Below are positions 1-64,000 of a stretch of 64,000 nt of DNA, piece by piece. This DNA is from Pontederia crassipes. Its lineage: Eukaryota; Streptophyta; Magnoliopsida; Commelinales; Pontederiaceae. Numbering within the stretch: position 1 is the stretch's first letter; the number at the start of each line of letters is the position of its first letter. Both the position numbers and the translations under genes were made by a program. Under the pieces are notes generated by a model, which saw nothing but the letters and a program-made list of their open reading frames with translations, made no database searches and had not been told where the DNA came from. The stretch lies in NCBI GenBank assembly GCA_030549335.1, contig CM060193.1, positions 59,115,146-59,179,145 on the forward strand. Direction: 5' to 3'.

Positions 1-645
1 AGCATCGAGATGTCCCCATTTGAAGCACTATATGGACGACCATGTCGTTCCCCAGCATGCTGGGGAGAAGTCGGCGAAAGAAAGCTACTGAGTACTGAGC
101 TTCGCAAGCAGACACAAGAATACACTGATCGAATTGAGCTTATAAAGAAAAGAATGAAGTCTGCTCAAGACCGGCAGAAAGCCTACACTGACAAGAAAAG
201 ACGAGAGCACACATTCAAGGCCGATGAACAAGTCTTGCTCAAAGTCTCACCAACCAAGGGCGTAATGAGATTCAGCAAGAAAGGAAAATTGAGCCCAAGG
301 TACGTGGGGCCTTTCGAAATTTTAAATATGGTTAGCGATTCCGCATACAGGTTGGCATTACCCTCGGCGTACGCCAGAGTGCATGACGTATTCCACGTCT
401 CATTGCTCCTGAAATACAAACACAACTACGCCAACGTCATCCAAATTGAGAAGCCGAACCTCAATGAGGATTTAACGTACGAAGAGCAGCCCACTGAGTT
501 ATTAGAATACTAAGAGGTCCAAAAGGGAAAGAAGACAGTGACACTGATCAAGGTGGCGTGGAAGCACCATCAAAGCAAAGAGGCCACGTGGGAATTAGAG
601 TTAGAAATGCGAGAGAAATTTTCCAGATTATTTGGTAAGCCTTGA
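1..645 (+). pseudogene. Ty3/gypsy chromovirus pol, integrase C-terminus and chromodomain
   Basis: The frame is open from the window edge and reads [13 protein letters not shown], the end of the integrase core of plant Ty3 elements. It continues through the C-terminal integrase region ([22 protein letters not shown]) to a stop at 511-513. The same frame then goes on after that stop with IKVAWKHHQSKEATWE, a chromodomain-like segment of the Tekay/Reina type, and stops near 645. The in-frame stop separates the chromodomain from integrase, so this copy is probably dead. Integrase would insert element cDNA and the chromodomain would guide it to chromatin. The element enters from outside the window, so gag, protease and reverse transcriptase are not visible. 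A purine-rich tract and the 3' LTR follow directly. Family assignment is firm; the exact clade is inference. Confidence 0.9.
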
Positions 646-696
646 CCTTCATCTAAATTCGAGCACGAATTTCTTTTTAAGGGGTAGTAATGTAAT

Positions 697-697
<1 letters not shown>

Positions 698-727
<30 letters not shown>

Positions 728-1445
728 AGCCTTATCCCACTAGGTGGGGTCGGCTACATGGATCATACGATGCCATTCCGCTCTATTAGTAACCAAACCT
801 TTCGGTATATTATTCACCAATAGATCTTGCTCTATTAGTTCGCCAAGTGTCCGCCTTGGCATCCCTCTCCCTCTTTTAATCGGACTCCAGATTATTTGAT
901 CTACTCTTCTTACTGGCGCATCTAGTGGTCTTCTCTGAACATGACCAAACCATCTCAAACGATTCTCTACCATTTTCTCACTAATAGGAGCCACTCCGAC
1001 TCGTTCACGTATATGGTCATTCCTAATCTTATCTAATCTTGTATGACCACACATCCATCTCAACATCCTCATTTTGGCTACCCCCACTTTACGTTCATGT
1101 TGTCCCTTCATAGCCCAACATTCACTACCATATAACACTGCTGGCCTTATAGCAGTACGATAGAATTTTCCTTTAACTTTATTGGGTACTTTTCTATCAC
1201 AAAGAACTCCAGTGGCTTTCCTCCACTTACACCAACCAGCTTGAATTCTATGATTAACATCGTCATCAATCTCACCATCTTGTCTTACAATTGATCCTAA
1301 ATATTTAAACTTTGTCACTTGAGGAATTATATCCTCCCCTAACCTAACTTTCAAATCGTCTCTAAGTTGTTTATTTGTGAAATTGCTATGCATATATTCT
1401 GTTTTATTCCTACTTAAACGAAAACCCTTTGACTCCAACGTATTT
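698..1445 (-). mobile_element. RTE-clade LINE, 5'-truncated, with (CAA)n tail on the plus strand
   Basis: On the minus strand the last 230 or so codons of an RTE-type LINE reverse transcriptase ORF are open. They include NKTEYM, KYLGSIV, AGWCKWRKATGVLCD, AIRPAVLYGSECW and RLRWFGHVQRRP, ending IHVADPT just before the 3' end. The 3' end is a (TTG)n tail, seen here as (CAA)n from 698 to about 728; this replaces poly(A) in plant RTE LINEs. The element stops near 1437-1445 where LTR sequence resumes, so it is a 5'-truncated insertion. The retained part is the C-terminus beyond the catalytic core, so it cannot be active. The frame is intact, suggesting a fairly young insertion. Confidence 0.9.
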
Positions 1446-2035
1446 AAATGCAAAATTTAAATGCAAAATTCGAATTTAAAAAAAAAAAGAGAAGTGGGGG
1501 ACGAGAGAATCAGTCAGGAGACCGATTCTCCCCTCCCCACTCTCCTCTCCCACTTCTCTCCCCCCCATTCTCTCTCCTTCACCCCACGAACCCCTCTCCC
1601 ACTCCCTCAACTCTCTCGCCAGAAACAACATTATATGAGGAGTGCAGTGGACTTCGCCTGGGAGTTTTGGACTCTCCTCACAGCCGGCACCTCTTCTCCT
1701 CTCTCTTCTTCTCCCTTTTTCCCGGCGAATCACGAAGAGCCGACGAGTGAACGAACGATCAGTGAATTGACGTCGAGCGCCCAAGCGAGCCAAGCACAGG
1801 CAAACCGACCTCCCTCGGCACCCCCTCAAGGATTAGGCACGCACTCTCGCCGGCCGAGAACGTCTGGCGATCCATCGGAATGACGTCAACGACCACAGCG
1901 ACTGAAAAATGAACGAAAAAGGTACTATAGACGTAAAAATTCCCTAGACGAAGAAATGTGAATCAACTGTAGTGAATTTCGATTCCATTATGGCCTAGAG
2001 ATGATTAGGAATGTTTTTCGTATTATGAGTATTGT

Positions 2036-2410
2036 GATCGGACAATCAGAGGTCGGTCGAAAATGGTCTACGCGAAGAATCAGTCGACCGGTCCACCATA
2101 TCGGTTGACCGATCTTCGTTGGGCCACGTCATGAATCAGGGCCAGTCGACCGCCCCCAAGGAATCGGTCGACCGACTCTACAAGAAGCCGTCAAGCCCAA
2201 TGGTGTATGTTCAGTCAACCGAATCTTAGATTGGTCGACCGATCCTGCAACAATGACCGGCCGACCGATTCACGTCGAACGGTCGACCGGATCATCAAGT
2301 AGGGACATTCGGCTGAGAGCAGTATCGGGCGACCGGTCCCTTGGGTGGTCGACCGATTCGGCCATCTTGGTCAACCGGTCCATTAGGACGGTCGACCGGT
2401 CCAGAGAGAG
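2036..2410. repeat. Array of GGTCGACC-like palindromic motifs inside the LTR
   Basis: About thirteen variants of ggtcgaccg (for example agtcgaccgg, cggttgaccg, cggccgaccg, acggtcgaccggtcc) lie 20-35 bp apart in otherwise non-repetitive sequence. Most are close to the palindrome GGTCGACC. Similar arrays built on other motifs occur in other LTRs of this window. Confidence 0.85.
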
Positions 2411-2438
2411 AAAATCATGAACTTTAAAAGGGAAATGA

Positions 2439-2545
2439 CCAAAATGCCCTTGAGGGGCTAGAGCACTTGTGAATTGACTACAACGCCCTTGAGGGGCCAG
2501 AGCACTAGTGAAGTGACTAAAATGCCCTTGAAGGGCCAGAGCTAT
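2439..2545. repeat. Three tandem copies of a roughly 40-bp unit
   Basis: The unit contains aatgcccttgaggggc, then agagcac and gtgaa, and recurs three times with few changes (aacgcccttgaggggc, aatgcccttgaagggc). It lies inside the LTR and makes a spurious repetitive reading frame on the minus strand. Confidence 0.85.
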
Positions 2546-2749
2546 TGTAATGAATCCTAATCCTTCGACTGGCCATTGTAGGCCATGTCCAATATAGTGA
2601 AACAAATAACGAACTCTTCGTCCACAGGAAGGGGATCATACTTTACCCCCTTCTCTGAATCATAATTACAAACCCCACACTGGTAAAGAAGATAAGTAAA
2701 GTAAAGATCAATGAATGTGATAGCTGTGTGTTGTTCATGGTAAAGATCA

Positions 2750-3065
2750 AAGCATCATACAGTGGAGGGGCAGGTAGCTGCACTGAGGAGACAGTGTACC
2801 TACTAGTTTAACAACCACTGCTCCTGGACCACAGGCACTCTCCCACCTGTGCTCCGAATAAGAGTGACGCAGTGAACGCACTCTTCCCCCATGGGGGCAC
2901 ATATGAATTATATTATTATGCCAGAGGGACATGTAGCTTAGCTGAGGAGACAGTGAACCTACGGGTCCGTAACGACCATTGTTTCTAGGATGCACGCCTT
3001 CTCCCACCTGTATTCCGAAAAGGTTGTGCCTGAGTGTACACCTTCCTTTTCATGGGCACCCTGAC
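2750..3065. repeat. Direct duplication of a roughly 160-bp unit in the LTR
   Basis: The phrases gctgaggagacagtgaacct, tctcccacctgt and ttccgaa, followed by a catgggggcac-like stretch, occur in the same order at 2750-2905 and 2915-3065 with scattered differences. This is internal duplication within the LTR. No coding sense was seen. Confidence 0.75.
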
Positions 3066-3177
3066 AACATTCAGTGCAGAGACACATCTAGCTTCCCAAC
3101 TTATTAAAGTCGAGCTCATATAGGATAACGAACATCAGGGATCTCATAGTAATGTAAAAGACGTAGTCCCACACAGA

Positions 3178-3325
3178 TCATGGTAATGGATAACTGAACA
3201 ATGGTAATGGACAACAGAACAAGGTAATGGATAACAGAGCATGGTAATGGATAACAGAATAAGGTAATGGATAATATAACATGGTAATGGATAATAGAGA
3301 ATGGTAATGGATCACAGAGCATGAC
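3178..3325. repeat. Short tandem repeat, unit about 20 bp
   Basis: The unit ggtaatggataacagagcat recurs about seven times with small changes. It is a minisatellite inside the LTR. Confidence 0.85.
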
Positions 3326-5719
3326 ATTGTATAAAGCATTATTATAGTAAAGCATAAAGTAATTGATCATTGATTATCATTTCATCGTCTATGATTCTAT
3401 GAGTACTGAGCATTAGCTCATGGGCATTCCATGCCCCTGCTTTGGGATTTTGCAGGTGAGAACCCTGCTTAGGGAGGAGGTGGATAATGCAGAGCTCCAG
3501 GATGGCGGCACATGACTTACAACGACCATAGCTTTCCACCATTTATCTTCTGTATTTGAATTATGTGATGTTGTAAATATACTTGAATTTCCCTTTTAGC
3601 CTTGCTTTTGATGATGTTCTCAGAACTATTTGAACTACCTTTGTTTCCTTATTTCTCTTGAATTATCTCGAGTCATGTGACATTGTTGATTCCCAATGAT
3701 ATTTCTTTCACACTCTCATGTCATTATTATTTTTCTATCATTTCTATTGTCACATGGGTCATTTGTTGATCAGTCAAGGTCCAAGTTAAAGTCAAAGTAG
3801 TCATAGACAGTGGTAGCGCTCCCTTGATCAGTCTGATCGTCAGCGTGGCGGGAGGGTGAATTTTGGAGACGTTATAGGTTCCACGAGAACCTTCGATGGT
3901 GTTTGCCAGAACATTGCCATGTTCTAAGGCAAGTTCGTGATCCAAACACAGGCTATATGAAGTTTGCCATGCATAGTAATCAAGAGGAAAGAGAAATCAA
4001 ATTAGTTGGATAAATAAGTAGAAGTTGCTAGCTTATTGGATTTTAGAATTTGAGTTAATAACAAAAATTGATAAAAAAAACTGAAATGGATCATATTGAA
4101 ATTCATTTAAAAAATAAAAATGGAAAATAATGAAAGTATGATTAAGCAAGGAAATGATAGAAAGTTGAGGAAAATAGATCAGAGGGTGAATAAGAAAGAG
4201 AAACTAATAATAAAGAAGTAAGTCCAGAATTTGTGAAGAAAATGGAAAAAAAGACAAACAAATGAAAAGATCTGAAAATGTTCACAAAAATTTAAATGAT
4301 AAAATTAGGATTATTATAAGTTACATAACAAAATATGAGAGCAGAATTTTATTAATGCTCTATTATATATTCTTATTTAGTTGTTTTTTCTCTTTTACAC
4401 TTTCAATAAAAGATATAGGTCAATCCAATTGAAACATGATTCAACTTGTTTAACCAATTGACAAGCCAATTTGATCACCGATTCAATTTCGAAACACATT
4501 AAAATTTTGACTTACTCCTAATGAGTCGGGTTAGACTGTGTTATTCAAATTTTTTTCTTTTCCTTTTAGTTTTACAATGGATAATATTGAGTGTACACCT
4601 TTAAACCCAAGAATATAATTATTTTATTTTTAAAATATTTTTCCAAAAATATAAATCATATTTACTTTTGACTTATAACAAATTGTTTAAATTTTCAAAA
4701 ATATAAAATAAATATTTAGTGGATCATATGGGGTTTCAAGAAAAATTGAAGCTCCTTCTCGATCACTAGTGACCATATCATTTCGGGTCCCAAAATTTAA
4801 ACCAGTTTTATTTAAATTGAATTTGCTTGAGTAATTAATTTCACTTCCCTTTCTTCAACATGAAATTAATCAAAATCATAGAAAGATGCAGTACAAATTG
4901 CACAAATGGGATTGGGATTTAGACTTTGAATTATCATCACTGAATTTTGCAGCAAGTGAATACCATGAATCAGTGTGGTAAGAACGGACCGAAGGTTGAT
5001 AAAAAATCTTCATTTCATGTCGAACTAATTGGATCGATCAGATCAGATAAAAATAAAATATTATAATTAAAAAATATGTTAAATCAAATCACATAGTATC
5101 CATAATCATAGACAATAACATCATAAGTTAAACTTTTAAAATTGATACATATTAATTTACTAGCTAATAAATATTTAATAAAAGTTTAATGTCAAATTTT
5201 CTTATAAAATGAAGTCACATTTATAATATTTGTTGAAGTAAATTTTTTGTACTATATATTACATTACCACAAAATAAGAATAAAATAAAATACACAGATA
5301 AAATAGTTTAATATTGATAAATAAAAACTAAGAACAAATTAATGAATAAAAAATTGTACAGAAAAATAATCTAGCATAGGTGATATCAAAAGAGTAAAAA
5401 CAAAATTTAGCATTGAAACGAAGAGAATGAATAAAGAAAATAGTCCCACATTGAAAATACTAGAAAAGAGAGTACAAGTCAACTAATATAAAATGATCTT
5501 AGATGTTACTCCAAGCCAACTAATATAAAATGGGTTTTACTTTTGGTGTATATATATATATATATACGTGTTCGTCTAGATTGATGACACTAGTTCTACT
5601 CAATTTTCATCGGTTTTGATTGATTTTTGGTTGATTCAAAATGGTCCAATGTTAGTTCTAATTTTAGGGTAAGGTGGCCGATCGATGGTCTAATCGATCT
5701 GATCAGCCGGTCCAGTGTC

Positions 5720-6045
5720 GTCGTGACAAATATGTCATGAATATTAGCTATAAAATTGCTCTTGAAAATCTGCCAGAATTTTATACAGTGAAACAATGTT
5801 TTCATTCACATAATAATGATCCACAACAGCAGGTCCGAGCATGACAACTCTGCCCATGAGTATGAGCTGTACAATCATTCTTGAAAATATGCCAGTGAAA
5901 CAATGTTTTCATTCATATAATAATGATCCACGTTGCATGTCCAATCGTGACAACTCTGTCATAAATATGAGCTATAAAATAGTCCTTGAAAATCTGTCGA
6001 ACTTTTATACAGTGAAACAAAGTTTTCATTCACATAATAATAATA
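5720..6045. repeat. Three tandem copies of a roughly 110-130-bp unit
   Basis: The order catgaatat / agctataaaat / cttgaaaatctg / cagtgaaacaatgttttc / attcacataataatgatcc recurs three times. The middle copy is shorter. Copy B keeps only one partial unit (25395-25440), so the expansion or loss differs between the paralogous blocks. An AAT/ATT microsatellite follows at about 6039-6078. Confidence 0.85.
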
Positions 6046-6099
6046 ATAATAATAATTATTATTATTATTATTATTATTGTGGATAATTATATTTGTCTT

Positions 6100-6376
6100 T
6101 TCACCATTAGCTATGAGGGGCTCCATAGAGCTAAGGGGGTGTTACAAAAGGTATCAGAGCCATTCTCGCGTGTTCACTTGAACCATGTGAGAACGATCCG
6201 ACCCACGAGCCACTCAACGAGGTCGTTGGGTCCCTTGGGGGTATTGTAAAGCCCGATCTAAGAGTGAAAGATAGTCTCACATGGACAAAATATGAAGGTG
6301 ATCATGAACTTATAAGTGGCATCAATCTTTATCTATCAAGACGCATTTTAAATTCGTGCGAGTCGTATCTTGGCGG
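6100..6376 (+). mobile_element. TRIM-like LTR element remnant
   Basis: An LTR-like end (ggggtgttaca, about 6137-6147) is followed by ggtatcagagcc, the usual initiator-tRNA primer site of plant retroelements. About 80 bp later comes a purine-rich cccttggggg, then tgtaaagcccgatctaag (6245), a typical TRIM LTR start with the following agtctcacat box. The internal region is only about 100 bp with no coding potential. The second LTR gives way to GXM-like sequence at 6377 without its own end, and the first LTR's start was not located, so both ends are broken. A similar agtcccacattg box near 5452 may be another remnant. Confidence 0.6.
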
Positions 6377-6462
6377 AGCTGCCACAAAGAACACCATCAT
6401 CAGCAGAAGTTCCTCTGCTACTTCCATGGCATTCCGCTGCTCTGTGCGCTGTGGACTTTATT

Positions 6463-7102
6463 CAGGGCCGACTCAAGGCAATATGAGGCCCAAAGCAAAA
6501 AATATTACGTAAAATTTATATTTTATATTGTATCTAAAATTTATTTCTCTATTTTTAAATACAAACAAATATTTAATGTTTCATCATTCTTAATTGATAA
6601 AATTATTGGTTTATCTTATAGAATCAACATTGGCATTAGATAAAATTTTATTAGTTTAAAATAGCAACTACGGAGACTGTCAACATATCCTATAGGTAAT
6701 ACATGCATTTGACAAATATCAAATACATTTTACAATCCATTGTATTCATAAGGATATTTGTTTATTTGTACATTTCTCTCATAATCACAAAAAACTAAAA
6801 TATGAACATTGTAATTATCATAACAATGCAAATATTTTCAAGGTCATGAATAAGATTAGTTAAGATATTGTTGACTTAAATTTATTGGAAGAATTAATAA
6901 ATTGGAGAAAGAAAGGAAATATAGTGAATAGTGCCTAATTGTGATTTATATATAATGAATGAGAAATAAAATAACATTTTTATTAAAATAGACATACTCA
7001 TGCGTATTTGAATTAATAAATTAATATAATATTTATTATATAAATAGAACATGGGTCCTTAATATTACGGACTTCTGTGGCTTGGGCCTTGGGCCGGCCT
7101 TG
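6463..7102. mobile_element. Non-autonomous hAT element in the GXM pseudogene
   Basis: The termini are inverted: cagggccgactcaaggc at the left and gccttgggccggccttg at the right. They are flanked by 8-bp duplications actttatt (6455-6462) and actttgtt (7103-7110), as expected for hAT. Removing the element joins codons for WTL and LTL of GXM as in the intact copy. The interior is AT-rich and non-coding. Confidence 0.88.
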
Positions 7103-7169
7103 ACTTTGTTGACCCTCTCATCATCCAAAATGGGGCTGAAGTCGTTGGCTTCGACAATCCAACGCAGCA

Positions 7170-7344
7170 CGCTGGTGCAATGGTTAGCTGGCTGCGCCCT
7201 CACGTAGTTCGACGGGTGTTAGTAGTCCCGGATTCAAATCTTGAAACTACCACCTTGACTAAGGGTAATAAATATTTTCAGCTTCCTGCCCCGATATCAA
7301 GTGCTAGTAATCCTGGATACCGATAGGTTGTTATCGAAAAAAAA
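7170..7344 (+). mobile_element. tRNA-derived SINE
   Basis: It starts tgcaatggttagctggctgc, which fits a pol III box A, and has ggattcaaatc, a box B-like motif, about 40 bp later. It ends with gttatcgaaaaaaaatg. It separates two GXM fragments. About ten GXM codons are missing at the junction, so no clean TSD remains. Confidence 0.7.
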
Positions 7345-7517
7345 TGTTGGCGCCGTCCTGTACACTATGCCACCTCCAACATCACGCCACAACAGACCCT
7401 GAAGGAAATCTCCGTCACGGCCAGGTCCTGGAGCGTAGGTCCCCGTGCAATTTCCTCGTGTTCGGCCTGGGCCACGACAGCCTGATGTGGAGCGCGCTCA
7501 ACCACGGCGGCCGCACT

Positions 7518-9765
7518 GTAATATTCTATAAAAAAAGAGAATGAAATGGCCGAATTAACCTTGAAAGTGAAAGAATTTGGAATTGTGATAAAGTTGTGAA
7601 AATGGATGCAAATGATCTTAAAAGTAAAGGAATCTTTGAAGTAAAGAAAAAAATTGAAATAAATTACAATGACCTTAAAATTAGGGCGGTTAGAGGGATA
7701 CCTTAATCATTTGAAATAATACAAGAAAGTAGCTTTTTTTTTAACTCCTAAACCCTCCCATCTCTCTGACTTAACCTTTCTTACCTCCACCGCTTAATGC
7801 ATCAGCCGACTCAACACACCCATCACCTTCAAGGGGCGGCCAGCAGCAAAAAAGGAAGAAGAAGGAGCCATTCCAGCTGAGGAGGAGAAGAAGAAAATGT
7901 TAGATATGTTTATTGTTTAATAGATGGTTTGTTGTTATGGATGTCTTTCCCTAATTGTCCACTAAGCATGTGAAATAAAATCTCTTAATGTTAATTGTTG
8001 TATGATGGTAGTTATGTGTCTAATCATTAGAAATATGTTAATCTTTAAATTTGTCCAACTTTATGCACCATGTTCTAATGAACTTTTGAATAGGTTTTTT
8101 ATTGTTTAAAAATCATGTGTAATATATGATTGACTAGATCTTGAAGTCTGGTTTCTAGGGGTTTTGGTTTCAAATCAATTAGAGTTGTGTACATAAAGTA
8201 TGTCTAAGGAATCGACCTACTGTCAAGCTGCCTCGAGTAGTAGCACGACAAATTTGAAAAATACACCAAAATTTGTAATTATCTAATATGAGAATGGACT
8301 TTATGAAGACAGGTAAATATGTCATCTTTCTATAGGATTTGATTTCTCCTAAAAAGGATGTGTTTAGAGAGTGTTATTAATGTTTTAATGTCTAGATGTC
8401 AAAGAATAATTTTAAGTGTTGTTCCCAATTTGTGCCTCATATTATAAATATTATTTGGACATGTTATAGTGGTTAAAAAATGATGAATAATATGTCTCTA
8501 AATAGATATCTATGTCTAGTTTCAGTAGGATTTGGTTTTGTGCATTTGGAGTTGTATGTGAAAAGTTATGATCAAATTAGTGAGGTGACGCCAAGCTGCC
8601 ATGGTTCAGTAACGGGCGTGATAATGATTTTCATTTTCACGGTCGTGAAAATGCTAAGGATGACAATCGGCCTCTCGTAATGACCGTCAACAATGTTGTC
8701 ACGGCTAGGACATCACCAGTCACAATCATGAACACTGAAAAAGAGTTTTTTTAGCACATTTAGCTCCTTTTGAATATGTTTATGTTATTTGGTCAATTAT
8801 TAAATAGAATTGATCAATTATGGAATGTTTAACATGATTATGCTATCGTTAATGATTTTTAACTCCCTATGCTAATTATTCTATCAATCTTTCGAAATGT
8901 GTGATGATGCTATGATATGAATGATTCATGCTTGAACAATTGTTATGATATGATTGATCATATTATTGATTGACTCACTAAAATTTGAATTGCATGCTGT
9001 CGTAGGATTAAAATGAATATTTAATTGAATGAATCCATTGAAGTTCTAGTCCACTAATCTTATGGATGTTATGCATTAATAAAGTTTAATGTTAATGAAT
9101 TGATGTTATGGAAATGAGATTGATTATTATGAATATGTTTTATTGATGGCATATAAGATTGGCTTTATTGCTTTAATGCAAGTTATTATTTTATTTATGT
9201 CCCTTACATACAACTAATGGGAGGTGAGCCTTCTTTACATCCAGGTTCGTGTAGCTATGCAGGATTGAGATGGGTCGATGGCGAACTCATGGCGTGAAGG
9301 TTGCACATGGTAGTCATAACTAATTGAGTTCTCTTATTGTGATTGTTACGTGATCTTTTGTAATAGACATGATTAGAACATTTTATAGATATTGTAAGCC
9401 TGCATACTTTTAATATGGATTTTTTTATTATGCTATTATCGGACTACAAGTATTTTATGTTGTTGGATTGGACCTTCCGTCGTTATGCTTCCGTTATTCT
9501 TTATTATAAGTTAGGGATTGCTTTAACGTTTTTGGAACATTGAGTTATTATTATTTTGGACCTTTCATCATTCCATTATAGCGTGAATTGCTTTCTTTGA
9601 TATATTGTATTTGGACTTTTAAATTATATTATATCATGTCGAGCTTTATCAGTTGCCTCTTATTAATTGTATGCTTCTGCAAACATGTTTATGTTAACGA
9701 GCTTTCACCGATGTTTTCCTCTGCTGTGTCATTGGATTATCAATCAAATTGTGTAGTATAGCGCT
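7518..9765 (+). mobile_element. LTR-like insertion (solo LTR or LTR fragment) in the GXM pseudogene
   Basis: GXM sequence breaks at ggccgcac and resumes near 9766. The insert begins tgtaatattc, like the 691 LTR. It has a motif cluster around gtcacgg/ccgtgaa (8580-8740) and, near 9230-9310, a stretch (aactcatggcgtgaaggttgcacatgg) similar to one in the 47400-49412 LTR (about 49150-49180). No gag or pol is visible. The right boundary and TSD were not resolved. Solo LTR is the best guess; a decayed MITE-like element is the alternative. Confidence 0.5.
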
Positions 9766-10570
9766 GCTTGGGACCCGCTCGAGGAGGACAAGGTTTGGAT
9801 CGACACCATCAGTAAGAGGTTTCTCGCGCTGGAGGCATACCACGTTGCGTACGAAACCAAGGTGAGCCAGACGGACGATCGGCCTGTTGCACCTGGCCAG
9901 GTCGGCGGAGTGCTCCGGGGCAGGCGCCGACGTGCGGTCCTCCGAGTGTCCCCTGGCGCTCAAGAGGCTGTCGAGCTTGTTCTACGAGGTGGAATGGGAC
10001 TTGATCATGGTGGATGCGCCAACCAGCTACTTCTCATATGTACTGGGGAGGATGGGGGACATATACACTACAGGAATGGCTGCAAGGGCCACGAGCGAGG
10101 GGGAGACCGACATGTTTGTGCACAAAGTGGACAAAAGAGTGGAGGACAAGTTCTCCATGCGTTCACTACAAGAATTTTAATATTTAGGAACGTGGAAATA
10201 CAAAGGTCATCAAAAGTGCACATAAACGTGACGTATATTAAACGTCACTAATAACTTAGCACAGTGACGTATAGCTTCAAATAGGATTAGTTCATATTTT
10301 TAATATTACTTCATCTGCACCATTCATTTATTTTTAATGTGTTAGATTAAACCTCAATGAAACCAATCCCTAACACAACCGGTTTAAACCTATTTTATTT
10401 CTCTCTCTCTCTCCTCCTTCCAACACTGCAGACCACCGGTGACCTTCTCGATCTTCGTCGACATTGACCGATCGCTTCCTCCGATGAATGCCTCCGTCAA
10501 TTAATCGCTATCATATGAGGATCGAGTGTCGTTGGTTAGATTTGTGTTCTCCCTCTTTCTTTCTTTCTCT

Positions 10571-11107
10571 GGCCGCGACTGGCTCTTCATCGACCGGAAG
10601 CGGCGGCCGGAGCCCCACGAGGGATCGAGGTTCCCGCGCTTTCCGCTGCCCGTAGTAGGGCTGCTGTCATTCGCACAGTCGTCGGTCGGACTCTGGGGTG
10701 CTCGGCTCTTCGTCCCTCCGACGTCCCCGGTGTACAGTAACAATGCCGTGAACCCGAGCGCCACCGGCGGATAGTTCCTCTTCTTCGGCAGGCCTGCGGC
10801 CTCGCCCATAACGCCACAGATCGGGGTGCAAGTAGGCAGCAGTCCCACTCTGCCGGTGGTGCTCGACGCCGTCCCCATGATCCCTAACCAGGTCGCGGCG
10901 TCCAAACGTGTCAGGCTCTTTGACGTGAACCTCGACTGCCCCCAAGAATCCGACGGAAGCAATGTCCTAACGGGGAACACCGTGCTGCATTTGCTGCAGC
11001 AGAGGGCTGCCGCTGCACTCCCTCTCCTCCCTTCCCCGCCGCATGAGAGCGCTGAATCGCTACTGTTCCAGAGCAAGGAACACCATTCATCTTTGGATCT
11101 TGACATG
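10571..11107 (+). pseudogene. NGATHA/RAV-type B3 transcription factor fragment inside the CACTA element
   Basis: In one frame the sequence reads GRDWLFIDRKRRPEPHE, like the end of a NGATHA B3 DNA-binding domain. After an in-frame TAG (10772-10774) come FLFFGRPAASP, then KRVRLFDVNLDCPQ (about 10907-10948), a variant of the R/KLFGV repressor motif with G changed to D. The frame ends with HHSSLDLDM, like family C-termini. The N-terminal B3 domain is absent. The stop, the RLFDV change and the location in a transposon indicate a captured, non-functional fragment. The family call rests on remembered motifs. The long open frame on the opposite strand is a GC-rich shadow. Confidence 0.7.
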
Positions 11108-11950
11108 TGCTATGATTTTGCTTGCCTTTCGGGCCCACTTGATAGAACTTTTTAGTTGGATCTTACTATTGAACTCAGTTACTGTTTGCTCGCAGCTGCT
11201 CTTATATATTGTCTGCTATGTTTGGTGTGCTTCGACTTGCTTAGATAGCTTCAAAGCTACAGGCTTGAACTGGAATATGGAGGCAAGACACAGTTTCCCA
11301 CCAGCAGAGGTCAGATCTAAACTCTAATCGTAACCCTTTTCCTTTTATCTGGTACTTCGTTTCTTTTCTTGCATTTTCCATGCCCCCTATTGGCAAACTA
11401 TGTTTATGATGCGATTTTTACCATTTTTTCAGACTTTCATGTTTGATGTGTTGGATGCATGCATCCTGATCGATGAAATGCGCCATTGGCACATGAACTT
11501 CGAGGAATCAGTGTTATAGACAAGCCTGAAGGTTACAGACAAGCCTGCAAATGGATCGAAATGGATGAACCTGATATGTTATAGACAAGCTTGCAACCTA
11601 TTCGACGAAATGGATGAACCAATGTTTTTTCTTATTTGCCTCTTTATCTTTTCATTTTTGGATGAGGATTTTTTTTTTGTTATCTAGCATTTACTTATAT
11701 TTTTTTCACTTGTCTTCTTCATGGTGTCATAATTATGTTGATAAGATACTCCTACATGTTCCAAGCTCAGTGTCTTTATCTTAAATTGTATAAATATGTT
11801 GCAGAATATGCTATTGTTTCTATTGCAGGATTGTTCTGGAAAGTTTTATAGCTTTTTTTTACTTTGATTTTGGATAAGTGTGGTAGCTCTCTTTATGATG
11901 AACTAATAGTTCATGCTTGATTTATTGTCTTATAATGACAGTGCTCTTAA

Positions 11951-12098
11951 GTCCGGATAAAGGAGGAGGGTTGTGTTAGGCCCCGACAGCAAGCGTAAAA
12001 CCCTGTCGAATCGCATGAACATGGATCAACGAATAGCGTCGTATGATCCATGTAGCCGACCCCACCTAGTGTGATAAGACTTTGTTGTTGTTGTTGTA
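11951..12098 (+). mobile_element. Short LINE-tailed non-autonomous insertion, 5'-truncated
   Basis: It begins gtccggataaaggaggaggg and ends gataagactttg(ttg)n, the tail shared with the RTE LINEs. Flanking taatgacagtgctctt and taatgacagttctcct form a slightly diverged TSD. It is nested in the CACTA element. Confidence 0.8.
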
Positions 12099-12872
12099 AT
12101 GACAGTTCTCCTAAAAGAAGAGGTGACCAAGAGTGTTTGTATAAAGTTTGTGGATCTCACCCCAGCTGCAAGCAATTGTTGTAGGTAACTCTTTTCTTCT
12201 TTTATTTGGTCATTATTATTAGCAACATTCTTTTAGTCAATTATGTAGCTCACAAAAGAAATTATATAATTTACCTTGTACCATAAATTGGAAGTCTGTC
12301 CCCCTATTAAAGGAACTAATGTTAACATTCATGTTTTGGTTGCAGGTTCCAAGAATTTTATACCTCGAATTTTCTCGGCGAGACAACTTTTTGTTATCAA
12401 TTTTCTTAGTGTCCTTTGTAATTGGACGAACTAACGTCCAGCCCTTTTAATTTCTGAAGTTGATTTGTAAAACATTTGATTCAAACGTTTAACAATGTAT
12501 GCTACATCATTTTAACAACTTTTTTGTTATTAATAAATTTTGGAGAACTTTGATTATTTGATGTTATAAATATCAGTGAGTCGTAATGAATTAAGATGCA
12601 AATATAATCATTAATATTTAGAAAGTTATTAATAATGAGTTTTTACGATATTTCAACAGTTTTAAAGTTTGCATTAAAAATAACTTTGTAGTGACGCTTA
12701 TAAAATATCACAAACAATATATTTTAGTGACATTTTATAAGCGTCACTACAAAGTTATTTTAGTTGTATTTATGACATTTGGTGACGTTTTAGTGTCACA
12801 AATACTTAATATTTTGTGACGTTTATACGTTACTAAAATGTAGAATTTTTGTGACGTTTGACCATTTTGTGA

Positions 12873-13262
12873 CATTTTGTTTGTGTGCTTAGCGTTGTAA
12901 TGTTCCTCAAATCCCAAACCAAACTGCACCATTTTGGTGCAAGGATGACCACAAGTTGGAGTTGAGCAACTAAACAGAGTAGCATCATTTGTTTGTTGAA
13001 CTTTTTAATTTTATTATAAATTTATTTAATTAACTAAAATATTTTTTGGGTAGTTGGTACATGGAATTTACCATGTTAAAAGCAAATCAATTTCATTTTC
13101 TTTTTCCAATATTTGCATTTTCTTTTGTCCTAGTAGAAGTAGAATAAGATCAAAATTTTTAATTCATATCTATTATCTTAAGATTGCCCATACCCTTTTC
13201 ATCTATCTTTGTTTTTTTGCTTTTCAGTGATCTTCTTTCCAATCATATTGTAGAGAAGCGAA
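12873..13262. other. Block A DNA matching the region downstream of GXM
   Basis: This stretch matches 30425-30790 downstream of the intact GXM, beginning tttgtgtgcttagcgttg. It ends in the aaata target site of the solo LTR. No coding potential. Confidence 0.75.
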
Positions 13263-13266
13263 AATA

Positions 13267-15507
13267 TGTAACGCCCCCAAGATTTAGTCTCAATTTAGAG
13301 ATCGAATATTAGGTGGCATTACGTTTGTATAATTCTTCATAAACTTAATTGCATAAGACATTGCAGCAAAAATATAATAAAATAAAAATAATGATAGAAA
13401 ACATAATAAAATACAACGAAAAACTTGATAAGCATATAAAATCAGAGATGTCATCAACTAGCCCATGGGTCACATAGATTCTAACATCATATATTCAACA
13501 TAGGGTTCAAATAACATAAATACATAAGGAGTTCGTACGAAAGTCTACAACTCAAGATCCATAAGTCATACATACTCGACTCACATACGAGAGTTTGACA
13601 TCATAATAAAAATAAAATAAGATAATGTGGGTCATTGGCCCGATTGACACGTGTCGATCGGTCTCTACCGTCGAGCCTAGACCTCCTTCATATCTGCACA
13701 GATCTGTGGGGTACAACAAATTTCTTCCGTTAGAATATGTTGAAGATCATGCATGTTATGAACTTATAATATGATTTCTACATGTGACATGTATTACAAT
13801 ATAATCATAAATATGAGGCATACATGTTATGAGCTATATATGCACTTTACATGACATATGAACAATAATCGTAACAAGATAGGATTATCATATAACATAG
13901 ATAACATTATGTCAAATAGTCAAAGCATATCATGCACTTATCTTACTTAATTTTAACATCTTCATTTATGACATCATATGACAAGGGAGCACACAACAGC
14001 ATACTTTTGATGCAGACATCGTCATCTTTATTTTTACGCCCCAAGTCATTTTATCTTAATCAATTTATGTGACTATAACATCTTTTCATCTTTTATCTTT
14101 AATTCGATAGCTTCTTATATTGGTTATTGAGAAGACCATACGTCGTTCATGGCTAGTCAAGCAAGATCATTTTGTCCTAGTTGGAAACTTTACACTCTTA
14201 TGTGTGGTCTTCATTTCCCATGAACTTTACACTTAAGTTAGCTAGTGTAGTCTTCGTTCCCCTCGACGATTACAACAAGTCATCTTCATCAAATCCATCT
14301 TTTAATTACATTCATCAATACATATAATCATTCAATACATGTGATACCTTTTAGCTTACTAAATTCGATTGTCCATGCATTTCATGCCTAAGTGAGGACA
14401 AAATATCAATCAATCTTTAATAACTTCCTAAATATCATCATTACTACATATTAGTTTCTTTGCTAATAAGATAGAGTGTAAATAATAGATTTAAACTTCA
14501 GTCACTATTAATTGAGTCGTTCGAAGTCCCACTACGGTTTTCCAAAGTCCGCTACGGTTTGCCTCATAGCACTATGACTAAACCGTAGAAAGTGAGCAGA
14601 GCGGGTGTTGTCGCATCCTTCTGCTACGGTTTATAATGTTGTGCTACGTTTTGTCTTGGCTTGCTATGGCTAACCTGTAGCAACTGGACTGTGCAGATGT
14701 TTCGCACCCTTCCGTTGTGGTTTATTTCGTGGCGCTATGACTTGACTTAGCTCGTTACAGTATGGCCATAGAGAACAAGCAGACGGGTTTCTTTTCAGGA
14801 TATTACGCTCCCTACGGTCATGATATGGTCCCAACCGCATGCGGTAAAATTCAACGGTACTGTGCTTCAACCGTAGGGGAGCGCATTTACAGGAACAAGA
14901 AATCGAAACTCTTCACCACATTTGTATTATCAATCATCCATGCATGATATCATCAATCCATGTAAGAGCTAAGAACATCATAATAAAAGCTACTTAGCAT
15001 GATGATATTAGATAGGCATTCAATAATCGATGAAACAGTAATTTCATAACAAAGATCCCTAATCAAACTAGATAGCAAATCACATATGCATTTTGGTCTC
15101 AAATCCCTGTGCAATAAGCATCAAGTTGATTCTTATGAATCTTAATCCATTCAACACACATCATTAAAAAAATTGACTTGGATCCCCGCAAAGATACCTT
15201 AATAAGAGTTTGAACATAACCCCAATCCTCTACTTCCTTCCTCTCTTATCTCTTCTTCCTCTTCCTTCTCCAGTTGAAACCCTTGATTCTCCACCTTCTT
15301 CTCCATGTTTCTGTTGCTCAAACTCCCTTCTCCAGCTGCTACTTTCGGCAGGTTAGATGAGAATGTGAGTGAATGGGAGGGTTAAGAAAGGGAAAAGTTT
15401 AGGGTATTATCTTTGGGGGTTTGAGTTAAATGGTCCTAGTGGGCTTCTCCGGTGGGCTTTGGGCTCACCTTTCTTTCCTTTTTATTTTTTTGATGCCGGA
15501 TGTTACA
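13267..15507 (-). mobile_element. Solo LTR, 2241 bp, with perfect TSD
   Basis: The sequence runs from tgtaacgcccc to gccggatgttaca and is flanked by aaata on both sides (13262-13266 and 15508-15512). Copy B shows the unoccupied site (gtggaaataccag-like, near 30792). The opposite strand reads tgtaacatcc and has a leader-like pyrimidine stretch, so the element probably points to the minus strand. Between 14520 and 14890 it contains an array of ctacggtt/aaccgtag motifs. There is no second LTR or internal region, so recombination between LTRs is the likely origin. Confidence 0.9.
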
Positions 15508-16534
15508 AAATATGCCAGATGTTTTGCTAATGATGCTTTCTCTTTGAAGGCGTGAAAAAAAAATAATTGAGAACCAACAGCTGCCGTGAGAAATGCTGCC
15601 ACAGAACCTAAACATCATACAATAAACAATAAACTGTATGCATCGTGTGTTACAGTCAAGAAAATGGTGCCTTGCCTATGAGGGAAGAAAAAAAGACAAC
15701 AGACCAGAACTCTTATACTTGGCAAGGCTTGAGATCCCCACAGAACATGCATGGTATGTAGAGTTAGAGACATCTGATAATTCAGTGAAAATTTTGCATG
15801 CCACTTGAAAATGCAGAAGGATTATCACTAACAACTTAGCTTGTTCAAGTCTAACATATTAAAGTGCCAAAAACTTTTCAAAAACAAAAGATACAAATAT
15901 CACAAGGTGCAAGATAAACGTTTGTTCTGGTTCCTTCCCAGCAATAGTACTTCACATTGAACAAAATGTGATACCAACAATAGATTCAGAAGACTGAGAA
16001 TTGACATGTTTAATCACTGTTATGGCCATATTCTGCTGAACAGCTCTTCAGTCGGCACTTGAACCTGTCTTCTATAACTTGCATGCAGCTTTGTTCTGTT
16101 ATCCATAAGAATGTCCCGATCAGAAATAATTTGTTCACATTAATTCAGCTTCAGCGAAAGAATTTGCTTCAGTGTTGCAGAATCAAGAAAGTGCATCAAG
16201 AGACTGATAAAACAATGAAATCATGCTCAAAAGATAATAGTCATTTTGAATGACACAAGTGACAACAGGAAAGAAACCAATTCTTATCTACGAGTGTCTA
16301 TTTAATGAATAAAGTAATCAGACATAATAAATAGCATGTGGTAGGTTTCTGGTTCAGAATGACTAACCTAAAATGATTAAATGAGGTGACAAATTGTTGA
16401 ACTAAAGAAACTCTGCCACTAATGCTTTTCTTAATCACATTGAGATATATAATATATATTCAAAATTAAAATATCAATATAGAAAGGGACATTATAAAAT
16501 GAGAATTCTGCTTTCATAGACTACTTTCAAGAAC

Positions 16535-16571
16535 AACAACAACAAAGCCTTATCCCACTAGGTGGGGTCGG
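16535..16571 (-). mobile_element. Very short RTE LINE/SINE tail insertion
   Basis: Only aacaacaacaaagcc and the next 22 bp of the shared tail are present. It is flanked by ctttcaagaac on both sides (16524-16534 and 16572-16582). Copy B has the empty site near 34820. Confidence 0.85.
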
Positions 16572-17597
16572 CTTTCAAGAACACTTTCAAGAACACTCCA
16601 ACGAAACAAAATATGTGCATAACTGCAACCGACTGTAATATTAGATGGAAAACAGATCATAGTAAGATGAGCTGATCAGCACTGATTTAAGACCACCCCT
16701 TATTTGCCCATTATGACCCAACTAAAAGTTATGCATACCTGTTTTCTTAACATTAAATGTGCCCCATCCCTTTGGTCATATAGCTTAGTCCATCTTCACA
16801 TTTAAATTCTATTGTAGCACCATCTAGACCTTGTAATCTTTCTAAAGCCCTTGGTCTTATAAATTTGCACAACATGAATCCTATTATGACAACAACTAAA
16901 ATCTTGGTCATATAAATTAGCAAGCCACTCAAGCATTCCTCCATTTTGAATGATCGTACCTCCTCTTTGCATATTGCTATTTTGAAAAATTATAGAAGTG
17001 ATGTTTTGATCAGAACCACTGTTATCAGCATACTCCCCATAAACTTCAATTGTAGAACAAACTGAGAAGGACAGAGAGGGAAAGAGAAAGGAGTATGTAT
17101 GGGATAATAGGATCTTAATTATTTTTCATTACATTCTCATGGAATTACATAAACAAAAAATTGAATATTTAATTTTGAGAAGTTTAGACAAGAACCCAAT
17201 ATTTAGTTCCCATATTGATGCAGAATAACTTTTATCATGGAGATACGGATGCAAGTTTGCATCACATGAGGACTCAACTCAAGCTGAAGGATTCAAGGTT
17301 CAGATGGGTCAGATTGACATGATCTCAAGACAAGTGATAAACTGTTTTCATCTGTCACTACAACTCTTTTACTCATTTCTTTGTACCCCATACAGCATTG
17401 TTGTGACAATGTTGAAGTGGTGCATAAATTGCAATTTTTTTAAAAAGGTAAAACATTAAAAATCAAATCCCTGGTGCTGGCAAAAGCAAAGGAAAAAAAG
17501 AATGACCACATGAGATTTGAACGCCTTTCCTTACCATCGGGGCAGATCAATAACTCATTTGTGGTGATGCTGAGCCTTCATCCTAAACTCAAAGCAA

Positions 17598-17786
17598 TAA
17601 CGACAACAAAGCCTTATCCCACTAGATGGGATCGGCTACATGAATCATACGACGCCATTATTCGTTGATCCATGTTCATGAGATTCGACAGAGTTTTAAG
17701 CTGGCTGTCGGGGCCTAACACAACCCTCCTCCTTTATCCGGGCTTGGGACCGGCTATAAAACATAGGCGGAGTTAAAGAAAAATTT
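17598..17786 (-). mobile_element. LINE-tailed SINE-like insertion, near full length
   Basis: On the minus strand it runs from actccgcctatgttttatag through ccggtcccaagcccggataa to a (ttg)n tail. The TSD aactcaaagcaa flanks it at 17586-17597 and 17787-17798. Copy B has the empty site near 35800. Roughly its last 60 bp match the end of the RTE LINE ORF and 3' end. Confidence 0.88.
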
Positions 17787-18401
17787 AACTCAAAGCAAAC
17801 AAAAGAAAAATATTCACACGAGATTTTGCAAAAACAAAAGAAACAGGGGAGATCAAAAGAAATCGAGCAAACTCACTTGATTATTTAATTGGCACCACGA
17901 GTGGACTCTGGCATGGCATAGCTCTATTGATGACAGCATAGGCCTACACAAGCAAGTACCATAACAAACGAAAAAGCTGATAGGAGCACTTATCAACTGA
18001 TGCTGAAAATTTATTTTGAAAATGATGGAGAGATCTTCCTCTCTCCAATCTGTGCAAGTTATGACGTAAATATAGAAGCAGTATAAATGCTGACAGAGAT
18101 TTGTAGTAATCAACATCACACAAGACATCAGCATTTAGAGGTGGCAAACAATGGCATATGAAGAAAATTGGTTAAAACAATTTGATGTACTTCTGCAAAG
18201 GTACATCGAATAAGAAAAGAAAGATCGACAAAAGTATACCCAATAGTTCCAATATGATCTATAAAAATGTTGGCGACAGTCAGAATTATCCAAAAAGTTC
18301 ACAAGTCACAACATTAGCTTTCACTGAATGAAACAAAGTTGAAGGAACTTTCCTCTTTCCTTATTAAAGAACAGTGAGAATAAATCCTAAGCAAAAACAA
18401 A

Positions 18402-18700
18402 CTAAGGATCAAATCCATACAACGTCCGCCCTTTATGTTTGAGAGCATGTACGATGTCCATTGCAGTCAGTGTTTTCCGATTCGCCAAATCCATGACAGC
18501 AGCTGCATCACGGATGACGACCTCCAAAAATGATCGAAGCGCATGATCGTAGACAAGGCTACTCATTCTTGTGATACCACCTCTCCGTGCCAGTCGCCGA
18601 ATGTCAATTTTCGGAATGCCACTACAAAGGTACCTTGTCTGCGATCGATGGCGCTCGATTGCCCTGGGATAGGCATCTTGCTGTGTCCCTATCAACGCCA
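18402..18700 (-). pseudogene. Divergent histone H4-like reading frame
   Basis: The minus-strand frame aligns with histone H4 from its residue ~17 to the end. RH, then [20 protein letters not shown] matches the [20 protein letters not shown] region; [30 protein letters not shown] match the C-terminal helices. Three residues are missing in helix 2, and the end is DP instead of GG. The N-terminal tail has no H4 resemblance and no in-frame ATG: the frame runs back to a stop near 18740. Core H4 is among the most conserved proteins, so this much divergence in an open frame means either a variant with an upstream first exon or a decaying copy. In copy B only about 14 C-terminal codons survive (36605-36645). 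Function is not claimed. Confidence 0.7.
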
Positions 18701-19195
18701 ACCTCTCGATTTCTATCCAACTACTACTGTATCTCTATGATAGTGCGGTGTTCATCCCCCTACCCCCTTCATAAAATTTATATTTGGGAAATTAATAATA
18801 CATTAACCTCGAGGGAATAAATGCATTAACCAAGGAGGGCCATTATGGTACTTGTATTGAAACCGAAACATTATGAAAAACATTATTATCAACGCTTACA
18901 TACAACACACCTACCATGTCCATTTAATTTAATCTTATTTTTCTAGAGAGCCCATGGGCCACCCAATTGGGAGTGTATAATGAGCAATCATTTTAAAGTT
19001 GATACAGTAACATTAAATGCAGGTTATAATAAATGCACTGAAAAGGCAAGTTCAAGATATTAATCCTTCGATATTAATGCAAATTTAATTGCATTTGAAA
19101 TAAATGACATTGCTAAAAGTAAATTGCATGAAATAATTTACAACTTTTTCATTGTGCAAGGATAGAGCTGAACCATCAGTTTTGGTAACAATGAA

Positions 19196-19683
19196 ATTTT
19201 CAAATTTATGGTCAGTACTGAGAAAGTAAGTTTCTTTGTTCCACACTTCATATATATATTTATCTGCACATGTGATGCTGTCTGACCTCGTTGAATATGC
19301 TTTTGAGTCTTTGACTATTGTAGGTATATATGTTTATGTAGTATCGAGGAAAACTCCGCCTATGTTTTATAGCCGGTCCCAAGCCCGGATAAAGGAGGAG
19401 GGTTGTGTTAGGCCTCGATAGCCAGCGTAAAATCCTGTCGAATCTCATGAACATGGATCAACGAGGCGTCGTATGATCCATGTAGCCGACCCCACCAAGT
19501 GGGATAAGGCTTTGTTGTTGTTGTAGTATCGAGGAAGTCTAGAATCTTACAGTTTTGAGTGATGGTCCCAGTGATATTATTAACTACAACATCTCAATTT
19601 CTGAAATGTCACAAGATGGACTTTAAGTACCAGTATTGCCTTAGTTGCTTATTTATATACTGAAAAATGTTCTATAATGCAGG
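19196..19683. other. Segment inverted relative to copy B
   Basis: Without the SINE at 19352, this piece matches the reverse complement of 39040-39350, while both flanks match directly. The left junction follows cagttttggtaacaatga and the right precedes agcagaagaaaaaacatgc in both copies. A local inversion occurred in one paralog. Confidence 0.85.
19352..19521 (+). mobile_element. LINE-tailed SINE-like insertion
   Basis: It runs from aactccgcctatgttttat to gataaggctttg(ttg)n and is flanked by tgtagtatcgaggaa at 19337-19351 and 19522-19536. Copy B carries the empty site in inverted orientation (39188-39203). Confidence 0.88.
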
Positions 19684-19924
19684 TTCAAGCAGAAGAAAAA
19701 ACATGCTCCAAGTAAGAAAGCTCAAGAGTAGCTGAATGTTTGATGAAACATCTGTGTTGACTGACCTTTTACAATGCATTTTCTCTATTACCATATTTTT
19801 ATTCAGTAACTAGGCATTGAAAGCTCAGAATGCATCCTATCATCGCTAGTTTTTTTCCAAGTCCTTTCAATTGCTCTTAAAGCTTGCTAATAAAGACTGT
19901 TTCTGAGGAGTTGCTAATAAAGAC

Positions 19925-21209
19925 CATCCATCGTCCGTTTTGTATACTCCTGAACACTGCTGATGGTGCTTTCTCTATGCCCCAAGAAAAACTCAGCAAG
20001 TAGAAATTTTACTTTCTTTGGGATTCAAGTCACCATGCTGATTCTCCTAAAAAAAAGTCACCACTTACCCTGTAGAGCACAATGAGTTGAGGAAAAAATT
20101 GGCCCATTTATGTTGTCATGAAAGAGGGCTGCCGCCTATATTTTATAGCCGGTCCCAAGCCCGGATAAAGGAGGAGGGTTGTGTTAGGTCCCGACAGCCA
20201 GCATAAAATCCTGTCGAATCTTATGAACATGGATCAACGAATTCGTCGTATGATCCATGTAGCCGACCCCACCTAGTGGGATAAGGCTTTGTTGTTGTTG
20301 TTGTTGTTGAAAGAGGGCTGAGCATGCAGCAACATGTAAGCATACTATGGAAAAGCAATTCCTATATTTCATAGTCAGATGAAAAGATGCAGGTGAAACA
20401 CAAAAACTGAGACTTCAGTGTTAAATAGGTGCAAATTTTGGGGATCACAAAAATATAAGTTACAAAGAAGCCAAAGATTTACTTTTGGCATCAAAACAGG
20501 GGCGAAGAAACCATTGAACAATTGGTGGTGAAAGGAAATCACGATCAAGAGCTGTAGAGGTATTACTTTGAATTTTCTCTTCGTTTTAGAGAAACTTTGA
20601 AGTTTCTATCAAGTCAATTTGGTCCAAATTTACCCAACACCAGCTTTAAAGAAGAGACATGAACTACAACCTTCTGAGTAAATGTGTCAACGAATATTAC
20701 TTGCCAATTAACTTCAAAAGATTCACGCCGACTGCTATATCTGCCATTTCAAATATCTTAAATATGTAAATTTGCATCTTTTTAGCATGTTCAATTTATC
20801 TTGAACTCGTGCCACAATTTGATGCATTTTCTTCATTCGACCTCATCATTCATTGAAGGTTCAAGGTAGCCCATTTTCTTACATGAATGAATAAAGTTAA
20901 ATCTGCTTAATATTCTTTATAGCCACATTCAAAACCAAAACAGAAACTTGTCACCTATTATGTGATTGACAGAGGTATTTTCTGAGTATCCAACTTATAG
21001 AAATGTCAAGAGAAGTAAACCGATCATATAAATCATCATCTCATTTCCATAATCAGACATGTGTATAAAAAATGTACCAGCCCAGAAACCCTGTTGCAAA
21101 CTGCATGGTACATCAGAAGTCCTGCCACTGAAACATTGAAAGAATCAACCATTCCTTTCATCGGAATGCTACAATCCAAGTCAGAAATTTGGAGAGCCTC
21201 CGTATACCC
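19925..21209 (-). pseudogene. SpoU/TrmH-type RNA 2'-O-methyltransferase, C-terminal exons, copy A
   Basis: The exon at 21078-21209 follows a ccacag acceptor and reads GYTEALQISDLDCSIPMKGM, then VDSFNVSVA, the C-terminal SAM-binding knot motif of SpoU methyltransferases. It ends at a gtacat donor. A last exon near 19925-20060 holds GDLNPKES, but copy A has an extra base here that breaks the frame kept in copy B (GDLNCKESQILLADFFLRH). The exon encoding the GNE motif is not present in copy A. A separate minus-strand start, MSAPST followed by gtaagt (21601-21618), may be the remaining first exon or belong to something else. A LINE-tailed insertion (20132) lies close by. The family methylates tRNA or rRNA ribose; this copy looks dead. 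Confidence 0.75.
20132..20307 (+). mobile_element. LINE-tailed SINE-like insertion
   Basis: It runs from ccgcctatattttatagccg to (ttg)n and is flanked by tgaaagagggctg (20119-20131 and 20308-20320). Copy B shows the empty site gtcatgaaagagggctgagc near 39755. Confidence 0.9.
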
Positions 21210-21397
21210 CTGTGGTATGAACACTTCTACAATAGTTTAAATACATTGCAAAAGATCGTAGGAACCATGTGAAAGAAAATGCATGTAAAATAGAGGCCTA
21301 GAGAATCCAATAGGTAAAAAATACAAAATAAGCACTATCCGATATTATACAACATAACACAAAATCTCACAAATCAACGTACTTGCAAATAATAATT

Positions 21398-22054
21398 ATG
21401 GCAAACAAGGCCGATACATCAACTCGTCGATTTTAAAGATAGAACTCAAACCCAACATTCAATAGAGAAACACGTAAAACTGTGATTTTTTTATCTATCC
21501 AACTGCACATGTCGAAACTTTTAGTTTGCCCAAGTACCGTAGAGGCATTTAAACAATCAACTGAAGAGGAAATGGGGAATAAGATAACATAAAACTTACA
21601 AGTGGAGGGGGCTGACATGGAGAAGGAGAGAATCCGGCAATGGCAACGCAGAGGAGGTCAGGGGTAGATTAAGGCTGGGAGACCCTTAAGAGTGGAGAGC
21701 ACGCAGGGGTTTCGATGGGTTGCGCCGCGCCGCGCGCGCTCCCACCGCTCGAACCCTCCCTCCAGTGGCTCCGGCGGCGGCCGCGCCGGATCCACCGCAG
21801 GTCTTCGTCAAAACGAAACGCATTGCCGCTGCCGTCTCTTCTACTTCTAGACTTCTAGTCTTCTACTTCAAGCGCGTGGAGCACGCGGATGCTGTTTACA
21901 AAATACGTCGTAACATGGTAGCGGGTTTGGTAGCGGGTTAATTTTATAAATACAGAAAATTGATTACTAGTGTTTTTTTTTAAACAGTTGTAAAAATACG
22001 ATTACCAAATTTGTAGAAATCAATTCAAAAGAAACAAAAGGTAGATGCTAAAAA
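21398..22054. other. Spacer with a GC-rich promoter-like patch
   Basis: After the end of the duplicated block there is ordinary AT-rich DNA. At 21640-21900 a GC-rich patch (gcgccgcgccgcgcgcgc) looks like the 5' end of a monocot gene, and on the minus strand it would feed the MSAPST start at 21618. No complete gene could be assembled. Confidence 0.4.
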
Positions 22055-22229
22055 TCAATGTTATTAAAACCGGACCGGACAGGTCGGTTCAATCACGAAT
22101 CGACCGTTGATCCGGTCCGGTTAGGCATTCAAAATCGTTTTGGCATTGAACTAGGCAAAACCGGTTGAACCGGTTCAATGCAGATTTTGAAAAAAATATT
22201 TAAAAATGATAAAAATAGGAAAGTTAAAT

Positions 22230-23560
22230 GAGAAAGCCAAGCGAACGAACTACCGCGACGCGAGGTCTCTTCTTCGTCTTTAGAAAGCCGATTAGTTCAC
22301 AGGCGAAAGAGGAAACGTGCTCTGCTTATCAGGCGCCTTTACGACGGGAGCGATAGCCAAGTTCTTTTTTCGCCAGACTGAGGCCTTCGGCCTTTCGAGA
22401 AGAGGGGTCGCGAGCCCCCCTAGACCATCGCTTCAGTGTCCCTATCTCCAGCCGAATCTGCCTCAGAAGAAGACTCCGCGGAAAATGCCAACAACCTCTT
22501 CTTTGAGTGGCCCACTCGGCATCAAATGGTTAGCTCGCTCGGGCTGTGTTCCGAGAGGGGAGGGTCCGTAGGAGGGATATGAAGAGTTTCGATTCAAGCC
22601 TTGATCTGCCTTTAAGAAAAGGAAAACAAAAAAAGGCAACAAGAAGGCAATGTGAAACCCGCAATCGGCCATCTTTCGAAAAAAGTGTTCCGCTTCTTGC
22701 CGCTCGTCGGAAATCGCCGGTGGCCAAGAAAGACATGGGAATAAAAAGGCTTTATCATTTAGTGCAATGCAGAAGACACCACCTTCTTTGATGAGCACTG
22801 CGGTTCGGGTCACAGCTATGACGTTACTATACGTCATTTTGCTGGTCAGGTGCGAGGTAGAGCATGCCTCAGAATTAGTAGTCGCGTCGGTTGGTGTAAG
22901 TGGAGGAAAGCCACTGGAGTTCTTTGTGATAGAAAAGTACCCAATAAAGTTAAAGGAAAATTCTATCGTACTGCTATAAGGCCAGCAGTGTTATATGGTA
23001 GTGAATGTTGGGCTATGAAGGGACAACATGAATGTAAAGTGGGGGTAGCCGAAATGAGGATGTTGAGATGGATGTGTGGTCATACAAGATTAGATAAGAT
23101 TAGGAATGACCATATACGTGAACGAGTCGGAGTGGCTCCTATTAGTGAGAAAATGGTAGAGAATCGTTTGAGATGGTTTGGTCATGTTCAGAGAAGACCA
23201 TTAGATGCGCCAGTAAGAAGAGTAGATCAAATAATCTGGAGTCCGATTAAAAGAGGGAGAGGGAGGCCAAGGCGGACACTTGGCGAACTAATAAAGCAAG
23301 ATCTATTGGTGAATAATATACCGAAAGGTTTGGTTACTAATAGAGCGGAATGGCGTCGTATGATCCATGTAGCCGACCCCATCTAGTGGGATAAGGCTTT
23401 GTTGTTGTTGTTGTCGGTGCGGATACCAGACCTTCGATCAAGGACCGGGGCGAGCGGAATTTGAAGGATCAGCGCCTCGTATTTCAAGAAAGCACACGTA
23501 AGCAAGATTAGACAGTAGCAAATAGCGAACCGAACCTTCTACTCCGCCCCTCTTTTCCTT
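22230..23560. other. Candidate mitochondrial-derived DNA inside the TIR element
   Basis: Sequence such as gcggccttcggcctttcgag-like runs, agaggggtcgcgagccccc and accggggcgagcgg has the look of plant mitochondrial spacer or intron DNA. It differs in composition from the AT-rich surroundings. No mitochondrial gene was recognised, so this is a stylistic impression only. The LINE at 22884-23414 splits it. Confidence 0.35.
22884..23414 (+). mobile_element. RTE-clade LINE, 5'-truncated
   Basis: The frame from GWCKWRKATGVLCDRKVP to IHVADPI is open and nearly identical to the minus-strand LINE at 698-1445. The 3' end is gataaggctttg(ttg)n. A gtcggt on both sides may be a short TSD. High identity between the two copies points to recent activity of one source. 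Confidence 0.92.
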
Positions 23561-24364
23561 GGGCATATATATACAATTAAATAGGAATTGAAATAAAAAG
23601 GTAAGTATTTGAAATTGAATAATAATACAATAGAAACCTATCAAAGGGCATAAAATAAAGGAAATAAAAAAGAAATTGTTAAACAAAAAAGAAATAAGAA
23701 TAATTTAAGATAAAGTTTATTAATATAACATCTATCATCATTAAGTAGTAGATATTAAATTATTAATCATCTATTTATATTATCATTATAAAAATTTTAA
23801 TTAATAAAAATTATGTTATATTATTTTTTTAATATTTTTAATAAGTTATTAGTACAATATTCATATACTATATCATTATAATTATTATAAATAATATTAT
23901 TTTAATAAAATCCGGTTCAATCCGGTCGAACCCCGTCAGACCAATCCAACCGCGACGAGTCCGGTCCGGTCGCTGATCCGGTTCTGAAAACATTGCTAAA
24001 AACTTTACTTAAAATTTAAATATATTGTGATTATTTCTTTTTACATAAATTAAGTTTTTAGGAAAAAAATTATTAGTTTGTTTTTTTTAGAGGGAAAAGG
24101 ATGACTAACACTTCGCAGCCATCCACGATGTTCATGATTAAAAAGAAGAAATGATAGAAAATCAGAGGTAAATATATCAGAGGGTGAATTTGAAAGAGAA
24201 ACTAATAATAGAAAACGTAAATTCAGAATTTGTGAAGAAAATGGGGAAAACAAATAAACGAAAGGATCTGAAAAAAGGAGAAAATTGTTCACAAGTTTTT
24301 TTAAAAATAATAAAATTACGATTATTATAACTTAGAAGAACAACTTTGTTGATGTTTTATTATT

Positions 24365-24903
24365 TTAAACGATGATTAATATTATTATTTTAACTTACAA
24401 GCGCGGTCGCCGCCGAGGCGAAAGAGCGGTCGGCGGCGGGGAGAACAAGCAGGTCGAAGAATGCGTAGATCTCGTCGGGGGATGAAGATGACCGCAGATC
24501 CGCTCGCGCTCTCGCGTCGGTTGTGGCCGATCTTGGCGAGAGGGCGGAAGGCGAGAGTGCGGACGATCTCGACGGCGTCGGCGGGCGATGTCAAGGAACA
24601 ACGAGAGATCGGACGGCGGCGGCCGATCTCGGCTGGCGGAGGGCGAGAGAGCGCACAGCGGCGGGGAGAAGAAGCGAGAGAGGGGGCGCTGTCATGGACG
24701 AAGAGGAGAGAGGGGGCGCTGTCGTCGTTTGGTAGGGTTATTAAAAAAAAGTTAAAAACTGAACATAATCTCGGACGTCGATCGTGAATCGGACGGCCGA
24801 GATCGTTGGAATCGTATAAATCGTGAATGATGGAAGTGGCGGCCGAGATTTTGATAGCAAAATGCTACCAACTTAAGTTGGTAGCATGAGAATTAAATCC
24901 ATA
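24365..24903. mobile_element. GC-rich insertion in copy B, type unknown
   Basis: Copy A lacks this stretch: 4350-4380 is continuous. The insert is rich in gcgg and cgag, and open frames on both strands are low-complexity Arg/Gly/Ala without a recognisable domain. It ends with a perfect 26-bp palindrome at 24862-24887 centred on cttaag (arms atgctaccaactt). Terminal repeats of a known superfamily were not found. Confidence 0.5.
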
Positions 24904-25856
24904 TATTATTATTTATTTTTTTCTCTTTTACACTTTCAATCACGGTATATTTTTTAATTAATAAAAATATAGTTCAATAAAATCGAACATAATTGAACTT
25001 GTTGAATCAATTGACAAGCTTATTTGATCACCGGTTCGATTTCGGAAAACATAAAAACAAAAATTTCAACTCACTCCATTGAGTCGAGTTACATTGTGCT
25101 ATCCATTTTTTTTCTTTTAGATTATACAATGTTTGATATCAAGTACACTCTTTTAAACGCAATAATTAATTCTTACATTTTTAAAATATCTTTTCCATGA
25201 ATATAAGTTATGTATTTAATATGTTTTTATTTTAAAAAATAAAGTATAACAAATTGTTTTAATTCTAAAAAATATGAATAAAATATCAGAGTCGATCAGA
25301 TCGAGTTTAAAAATATTGATGCGTGTGTCCCAACACTAGTCATCATATCATTTCGGGTTCCAAAATCCAACATTTTTATTTAAATTGAATTTGTTTTTAT
25401 GTAGTGAAACAACATTTTCATTCACATAATTAATAATTGAGGATCAGTTGTTATATTTAGCTATGAGGGTAGCATATTTGACAGTTCAATAATTCCATTG
25501 CCAATTGTATATGAGATGCCACAAAATTATTAGGTGTATAAATTCCAATCGCTATCAAGATCTTCATGGTTGTTAAACCTTTTTTGTTTTGAAAATTTAA
25601 CTTTTAAATTATATTGATACAATAAATGACTACCAAGCTAATACAATACAACCAGCTACAACATAATATATTGCATTGATTAAGGATTTAAGGATATATA
25701 TATATATAAGATTACTTTTTTACAGCATATAATTTTAAATATATCATTATTCATTAATCATTAATTAAGGATATAGTATATATATGTGACACTACTGAAT
25801 AATTGTGATGCATTAAATTACATTACTTTGTTTCTGGATCATTACCATAATATGAG

Positions 25857-26957
25857 GTAAATTATACGAATGGTCCTCCAACATTGAGTTGCTTTCAAAT
25901 TGGTCCCCTAACTTCAATTTGTAACCAGAACGTCTTTCATTTTCTTGCACGATTAGTCCTCATGATCGGTGATCATAGGTTTCATAATTGCCTTGCATGC
26001 GTGCCCATCTTTCTCTCTCATCCACGTCAGTTTAAGCCATCCACATCATTATAAAATTTTTTAAAAATAATATAAAAAAGATGAGGTCGTTCACATCATT
26101 ATAAAAATTTTAAAAAATAAAAAAAGTGAGGCCGGCCCGAGGTGCTGATGCCCCTTTTGCGAATCTCGCGGGCGGCGAGATTCACAGAGGGGGGCGGTCG
26201 CCGCCCCCCTCATCTTCCTCTACGATGGCAGCGAGGGAGAACGAGCATGTGAGCTATCGCTACATGGGCGGCAGTTATAGCAACTGCGGCGAATCCTCTG
26301 GTGCCTTTAGCGACAATAACAACGATCGATCCGTCGAGTTCACTTCCCTTGCTCCATGCGCTGTCGCCGCCGGCATCCATCGCTATCTGCTCGCCTCGCC
26401 GCCGCTGACTACTCGGACGATGTCATGCGCAGCCATATCGACGACCTACAGTCCTTCGTCAACACCCAGCGTAGCACCACCATGGAGCTCTGCTTCGACA
26501 GTAATGAAGCTCCGCATCGGTTGCACGGGAGAACGCCACTTGCGCCCTCTTCAGACTCACCCAAGTGGAGGAGTATCGGGTCACCATCGGCAAAAGGAGA
26601 TCGCCGTGCTCTTGCTGCTGGAGATCTGTGAGGGCAACGCCATCTACCACTGATGGCAAGGAGGGGCCCCTCCTCCCTTGCCGTCGCTGAGTGGGGAGGA
26701 GAGGGGGGATGGGCCCTCATCTTCCTCTGTGACGGCGAGGAGAATGAGGGGGGCCGCCGCCCCCCTCTTATCCCTCAATGACGGCGAGGGAGTAGGGGGG
26801 CCGCTACATATGCAAAGCAATCGAGAAACTTATGATCACTGGTCAGGAAGACTAATCGTGCAAGAAAATAAAAGATAGATGACGTTCTGATTATAAATTA
26901 AAGTTTGAAGACTAATTTGAAAGCGACTCAAAGTTGGGGGACCAAACATTCCTTACT
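25857..26957. mobile_element. Long-TIR (MULE-like) element with GC-rich cargo
   Basis: About 120 bp at the left (aatggtcctccaac, gctttcaaattggtcccc, ttttcttgcacgattagtcc, gatcataggtttc) recur inverted at 26820-26957. The middle (26130-26800) is GC-rich with partly open frames (for example 26126-26653, 175 codons) of low complexity and no recognised domain. It may be captured gene sequence. No transposase is present. The exact ends and TSD were not resolved. Confidence 0.7.
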
Positions 26958-27830
26958 ATATTCTAGATTTTCTTTACTTTTTTTACAAATATTTTCCATT
27001 TAAAACAATTGAAAGATGTAAAAAGAAGAAGATTTGACTATGAAAAAGAGAAAAGTACCTATGATCTTTTTTTCCAATTTATCCTAGTTTTTTTGTAATT
27101 AGGTTGTAACAAAACCATTTTTTGCCTTTTTTCTCTAATTTTCTTTTTGTTCCGTGATTTCATTATATAAAACATAAATGATTAATTCTTTCAAAGCGGA
27201 ATAAGTTTAGTAATAGAAGTAGTATTAGTAGTACTAGAATTTCAAAATCGAAGATTTTCTAGTATTTTTGGATATCTTATTTCTTCATATTATTGCTTTA
27301 GAATGTTCTTGCTTATCACTTTATGGATGAAACCTAAAGTAGATAGTCAAAAGTTCTCTTTTTTTTTTATACCCACTCTGACCTGAATAATTTGAAATCG
27401 GGATAAAGAACATAACGATGTTCTCTTGATCAATTAACTCTTAATGATTCACTGGGACTAACAATATTATTTTCTCTCAAGAAAAATTATTATTAATCTT
27501 TAAAGTTTAAAGTACTCTTTCTCGTACGAAGTTATTCCTTTTTATATATTTGACGCGCCTTCATCTTCCTTTCATTATCTATAACACAAACTTTTTTAAG
27601 GTTCCACTTTTTTTATTAAAGTGTTTTACTAGAAATTCATTTTCTTACTTTGTACTACTCAATAGCAAAAAAAAAAGTTGATCAGCCAAAAATTACTTTT
27701 TCTGCTGATCGAAAAAAACTAGGCTACAACATGAAAATAAATTTCTCTTACACTTTCAAAGTTTTTTTTTCATATAGGAAAGTTATATACCAAACAAATC
27801 CCATTACATGGTTATTTATGGAAAGTCCTA

Positions 27831-27867
<37 letters not shown>

Positions 27868-28180
27868 TAAAATGAAGGTGTTCCCTACCTCATCTTATTC
27901 TCTATTTTCTTTACCATTAGATCTTCGTCCAATTGTAATAAATTATTTAAAAGATTCAATCATGAATCATTGGATGAAGATGTAATGATGTAAAAGATAA
28001 GAAACAAAATAAAATAAGAAACACTAAAATTGAATTTATATATATATATATATATATATATATGTAGGATTTAGTGGAGGTGTAGATCTATATGGTGTAA
28101 ATCAGCCATTTTTAGTAAGTGCTATTTTTTTAATAAATATATATGACTCCATTCTTCTTTATTGAAGTTGAGTCAATGGA
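26958..28180. other. AT-rich DNA with a (TA)n-flanked foldback MITE
   Basis: No gene was recognised. Between (TA)n runs at about 27837-27862 and 28040-28062 lies a roughly 175-bp foldback: agatcttcgtccaat near 27919 mirrors attggatgaagatg near 27971. MITEs that insert into TA microsatellites have this layout. The part at 27100-27800 has a faint plastid-like look, but I could not place it. Confidence 0.5.
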
Positions 28181-28184
28181 AGTC

Positions 28185-28223
28185 ATATGTGTAAGGGGTG
28201 TTCACCGGGTCGATACATATGTG
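28185..28223. repeat. Extra copy of the TSD plus MITE end, in tandem
   Basis: Directly before the MITE, catatgtgtaaggggtgttc and the next few terminal bases occur once more, followed by the true TSD and end. So one TSD and about 20 bp of terminus are duplicated head to tail. Confidence 0.85.
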
Positions 28224-28736
28224 TAGGGGTGTTCATCGGGTCGAACCCGACCCGACCCGACCCCGGGTCGGGTTGGGTTCGAGTTAGATTTTTCCAACCC
28301 GATTTGACTCGACCCGACCCGCCAACCCGAGTTTTTTTATTTTTATTTTTAATTTTAGATATTTTTTTATTTAATTTAAGTATTTTATACAATCTAAAAT
28401 TTAAAAAAATATATAAAAAATATATTTTAAATAGATAATAATGGGTAGATATTTAAATTAATATTTTTATGCCTAAAAATACTTTATTTCATATTTAAAA
28501 TAAAATAATAAATGCTTTTTTATATTAAAAATTAAAAATAAAAAATAAAAAAAAAAAGAAAAAGGTGGTCGGGTAACCCGACCACCCGACCCGACCAAAC
28601 CCGGGCCGGGCCGGGCCGGGTCGGGTCTTGCCTCAAAAAAATTTGAAATCCGACCCAATCCGACCCGGCCAAACTTGGCCGGGTTGAGTCGGGTTTGGTC
28701 ACGGGTCGGGTCAAACCCGACCCGTGAACACCCCTG
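28224..28736. mobile_element. hAT-type MITE, 513 bp, 8-bp TSD catatgtg
   Basis: The ends are taggggtgttcatcgggtcg and, inverted, caggggtgttcacgggtcgg. The TSD catatgtg lies at 28216-28223 and 28737-28744. The subterminal regions are runs of gacccg/cgggt and the core is AT-rich with no coding capacity. This is a common plant hAT MITE layout; related ends occur at 40095, 50640 and 50887. Confidence 0.93.
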
Positions 28737-28744
28737 CATATGTG

Positions 28745-29420
28745 TGGTGTCATCTGTTTTTAGGTCTATCTTCTGCAATCATTCTTCTTAATTCTGTAAT
28801 AAAATTATCATGCTTATTTTGTTCCTTTTTTTTTTATTTAAGAGCATTGTTAGTTGTTAACTGATCGTTAAGCTTACAATTCTTTAAAAAACGTATCTAA
28901 CAGATCAAACATAGACTGATAGAACATGCATCTATTATTCAAACCATAAACTCCATGAAGACTTGAAGATTCATGACCATTTATACACTAAAAGATAAGT
29001 AAATCTAAATAAAATGCAATATTTATATGCATGCACTTCCATGATTGGTATGTATACACGGAAATAATTACTATCCATTCATATTAAATTTAGGGATTTA
29101 ATTAGCAATCAATTCTCCATTTATGATGACGGTTATGCCATATTGCCATGTTTAGTTTTCCGGATTGCCAAATGCTTACCCAGAGGCCAGAAATAATCAA
29201 GCTGCCTCACCAAACAGGCAGTTCCCCTGTCCAAGTTCCACCCTCTGCAGGATTTCATTGCTGCATCTTTAAGAATCAGCAGACGACGAGAGGAGCAGCA
29301 ACACATTACACATAGCCATCGCCTTGCATCTATAAGTTCCTGTACTGCAAACAACAGGATCAAATCTTATCAAGTATATCTCAACCAACGCACCCTTCGG
29401 AATCTTTTGGAACCAGAAGC
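28745..29420 (+). other. Upstream region of GXM
   Basis: AT-rich DNA without repeats that I recognise; it should contain the GXM promoter. A ctataagt near 29329 could serve as a TATA element, about 90 bp before the start codon, but this is a guess. It has no counterpart in block A, where TRIM-like sequence abuts the pseudogene. Confidence 0.35.
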
Positions 29421-30281
29421 ATGACACAGTGCGCCATGAAGAACACCATCGTCAACATGAAGTTGCTCCTGCTCTGCTGCTTCCTTGGCTTCCTGTTCCT
29501 TTGCGCGCTGTGGACGTTATTGACCCTCTCATCACCCGAAACGAGGCTGAAGTCGTTAGCATTGGCAATACAAAGCAGCGCGCCTGACGCATGCACAAAG
29601 ATACCGGAGCCTCTCGCCAGCGCCGTCCTGCACTACGCCACCTCCAACGTCACGCCGCAGCAGACCCTGAAGGAGATCTCTGTCACGGCCAGGGTCCTGG
29701 AGCGTAGGTCTCCGTGCAACTTCCTCGTGTTCGGCCTGGGCCACGACAGCCTGATGTGGAGCGCGCTCAACCACGGCGGCCGCACCGTCTTCCTTGAGGA
29801 GGACAAGGCTTGGATCAAGGCCATCAGCAAGAGGTTCCCCACGCTGGAGGCGTACCACGTCGCGTACGACACCAAGGTGAGCCAGGCGGACGACCAGTTG
29901 CACCTGGCTGGGTCGGCAGAGTGCTCCAGGGCGGGCGCCGACGTGCGGTCCTCGAGGTGCCCCCTGGTGCTCAAGGGACTGCCGAGCTTGTTCTACAAGG
30001 TGGAGTGGGACTTGATCATGGTGGACGCGCCGACGGGCTACTTCTCGGATGCGCCGGGGAGGATGGGGGCTATATACACTGCAGGGTTGGCTGCGAGGGC
30101 CAGGGGCGAGGGGGAGACCGACGTGTTCGTGCACGACGTGGACAGGAGAGTGGAGGACAAGTTCTCGATGGCGTTCCTGTGCCAAGACTACCTGAAAGAG
30201 CAAGAAGGCAGGCTGAGGCACTTCACCATCCCCAGCTACAGGGCCTCTCCAGGCACCCCATTCTGCCCATCATTGCCATGA
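29421..30281 (+). CDS. GXM: Glucuronoxylan 4-O-methyltransferase (DUF579), intact
   Basis: The product has 286 residues and is intronless. A short cytosolic N-terminus is followed by one hydrophobic segment (residues ~14-36, MKLLLLCCFLGFLFLCALW), fitting a type II Golgi anchor. The DUF579 domain follows: CNFLVFGLGHDSLMWSAL (99-116, SAM-site region), FLEEDKAW (124-131), WDLIMVDAPTGYF (196-208) and FVHDVDRRVED (236-246). It ends RHFTIPSYR and FCP, as in GXM rather than the related IRX15 branch. Family members transfer methyl from S-adenosylmethionine to the 4-O of glucuronic acid side chains on xylan, in secondary walls. Length matches the family. Start: a second ATG at codon 6 (29436) is possible. 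An aataaa lies 23 bp after the stop. It is strongly GC-rich, as in many monocot genes. The block A paralog is destroyed, so this may be the only working copy here. Activity is inferred from family motifs. Confidence 0.93.
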   Translation: MTQCAMKNTIVNMKLLLLCCFLGFLFLCALWTLLTLSSPETRLKSLALAIQSSAPDACTKIPEPLASAVLHYATSNVTPQQTLKEISVTARVLERRSPCNFLVFGLGHDSLMWSALNHGGRTVFLEEDKAWIKAISKRFPTLEAYHVAYDTKVSQADDQLHLAGSAECSRAGADVRSSRCPLVLKGLPSLFYKVEWDLIMVDAPTGYFSDAPGRMGAIYTAGLAARARGEGETDVFVHDVDRRVEDKFSMAFLCQDYLKEQEGRLRHFTIPSYRASPGTPFCPSLP

Positions 30282-31155
30282 AGGAATGCAACTGGACAAA
30301 TTCCTGAATAAATCAGATTTACTATCTTTAGTTGCAGGTATAGGAATAGTAGGAAGATGGCATACTTTGTTTAACAAAAACAAGGACATACTCTTTTATA
30401 GATGAGGGATCTTGATGCATTTTTGTTTGTGTGCTTAGCGTTGTAATGTTCCTCAAATCCCAAACCAGACTGCGCCATTTTGGTGCAAGGATGGCTGGAA
30501 GTTGGAGATGCAGAACTAAACAGAGTAGCATGATTTGTTTGTCCAACTTTTCAATTTTGTTATAAATTTATTTAGTTAACTAAAATATTTTTTTGGTAGT
30601 TGGTGCATGGAATTTACCAGGTTAAGAGCAAATCAATTTCATTTGCTTTTCCAATATTTGCATCTTCTTTTGACCAAGTAGAAGTAGAATATGATCCAAT
30701 TTCATACTATCTTAAGATTGACCATATCCTTTTAATCTATCTTTTTTGTTCCTTTTCTGTGATCTTCCTTGCAATCGTAATGGAGAGAAGTGGAAATATA
30801 CCAGATGCTTTGCTAATGATGCTTTCCCTTTGAAGGCTTGAAAAAAATAATTGACAACCAAGAGCTGCTGTGGAAAATGATCCTCCCACGGAACCTGAAC
30901 ATCATACAATAAAGTGTATGCATGGTATGTTACAATCATCTGATAATTCAGTGAAAATTTTGCATGCCACTTGTAAATGCTGAAGGATTATCACTAACAA
31001 CTTAGCTTGTTCAAATAGAGTCGAACATATTAAAGTGTCAAAAAGTTTTCAAAAACAAAAGATACAAATATGACAAGTTGCTAGGTAAATGTTTGTTCTG
31101 GTTGTTTCCCAGCAATACTACTTTACATTGAGCAAAATGTGATACCAAGCAAAAG
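30282..31155. other. GXM 3' flank and block B non-coding DNA
   Basis: This carries the likely poly(A) signal (about 30304-30309), then DNA shared with block A (12880-13262 and 15513-15970). The unoccupied solo-LTR site lies near 30792. No gene seen. Confidence 0.6.
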
Positions 31156-34100
31156 TGACGCAGGAGTTTTTATTTTAAATTACTTATTTTAATTAAAGCT
31201 GGCGTTTTAGTTTATTAGTCATCATGTGATAGGCATGTGACATTTTAATTAGTTATAAGAATCATTATTAGTTATAACGGTCTTGATTAAAAGTGGGTTA
31301 ATCAAGGGTAGAGATTGATTAGTAGTTTATAACCTCTTGTAACTCTAGTATTTAAAGTTGCCAATAGGATTTTCAACCGCCGTTATCTCTCTTTTATCAA
31401 AATTAATTTTCTCATAAACCCTAGTTGTTCCTCTATCAATCCTTCTCATTTTCTAGCCTGATTTCTCATTATTCTTGCTGATTTTCTCTCCTTACTGCAT
31501 CAAATTGGTATCAGAGCAAAAGATCCTACAAAATATAAGGGTTTTCTTTGTTTTTGAACCATGGTTGGACGTGGTAGAGGCCGAGGACGTGGCAACCCTG
31601 GACAGCAAGCAGAGATGGCTGAGATTCGACGAATGATTGAAGATTTGTCGCGAAGTGTTCAAGCCTTACAGCGATAGGAACGTGTGGCAGCCCATATGGA
31701 GATTCCAGAAGGTGGCCACGATAAGATGATACTGATTAAGGGTATTTTGATAATCCTTTTCATGAAGCTAGAGCCGATACAAATCTGGTGCGAGGTCGAT
31801 TGGAGGATAGGGTGATTCATGCCCTAGATCTGAATAGTGGTGGAATTAGGATTGAAGTTGCTGATTTTCATGGAAAGATGCATGCTGAAGATTATTTAGA
31901 TTGGGATACAAGTCTGAAAAATTATTTCGAGTGGAAACGCAGAAAATAGAAAAGTGCCATTTGTGAAGCTGAAGTTAAAGGGGGCAGCACTTCAATAGTC
32001 GAAGAGAATTGAAGAGCAACGTGAACGACAAGGTAAACAAAAAATTGGCACTTGGGAGCATATGAAGACGAAGCTGCGAAAATAATTTTTACCCGCTGAT
32101 TATACAATGGATTTATATGAAAAGTTTTATTCTTTGAAACAGCGAGGTATGAATGTTGAAGAGTATACTTCAGAGTTTTACAACTTATCAATTCGTGTTG
32201 GATTGAATGAAACAAATGAGCAAGTAACTGCTCGTAATCTTACTGGGCTTAACCAATCTATTAGAAATGAAACTCCTATTGCTCGTGTGTGTACTCTTGA
32301 AGATGCCCGACAACAAGCTTTATTGGCTGAAAAACGAGTGGCGATACGGAGCACGTAGACCTTTAATGGGGCGCTCAGGAGGCATTATGCAAAATGGAAA
32401 TACAAAGAATAACACGTCTGCACAAGGAACCAATCAAGGAACTCATGAAAATAAAAGTGATAAGGGGAAAGCTGTAATGCGTTATGGTGGACAAAATAGT
32501 TCTGCACCTACGATTTTTAAAGGAAACATCAACACACAATTCATTGTTTTACTTGTGATGAAAAAGGTCATGGTTCTTATGCTTGTCCACAGCGAAGAGT
32601 TAATCTAGTGGAGCTGCAAGATGAAGAATGTGAAGAGTCAAAACCTATTTATGATTAGTATGTGGATGAAAGTGAAGAAATAGATGTTCTCCTTGTCCAA
32701 GGAGAATCATTGGTGGTTCAAAGTGTCTTAACTACCACAACCAAAGAAGAAAATTGGAGAAGACATAGTATCTTCAGAACACGTGTTCTTTGTGGCGGGA
32801 AAACACGTGTTCTTTGTGGCGGGAAGGTGTGTGATCTAGTAATAGATGGTGGTAGCATGGAAAATGTCATTTCTAAAGATGCAGTAGAGAAGCTGGAATT
32901 GACTATTAAAAAACATCAACATCCTTACAAAATTCGTTGGCTTAAGAAAGGTAATGAAATTTCTATCACTGCTCGATGTTTGGTGCAATTTATTATGGGA
33001 GATAATCTATAAGATGAAGCTTTATGTGATGTTATGCCTATGGATGTTGACCATGACATGGAACATCACACTAGACCAAACACGTATTCTTTTTATAGGG
33101 GTAACAATAAGTACACCTTGCATCCCATGGAGGAGGATGCAAAACATGTTGTTGGCTTATCAAAAAACTACACGGTTAATGGCTTCTTATGTGCCGAGAA
33201 ATTTAATAGTGTCAAGAAGTTGAAATTGTTGGAGAATACCATATTAGAAAAATGTCTCACCGATCACCTGAAGCTATTTTGAAAGAATTTTCATATTCGG
33301 CTAGTGATGTCTTCTCTCAACATGACATTAAGAAAGATCATGAGGATGTAGAAGTTGTCCTGAAATCAAATAATGAAACTTATGCCAATGCAGCCAATCA
33401 ACATCGGCGTCTTAAAGATTTTGAGGAAGGCGGCTTGGTCCTTGTACACTTGAGACAAGAGAGGTTTCCTAAGGGAACTTATCACAAACTCAAGTCAAGG
33501 TAGTTTGGACCTTGCAAGATACTAAAGAAAATAAGTTTAAATGTTTATTTCATTGAAGTTCCATCAAATTTGCAAATCAGTCCTATCTTCAATGTATGCT
33601 TTTGAGGGCTTTGATGTGGACACGATTGAAGTTTCAAATCAATTGGAATAGCATCCTAAACTTTTTACTGATGTTTATTGAAGATGTGCTGGATGTTAAA
33701 AAGGTTAGTTCTCGTAGAGGTAAGATTTTTGGTTAAATGGTTGGGTAAACCTGCTACTGAAAGCACTTGGATTAATGAAGGTGAGCTCAAGAAGATCGAT
33801 GTCGAGATGTATGCTGATGCGGTGCAAGTTTTTTCCAAGGAGCCAAAAATTTCAAGCTGAGATTGACGCAAGAGCTTTTATTTTAAATTAGTTATTTTAA
33901 TTAAAGCTAGTGTTTTAGTTTATTAGTCATCATGTGATAGACATGTGGCCTTTAATTAGTTATAAGGGCTTATAACGGTCTTGATTAAAAGTGAATTAAT
34001 CAAAGGTGGAGATTGATTAGTAGTTTATAACCTCTTGTAACCCTAGTATTTAAGGTTGCCAATAGGGTTTTCAACCATCATTATTTACAGATTTTTGTGA

Positions 34101-34200
34101 TTTTCTCATAAACCCTAATTATTTCTCTATCACTCATTCTCATCTTCTAGCCTGATTTCTCAATTCTCATTATTCGTGCTGATTTTCTCTCCTTACTGCA
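31156..34200 (+). mobile_element. Internally deleted Ty3 chromovirus with two LTRs
   Basis: 5' LTR 31156-31499 and 3' LTR 33864-34200 are about 340 bp, start tgacgca and end ttactgca, and are closely similar. The primer site tggtatcagagc (31506-31517) follows the first. The internal part is only about 2.4 kb. It holds gag, a zinc knuckle and protease, then jumps to the integrase C-terminus and chromodomain; reverse transcriptase, RNase H and the integrase core are missing. Copy A shows the region without the element (gataccaacaatag, about 15970). A clear 5-bp TSD is not seen (aaaag against taaaa). It could only move with proteins from another element. Confidence 0.9.
31561..33860 (+). pseudogene. 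gag-protease-integrase-end-chromodomain remnant of the chromovirus
   Basis: The start MVGRGRGRGRGNPGQQ lies just after the primer site, but the frame stops at 31675. A gag segment (DLYEKFYSLKQRGMNVEEY, 32107-32340) follows. An intact-looking zinc knuckle CFTCDEKGHGSYAC lies near 32540-32585 in another frame. The protease-like stretch has VIDGGSMENVIS near 32840, with DGG in the place of the usual active-site triplet. A 24-bp unit around cgtgttctttgtggcggga is duplicated at about 32780-32826. After about 33250 the reading is the integrase end (ANQHRRLKDFEEGGLVLVHL) and then a chromodomain (RFLVKWLGKPATESTWINE, 33725-33785). Several stops and shifts make it non-coding today. Confidence 0.85.
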
Positions 34201-36645
34201 TAAAAAAGACATAGAATACTGAGAATTGACATGCTTAATCACTGTTAAGGGCATACTCTGAAGTCTGAACAACTCCTTCAGTCAGTACTCGAATCTGTCC
34301 CTTGCATGCGACTTTGTGCTCTTATCCATAAGAATGTCCTGGTCAGAAATAATTTGTTCACATTAATTAAGAGCAGGAATTTTCTTCAGTACTGCAGAAT
34401 CAAGAAATAAAGTGCATCAATTCTTTATGCATTAAATAGACACTTGTAGATGAGAATTGGTTTCTTCCCTGTTGTCATTTGTGTCACTCAGAATGACTGT
34501 TATCATTTAGCATCAAGAGACATAAAACTATGATGCTAAATGATAACAGTCATTCTGAGTGACACAAATGACAACAGGGAAGAAACCAATTCTCATCTAC
34601 AAGTGTCTATTTAATGCATAAAGAATCAAACATAATAAATAGCATGTGTCATAGGTTTCTGATTCAAAATGACTAACCTAAGATGATTAAATGAAGTGAC
34701 AAATCGCTGAACTAATGCTTTCTTGAATCACATTGAGACATATAATATATAAGCAAAATTAAAATATCAACAAAAGAAAGGGACATTATCAAATGAGAAT
34801 TCTTCTTTCATAGACTACTTTCAAGAACACCAACGAAGCAAAATATGTGAACAACTGCACCCGACTTTAATATTAGATGGAAAACATATCATAGTAAGAT
34901 GAGCTGATCAGCACTGATTTAAGATCCCTTATTTGTTCATTATGGCCCAACTAAATGTTATATACGAATGGATACCTGTTTTCTTAACATAAAATGTGCC
35001 CCATGTCTTTTGTCATATAGTTTAGTTCATGTTCACATTTAAATTCGATTCTGCACCATCTAGACCTTGTAGTTTTTTTAAAGTCCTTGGTGAATTCTAT
35101 TATGGCAACATCTGAAACCTTGGTATTACAAATTAGCAAGCCACTCAAGAATTCCTCCATTTTGAATTATCGTTTCTCCTCTTTGCATATTGCTTTTTCA
35201 AAAAATTATAGAAGTGATATGTTTTGACCAGAACCACTATCTTCAGCAATTATTCCCCATCAACTACAAATGTAATCAAACTGAAAAGGAGGGAGAGGGA
35301 AAGGGAAAGGAGTATATATGGGATAATAGGGTCTTAATTACTATTCATTATATTTTCATGGAATTATATAAACAAAAAATTGAATATTTAATTTCCAGAA
35401 GTAAGTTTAGACAAGAACCCAATATTTAGTTCCCATAAAGCTGACTTTATGCATACAAGTTTGCATCACAGGAGGACTCAAGCTCAAGGATTCAAGGTCC
35501 AGATGTGTCAGATTGATATGATCTCATGAAAAGTGATTCATGCCTCTACAAGCTGTTTTCCTCTGTCATTACAACTCGTGTACTCATTTCTTTGTACCCG
35601 ATACAGCAATGTCGTGACAACGTTGAAGTGGTACATAAAATGTAATTTTTTTAAGAGGTAAAATATTTTTAAAAAAATCCCTGGTGATGACAAAAGCAAA
35701 GGAAAAAAAAAAGAATGACCACACGAAACTTGAACCCTTTCCTTACCATCGGTGAAGATTCAATCCCTCATTTGTGGTGATGGTGAGCCTTCATCCTAAA
35801 CTCAAAACAAACAAAAGAAAAATATTCACACGAGATTTTGCCAAAACATGAAAAGAGAAATTAAGGGCTCGAGAAAAAATTGTATTGCCATCATTGAAGG
35901 AAAGATGAGACCATAGAAACCGAGAGATCAAATGAGCAATGGAAGACTTGACTGTACATGTGCATTTCTTTTTGATATAATATCAATGGATGGCTAAAAA
36001 TGTGTTTGGCAAGAATTCTAAAAAAGACAAGAAACAGGAGAGATCGAAAGCAATTGAACAAACTCACTTGGTTATTTAATTGGCACAACGAGTGGAATCT
36101 GGCATCGCATAACTCTTTTGATGACAGCATAGGCCTACACAAGCAAGTACAATAACAAGCGAAAAAACGGATAGGAGCACTGATCAAAAGATGCTGAAAA
36201 TTTATTTTGAAAATGGAGAGATTTTTCTCTTTCCATTTGAATCATCTGTGCAAGTTAAGATGTAAAATATAGCAGCAGTATAAACACTGACAGAAATTTG
36301 TAGTCATCAACATCACACATGATATCAACATTTACAGGTGGCAAACAATGGCATATGAAGAAAATTGGTTAAAACAATTTGATGAACTTCTGCAGAGGTA
36401 CATTGAATAAGAAAAGAGAGATTGGCCAAAATATACCCAATAGTTCCAATATGATCTATAAAAACGCTGGTAACATTCAGAATTATCCAAAAGGTTCGCA
36501 AGTCACAGCACTAGTTTTCACTGAATGAAGCAAAGTTGAAGGAACTTTCCCCCTTTCCATAATAAAGAACAGGGAGAATAAATCCTAAGCAAAAACAAAC
36601 TAAGCATCAAATCCATACAATGTAGGCCCTTTATGTTTGAGAGCA
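34201..36645. other. Block B non-coding DNA, paralogous to 15985-18440
   Basis: It follows copy A apart from small indels. It contains the large inverted repeat at 34420-34626 and ends with the last codons of the H4-like frame (ALKHKG then TLYGF, 36605-36645). No intact gene. Confidence 0.65.
34420..34626. repeat. Perfect inverted repeat, 96-bp arms, 15-bp loop
   Basis: The left arm 34420-34515 is the exact reverse complement of 34531-34626, with loop agagacataaaacta. Block A has only the right-arm orientation (16215-16320) with several differences, so the left arm is a new inverted copy made within block B. The transcript would form a long perfect hairpin. It carries no TIR or TSD of a known element. 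Confidence 0.97.
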
Positions 36646-38548
36646 ATGACGGAACCAGGGGGACAACAGGGGCGCTGATTAATCGATTTTCGACGAACGA
36701 AAAGAGAGATTAATTGCGATTACAGGTGGGTGAATCGAAATAACCTTGCATGGCCTCTGAATTATCCCAATTCATGCCTTAATCATTGTGAAGAGAAAAG
36801 AATATGAATAGGGTTCAAGTTATCGTTTTAATTGTTTGATTTCCTGAATTCTTTGATTGGTTGATTATTTGCATGCATAATTATTTCTGGTTGTTCTATT
36901 TTGCCTTAGTGATTGCTAGGATGTAGAATTTAGAGTGGAACAAAAGTATGTTAGGGATTCAAGTGATTTCGGATTGAAAGCGGCTGGAATCCGCCGCCGT
37001 CATGGCCGTGCCATCTCCTGGCACGCCCGTGCCATTACCAGCACGACCATGCCACTCTGCCGGCACACCCGTGCCATGACAATGAAACCTAAAGGCGGCT
37101 GGAACCGGCCGTCGTCACGGCCGTGCCAATCTCTAGCACGCCTGTGCCATTATGGTTACGGTCGTTCCACGCCATGTGCACGCTGTGCCATCACTCAACG
37201 GAACATAAGTAAAAGGTCGGCCGATGCCGGTCGACCGAGCGCTCAACCGGTCATGGCTGTGCCACCCTTCCGGCACGGGCGTGCCATGACTAGCCTAGCC
37301 GCACAGGATAATCGGTCGATCGACTTTTGAATCGGTCGACCAACTTTTAAATCGGTCGACCAATCCCACCCTCCGTCACGGCCGTGCTCTTCTATGACAT
37401 GACCATGCCACCTATGTAGAACCCGATCTTCAAATCGACACGGCCGTGCCAATAGGTTGTCACGGCCATGCCTGACCACCAAACAACCCTTTGATTTCCA
37501 CCCATTAAACTTCTCTTATTTTGATATGAACATTATCGATTGTCCTATGATTCCAACATGAACCCTTTTTCCTTATTTACCTCATACCGATTTCTAGGAA
37601 CCTTTTATTAGATTTATTAATTAATTATCTTTTTAAATCTGAATATTACCTATGTACAATTGATCCTATTTTTCTGACCCTACAGAGATCCCTCACAGAT
37701 TTTCAAGATCTATTCTCTTATTGATTTATTTTCTTATTGTCCTCATCGTATTCATTGAATAAAGAAGCAAGAGCTACAAGTTATTCAAAGTGATTAATAA
37801 GATCAGATGAAAGATTAACAATGGATTGCCAGTCCAAGCCAAGTGCATCAAGATAAGGGTTGTTCCCTTGGTCATGGTTTGATCACCCACTGACCCGCAC
37901 AAGGTCTTCATTTGCTAGGCATACCCCAAGAATTAAATGCACCTAAAGTCACGCTGATTGCTAATTAATAACCAAGATAAAAAAAAGTCAAGTCAAGTTA
38001 TCGTTATGATTTTCAAGTGTGCATGATTTTAAGTTTACTAAGCATCATTTGATTCTCACGATTTATGATATCCTCTGATTCTTACTATGATCTATGATGC
38101 TGCCATGTTATCCATTCAAGTTCAAATTAAGAATTATTATTTATATCTGATTATTTTATTCATGTTATGCATTTGTATATCATGTGGTTCCCCACTAGGC
38201 TGTAAAGCTTACGGGAGGACCTCTTCCCCTGTGTCTGATTTCCATAGGATCAAGTCAGTGACGAAGTGGAGTAGGTGTGTGGTGACGAAGCTCTGGCGAC
38301 AAGATAACACACGTTAGTTTCCTTTTCCCTTCCGCAGTTATAGCTTCATGATGTAGAACTTTATTATATTCCTTAGGAATGATGTAGCCATTTTTTAGAC
38401 TTCCGCATATTTACGTTATCTTCTTTTATTTTATTATTTTTTCGCTGACGTGTCTCGATTCTTGACTGAGATATGGTCAACATTATGATCAGAGTCATAG
38501 CATGTTGTAGCGACTTCAAGTTGGTCTTCGCCAAAGTCGATCTAACTA
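36646..38548 (+). mobile_element. LTR-derived insertion replacing most of the H4-like frame
   Basis: Copy A has 18443-18712 at this place; copy B has 1.9 kb of unrelated DNA instead. The insert carries an array of palindromic motifs (36990-37480) and a later region (38170-38310: gaggacctcttcccctgtg, aagtcagtgacgaagtgg) with the layout of the other long LTRs here. Neither end shows tgta/taca or a TSD, so insertion came with deletion or the piece was copied in during repair. Confidence 0.55.
36990..37480. repeat. Mixed array of cacggccgtg-like and ggtcgacc-like motifs
   Basis: About fifteen variants of cacggccgtgcc (gcacgcccgtgcc, gcacgaccatgcc, catggctgtgcc) alternate with at least four copies of cggtcgacc/gatcg (37225-37360). 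It links the motif type of the 691 LTR with that of the 47400 LTR. Confidence 0.85.
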
Positions 38549-39960
38549 CTATTGTATCTCTATCATAGTGCGTCGTTCGTCCCCCTTCATAAAATTTATA
38601 TTTGGGAAATTTTTTTTGAGTATATTTGGGAAATTAATAATACATTAACCTCGAGTGAATAAATGCATTAACCAAGAAGGGCCATATGGCACTTGTATTG
38701 AAACCGAAAAGTTATGAAGAACATTATGATTAACACTCACATACAACTCCCCTACCACGCCCATTTAATTTAATTTATTTTTTTAGAAAGCTCAGTGACC
38801 AACTAATTGGGACTGTAATAATGAGTTAATCATTTTAAAGTCAATACGGTAACATTAAATGCAGGTTATAAATGCACTGAAAAGGCAAGTTCAAGTTATT
38901 AATCCTTCGACATTAATGCAAAATTTAATTGCGTTTGAAATAAATGACACAGCGAAAAGTAAATTGCATGAAATAATTTACAACTTTTCATTGTGCAAGG
39001 ATAGAGCTGAACCATCAGTTTTGGTAACAATGATGTTTCAACTTGCATAATATGTCATTTTTCAGTACATCTAAATAAGCAACTAAGGCAATACTGGTAC
39101 TTACCGTCTTATGACATTTCAGAAATTGAGATGTTGTTGTTAATAATATCATTGGCACCATCACTCAGAACCGTAAGATTCTAGATTTCCTCGATACTAC
39201 ATAAACATACATACCTACAATAGTCAAACGCATTCATCGAGGTCAGACAGCATGACATATGTCAGCAGATAAATACACATATGAAGTGTGGAAACAAAGA
39301 AACTTTCTGAATACTTACCATAAATTTCTCTATTTATCTAGCATTCATTTGACAAGCAGAAGAAAAAACATGCTCCAAGTGACAAAGGTCAAGACTAACC
39401 GAAACATCATGTTGACCGACCATTTTGTTTGAGAGAGTGTTGACTGGCCTTTTACAATGCTTTTTCTCTATTATCACATTTGTATTCAATAATTAGACAT
39501 TGGAGGATCAGAATGCATTCTATCATTGCTACTTTTTTTCCAAGTCATCTCAATTGCTCTTAGATCTTGCTAATAAAGACCATCCATCTTCCGTTTTGCA
39601 TTCTCCTGAACACTGCTGAGTGCTGATGGTTCTTACTCTATGCCGCAAGAAAAAATCAGCAAGTAGAATTTGACTTTCTTTGCAATTCAAGTCACCATTC
39701 CCACCCCGTAGAGCACAATGAGTTGAGGAAAAAATTGAGCCATTTATGTTGTCATGAAAGAGGGCTGAGCATGCAACAGCATATAAGCATACCATGGAAA
39801 AGCAATTCCTATATTTCATTGCCCTTAGATGAAAAGATGCAGGTGAAACACAAAAACTGAATCTTCAGTGTTTAATAGGGTGTAAATTTTGGGGGTCACA
39901 AAATATAAGTTACAAAGAAGCCAAAGGCTTACTTTCGGCATCAAAACAGGAGCGAAGAAA
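38549..39960 (-). pseudogene. Block B DNA with the last exon of the SpoU-type methyltransferase
   Basis: The minus-strand stretch at about 39560-39720 reads GDLNCKESQILLADFFLRHR, in frame, as at the C-terminus of plant SpoU methyltransferases. Upstream exons lie at 45840 and beyond, beyond an L1 that landed in what would be an intron. The rest (38549-39550) is non-coding and includes the segment inverted relative to copy A. Confidence 0.65.
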
Positions 39961-40094
39961 TCATTGATGGAGAATCCTCTACAGTGATGGGTGGACAGAA
40001 ACGACTGGTCCTGAACCCACCATTATGCAACCTCTAGTGGATCACATGCCCAACGTGATGCAGCCCCAGGAAGCTACCTCTCCCTGGGTGCAGC

Positions 40095-41262
40095 TAGGGT
40101 AGAGCAAACCCGGGACCGGGTCTAGGCGGACCCGGTCCTGGCCCGACTTTTGTCGGGTCGGAAATTTTTCGACCCGGACCCGGCCGGGTCCGAGACCGGG
40201 TCAGACCCGATAGATCAGGAATCGGACCGGGTTTGCGTCCGGGAATCCGAAATCAGGTGGCAGACGATCCGATCGCTGACGGCCGATCCGATCCGTTCGT
40301 TGGCGGCCGGATCGGCCGACAGCTACTAGATCTGGCCGCCAGAGGTCGATGAGCGGCCGGATCGGCCACTGACGCGGCCAGATCCGGTTGCCTGGCAGAT
40401 CCAGCAGTCGAATCTGGCCGCCACGACCGGATCGGCCACTGGCGTGGCCAGATCTGGCCGCTAACGGTCGATGAGCGCCGGATCGGCCACTGACGCGGCC
40501 AGATCCGGTTGCCTGGCAGATCCAGCGGTCGGATCCGCGTGCGGCCAGATCGGGCTGCCAAGCGACCGGATCTGGCCGTTGGCGGCCGGATCGGTCGCCA
40601 GGCGACCGGATCGGGTTGCTGGCGGTCGGATTAGTCGCCAGGTGATCGGATCTGGCCGTTGGCAGCTGGATCTGGCCGCCAGGCGACCGGATCGGCCACC
40701 TGGCGGCCAAATCCGATCGCTTGGCCACCTGGCGGCCAGATCCGGTCGCCTGGCGGCCGATCCGACGGCCAGGCGACCGGATCTGGCTGCCAAGCGACCA
40801 GGCGACCGGATCTGGCCGCGTCAGTGGCCGATCCGACCGTCCAAGCGGCCGGAGTAAAGAGAGAGTCAGGAGAGGGGATGAGAGGACGGCCGGAGTCGAG
40901 GGTCACCGTCGCCGCCGTGAGAGAGAGGGAGAGAGAGGGAGAGGGTGCCGGAGTCGTCGGTGCCGCCGCTGCCATCGTGAAAGAGAGGGAGAGGGCGAGA
41001 GAGAGAGGGGGAGAGAGAGGGAGAGGGCGAGAGAGAGAGGTGGGAGAGAGATTAAAATGAGAGGTGAGAGGAGAGAGTGAGTTTATGTAGGAAGTAATAT
41101 CGGGTCGGGTCCGGGTCAGGTATCTGCATTGTAGACCCAGTCCTGACCCGATACCCGACGGGTTTTCCTATCAAAAAACCCGGTCCCGGCCCGAATCTAA
41201 TCCGGGCCGAGTTTTTTTCTCAGTTTTCCGGGTCGGGCCGACCCGGCCCGTGCTCAGCCCTA
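40095..41262. mobile_element. hAT-type element inside the L1, with a GC-rich repeat array
   Basis: The left end tagggtagagca and the right end tgctcagcccta are inverted, and the 8-bp flanks ggtgcagc and agtgcagc differ at one base. Subterminal gacccgg/ccgggtc runs resemble those of the MITE at 28224, so they likely belong to one family. The middle (40255-40860) is an array built on ggccgccaggcgaccggatc and variants. 40870-41060 is gagagaggg-rich. Long overlapping frames there are by-products of low complexity. Confidence 0.88.
40255..40860. repeat. Degenerate GC-rich array, unit about 20-25 bp
   Basis: Units such as ggcgaccggatctggccg and ggccactgacgcggccagat recur many times in both orientations. 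A longer unit (gatccggttgcctggcagat with its flanks) occurs at about 40385 and 40505. Confidence 0.85.
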
Positions 41263-41594
41263 AGTGCAGCAGCCTTTGGGAGAGCTCGAGCCCCATGTGA
41301 TGGAACCGGAAGATGGCCACATCATGACTATTCGCCCACAGCCTCAAATTGAAGATTGCCATAAAAGAGACGTAATGCTCCAGGAAGCTGATCTTCCTGA
41401 AGTGGCACTGCATCTTGGCGACGAGGGGAGTACGACATCAGCCGCAGTAGCAAAACAATCAATGTGCGAAATAGAGCTCGTGGCTGCAGCTATGCCAGCA
41501 TCACGAAGCCGGGGGCCAAAAGCTTCTAGTAGGCAAGGGGATCTACATGTAATCACTAGGTCCATGATGTCGGGATCGCAGACTCTTCACGGAT

Positions 41595-44500
41595 GAAAGT
41601 TCTTACGTGGAATGTAAGAGGTCTCTGCGATCCAAGTAGGAGAGTGACACTGAGGAGATATATTACCTAGTGGAGAGTGGATGTTGTTCTGCTACAAGGA
41701 ACAAAACTTGAAGCGTGTGATACAACTACATGGGGGCAGATTGGAGGCTCATGGTTACAAAAGTTCTCTGCTTTTAGACTCTGTTGGCAGATCTGGGGGG
41801 TGTTTGATCGGCTGGCGAGAAGACATATTTGATGTGAGAGAGATTACAATGGGGATTAACTCAATCAACATTATATTATCAAGACGAATGGATGACCGCC
41901 AATTTCTAATTTCATGCATTTATGCCCCTTCAAATAATGGTCTGACTGCAGCAATGGGATGAGCTAAGAACACTGCAGGCAGCACATGTGGGGACTCCAT
42001 GGTTATTGTGGGGTGACTTCAATGCTATCTTAAATATTGATGACAGGCCCATGATGAGACGGGGCAGAGACACTAGTGCTGAGGCCTTCCACGACTTTAT
42101 AATTGAGCAAGGATTGATCGACTATCCAGTCCCCAACTGCCGGTTTACGTGGCGTAGCTCAGCATCCTCTTCAGCCAAATCTCACATTGATCGATTCCTG
42201 GGGTCCGTTGAATTGGCTGAAGCTTTCCAAACAGCAGAAGTCTCAGCTCAGGACCGCCCTTTCTCTGACCACACACCTTTGGTATGCCAAGCAAATGACA
42301 CAAGAGGGTTAAGAACATATTTTAAATTTGACAAAGCCTGGTTTCTCGATTTAAATTTCAGAGATCTGGTGAAGGACAAGTGGCAAAGTCTGCTTAGTGG
42401 TTCATCGGCAACCAGGACCTTGGACAGTAAATTAAAACAAATGCGCAAATTTCTAGTTGAATACAAAAGACAACGCCGATTGGAAATGATCAGAGGAGGA
42501 GAGAAGCCTTAATTGCCATTCGTAACTTAGATCGAGCGGAAGACACCAGATTTCTCTCTGAATCAGAGCTGAACGAAAGGATCCAATGGCAAGCAATAGT
42601 TGCTGAAGAGGATAAGACGGAGGAAATCATCCGGAGGCAACGATCTCGTCAACTTTGGCTATGCGAGGGCGACTCCAATACCAGATTTTTCCACACTTTT
42701 GCTGGCCACCGACGACGAATCAACCACATTGATCGCCTTAAGATCAATGAGGTTGAATTGCATGGCTGGGAACAGTGGGGGAAGGGGCAGCAGCTTACTT
42801 TCGGAATTTCAGTAAAAGAAGACAACCGAGCGAGTGGCACTGGTGTGGTAGCAACATGGAGTGTCTAACCTCGGATCAAGCTGCAACTTTGGTCGGAGAA
42901 GTCTCCGAAACAGAGGTTCTGACTGCCATTCGAGGACTCAAATCAGAAGCTGCACTAGGGCCAGACGGGTTCTCTATCCTATTCTATAAAGAAATCTGGT
43001 CAACTGTTGGCTCTGATGTCATGGCAGTAATTCATGAATTTTGTTCTGGGAATCATGGATTTGAGCGCTTAAACCGTTTCTATTTGCTCCTAATACCGAA
43101 GATACAATCAGCAGAACGAATTGAGGAATATAGACCCATCGCCTTGTCAAATGCGATTTATCTGATTGTGGCAAAAATTTTGGCCAACAGACTCAATGAG
43201 GTTTTGGCATCTCTAGTGCACCCTGTGCAATCTGCTTTTATTAAAGGACGCCCTGTAACTGACAGCTACATAATGGCTTCAGAGATTATTTCCTTATGGC
43301 GGAGGACAGGCAGAAAGGGCTTCTTATGGAAGGTTGATTTCTCCAAGGCCTATGATTCAGTGAGTTGGTCATTCCTCTGGTTCTCTCTTCGTAGGCGTGG
43401 TTTTCCAGAGGTATGGATCAGTTGGATGAAAAGATGTGTATGCACTGTGTCCTTCTCTATCCTTATTAATGGTAGCCCAGCGGGTGGTTGGGTGCAACCA
43501 CAGTGTGGGTTGCGACAGGGTTGTCCGCTTGCGCCAATGTTGTTTGTCCTTGCAGCAGACGCCCTTGCTAGATGCACATTCTCTGCATGTCGAGCTAGAA
43601 TTTTTTCGAGGTTTAAATCAGAACCAGGTCAAGACACCCTCATCCCAAAATTACAAATGTTTTTTATTGAGGGATCAGTAGAGGCAGCAAGAAGACTTGC
43701 TGCATTGCTGGACATATTTGGTGACTTCTCAGGATTGATAATTAATCACGCCAAATCATCTTTCATCCCCTTTGGGATGAATGAGACTGAGATTTCAAAT
43801 TGTGCGAACGCTCTCCAGAGACAGCAAGGTCTTCTTGGCCGCTAAAGTATCTTGGGCTTCCATTGTTGGATAAGAAATTATCTGTGAGAGATTGGATGCT
43901 AGTGGTCGACAGAGTTGAGCGATGACTTGAAGGGTGGAAATCCAAGTTACTAACTAGAGGAGGGCAGTTAGTTCTTGTCAAATCTGTACTCTCTGCCATG
44001 CCCGTCTACTTTTTGTCAGTGCTCTGGATACCTGAAAAAGTTGTCAAACGCATTGACCAACTCCAAAGACAATTTTTCTGGAAGCATTCAGGAATCACAG
44101 AAGAGAGGTTGCTCTAGTTGCATGGGAGAATGTGTGTCATCTGATGAGTGCCGGTGGCCTGGGAATACGACATACTAGGCAGATGAATATTGCTTTATTG
44201 TCCAAATGGGTCTACAGGATTATGGGTGACAAAAAGGACTTATGGTGGACTGTTATTACTGCTTGCCATGGTAGAACCCTCTCCTGGGAATCAAGGGCTA
44301 ATCTTGTCCACAGCTGTTCGTCATTCTGGAGGGGTCTCACAAAGACTCTATTCAAGATCAAACCTTTTTTCTTAGCAGAGCTGGGTGATGGTACTAATTT
44401 TCAATTCTGGGAGGATAACTGGTTATCAGGCCTGTATCCTCACTTATATGCTTTAGCAGGTGATCAAAGGACAATGGTTTCTCAGTGTTGGTGTGGTGAT

Positions 44501-44915
44501 AGGAATGACACTAGGGAGGGGTCATGGATGCCTATGTTCAGATCACTATCTGACCAAAGGACTATGGATCTGTTGAGCCTTCTTGATTGTCTAGTTGGGC
44601 TCAGAGTGATTCCAGGAAAAATGGATGGATGGGTTTGGGCTTCTGGATAGTTCAGCGTGACAAGGGTGTACACACTACTGGAGGGTTCGGACCAGCAGCC
44701 ATATGATGCAGTAGTCATGGACTGTAGACTGATTTGGCGACTGAGAGTCCCACTACGAATTCGGATATTTGCTTGGCTACTCCGAAGGCATCGTTTGCTT
44801 ACGAAGGCTCATCGAATGTGTTGGGCACCTGCTGAGGATTCGTCATGTATCTTCTGCTCATACGAAATTGAAGATTCTGGACATTTGTTCTTTGGGTGTG
44901 TGTGGACCAGATGAG
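41595..44915 (+). pseudogene. L1 ORF2 remnant: endonuclease, reverse transcriptase, zf-RVT
   Basis: The beginning reads MKVLTWNVRGLCDPSRR, the start of the APE-type endonuclease, followed by stops and shifts. A long piece carries WGDFNAILN and SHIDRFLGS (41988-42510). The reverse transcriptase (42775-43845) has LGPDGFSILFYKEIW, PIALSNAIY, FIKGRPVTD, KVDFSKAYDSVSW and GLRQGCPLAPMLF. The catalytic box that should follow (the ADD motif) is absent: at about 43650-43660 the frame passes from IPKLQ directly to MFFIEGS without a shift. Downstream pieces give KYLGLPLLDKKL and the zf-RVT-like FAWLLRRHRLLTK and CIFC (44740-44870). The element cannot be active. Confidence 0.9.
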
Positions 44916-45281
44916 TGTGGTCTGATTTGGGCGTGATGACATTGGACTCGACATCGGAAGACAGATTCTGGCAGGGGTGCTGGTGATGTAGATCAGGAAC
45001 TACATACATATGTATCATCAACCAAAAGGGTGACATCTATAGATGTATTATGGACCATTTGCAAACAATGCAACGAAAAATTGTTCAGTGGCGATAGGGT
45101 GTATGTGGAGAATATTGTGCTGACAACCTGTCAACATATTAAAGACCGGAGAGAATTATGATATGTGCTTGTGACTCTGTACATTCCTTCTTGTAACCTA
45201 TAACTAAAATTTTAATAAATGGACGATTGGCCCAGTGTCAACATCCTATTTTTCTTTCAAGAAAAAAAAAGAAATCATTGA

Positions 45282-47400
45282 ACAATTGGTGGAGAAAGGA
45301 AATCACGATCAAGTCCTGTAGTGGTATTACTTTGAATTTTCTCTTTGTTTTAGAGAAACTTTGAATATTCTCTCAAGTCAATTTGGACCAAATTTACCCA
45401 ACACCAGCTTTAAAGAGACATGAACTACAACCTACGGAGTAAATGTGTCAATGAATATTACTTGCCAATCAACCTCAAAAGATTCATGTTCTTTGCTCTC
45501 ATGTAGACTGCTATATTTGTCATTTCAAATATCTTAAAAATGTAAACTTGCATACTTTTAGCATGTTCAATTTATCTTGAATTTGTGCCCTGATTCGATG
45601 CATTTTCTTCATTCGATCTGATCATTTGTTAAAGGTTCAAGGCAGCCTATTTTTTTACATGAATGAATAAAGTAAATCTGCTTAATATTCTTTATAGCCG
45701 CGTTCAAAACCAAAACAGTAGCTTGTCACCTATTATATACTTGACAGAGTTATTTTCTGAGTGGAGTATCCAATTTATAGAAATGTCAAGAGAAGTAAAC
45801 CAAGTATCCAAATCAACATTTCATTTCCATAATCAGACATGTGTATCAACAATGCACCAGCCGAGAAACCCTGTCGCAAGCTACATGGTGCAACAGAAAT
45901 CCTGCTGCCACTGAAACATTGAAAGAGTCAACCATTCCTTTCATCAGAAAGTTGAAGAGCCTCAGTTGGTATACTACTGTGGTATGAACACTTTAGATTT
46001 TAAATACATTGTCAAATATATTGCAAAAGATTGCATGAACCATGTGAAAGAAAATGCATGTAAAATAGAAGCCTAGCGAACCCAATAGGTAAAAAATACA
46101 AAATAAAACCTATCCAATATTATTTAAGGGAAAAACTCTAACTCATGTGATATTATACAACATAACACAAAATCTCACAAATCGACGTACTTGCAAACAA
46201 TAATTATGGAAGCCATGGCCGCACTCATCACCAGCCTCAACCAAATATGTATGAGACATAATAATGGTTTTCTAATATGTGCAGAACCTTTCAAGATTAA
46301 GATTCCGAAAGCAAAAAAAAAAAAATTCTAAAAGAATCACAAATATAAGTTAGAATGCCTACCGCATGGAACATATTCTTGTGAGAAGAAAAAACATTTA
46401 AATATTCCTCACAGAAGCATTAATACCTAGTGGGTCATATCATGATTGGTGTTGGTTCTTAAGTTAACATTAAGGTTCTAAATTTGACAAAAAGAACAGA
46501 AGTACAATACCAGGGCATGCTAGGACACTTACACGTTGTCATATACATGATGCTAATATGAGAAAATGAAATTGCACAGACATTATAACGGGAAGATGAG
46601 ATAAAATTAAAGGACATGAATCATATAGCCAAAAAAGCGTGAAAGAAGACTGCATACTAGCATGTGTTCATTTCCAACAATAATGGCAGTTGGGTTTGAC
46701 CAATCCGTATCGTAGATAGAAGACCTACAAATCAGCGGATAATGTACATTGGAACAAGGGATTAGATCAAAGATTATGATCCAATAAGAACCTAGATTAG
46801 CAAAGTGGGTTATCAGTCTTTATCAAATCTGGTCCTATCAATATATCATTCCTCTGCTGCAAAGATATGTTGCCATGAACTTCTCAAAAAAATATGTTGC
46901 CATGAAAGATATCATTGTCAAATCACAAATTACTCATTATTAACAGACTCCTAAAGACTACTAGTGATTAAGTGGGAAAAGAATGCAACCAAGATCCTAA
47001 ACACAGGTGACAGGATCAAGATTCACAATCTGTTTGCCAATTCAAGTTGTTGCATAGGAAAATGAAGATCAACATGTTGAAGCAAAGTTCCTTCCCATAT
47101 TCATACCTAAATGAGTTGTTGCAATGTGGTAACCAAGCTCATCACCACTGCCATTGGCCGAGGATCTTTTCGGGTTTGGGGCGGCAACGATGCGTTCGGT
47201 TTGGATAATGTGTGTTAGCCAGCGGCGACGAAGGAGAGAGCCTTGGAAACCAGAAAACTGCTGAACTGAGCGACGTCGGAGGCTTTCCACCGCCGTAAAA
47301 TGGCGTCGGAGGATGAGGCCGTCAAATGGAATGGCAGCAGCGGCATCGAGCAGCGAGCATAGCAAAATACTGTGTAGAGAATGAATTCTGATGGTAGGTA
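45282..47400 (-). pseudogene. SpoU-type methyltransferase, 5' and middle exons, copy B
   Basis: On the minus strand, an exon near 46660-46727 follows a ttgtag acceptor and reads DTDWSNPTAIIVGNEHM, with the GNE motif of SpoU enzymes. The next exon, about 45850-45968, reads EALQLS, then loses about 20 bases, then MKGMVDSFNVSVAAGFLLHH; copy A keeps the missing bases. Further upstream, 47107-47365 is open and ends at a gtatga donor, but lacks an in-frame ATG; an alternative frame starts MPLLPFHL. It could be the first exon with a transit-like N-terminus. The 20-base deletion makes this copy dead, though parts of both copies together describe the ancestral gene. Other stretches here are intron-like. 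Confidence 0.65.
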
Positions 47401-47549
47401 AAAGTTCAAATTCTTATTAATGGATGAAAATTGCATGTTTTAATGTGTTCTACGATGAATACTTAAAATATTTATGATGTTTTAAATTATTTTCTAGACG
47501 ATTCAATATTAAAATTTAAGAATTTCGGGTGAAAAATTAGACTTCCAAG

Positions 47550-47790
47550 ACTTTGCACGGTCGTGCCAAGTCCCAGAACGGTCGTCAATGGGTGAAACCA
47601 ACATTCTATCATGACCGTGACAATATTGTCACGGCCGTGATGGAGTGGGGCACGGCCGTGACCAACCAGGTCATGACCGTGATGATGACTCGGCACGGCC
47701 GTGACAAAACATGTCACGATCGTGACCATATGCGGATGAATTATATTTCACTGTCATGGGCGTGATGCAACTATCGGCCATGACAGAACA
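47550..47790. repeat. Array of CACGGCCGTG-like palindromes
   Basis: About ten variants of cacggccgtgac (gcacggtcgtgcc, catgaccgtgat, cacgatcgtgacc) occur every 20-25 bp in both half-orientations. The array is in the corresponding part of the LTR to those at 2036 and 36990. Confidence 0.88.
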
Positions 47791-48024
47791 GAAATGAAAG
47801 CTAAGTTATTTTAAACCTATTTATTTATGTATATAGGTATGTATGGATGTGCATTGATTGTACATGACACGTAGATACACGTAACGCATGTTCAGTCGTA
47901 ATTAGGTTAAAAGATGAAGAATGATTGATATGAATGATTGTTGTATTGCAAAGCATAATCCATCTAAAGTTGAACAAGAATGTCCTCATCACTTATCAAT
48001 GATGAGAAGCAAAGTCTTGCACCT

Positions 48025-48570
48025 ATGTATGTACTTCAAGGGGACCTAAGCCCGCGAAGTAAAATCTTACATTTGGTGCATGTGCTTCTCAAGGAACAAA
48101 GTCCCTCATAAAAAAAGTGTGCATATTTCCTGGAATAAAGTTCCTCACTATTATAGTGTGTGTATTCTTCGGAATAAAGTCCCTCACTATTATAGTGTGT
48201 ATTCCTTGAAATAAAGTCCCTCACTATTATGATGTGCGTGTTCCAAGGATATGGCTTATGATGATGTGATATGATTCTTTAAACTATGTTAAGATCAAAG
48301 ATGTTATAAGATAAAGTAAGAATGAAAGTGAAGTTAACTTCAAAATATCTTATAACAAAGAATGAAAGTTAAGATGATGATGAAAAAATAAAGATGGAAA
48401 GTAAAGTCCTACATAAATGTATGTACTTCAAGGGGACCTAAGCATGAGAAGTAAAATTCTGCATTTGTGTATGTACTTTCCAAAGGAACAATATCCCTCA
48501 TCATAAAGTGTGTATTCCTAAGGATGATTAGGAATAAAGTCCCTCACTATTATGATGTGTGTTCCTAAGT
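48025..48570. repeat. Tandem repeats of 30-45 bp inside the LTR
   Basis: The unit ggaataaagtccctcactat with ttatagtgtgtattcc recurs at least five times, and a larger unit starting tatgtatgtacttcaagggg occurs twice (48025, 48420). Confidence 0.85.
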
Positions 48571-49412
48571 ATGACTTATGATATGGAAGAAAAGTCAAGA
48601 TAGTATTATGTGATAAGATGAAAGATGGAAATGACACATGAAGGATCACCTAATAAAGAAAGAAAAGAAGGATGAAATAAGATACAAAGGGTTATGAAGC
48701 AATTCTGAGGAGATGTAATGTATGAAAAAGATTCAAGAAGTAATGATCGAGGTGTTATGAAGAACTTCCTAGAATGTGCATGACAATAAATGTGAAATTG
48801 AAATGATATGTTATGTGTATGATGAATGATATGAATGTATGTTTCTATTGCATGCTACTTGCATATGATGAATCTGAAATAAAGCAGGTATGACATGACG
48901 TTTATGTTATATGAATGTTGTATGATGAATGAATGTAAGCATGATGTATTCTCATATAAGGTTTATGATATAGTTCATGGCATGTATGTTTATATGTTAT
49001 TGTTATTATGTATGTTTATTATGATGATGATGCACCATATGTAGTATCATTTGATAGGATAGCATAACATGCATGACCTTTACATACTTTAACTGAGAAA
49101 TCCTGTACTCTGGATCCGTGTAGGTAATTAAGATTAAGTGATGGATGACAGCTCAAGCTCATGACGAAGTGTTGCACATGCTTAGGTTTAAATGAGTCTT
49201 GTAGTTCTATTTGAACATTGAGGTTAATAATGTACTGAAGGTTTAGGCATTTAATGATTTCTGATATGATTAAATAGAAAGTTTTTATTTATTATGATTT
49301 TTTTCTAAATTGTCAAGTCTTTCATTGTTAAATGATGTATGGCGAACGGGCTAACGGCGTGAAATTGCCCTAACTGTCCAAAACTTTTAGGGTGGATTTT
49401 CGAATTGTTACA

Positions 49413-50639
49413 CGGCGAGCAGTGGTGGGCGGCAAAAGATGATGACGAGGACGAGGAGGGTCGCTTCGCTGGGAAGACAAGGGTTGCACGACGCGGGAAC
49501 GATGACGATCGCATTGAACAACGAGAGTCACACAGCGGGGACAACGAGGATGCACGGCGAGGACGACGATAGTTCGCGCGGCACAGTGGGGAAGATTTCG
49601 TTTGATGAGGTCGGCGGGGATGACGATGGACGCGCGATGGGGATGGCGGGGCAATGAGGATCATGCGTCAGGGACGACAAGGGTCGCACGGCAAGGACGA
49701 TGATGGTTCGCGCAACGAGGTGAAGTGGGGACAAATGACGCTTGGCAGTGAAGATGACGAGCGAGCGAGCGACGGGGATGACGATAGGCGGGCGGTGGAG
49801 ACGAATGATGATGGGGCGGTGGGGATGACAGGAAGAGGGGAAGATTTCTCGGGTAGAAAATAAACCCATTCTCCGCGAAAATTGGGAAAAAAAATCAATT
49901 TTTTACCCCTAAATTGACAAAACAAAATGCGCCTGTCGGATCCCCATCCGACGAGCACCAAAGGGGGAAGGGTGGTCCTCCCCTTTAAAGGGGGAGGATT
50001 CCATTATATCCTAAAATTTTTTATTTGAATTGGATGAGGACTTCATTACATGCAAGCACAAAATCGTCTCATGAAGACTCAAATCAAATTTTGAGCTTAA
50101 AAAAACCTTTTTTGATTACTAAAATATAAATATACTAATTAAAAATTAATTAATTTTAAAATCAATAAATTAAGCATAACTTTTAGTTGCAGTTCGAGAG
50201 GATTAATTTAATCGTAATTGCATATTCAATTTTTATGTATTGTCATTTATTTAATGATATGTATATATATTGAGTCTTCACAGGTCATATTTTCCTCTTT
50301 TATATTTCAAAGAAAAAGGAATTTTATTTGTTAAATGTTTTTTCGATATATTAGTGTTTCATCAATGATAGAGAATTTTTACAAGATGTAAATCTTATTA
50401 ATTGGCACTTTTAAATGAAATCTAAAATTTAATTAAAAGGAATTGAATATTTAATACATGAATCATTATTGTTCAAAGTTGAAAAAAGTTGCAAGGGTGG
50501 TGGAGACATCCTTAATATATAAAAAAACCAACTTTTAATATACATATATATAGATATATCAAATGTTTTAAATATTTTTATGTAAAAATATTTAAGAATA
50601 AAAATTAAGAAAAAAATTAAGAAAAAAAATTAAAGAAAA
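49413..50639. other. GC-rich then AT-rich DNA without a recognised gene
   Basis: 49413-49870 is rich in gatgacgagg and gcggtgggga repeats with open frames on both strands that look like low-complexity artefacts. 49920-50000 has a self-complementary cctcccctttaaagggggagg. The rest is AT-rich. It may be another GC-rich transposon core, but no ends were found. Confidence 0.4.
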
Positions 50640-50794
50640 ATTATGGTTGGATAATCCAACCACTCGACCCAATCCGACATGGTCGAACCGAGTTGGGTTG
50701 GATCGGGTCAAACACTCTAAAAGGGCATAACTTGACCCGACCTTATCACTTTTGATCGGGCTGGGTCAAGTCAAAATCGACTCATGAACATCCC
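50640..50794. mobile_element. Right half of a hAT MITE like 28224-28736
   Basis: Sequence ggttggataatccaaccactcg and the following gacccg runs, ending gactcatgaacatcccta, correspond to the right arm of the 28224 MITE. The left half is missing or unrecognisable. Confidence 0.7.
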
Positions 50795-50886
50795 TAGGCA
50801 AGGGCAATGATGGTAGAAGGAAGTCAAAGTGGCAAGACAATGCCTAAACAAATCATCAATATCAAAATAAAAAGGCAAGTAGGGGT

Positions 50887-51264
50887 GTTCATTGGATCGG
50901 GTCCACTGACATCAAACCTAGGTTGGGTCGGGTGAGGTTGGTGGTCGACCCTAATCCGATGGAGGTTCGGATCGAGTACGAGTTCGGGTTTTCCAACCAA
51001 AGTGACTCATCCCAACCTGATGACCCAATTTACATTTTTATTTTTTGCTTGTTTGTAGTTATATTTTTATTTAATTTTTATAAAAATAAAAATAATTTTT
51101 TAAAGTGAAAATAATATTCCTTTATTGAGAAAAATTATCTTATATATGAAATTAAATATTAAATAATATTTTATATTAAAATAATTAAAAAAGGAAAAGA
51201 AGGTGATTTTGTGACTCACCACTTGTATCGAGTCAAGTTGGGTCGAATTTATTCATGGGTCGAG
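50887..51264. mobile_element. Left end and core of a second hAT MITE
   Basis: It begins taggggtgttcattggatcg, then a gggtcgggt region and an AT core, followed by a gggtcgaat arm. The final gaacacccct terminus is absent. It sits about 90 bp after the 50640 half in the same orientation, with ggcaag next to both inner ends. Confidence 0.65.
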
Positions 51265-51377
51265 TCCACAAAGATAAGGATCCTCAAGACAAGAGGTCAA
51301 ACAATAGCAAATTCAAAAGACATAGAAAGTCACTGAATTTCTACATGATGCTATTGATGTCGACTTAGCGTCTCCTT

Positions 51378-54300
51378 TGTTAGAAATAGCGGGTAGATGG
51401 AAAGAAAAAAAATGAAGATAAAGACTTCGAGGCACGATGAATCGATATTTTTAGAGAATTATTTGTCCCCACATGAAGTTTGCTATTGGACTTGCAATAA
51501 TAATACTCCCAATATACAACGAATTCACTGAGTTCGTCAACTAGCAACTATTGAAAAACTTAGTCTCTTATTATAATAATTTGCAATGACTTGAATGCAT
51601 TTTCATGTGTTGTACACATAGTACTCATCAAATGGTAATAAGCTTTTCATTGCTTCTCATCACTTTCGATTGCATTCGATTGCTTGAAAATGCAAGAAGG
51701 AGAAGCTTATTTATAGGCTTGAATGGATGCTTCACGAAGGGATGCGTCTAGTGTCTTTCCGTTCAAAAGACAAACCTATAAATGAAAGAATTCACCTTTT
51801 CATATAAGGTCACACCTTATAACGAAAGAACACACCTATTAATATGTGAACATATCTCAAGGGATATACTTTATTATGAAAGGATGTAACTCTTCATTTA
51901 AGAATATCCTTTCATATGAGATAACTCATCCATGACATCATTTTACTTATAACACATGTGAGCATTCCTTTTCATTCAATATTGTAACACTTCATTGATG
52001 AAAAGATGTGATAATACATTTCATACTTAACTAAATAAGTATGAACATATTTTTAATGTTCACAAAGTAATATATTTGAAATTTAAAACCTTCAAATTTC
52101 AACAATCCTCCACAAGGTTGTAAATTTAAAATATTAAGTTGTACAATCATGCATAGTGAAAAGGTATCATTAGATTTGAATCTTCCATTAGTGTAAAGAT
52201 TTCAAAGTTCATACAAATAAATGGTGTCTATTATATTTAAACCATTACTCAACGCCTCAATCGGAAATGTGACACACACAGTTGTGCTCAATATTTCGAA
52301 TAATAGATTATAATAAGTAGTACTATTATGACCATGTACTCATCCCGATTTCATGAATATTTACAAGAGTAAATATCTAAACCTCTTAATTATATATTCA
52401 TATAGGTGGAATACATTGATAACACATATCCATCCATTAAGAATTTTCAACTCATCTTAATTAATATTTGCACTAAATTGTCATCTTAGTGCACCGATTA
52501 TTAAAGTAATTTGTTATTATCCTTTGAACCTTGAGATCAGATTTTTATTAAAATAAGGAATTGTTTCAATTACTAATAACTATAAGTTTAATTGGCATTT
52601 AAGTACTCAACATCGTACACTTTTGTCAATGTAAAACACTAGATGATAGAAATGATTCATTAGATGTGGCCACAATAATTTTAATTAAAATATTCAAACC
52701 ATTTCGCTTCTTTTCATTTGTTGATATTACACAAATTCAACAAAGAAATATATTTCATTGAAGTTCAACACATGACTCCACTACTTTAACACACAACAAT
52801 TTTACATACATGTATGCTTTCATTAACTTTTTAGGTGGTGCACCCCCACATTTTAAGATAATCGCAAGTTTATTTCTCTTTACTCAAAAAGAGAATTTAT
52901 CTACATTTATTATTTTAACGAGACGACCAAAAATTCATATATCGATATTCGATAGTCATATTTATGTTTTAATGAGATTACAAAAACTCTTACACCATGT
53001 AAACACTAGGTGTTCTTGCCATCATATGAACTCCACCGATATAAATTTTTCACATTGTATCTTAGATCTTATTTTGTCTACATAGTTTCAATCTATGAGA
53101 CTTTTTAATTAAGATTTATCAAGATTAGTGTACTTCCAAAAACTAATTTGAATAATTTTTTTCAAACATTCCTTTACCATATAGGCACAAGTATAATTCC
53201 ACTTTATATTCAATAGATATAAAAGATCCACAAACAAACTTTCTTGTAGCCTTCTAGTTTGCTCTTTTCATCTATTCTCATGATTAGTTTTTCACATTGA
53301 TCAAGAAATCAACCATTCAAGTCGTCATACTTCGTCGACTTTACTTCAATCTATACACGTTCCAAGCGTCATGTTATGAGTAATCAATTTATTTCTATGA
53401 TCTTATATATAATCACTTCGAGATTGAAACATAAATCAAATCTCCCACATAGTTGATTACTTCATAAATATAATCATCTTTTATTCTATGACCATCTAGG
53501 TGGTCAAATCCCTCAGATAACTCATATTTTTATGTCATATCGAATACTTTCTCAACTTCGAGATTAGTTTGTATCCAAACGGTCAGTCTGCATTACTAAC
53601 TCTTCAAACAATAGAATCCAACTCAAGATTTTTAGAAATATAATATCTCTAAGCATTCATATGACATGGACGATTTCTTATTTCATCCTTCAATTCTTGA
53701 CAATTTATTAGTCAATTTTTTAGATGTTCACATTTCCAACAAAGCAAATGAGTGATTCACACTTTGTCAACATCTTTATTTTCTTACTCTCATAGAGTAT
53801 AAAATGCGAATATATTTTAAAAATTCAATACCCACAATTTTGACAATATTTATATTTGCTTACTCTTATAGAGTATATAATGCAAATATATTTTAATATC
53901 TAATAGATTATGCCAACAATTTTCTTATATTTGCTAACTCAAATAGAGTTTAAAGTGCAAATATATTTTCATATCCAAGAATCCACTAATGAATTATAAT
54001 TTTGAATTATCACAAATATTTCATCTATTAAAATTTAATTACACCATGATAAATTCGAAAATCCAGTAATAAATTATAATAGTGAAATTTTAGATAGTTC
54101 ATCTATCATAATTTAGTTACGCCAACAATACATTATAATATCGTTGAATGTCATTACCTTTTATCACACAATATCTTAGGATCTCTTGGATGTTTTTTCG
54201 GTAACATCCTATAGTCGAACGTCCTCCTCTTATCCATTCACCCCCACATACCTAATCTTGAGTAGGCTTTCTTTGGTTATCCATACAATCATACATTTAT

Positions 54301-56059
54301 ATGTTTTACCTCTTGAGATGTTTATCAGTACTAAGGCTTAGATGAATCTGACAAAATCTCATTGCCTCCATCCCTCACCTTTGGGTCCATTTATATTCGT
54401 TTCTCATACGAATACAAGATACTTGCCAATAGCATCTTGTGGTGGACGTTGTGCTTAGCGTTCATTTAAGCATGACATTTTATGTTTTCAGTATTTGTAG
54501 TGTCTACCAAAATATTATTTGTGACAAATATCATTTTCGATAATTTTGTCGAACATGCTGGGTGTATGTTCTATTTTTTTGTGATCTTTATCAATAACAT
54601 CACTATATTTTTTAACAATTGGTGAACATGTTGGAGCACATATTTTATTGTTCTTACTTTGTGATGTTTACTAGTAATATCACTAGGCAAGATGACACTT
54701 GTTTTATTATCTCCGCAAGATATTCACAAGCAACACCCTCAGGAACACCTTCAGGGTCATGTACTTTTTGAACATGTTATTATTATGTTCTAATCCCACG
54801 TGATGTTCACCATCAATGTCATTAGATAAAATTTCATTAGGAATTTAGTAGTAACACCCTCAAGTATAGTTTACTTTCAAGGATAAGTACCGTTATACAT
54901 CTTAATTGATATAATCAATTAACTAGCCACATAAAATTTGAAATAAACAAATTCCGAGAAACCAAAAGCACATTCAAAAAACTCGTTAAAAGATACAATC
55001 GAATAGAAATTATCATCACATACAAAATGTGATTTAAATAGTCCAAGTAAATATATTGAGATATCATTTCTTTTCTCAACACAACTCAAATAAGTTCAAA
55101 ACATAACATCAAATTTGCGATTTTAAACAAGAAACAAGATCTAGAACATTTATCATAGTAATGTTCAAAATACTAGAAAAGAAAGAATGTCAAATCATAC
55201 TTTAAGAGTAAAAATAAACATGAAAGCATACCTCAATTGATGAAATTCACTATAATCAAATTGAATGAAATTTCACGTACTCTTGATCCATCTCTTGCAG
55301 GTAGCATCAATCTCTTTAACCATTTCAACAGAATAATTCTCTAAAATTATTGGAAATAGTGAGTAGATGGAAAGAGAAAAAATGAAGATCAAGACTTTGA
55401 GGCACGATGAATCACTATCTTTAGAGAATTAGTTGTCCCCACATGGAGTTTGTTATTGAGCTTGCGATAATAATGCTCCAAGGATACAACGAAGTCACCG
55501 AGTTCGTTAACTAACTATTGAATAACTCAGTCTCTTGTTCTAGTAATTTGCAATGACTTGAATGTATTGTTATGTGTTGTACACATAGTACTCATCACAT
55601 GGTAATAGATTTTCATTTCTTATAATCATTTTCGATTGCTTGAAAATGTAAGAAGGGGAAGTCTATTTATAGTCTAAAATGGATGCTTCACACAGAGATG
55701 TGTCTAGTGTCTTTTCGTTCAAAAAATACACTTATTAATGAAAGGATTCACCTTTTCATATAAGGTCACACCTTATAACAGAAGGACACATCTATTAATA
55801 TGTGAACATATCTCAAGAGATATATTTTATGATGAAAGGATGTAACTCTTCATCTAAGAATATCCTTTCATATGAGATAACTCATTCATGACATCATTTC
55901 ACTTATAACATATGTGAACATGTCTTTTCATTCAATATTATAACATTTCATTGATGAAAAGATGTGATAATACATTTCATACTTAACTAATAAGTATGAA
56001 CATATTTTCAATATTCACAAAGTAATATATTTGAAATTTGAAACCTTCAAATTCCAACA
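51378..56059 (-). mobile_element. Complete LTR retrotransposon, Copia-like ends, no coding region
   Basis: LTRs 51378-52104 and 55348-56059 are direct repeats of about 720 bp with scattered differences. The 5-bp TSD tcctt is perfect (51373-51377 and 56060-56064). On the minus strand the ends are tgttgaaatttgaagg and, in one LTR, tttctaaca, and the polypurine-like ccttgtggaggat precedes the LTR start. A cctataaataagc TATA-like box also reads on that strand. This fits Copia in minus orientation. The 3.2-kb interior is AT-rich, has no gag or pol, and includes repeated units at 53785-53985. No primer site was identified. It is a large non-autonomous element or a fully decayed one. Confidence 0.85.
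53785..53985. repeat. Three tandem copies of a roughly 75-bp unit
   Basis: The unit has ttgcttactcttatagagta, then aatgcaaatatatttt; it recurs three times in the interior of the Copia-like element with moderate divergence. Confidence 0.8.
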
Positions 56060-57190
56060 TCCTTTTTGTCAATGCTAATTGTCGTGCTATTCGAAAAATT
56101 TCTTGTATTGGGTGATTTATATGGTGAAAATTTTGAAAGAGATGTCATAGTTGAACATAAGACAAAAGATCTCCAACGGAACTCAGATTTGCATCCAATT
56201 TTCATGCATATGACATATCCCTTGATATGTCCTTACGGTGAACATGAGTATAAGTTGGACATAACATTATGTAAAAAATCTAGTAAATCTTACAAAAGGG
56301 AGAAATTAACTATGAGACAATATTATTGTTTCAGAATTCAACAAAGATTATATGAAATAAGACTACTTCAATCTAGTAGACTTTTTGAGAAATATATACT
56401 TGACTCTTACATGGCAATTGAAGAAGAAATATTAAGATGGATTTGACATAATCAATCAAAACTAAGAGCTCATCTTTTTTCTGGACCAATGGATGTTATT
56501 CATCATGGTGATACTGAGTTCAAAGATTGGAAAGACAATAATACTACCGTCATCTCACACCGGAGGACCTCGATACAAAGTGCAAGGCTGGATATTCTTG
56601 ATATATCATTACCTTTTCTTGTAACCCCAATTGGCCCCAAATAAATTACATGCTTCATTTGATTGATCAAAAGGATGATAATAAAAGAGTTGATATCATA
56701 TGCAAAGGTTTTCAAATAAAGTTGCTACGATTGATGCAAGACTTAAAGAAAGAGCAACCTTTCGAAAAAATAATTGCATGCAAGTAAATTCTTCTATATT
56801 TAATATAGCTTTTCATATGGTTTTTTATTATCATCATCAAAATCACTATTTTTTTTATTACCAAGTACATTGATTCTTTTCTTTACTACATTGATTCTTT
56901 TATTATCAAGTATACAATTGAATTTCAAAAAAAAGGCTTGCCACATGCTCATATAATATTATTCTTACATCAATCAATGAAATATTCTTCTTCGGAATAA
57001 ATTGATAAAATAATGAGTGTAGAGATTCCTATAATGTTGTTAAGAAATTCATGATGCATGCACCATGTGGATTGTCAAATATAAAATCATCATGCATGTT
57101 GTGTAGCAAATGTACAAAACATTTTCCAAAATGATATTTGATGCAGATAGCTTTCCAATTTATAGAAGAAGGAAGACATGTATTTCCAAT
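56060..57190 (+). pseudogene. Helitron Rep/helicase N-terminal region, broken
   Basis: The open part (56066-56446) reads ERDVIVEHKTKDLQR, MTYPLICPYGEHEYKLDI, REKLTMRQYYCFRIQQRLYE and MAIEEEILRWI. After a stop come NQSKLRAHLFSG and DVIHHGDTEF. In another frame are MLHLIDQKDDNKRVDII and LMQDLKKEQPFEKIIACK (56649-56786). About 130 bp later YTIEFQKKGLPHAHIILFLH appears; PHAH at 56941-56952 is the HUH motif of the rolling-circle nuclease. CTKHFPK follows near 57110. Order and motifs match the Helitron_like_N domain. At least three stops or shifts are present, and helicase motifs and Helitron ends were not found. The Copia-like element inserted directly upstream and may have split it. Confidence 0.88.
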
Positions 57191-57764
57191 TTATAAATAA
57201 TTTTCTTTTGTTATTATGTATTAATGTGAGAGATGAATTATTATTAAGTGTCCTTGGGAATATAAATATCGACGTTAACTTTCTTATGTTACCTTTAGGA
57301 ATATATGTGCAACATAATTTAATTAGTGCTATCAATGAATCTAAGATATAATAAAATATTAAAATGTATATTGTACAACTGCGTGAAAATCTTAGCAATT
57401 GCTCTCCTTGAAAATTATTCGAACAAGGTACATTTCACATTCAATCATTTTTACAAATTCCTTTTTTCTTCGACAGAAGATAACCCATTTTTATTCATTC
57501 TCGATAAGAAGATATAACTTTTTAATGCTTTTATAGTTAATATTTTTACTTTTATTAGATAATGACTTGAAGTTCCTGTTCGTGTTCACTTTAATATGAA
57601 ATTAAAATTACAGCCACGCCAATCTGAAGTGATGAATCATAGTCCACATCTGTAATTAATGAATACAGAGGAGGCATAAAATTTCTGCTGAAATACAAAT
57701 GTGCAAAGGTATAATATACATCCACAATAACAAGCAGACAATTACAAAATCATGACATGGTAAG
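57191..57764. other. AT-rich DNA downstream of the DEAH helicase gene
   Basis: No gene or clear repeat was recognised. The stretch next to 57765 must contain the 3' UTR of the minus-strand helicase; no poly(A) signal is claimed. Confidence 0.5.
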
Positions 57765-60700
57765 TCAAGCACGACGTTTGCTTAAACGCCAGGAATTTGG
57801 TTCATGGTATCTATCATAGAGTGGTTCAATACGCTCTTGTCGCTTTCTTTTGCTCATCTTTGTTGGATCTGCAGACTTGTAGAATCTAGGAGCCAACTCT
57901 GCCAACCATTTGGGATCAATTGCCGTAGCCTCTCTCATATACTCCTTCCTTGTCATGACCAACTCATGATAAATAACCCAGTCCGGTTGCCTCTGAAATA
58001 GAGCACTGCTTGGGTGAATGTACACCGGCTGGTTCTGGACTAATGTTCTGTAGCCCCCCTCCTCTTGGGGATCCTTCCTCGCCGCATGGAAAAAGAAGCC
58101 AGCAGTAATTGCTTTCCTTATCTTTGTCAAGTTTCTTCCAGCAGATACCACATCCAGCTTATGCTTGTCCATAATCGAGAGAAGCTGCTTTCTAACATCC
58201 TGCGCTCTTCCAAGTGAACGTGCCTGAACAAAATTCTCACAACACCATGGTCTAGAGAAGTTTTTAGCCTTCCAAGCCTCGTACACTGCAAGTAGGGTTA
58301 GATGGTCACCTTCTGGCTGAAAGAAACTTGCTCTCTTTTGATCTGCTTGAGCTTGCTTTTCGTTTGGCCTATGGAAGATATTCCCCGCCTGGATCATTGC
58401 AATAATAGTCAAAATCTCATCGCTGCATCCAAGGTCCACACTGGCCAGAAGCATTTTCGACAACGGAGGTTCAATGGGAAACTCAGCCATTCTCCTACCC
58501 AACTTGGTTAGAAGCCCTTCCTCATCTAAAGCTCCAAGGCTATATAACTGTTCCATGGCAGAAATGAGGGCTTGTTGGGAAGGAGGGTCCATGAAATCAA
58601 AGGACAAAAGGTCATTTATGCCCATAGCCTTCATTGTAAGTGTTGTCAGCCCAAGGTTAGTTCTCTGAATTTCTGGAATTGTGGTTGGAGACATTTCATT
58701 GCGATAAGCACTCTCTGTATAAAGACGAAAACACTTCCCAGGCCCAGTACGCCCAGCACGACCAGCTCGCTGCTTTGCCGATGCCTGTGAGATGGGAGTG
58801 ATAACTAGTGACTCAAGGCCTTGTTTTGGATTGTAGACACTTTGCTTTGCGAAACCCGGATCAATGACATAATATACTCCATCAATTGTTAAAGAAGCCT
58901 CTGCAATATTTGTAGCCACAACAACTTTCCTCTTCCCAGGAGGAGCAGGGTCAAAGATCCTTGACTGCATTTCACTAGGAAGGGCACTGTAGACCGGCAA
59001 GACAATCAGTTCTGGCACATTCTTCCCTAATCCTTTCATTCTCTCATAAAGAGACTCACAAGCAAAATCAATCTCCTCCCGTCCAGTGAGAAATAGAAGA
59101 ATGTCTCCTTCAGGTTCAGTCACATGGATCGTTAAAACAGTGATCAATGCTGCATCGAGGTAATCAGTTTCTGGCTGTTTGGTGTAGTATATCTCCACCG
59201 GAAATGTTCTGCCCGGAATCGTGAAGATACTACAGTCAAAGAAATATCCTGAAAACTTCTCTGCATCCAGTGTCGCAGAAGTGACTATCAGCCGCATATC
59301 TGGTCTACGCCTCAAAAGCTGCTTCAGCAATCCAAACAGAACATCAGTGTTGACGGTCCTTTCATGAGCTTCATCCAACATAACTACGGAATACTGCGAT
59401 AATTTTTCGTCCACCAAAATCTCTCTTAAGAGCATTCCATCTGTCATGTACTTGATAACTGTTTCTGGACCTGTGCAGTCCTCAAATCTAATGGCATAAC
59501 CAACTTCCTCCCCCAAACGACACCCAAACTCTTCGGCTACCCTCTTTGCAACTGACATGGCTGCCACCCTACGAGGCTGTGTGCATCCTATCTTTCCATT
59601 TGTGGTGTATCCTGCCTCCGCCAAATACTGAGTCACTTGTGTCGTCTTCCCTGAACCTGTCTCACCAATAACAACCAAGACCTGATTATCATGCACGGCC
59701 TGAATAAGTTCCTTCTTTAGTTTATATATAGGAAGACTCTGTCTTTGCTCCTGAATCGATAGCTTAGACCTTTGGCCAAAAGTTATAGGCTTTCCATCAG
59801 CATCTTTTTTCCATTCAGGAAATGTATCATATGCTGACAACCTTACACCCTTCAGTTCCTGTGCAAGATGCCTGTCACCTGTCTCCGGCATTGGATCTTC
59901 CCAAGGACGGTTAAGATCCTTGGGAATTGAGTCTAGCATTGTCCGCTGCTGCTGTTCTCGGACCTCTTTCCTTTCCTTAATCAGAGCTGATTGGATAGCT
60001 GCTGCCCTGCTTAAGGAACCCTCTGGATTCTTGGAAATTTTAAGAGGTGACATATCAATGGAGAATCTGCTCTGCCCTTGCAAGAATGCAGGCTTCTCCT
60101 CATTAAGCTCAACCTCAAGCTCCTCCTCGGCTCCCTCTTCCTGGTACAGCATGCCATCTCCATCCTCATCAAACATCGGGTAATCCCGGACATCCAGCAC
60201 TCCAGCAGCAATCAGCTGCTTGGCCTCCCACCTCTCTGGTGAGCTCATCCTTTTCAATGGCCTTCTTGAGACACTCTCGTCTTCCTCTACTACTGCAATC
60301 CCCGAAAGACCGATCCTAGTAGTTTGCTTGCCATTCCTGCTGATAGGATTTGCCCTGACTGCCTCTTCCTCAGGTTTCTTGGTCGGCAGCATGTCCCTGC
60401 CAGTCTTCTGATCCACATCCTTCATGTTTAAGCTTAGCTTCCGCCCGGACAAGGAAACCACCTTAACATAAACCTCCTGGTCAGGTTTCACCATGTCTTT
60501 CGCACTGGCAACTCTCCGAGTTGCAAGCTGGGAAACATGGACCAGGCCCTCTTTGCCCCTAAAGTCCACCAGCTGGACAAAGCACCCAGCATCCGCGACT
60601 CGTGAAACCAGCCCCTTATAGACCTTGTAGAGCTCGGGTTCATCAGAAAAGCTCTTCCTGCCGGAGCTCGACTTTCTTCTATCATCATAACCGTGAGCAT

Positions 60701-61283
60701 CATCATTACTACCATCTTCCTCCGTAGAATCACCATATCTGTCCTTTCTCCGACGCCTTCCACCGTATCTGTGTCGATCTCTATCTCTGTCTCTTTCTCT
60801 ATCCCTCGTCCTGTCTCTATTTATGTCCATGCCTCCGTCTCTATGGCCATGCCAACCGTCTCTGTCACCTCCCCGGCGGTGGTGGTGATCCAGATCCAGG
60901 TCCCGGTCATGCACGCGCTCGATGTCGAGGTGGAGCTGTTTGACGCGATCAAGGTCGTCGGGACGGGAGAGAGCTGGAAAGGCGGAGGCTTTCTGCTGGG
61001 GGTCGACCGACGTGGAAGCTCCCTTGGCTTTGGAAGAGGGTTTGGGCGGCAGGATGGCGTGGATGATGGTGAGGAGGGTGCGGACTAAGTAGTCCGGGAA
61101 CCGCGCGCCGTTGGCCTTCAGCTTGCGATCAAAGTCCTCGACGGTGGGGGAGCGGCTGCCGAGCGCGGTGATGAACTCGGCGAGGACCTTGTCGCCGCAG
61201 GCGATGTGGGACTCGAGCTCCGTGCGCACCTTGTAGACCAGAGACAGGTACTCGAGATTCTTCAGCCCGTCCACCGGCGCCAT
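57765..61283 (-). CDS. DEAH-box pre-mRNA-splicing helicase, PRP22/DHX8 type
   Basis: It encodes 1172 residues without an intron. The chosen start [15 protein letters not shown] matches the family's N-terminus; the frame extends 15 codons further, but its first codon there is GTG. An N-terminal helical region is followed by an Arg/Asp-rich stretch (residues ~125-190), then an S1 RNA-binding domain (~219-291, [20 protein letters not shown]). The helicase core has GETGSGKT (~538-545), DEAH (~637-640), SAT (~668-670) and [12 protein letters not shown] (~835-846). HA2 and OB-fold domains follow. The S1 domain before the core marks PRP22/DHX8, close to Arabidopsis DEAH5 (about 1168 residues). Such enzymes use ATP to release spliced mRNA from the spliceosome, and sit in the nucleus. 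All motifs are intact. The 5' third is visibly more GC-rich than the 3' part. It is the best-supported gene here. Confidence 0.97.
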
Positions 61284-61680
61284 CGCGGAACGAGGAGAAA
61301 GAAGGGAACCTCTGAGTTCTTGGGACACGAGAAGCCAATGAAGAATACGGGCTGCGCGTCACCCGGCAACGATATATATATTAGTAATTAAATATATATT
61401 TCCGATTAGGATTAGGAATAGAATTGTTTTGATTATTAGTAACTAAATATATATTTCCGATTAGGATTAGGAATAGAATTGTTTTGATTATTAGTAATTA
61501 ATTAATATTAGTAATTAAATATTTTTTTGTTGGCGAACTTTAAGAGGATTCTTTTGATTATTAGTAATTAAATAATTAATTAACATTAGTAATTAAATAT
61601 TTTTTTGTTGGCGAACTTTAAGAGGATTCTTTTGATTATTAGTAATTAAATAATATTTCCGATCCTAAAATTCTTATATA
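61284..61680. repeat. Helicase upstream region with two tandem-repeat families
   Basis: After about 90 bp of leader-like sequence, a unit of about 56 bp (aaatatatatttccgattag, then aggaatagaattgttttgat) occurs twice. Then a unit of about 78 bp (tttttttgttggcgaacttt, then aagaggattcttttgatt) also occurs twice, all joined by ttagtaattaa. The promoter of the helicase must lie in or before these repeats. Confidence 0.85.
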
Positions 61681-62618
61681 AGATAATATATATACAAATA
61701 ATTGGTTATAAGATAATCAAAATAAAAGAAGATTAAATTTGAAAATCAATCTAATTTGATTATAAGCAGGGATTATTAATATTTAAATAACAATCCAAAG
61801 CCTAATTTTTATATAAGGTAATATAATATATATACATATCTGATTTGAATTTTTCAGAAAATATAAACTATCTTATAATAATTTATTATATAAGTTAATA
61901 AAAATAAAAGAAGATTGCGTTCAAAGACAAATCTAATTTGGTTCCAAGTAGGTTTTCTTTGGCAAATTTAATTTGATTAGGAGTAGGGTCTTTTTTTATT
62001 AAACAAAGAAATATATTGTTTTTTCATTTATATTATAACAAGATTTTATAAAAATTATTTGATATTTGATTAATATTTATGATATATGTAGTGTTAAAAA
62101 ATATAAAATTAATGATATTACTTTTATCCAAATTGGTTAGCATATCAAATTTAACATGATATCAGAGCAGGTCAAGGATTCAAACCTCTTCTTATTAAAA
62201 AAAAGTAATTTTCTCCATTAGTTGTCCATGTGTTGAGCTTGGACTAAATCAAAAAGTTATCAATAGTTCACACCCACACGTAAGGAGGAGTATTAAGAAT
62301 ATAAAATTTTCTCTTCCCAACGGTTTAAACTTTTAGGAAAATTAATTAGCGCATCAAATTTAACATTGTGCTAAAATTCGTACGATGCACGGACGTTACG
62401 AAAAATTAATTTTTATATAATTATAAATTTATGAATTTTTAGCAACTATTAAGATTACATTTTAGAAATTTAAAAAAGATACACGACTTTGATAAAAAAA
62501 TTATCAGTTGTACTATTTTGAAAAAAAGTATTAACTCGATATAAAAAATAAATTACATCATTCAAATCATTTTACAAAAGAAAATTTAAAGCATGATGGA
62601 ACTCCACTTTTTTATCAT
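61681..62618. other. AT-rich DNA with a retroelement-like relic
   Basis: No gene was found. Near 62155-62200, gatatcagagcaggtcaagg and attcaaacctc look like a decayed primer-site or tRNA-like region of a retroelement, but no LTRs were recognised. Confidence 0.45.
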
Positions 62619-62627
62619 AATTTATAG

Positions 62628-63925
62628 GGTTTTTATTTCGCTGGCCCCTGAAATATGAACTTTTTCCACGTCTACTCATGACTTTTGAATATTTCGCTGA
62701 CCCTGAACGATATTGCCTTTTCCACTTAAGTCCATCTATCAACCTCTATTAACTTTCTCATTAATTTTTATTTTTTATTTATGAAATGACCAAACTACCC
62801 TTCCCTCATGTAGTCTAATATTATAAAATATAAAATAAAATATTATAAAAAAAGTGTGCTTCATCTGCGATCTCTCGTCCCAAATCCTATTGACGTCCCT
62901 GATGTCGAAGTCATCCACCACACCCCATCTCGTCCATGATACCGAACCTCTCCAGCCGCATTGGTGACGGCGACGACGGTGGAGGAGGAGGGGGATGAGG
63001 AGGCGAAGGGGGAGGAGAGAAGCGGGTTGGCAGCGGAGGAGAAGCTAGGGGAGGAGCAAGGAGGGAGGACAGATCAAAGGAGCAGTTCACGTTAGGAGAG
63101 ACGAGGATGGCGAGGGAAGAGGAGACGAGTGAGGAAGGGAAATGGAGGCGGTAGGAACCAGCAAAGGAGGACCAGTGGAAACCAAGGAGGAAGACGACGA
63201 CGATCGTGAGGGCGAAGGCGGCGAGCGGAGCTCGATGGAGCTCTGCGCAGTCGCCTAAATTCTTCATTTTGCCCCTTCGGCGGCATCTCCGCTCGTCCAA
63301 AGAGGCGCAAGCAAGAAGCCGACGAAGTTAACGGTGTTCATTGTTTTGTCTCCTTCCTGTTGCATTTCGACATCGGCCAGGTTACTCGGATCCGATGGGC
63401 TGGACGACGAGATTGCGATGGAGGGAGATGCTGGCGATGAAATCGTAGAGGGGGGCATCCCCCCTCCCCCGTGACCTACGACCTCGCCGCCGGCGACGAG
63501 ATCGCGGGGGGGGGGGGGGGGGGGGGGGGGGACACCCCCACTTTGCGATCTTGTCATCGGCGACAAGATCGCGGGGTCGTAGGGCCCCCTCTGCCTCGCA
63601 ATCTCATCGTCGACGGGAGGGGGCGCCCCCCATCCCATCGCTGGAGAGGGGGCGACGCCCCCTTGCGTGTCGGAGAAATAAAATTTTTTATTTTTATAAT
63701 ATATTATTTTATATTTTAACAAACAAAAGGCGATATGACTTGATTAGAACTATGTGAGGGCAGATTGGTCATTTCATAAATAAAAATTAATAGAAAAGTT
63801 GATAGAGGTTGACGGATGGACTAAAGTGGAAAAGACGATATATAGTTCCAGGGTCAACAGAATATTCGAAAGTTGTGGGTAGACAAGGAAAAAGTTCATA
63901 GTTCATGGGGTCAGTGAAAAAACCC
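62628..63925. mobile_element. MULE-like element with roughly 180-bp TIRs
   Basis: The left end gggtttttatttcgctgg, followed by tgaactttttccacgtctac and ttttccacttaagtccatc, recurs inverted at 63740-63925. The 9-bp flanks are taatttata (62619-62627) and taacttata (63926-63934), one mismatch. The interior (62900-63680) is GC-rich with minus-strand frames such as 62911-63300, where ALTIVVVFLLGFHWSSFAGS resembles a membrane segment. This could be captured gene sequence but no family was recognised. A 26-G tract lies at 63506-63531. No transposase is present. Confidence 0.88.
63506..63531. repeat. Uninterrupted run of 26 G
   Basis: A single homopolymer G tract in the GC-rich core of the MULE-like element. 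It could form G-quadruplexes and is prone to length error in sequencing and replication. Confidence 0.85.
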
Positions 63926-64000
63926 TAACTTATATATATGTACAAAATAATTACTATTTAATATTTGACAAATTTTCTACAATAAAAGTTTGTTATATAA

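Follow-up and report, generated by a model that had tools for sequence, protein, structure and literature searches.

The window, namely the whole 64,000-nucleotide stretch of Pontederia crassipes DNA that was analysed, opens with the 3' end of the pol region of a family A element (positions 1 to 642, plus strand). Frame 1-510 contains an SH3_Tf2-1 integrase C-terminal domain, and a weak chromodomain match at 514-642 (E 0.0014) lies below the Pfam cut-off. The family A LTR follows at 691 to 3876 on the plus strand; these limits are approximate and were taken from the sequence and from the junction in genome copy L011. The LTR starts with TGTAAT past a purine tract, measures approximately 2.4 kb without an inserted LINE 3' end, and matches other copies over 1448-3866. 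The LINE 3' end (approximately 697-1447), which we take to be of RTE type, carries an ACA-repeat tail, GCCTTATCCCACTAGGTGGGGTCGGC; short pieces resembling it were seen near 12040-12100 and 16530-16572. A tandem repeat of period 20 was also noted in this LTR, outside the array described below, at 3173-3323.

Array A occupies positions 2036 to 2410 (plus strand) of the LTR and comprises 12 CGGTCGACCG-type palindromes at two or fewer mismatches, the first at 2081 and the last at 2398. The extended form of the word is ATCGGTCGACCGAT. A sequence-only reading of the same DNA had reported about thirteen such GC-rich palindromes here, together with comparable arrays in other LTRs of the window. The array at 2036-2410 was recovered, as were strong arrays in two further LTRs, B and C; those in D and E are weaker, D consisting mostly of half-sites and E of few units.

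Array C (36990 to 37480, plus strand) combines 11 CACGGCCGTG-type and six CGGTCGACCG-type units, again at two or fewer mismatches, in one LTR. Its carrier is a family C remnant at 36651 to 38533 (plus strand) with the 5' part missing in the window; other family C copies, L062 and L063 among them, have their LTR start approximately 350-370 bp further upstream. Array B (47550 to 47795, plus strand) comprises eight CACGGCCGTG-type units at two or fewer mismatches, with the core CACG-N2-CGTG. It lies in a family B remnant at 47363 to 49412 (plus strand) that lacks approximately 1 kb of its 5' part, the full LTR being approximately 3 kb long and of the form TGTAAC...GTTACA, as suggested by copy L040. 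A tandem repeat of period 39 was noted outside the array at 48093-48230. Array D (14520 to 14890, minus strand) is made of CTACGG / CCGTAG half-sites, some of them judged by eye to lie approximately 20-22 bp apart, in an LTR placed approximately at 15506-13268 on the minus strand. Array E (8580 to 8740, plus strand) is weak, with CACGGCCGTG at two or fewer mismatches at 8611 and 8638, in an LTR placed by eye at about 7517-9780 (plus strand). Its clearest unit is a 22-bp near-palindrome at 8632-8653 around CACGGTCGTG, containing the 8638 unit; this is B-type, and 20 of its 22 bases, all but the central two, are symmetrical. LTR E also contains an internal duplication (8039-8232 and 8407-8600, 65% similar) resembling, by eye, duplicated segments that precede the array in LTR B copies, a hint that LTRs B and E are related.

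Two motif classes are present, each family carrying one or both words, and no one clear core is common to both. The sequence-only reading had assigned a different motif to each LTR. The words of A and B do differ, but one motif per LTR is ruled out by both words in C and by the B-type unit in E.

All five arrays lie in the 5' half to the middle of their LTRs. Judged by hand on copies considered complete, array A occupies approximately 24-41% of the LTR (L011), B 38-46% (L040), C 30-50% (L063) and D 27-44%, and E lies about half-way. In the window copies, the observed/expected CpG ratio of the array exceeded that of the remaining LTR part in A (1.29 vs 0.59), B (1.12 vs 0.49), C (1.13 vs 0.68), D (1.03 vs 0.61) and E (1.03 vs 0.55, with array limits set by eye). 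Perfect GC-rich 8-bp palindromes were counted in 250-bp bins along the window: the top four bins (five each) fell in A, B and C, and the next-richest held four. These five CpG-rich arrays bear out the earlier proposal that position and design are kept while the motif changes. Its statement that the LTRs are otherwise diverged agrees with the alignments, as no alignment beyond the arrays was obtained among the stretches of LTRs A, B and C present in the window (B lacking approximately 1 kb there and C 350-370 bp; best E 0.86). The same words occur in LTR parts that do not align. LTRs B and D share a weak stretch on opposite strands (65% over 238 bases, E 2e-10). A TATATA at 47830 to 47835 (plus strand), 35 bp downstream of array B, is a possible TATA box by pattern match only. 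Among the five window copies B alone has a TATAWA shortly downstream of its array; the sole match in A lies approximately 920 bp downstream, the C remnant has none, D has matches inside and well past the array, and E has them upstream.

Genome copies were fetched and examined for family A (28), family B (20) and family C (15); each query included its array, so copies lacking arrays would be missed. Between the flanks, 8-bp palindromes exceeded dinucleotide shuffles in all 28 LTR A copies (at most 4 of 200 shuffles reached the observed count). For 10-bp palindromes the excess held in 24 of 28, the remaining four not standing out (28 to 100 of 200 shuffles reached them). Motif density per kb in the matched LTR part, relative to the rest of the loci, was 6.30 vs 0.42 for A, 4.12 vs 0.03 for B and 8.73 vs 0.57 for C. 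Family A arrays measured 325-428 bp between BLAST-defined flanks, the ends of which vary among the 28 copies. The 20 family B copies contained 0 to 7 perfect 8-bp palindromes of any kind (L044 none, L048 one), the low counts reflecting the decay of many units. The array D query gave seven genome matches, five of which covered just the first 237-241 of 531 bases and ended inside the array.

The carriers were typed from LTR ends and pol. The LTRs start with TGTAAT or TGTAAC and end with GTTACA, CATTACA or a mutated form. In two family C copies TGGTATCAGAGC lies four bases past the LTR end, and we read it, presumptively, as an initiator-methionine primer site. Family A copies L001 and L002, on the same strand and 8.57 kb apart, flank the interior of the element. 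The adjoining L009 carries pieces of CCHC, protease, RT, RNase H and integrase, the family A gag-pol pieces including Integrase_H2C2 and SH3_Tf2-1 in gypsy order. Integrase-end-like pieces precede the LTR in family C copies L062, L063 and L067. The L062 piece scores as SH3_Tf2-1 and is 59% identical to that of A over 155 residues; the L063 and L067 pieces gave no chromodomain match. On sequence comparison, the pol regions of families A and C are related, and their ends are of Ty3/gypsy type. The LTR start and end words, the pol pieces and the putative primer site fit a Del/Tekay chromovirus, and the carriers are probably Ty3/gypsy elements of the Del/Tekay group, a lineage name that we infer, as we do the Ty3/gypsy nature of family B.

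Spacing between units had previously been given as 20-35 bp. Gaps were instead approximately 21 bp or near-doubles of this. Of the gaps in array A, 7 of 11 measured 20-22 bp, as did 5 of the 7 in array B and 6 of the 10 between B-type words in C; each of these three shares has P ≤ 0.00005 vs random placement in the same span. Between A-type words in C the share was 2 of 5 (P 0.011, same comparison). The other window gaps included 40, 41, 46, 47 and 62 bp, and also 12, 14, 26, 52, 54, 73, 103 and 115 bp. With a looser motif match, and with copies of one family being non-independent, the fetched copies gave 20-22 bp gaps in 146 of 329 cases for A, 117 of 168 for B and 114 of 173 for the B-type word of C. 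Two turns of B-DNA measure approximately 21 bp.

The pitch was also counted in the whole 1.13-Gb assembly (43 contigs), at distances of 20 bp and longer; the pairs are non-independent events, one family's copies being counted many times. At 20-23 bp there were 9,845 GGTCGACC pairs, compared with 274 at 24-27 bp, and reversed-pattern controls gave 2 and 1. The corresponding counts for CACGNNCGTG were 3,517 at 20-22 bp vs 44 at 23-25 bp, with 12 and 12 for the controls. Among the matches listed for contig C1, 64 of 83 GGTCGACC neighbours were at 20-23 bp, with spacers mostly differing. Triples of GGTCGACC with gaps of 6-36 bp numbered 3,127 genome-wide. The control CpG palindromes, the isomer GCTCGAGC and its reverse CGAGCTCG, gave 101 and 194 triples, so the 3,127 should be weighed against 101-194 and also against 0. 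Of the GCTCGAGC places listed, many span 40 bp, which marks them as 16-bp tandem repeats. CACGGCCGTG triples numbered 71, fewer, as a triple count, than those of the control palindromes. Spacers in the listed GGTCGACC and CACGGCCGTG triples differ between most loci. Random clustering of CpG palindromes as the sole cause is ruled out by the control-pattern counts.

Substitutions were compared between motifs and spacers. Motif columns were taken from one copy and then scored among the remaining copies, because columns chosen by inter-copy agreement favour conservation. The motif/spacer ratio of transversion divergence was 0.28 in A, 0.47 in B and 0.41 in C, and that of transition divergence 0.82, 1.33 and 1.12, respectively. 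Taken together, the two sets of ratios imply that CpG sites decay and that other changes are rarer in motifs. Same-element LTR pairs were presumed from distance and strand (one pair of A, three of C). Transitions in these pairs affected 15 of 128 motif sites in A and 41 of 549 in C, compared with 8 of 195 and 59 of 1,353 spacer sites, a motif excess that is expected of CpG decay. Transversions were few, and somewhat fewer in motifs (5 of 677 motif vs 17 of 1,548 spacer sites), numbers too small to tie the depletion to replicating lineages alone. The centre of word A is among its most conserved bases (96%) and that of word B is its least conserved part (49% and 67%); for the B-type word of array C the central G and C stand at 64% and 81%. 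The central two bases are thus relaxed in B and in the B-type word of C, and not in A.

With a little more belief than doubt, and from sequence evidence, we read the arrays as regulatory boxes of Ty3/gypsy LTRs, formed by dimeric protein sites in helical phase. They would be cis-regulatory boxes in the U3-like part of the LTR, each palindrome of 10-14 bp being the predicted site of a dimeric, sequence-specific DNA-binding protein. The binder would most likely be a host transcription factor, and a LOB-domain type factor was considered as a candidate. The box repeat of approximately 21 bp, at two B-DNA turns, would place the bound dimers on one face of the helix, where they could act together, enhancer-like, on a promoter presumed to lie downstream. 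Half-sites that vary independently, combined with a whole-turn pitch, argue for dimeric proteins along one DNA face. Word A recurs in thousands of places, and its spacers differ between them, a pattern more suggestive of a host factor than of a protein belonging to each element. Since families A and C are akin in pol, word A in C may represent plain descent and not a sign of a shared host factor. The sequence-only reading had offered three ideas, and the dimeric protein site appears the best supported of them, through the pitch, the transversion depletion, the relaxed centre in B and C (not in A) and the behaviour of double changes given next.

Alternatively, the arrays might act, or be exposed, as structured RNA, in which case inter-box hairpins would feed small-RNA silencing and the pitch would be a by-product. 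We regard this as unlikely. The RNA of the three strong arrays folds better than 60 dinucleotide shuffles each (energy z of -5.8 in A, -8.1 in B and -5.3 in C), and palindrome-rich LTR regions of maize Sireviruses concentrate small RNAs, according to passages of PMC5311732 and PMC10760457. D and E, however, fold just weakly better than shuffles (z -2.3 and -2.1), boxes without loops are poor hairpins by themselves, and folding needs no fixed two-turn pitch. Compensatory double changes within units showed no clear excess among the A, B and C copies. Double changes were above expectation at pair 2-13 of B (12 vs 5.5, five complementary), at pair 3-12 of C (10 vs 1.1, two complementary) and at pair 4-11 of the A-type word in C (9 vs 1.9, none complementary). 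Fold-back RNA, another of the earlier ideas, is possible and is less favoured than the dimer site. The third of those ideas was a methylation target; what bears on it here is the excess of motif transitions, of the kind that CpG decay would leave, in the same-element LTR pairs. For arrays of dimer sites, silencing by small RNAs may be a cost, by analogy with the exposure to small-RNA silencing that passages of PMC10760457 propose as a cost for Copia elements.

Neutral tandem-repeat turnover, in which a functionless CpG-rich unit of approximately 21 bp was multiplied by slippage, is improbable in our judgement. Local duplications are visible in family A copies L002 and L006, the control palindrome and its reverse also occur in triples, and the similarity of spacers within arrays (0.425-0.455) slightly exceeds that of shuffled spacers (0.368-0.400). 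Spacers barely more alike than shuffled are nearly unrelated, so recent tandem duplication would not by itself account for the pitch. Slippage is further opposed by the depletion of transversions in the motifs and by one pitch common to two different words genome-wide.

Even less credence is given to a rival in which the element itself encodes an anti-silencing protein that recognises the arrays, in the manner of VANC in the VANDAL transposons of Arabidopsis. VANC targets are likewise short, family-specific, fast-evolving motifs arrayed in non-coding parts (passages of PMC5735166), but they belong to DNA transposons, share one orientation and have an element-encoded binder, and that paper nowhere uses the word 'palindrom'. 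Against this rival, array C combines both words, the thousands of word A sites with their differing spacers fit a host factor better, and the L009 frames scanned (part of the frames) match gag/pol families.

The reading as dimer sites in helical phase was compared with known LTR features. The sequence-only reading knew of no named feature that fits, and close matches do exist in the Sirevirus RM boxes (Bousios et al. 2010, PMC2829016) and the Del CpG island (Cruz et al. 2014, PMC4029996). The RM of Sireviruses, which are Ty1/copia elements, is described in passages of PMC2829016 as a palindromic repeated motif that differs per element and is present in at least eight copies per element. The same passages place the boxes mostly clustered in the upper LTR half and upstream of the TATA box, with CpG islands in most, and call them Sirevirus-specific after comparison with other Ty1/copia elements. 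The arrays here resemble RM boxes in their symmetry and CpG richness, in how many copies occur and in where in the LTR they lie. The Vitis Sirevirus RM consensus given in PMC2829016 passages, CGGTCGACCG, is identical to word A. At least eight copies were counted in A (12), B (8) and C (11 + 6), and not in D or E as counted. Of the RM core CGG-CCG, A has the form CGG-TCGA-CCG; the B and C words contain CGGCCG, the centre of which is least conserved in B. The window arrays also share the CpG-rich upper-half location, E lying about half-way. The carrier differs: RM boxes belong to Ty1/copia, whereas A and C occur with Ty3/gypsy-type pol, and we therefore call them RM-like and not Sirevirus RM boxes. 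The U3 boxes of Tnt1 (Ty1/copia) are likewise fast-evolving cis-regulatory LTR boxes, with fewer boxes than here, and we know of no two-turn palindrome array in Tnt1. They are mentioned in PMC2829016 passages. Two words can share one LTR here (C), unlike the Sirevirus RM as described in those passages, and no fixed pitch for RM boxes is given in the PMC2829016 passages on spacing, distance and period.

Within Ty3/gypsy, passages of PMC4029996 describe a plastic CpG island in the 5' half of Del LTRs, poorly conserved and variable in length. Islands were reported in the monocot clusters, and none was reported in the cluster that holds every eudicot element. The arrays agree with this island in position and CpG, Del membership being putative; the words palindrom* and tandem are absent from the text of PMC4029996, as is 'palindrom' from passages of PMC4963935. 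Among the open-access matches listed, neither palindromic boxes of Ty3/gypsy LTRs nor a pitch of two turns was described. Features of this kind are already known, as RM boxes in Sireviruses and as the plastic CpG island in Del; what is apparently new, as far as those matches go, is the presence of such boxes in Ty3/gypsy LTRs, the use of two words by a single LTR, and the pitch of two turns.

If the dimer-site reading is right, the variable and unexplained CpG island of Del-type LTRs would gain an internal architecture, and RM boxes would be extended from Ty1/copia to Ty3/gypsy. The vague term 'regulatory repeat' would give way to a rule open to testing, in which dimer sites stand in helical phase, and host binders of CGGTCGACCG and of CACG-N2-CGTG would be predicted. 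Should most other GGTCGACC arrays sit in Sireviruses, families A and C could have acquired their boxes from there, or could share a host factor with them. A broader proposal, which we hold tentatively and with more doubt than belief, is a shared two-turn enhancer grammar, with pitch and symmetry conserved and the word exchangeable among non-aligning LTRs. Such LTRs would have retained, or would separately have acquired, palindromic dimer sites arrayed with a pitch of 21 bp, two words being combined in one LTR, and Sirevirus RM boxes and Del plastic CpG islands would then be one general design.

Two further features were noted in the window. A GC-rich insertion of approximately 1.2 kb (approximately 40085-41265) contains a quasi-palindromic GGATC/CGACCGG array with a period of 20/40, along with numerous inverted repeats within the insertion. 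No terminal inverted repeats of this insertion were clearly evident. Its flanks, GGTGCAGC and AGTGCAGC, were judged by eye to form an 8-bp target duplication, and it may be a hAT-like, non-autonomous element next to LINE reading frames. On the minus strand, a frame open between stops extends over 1,197 residues at 57765-61358.
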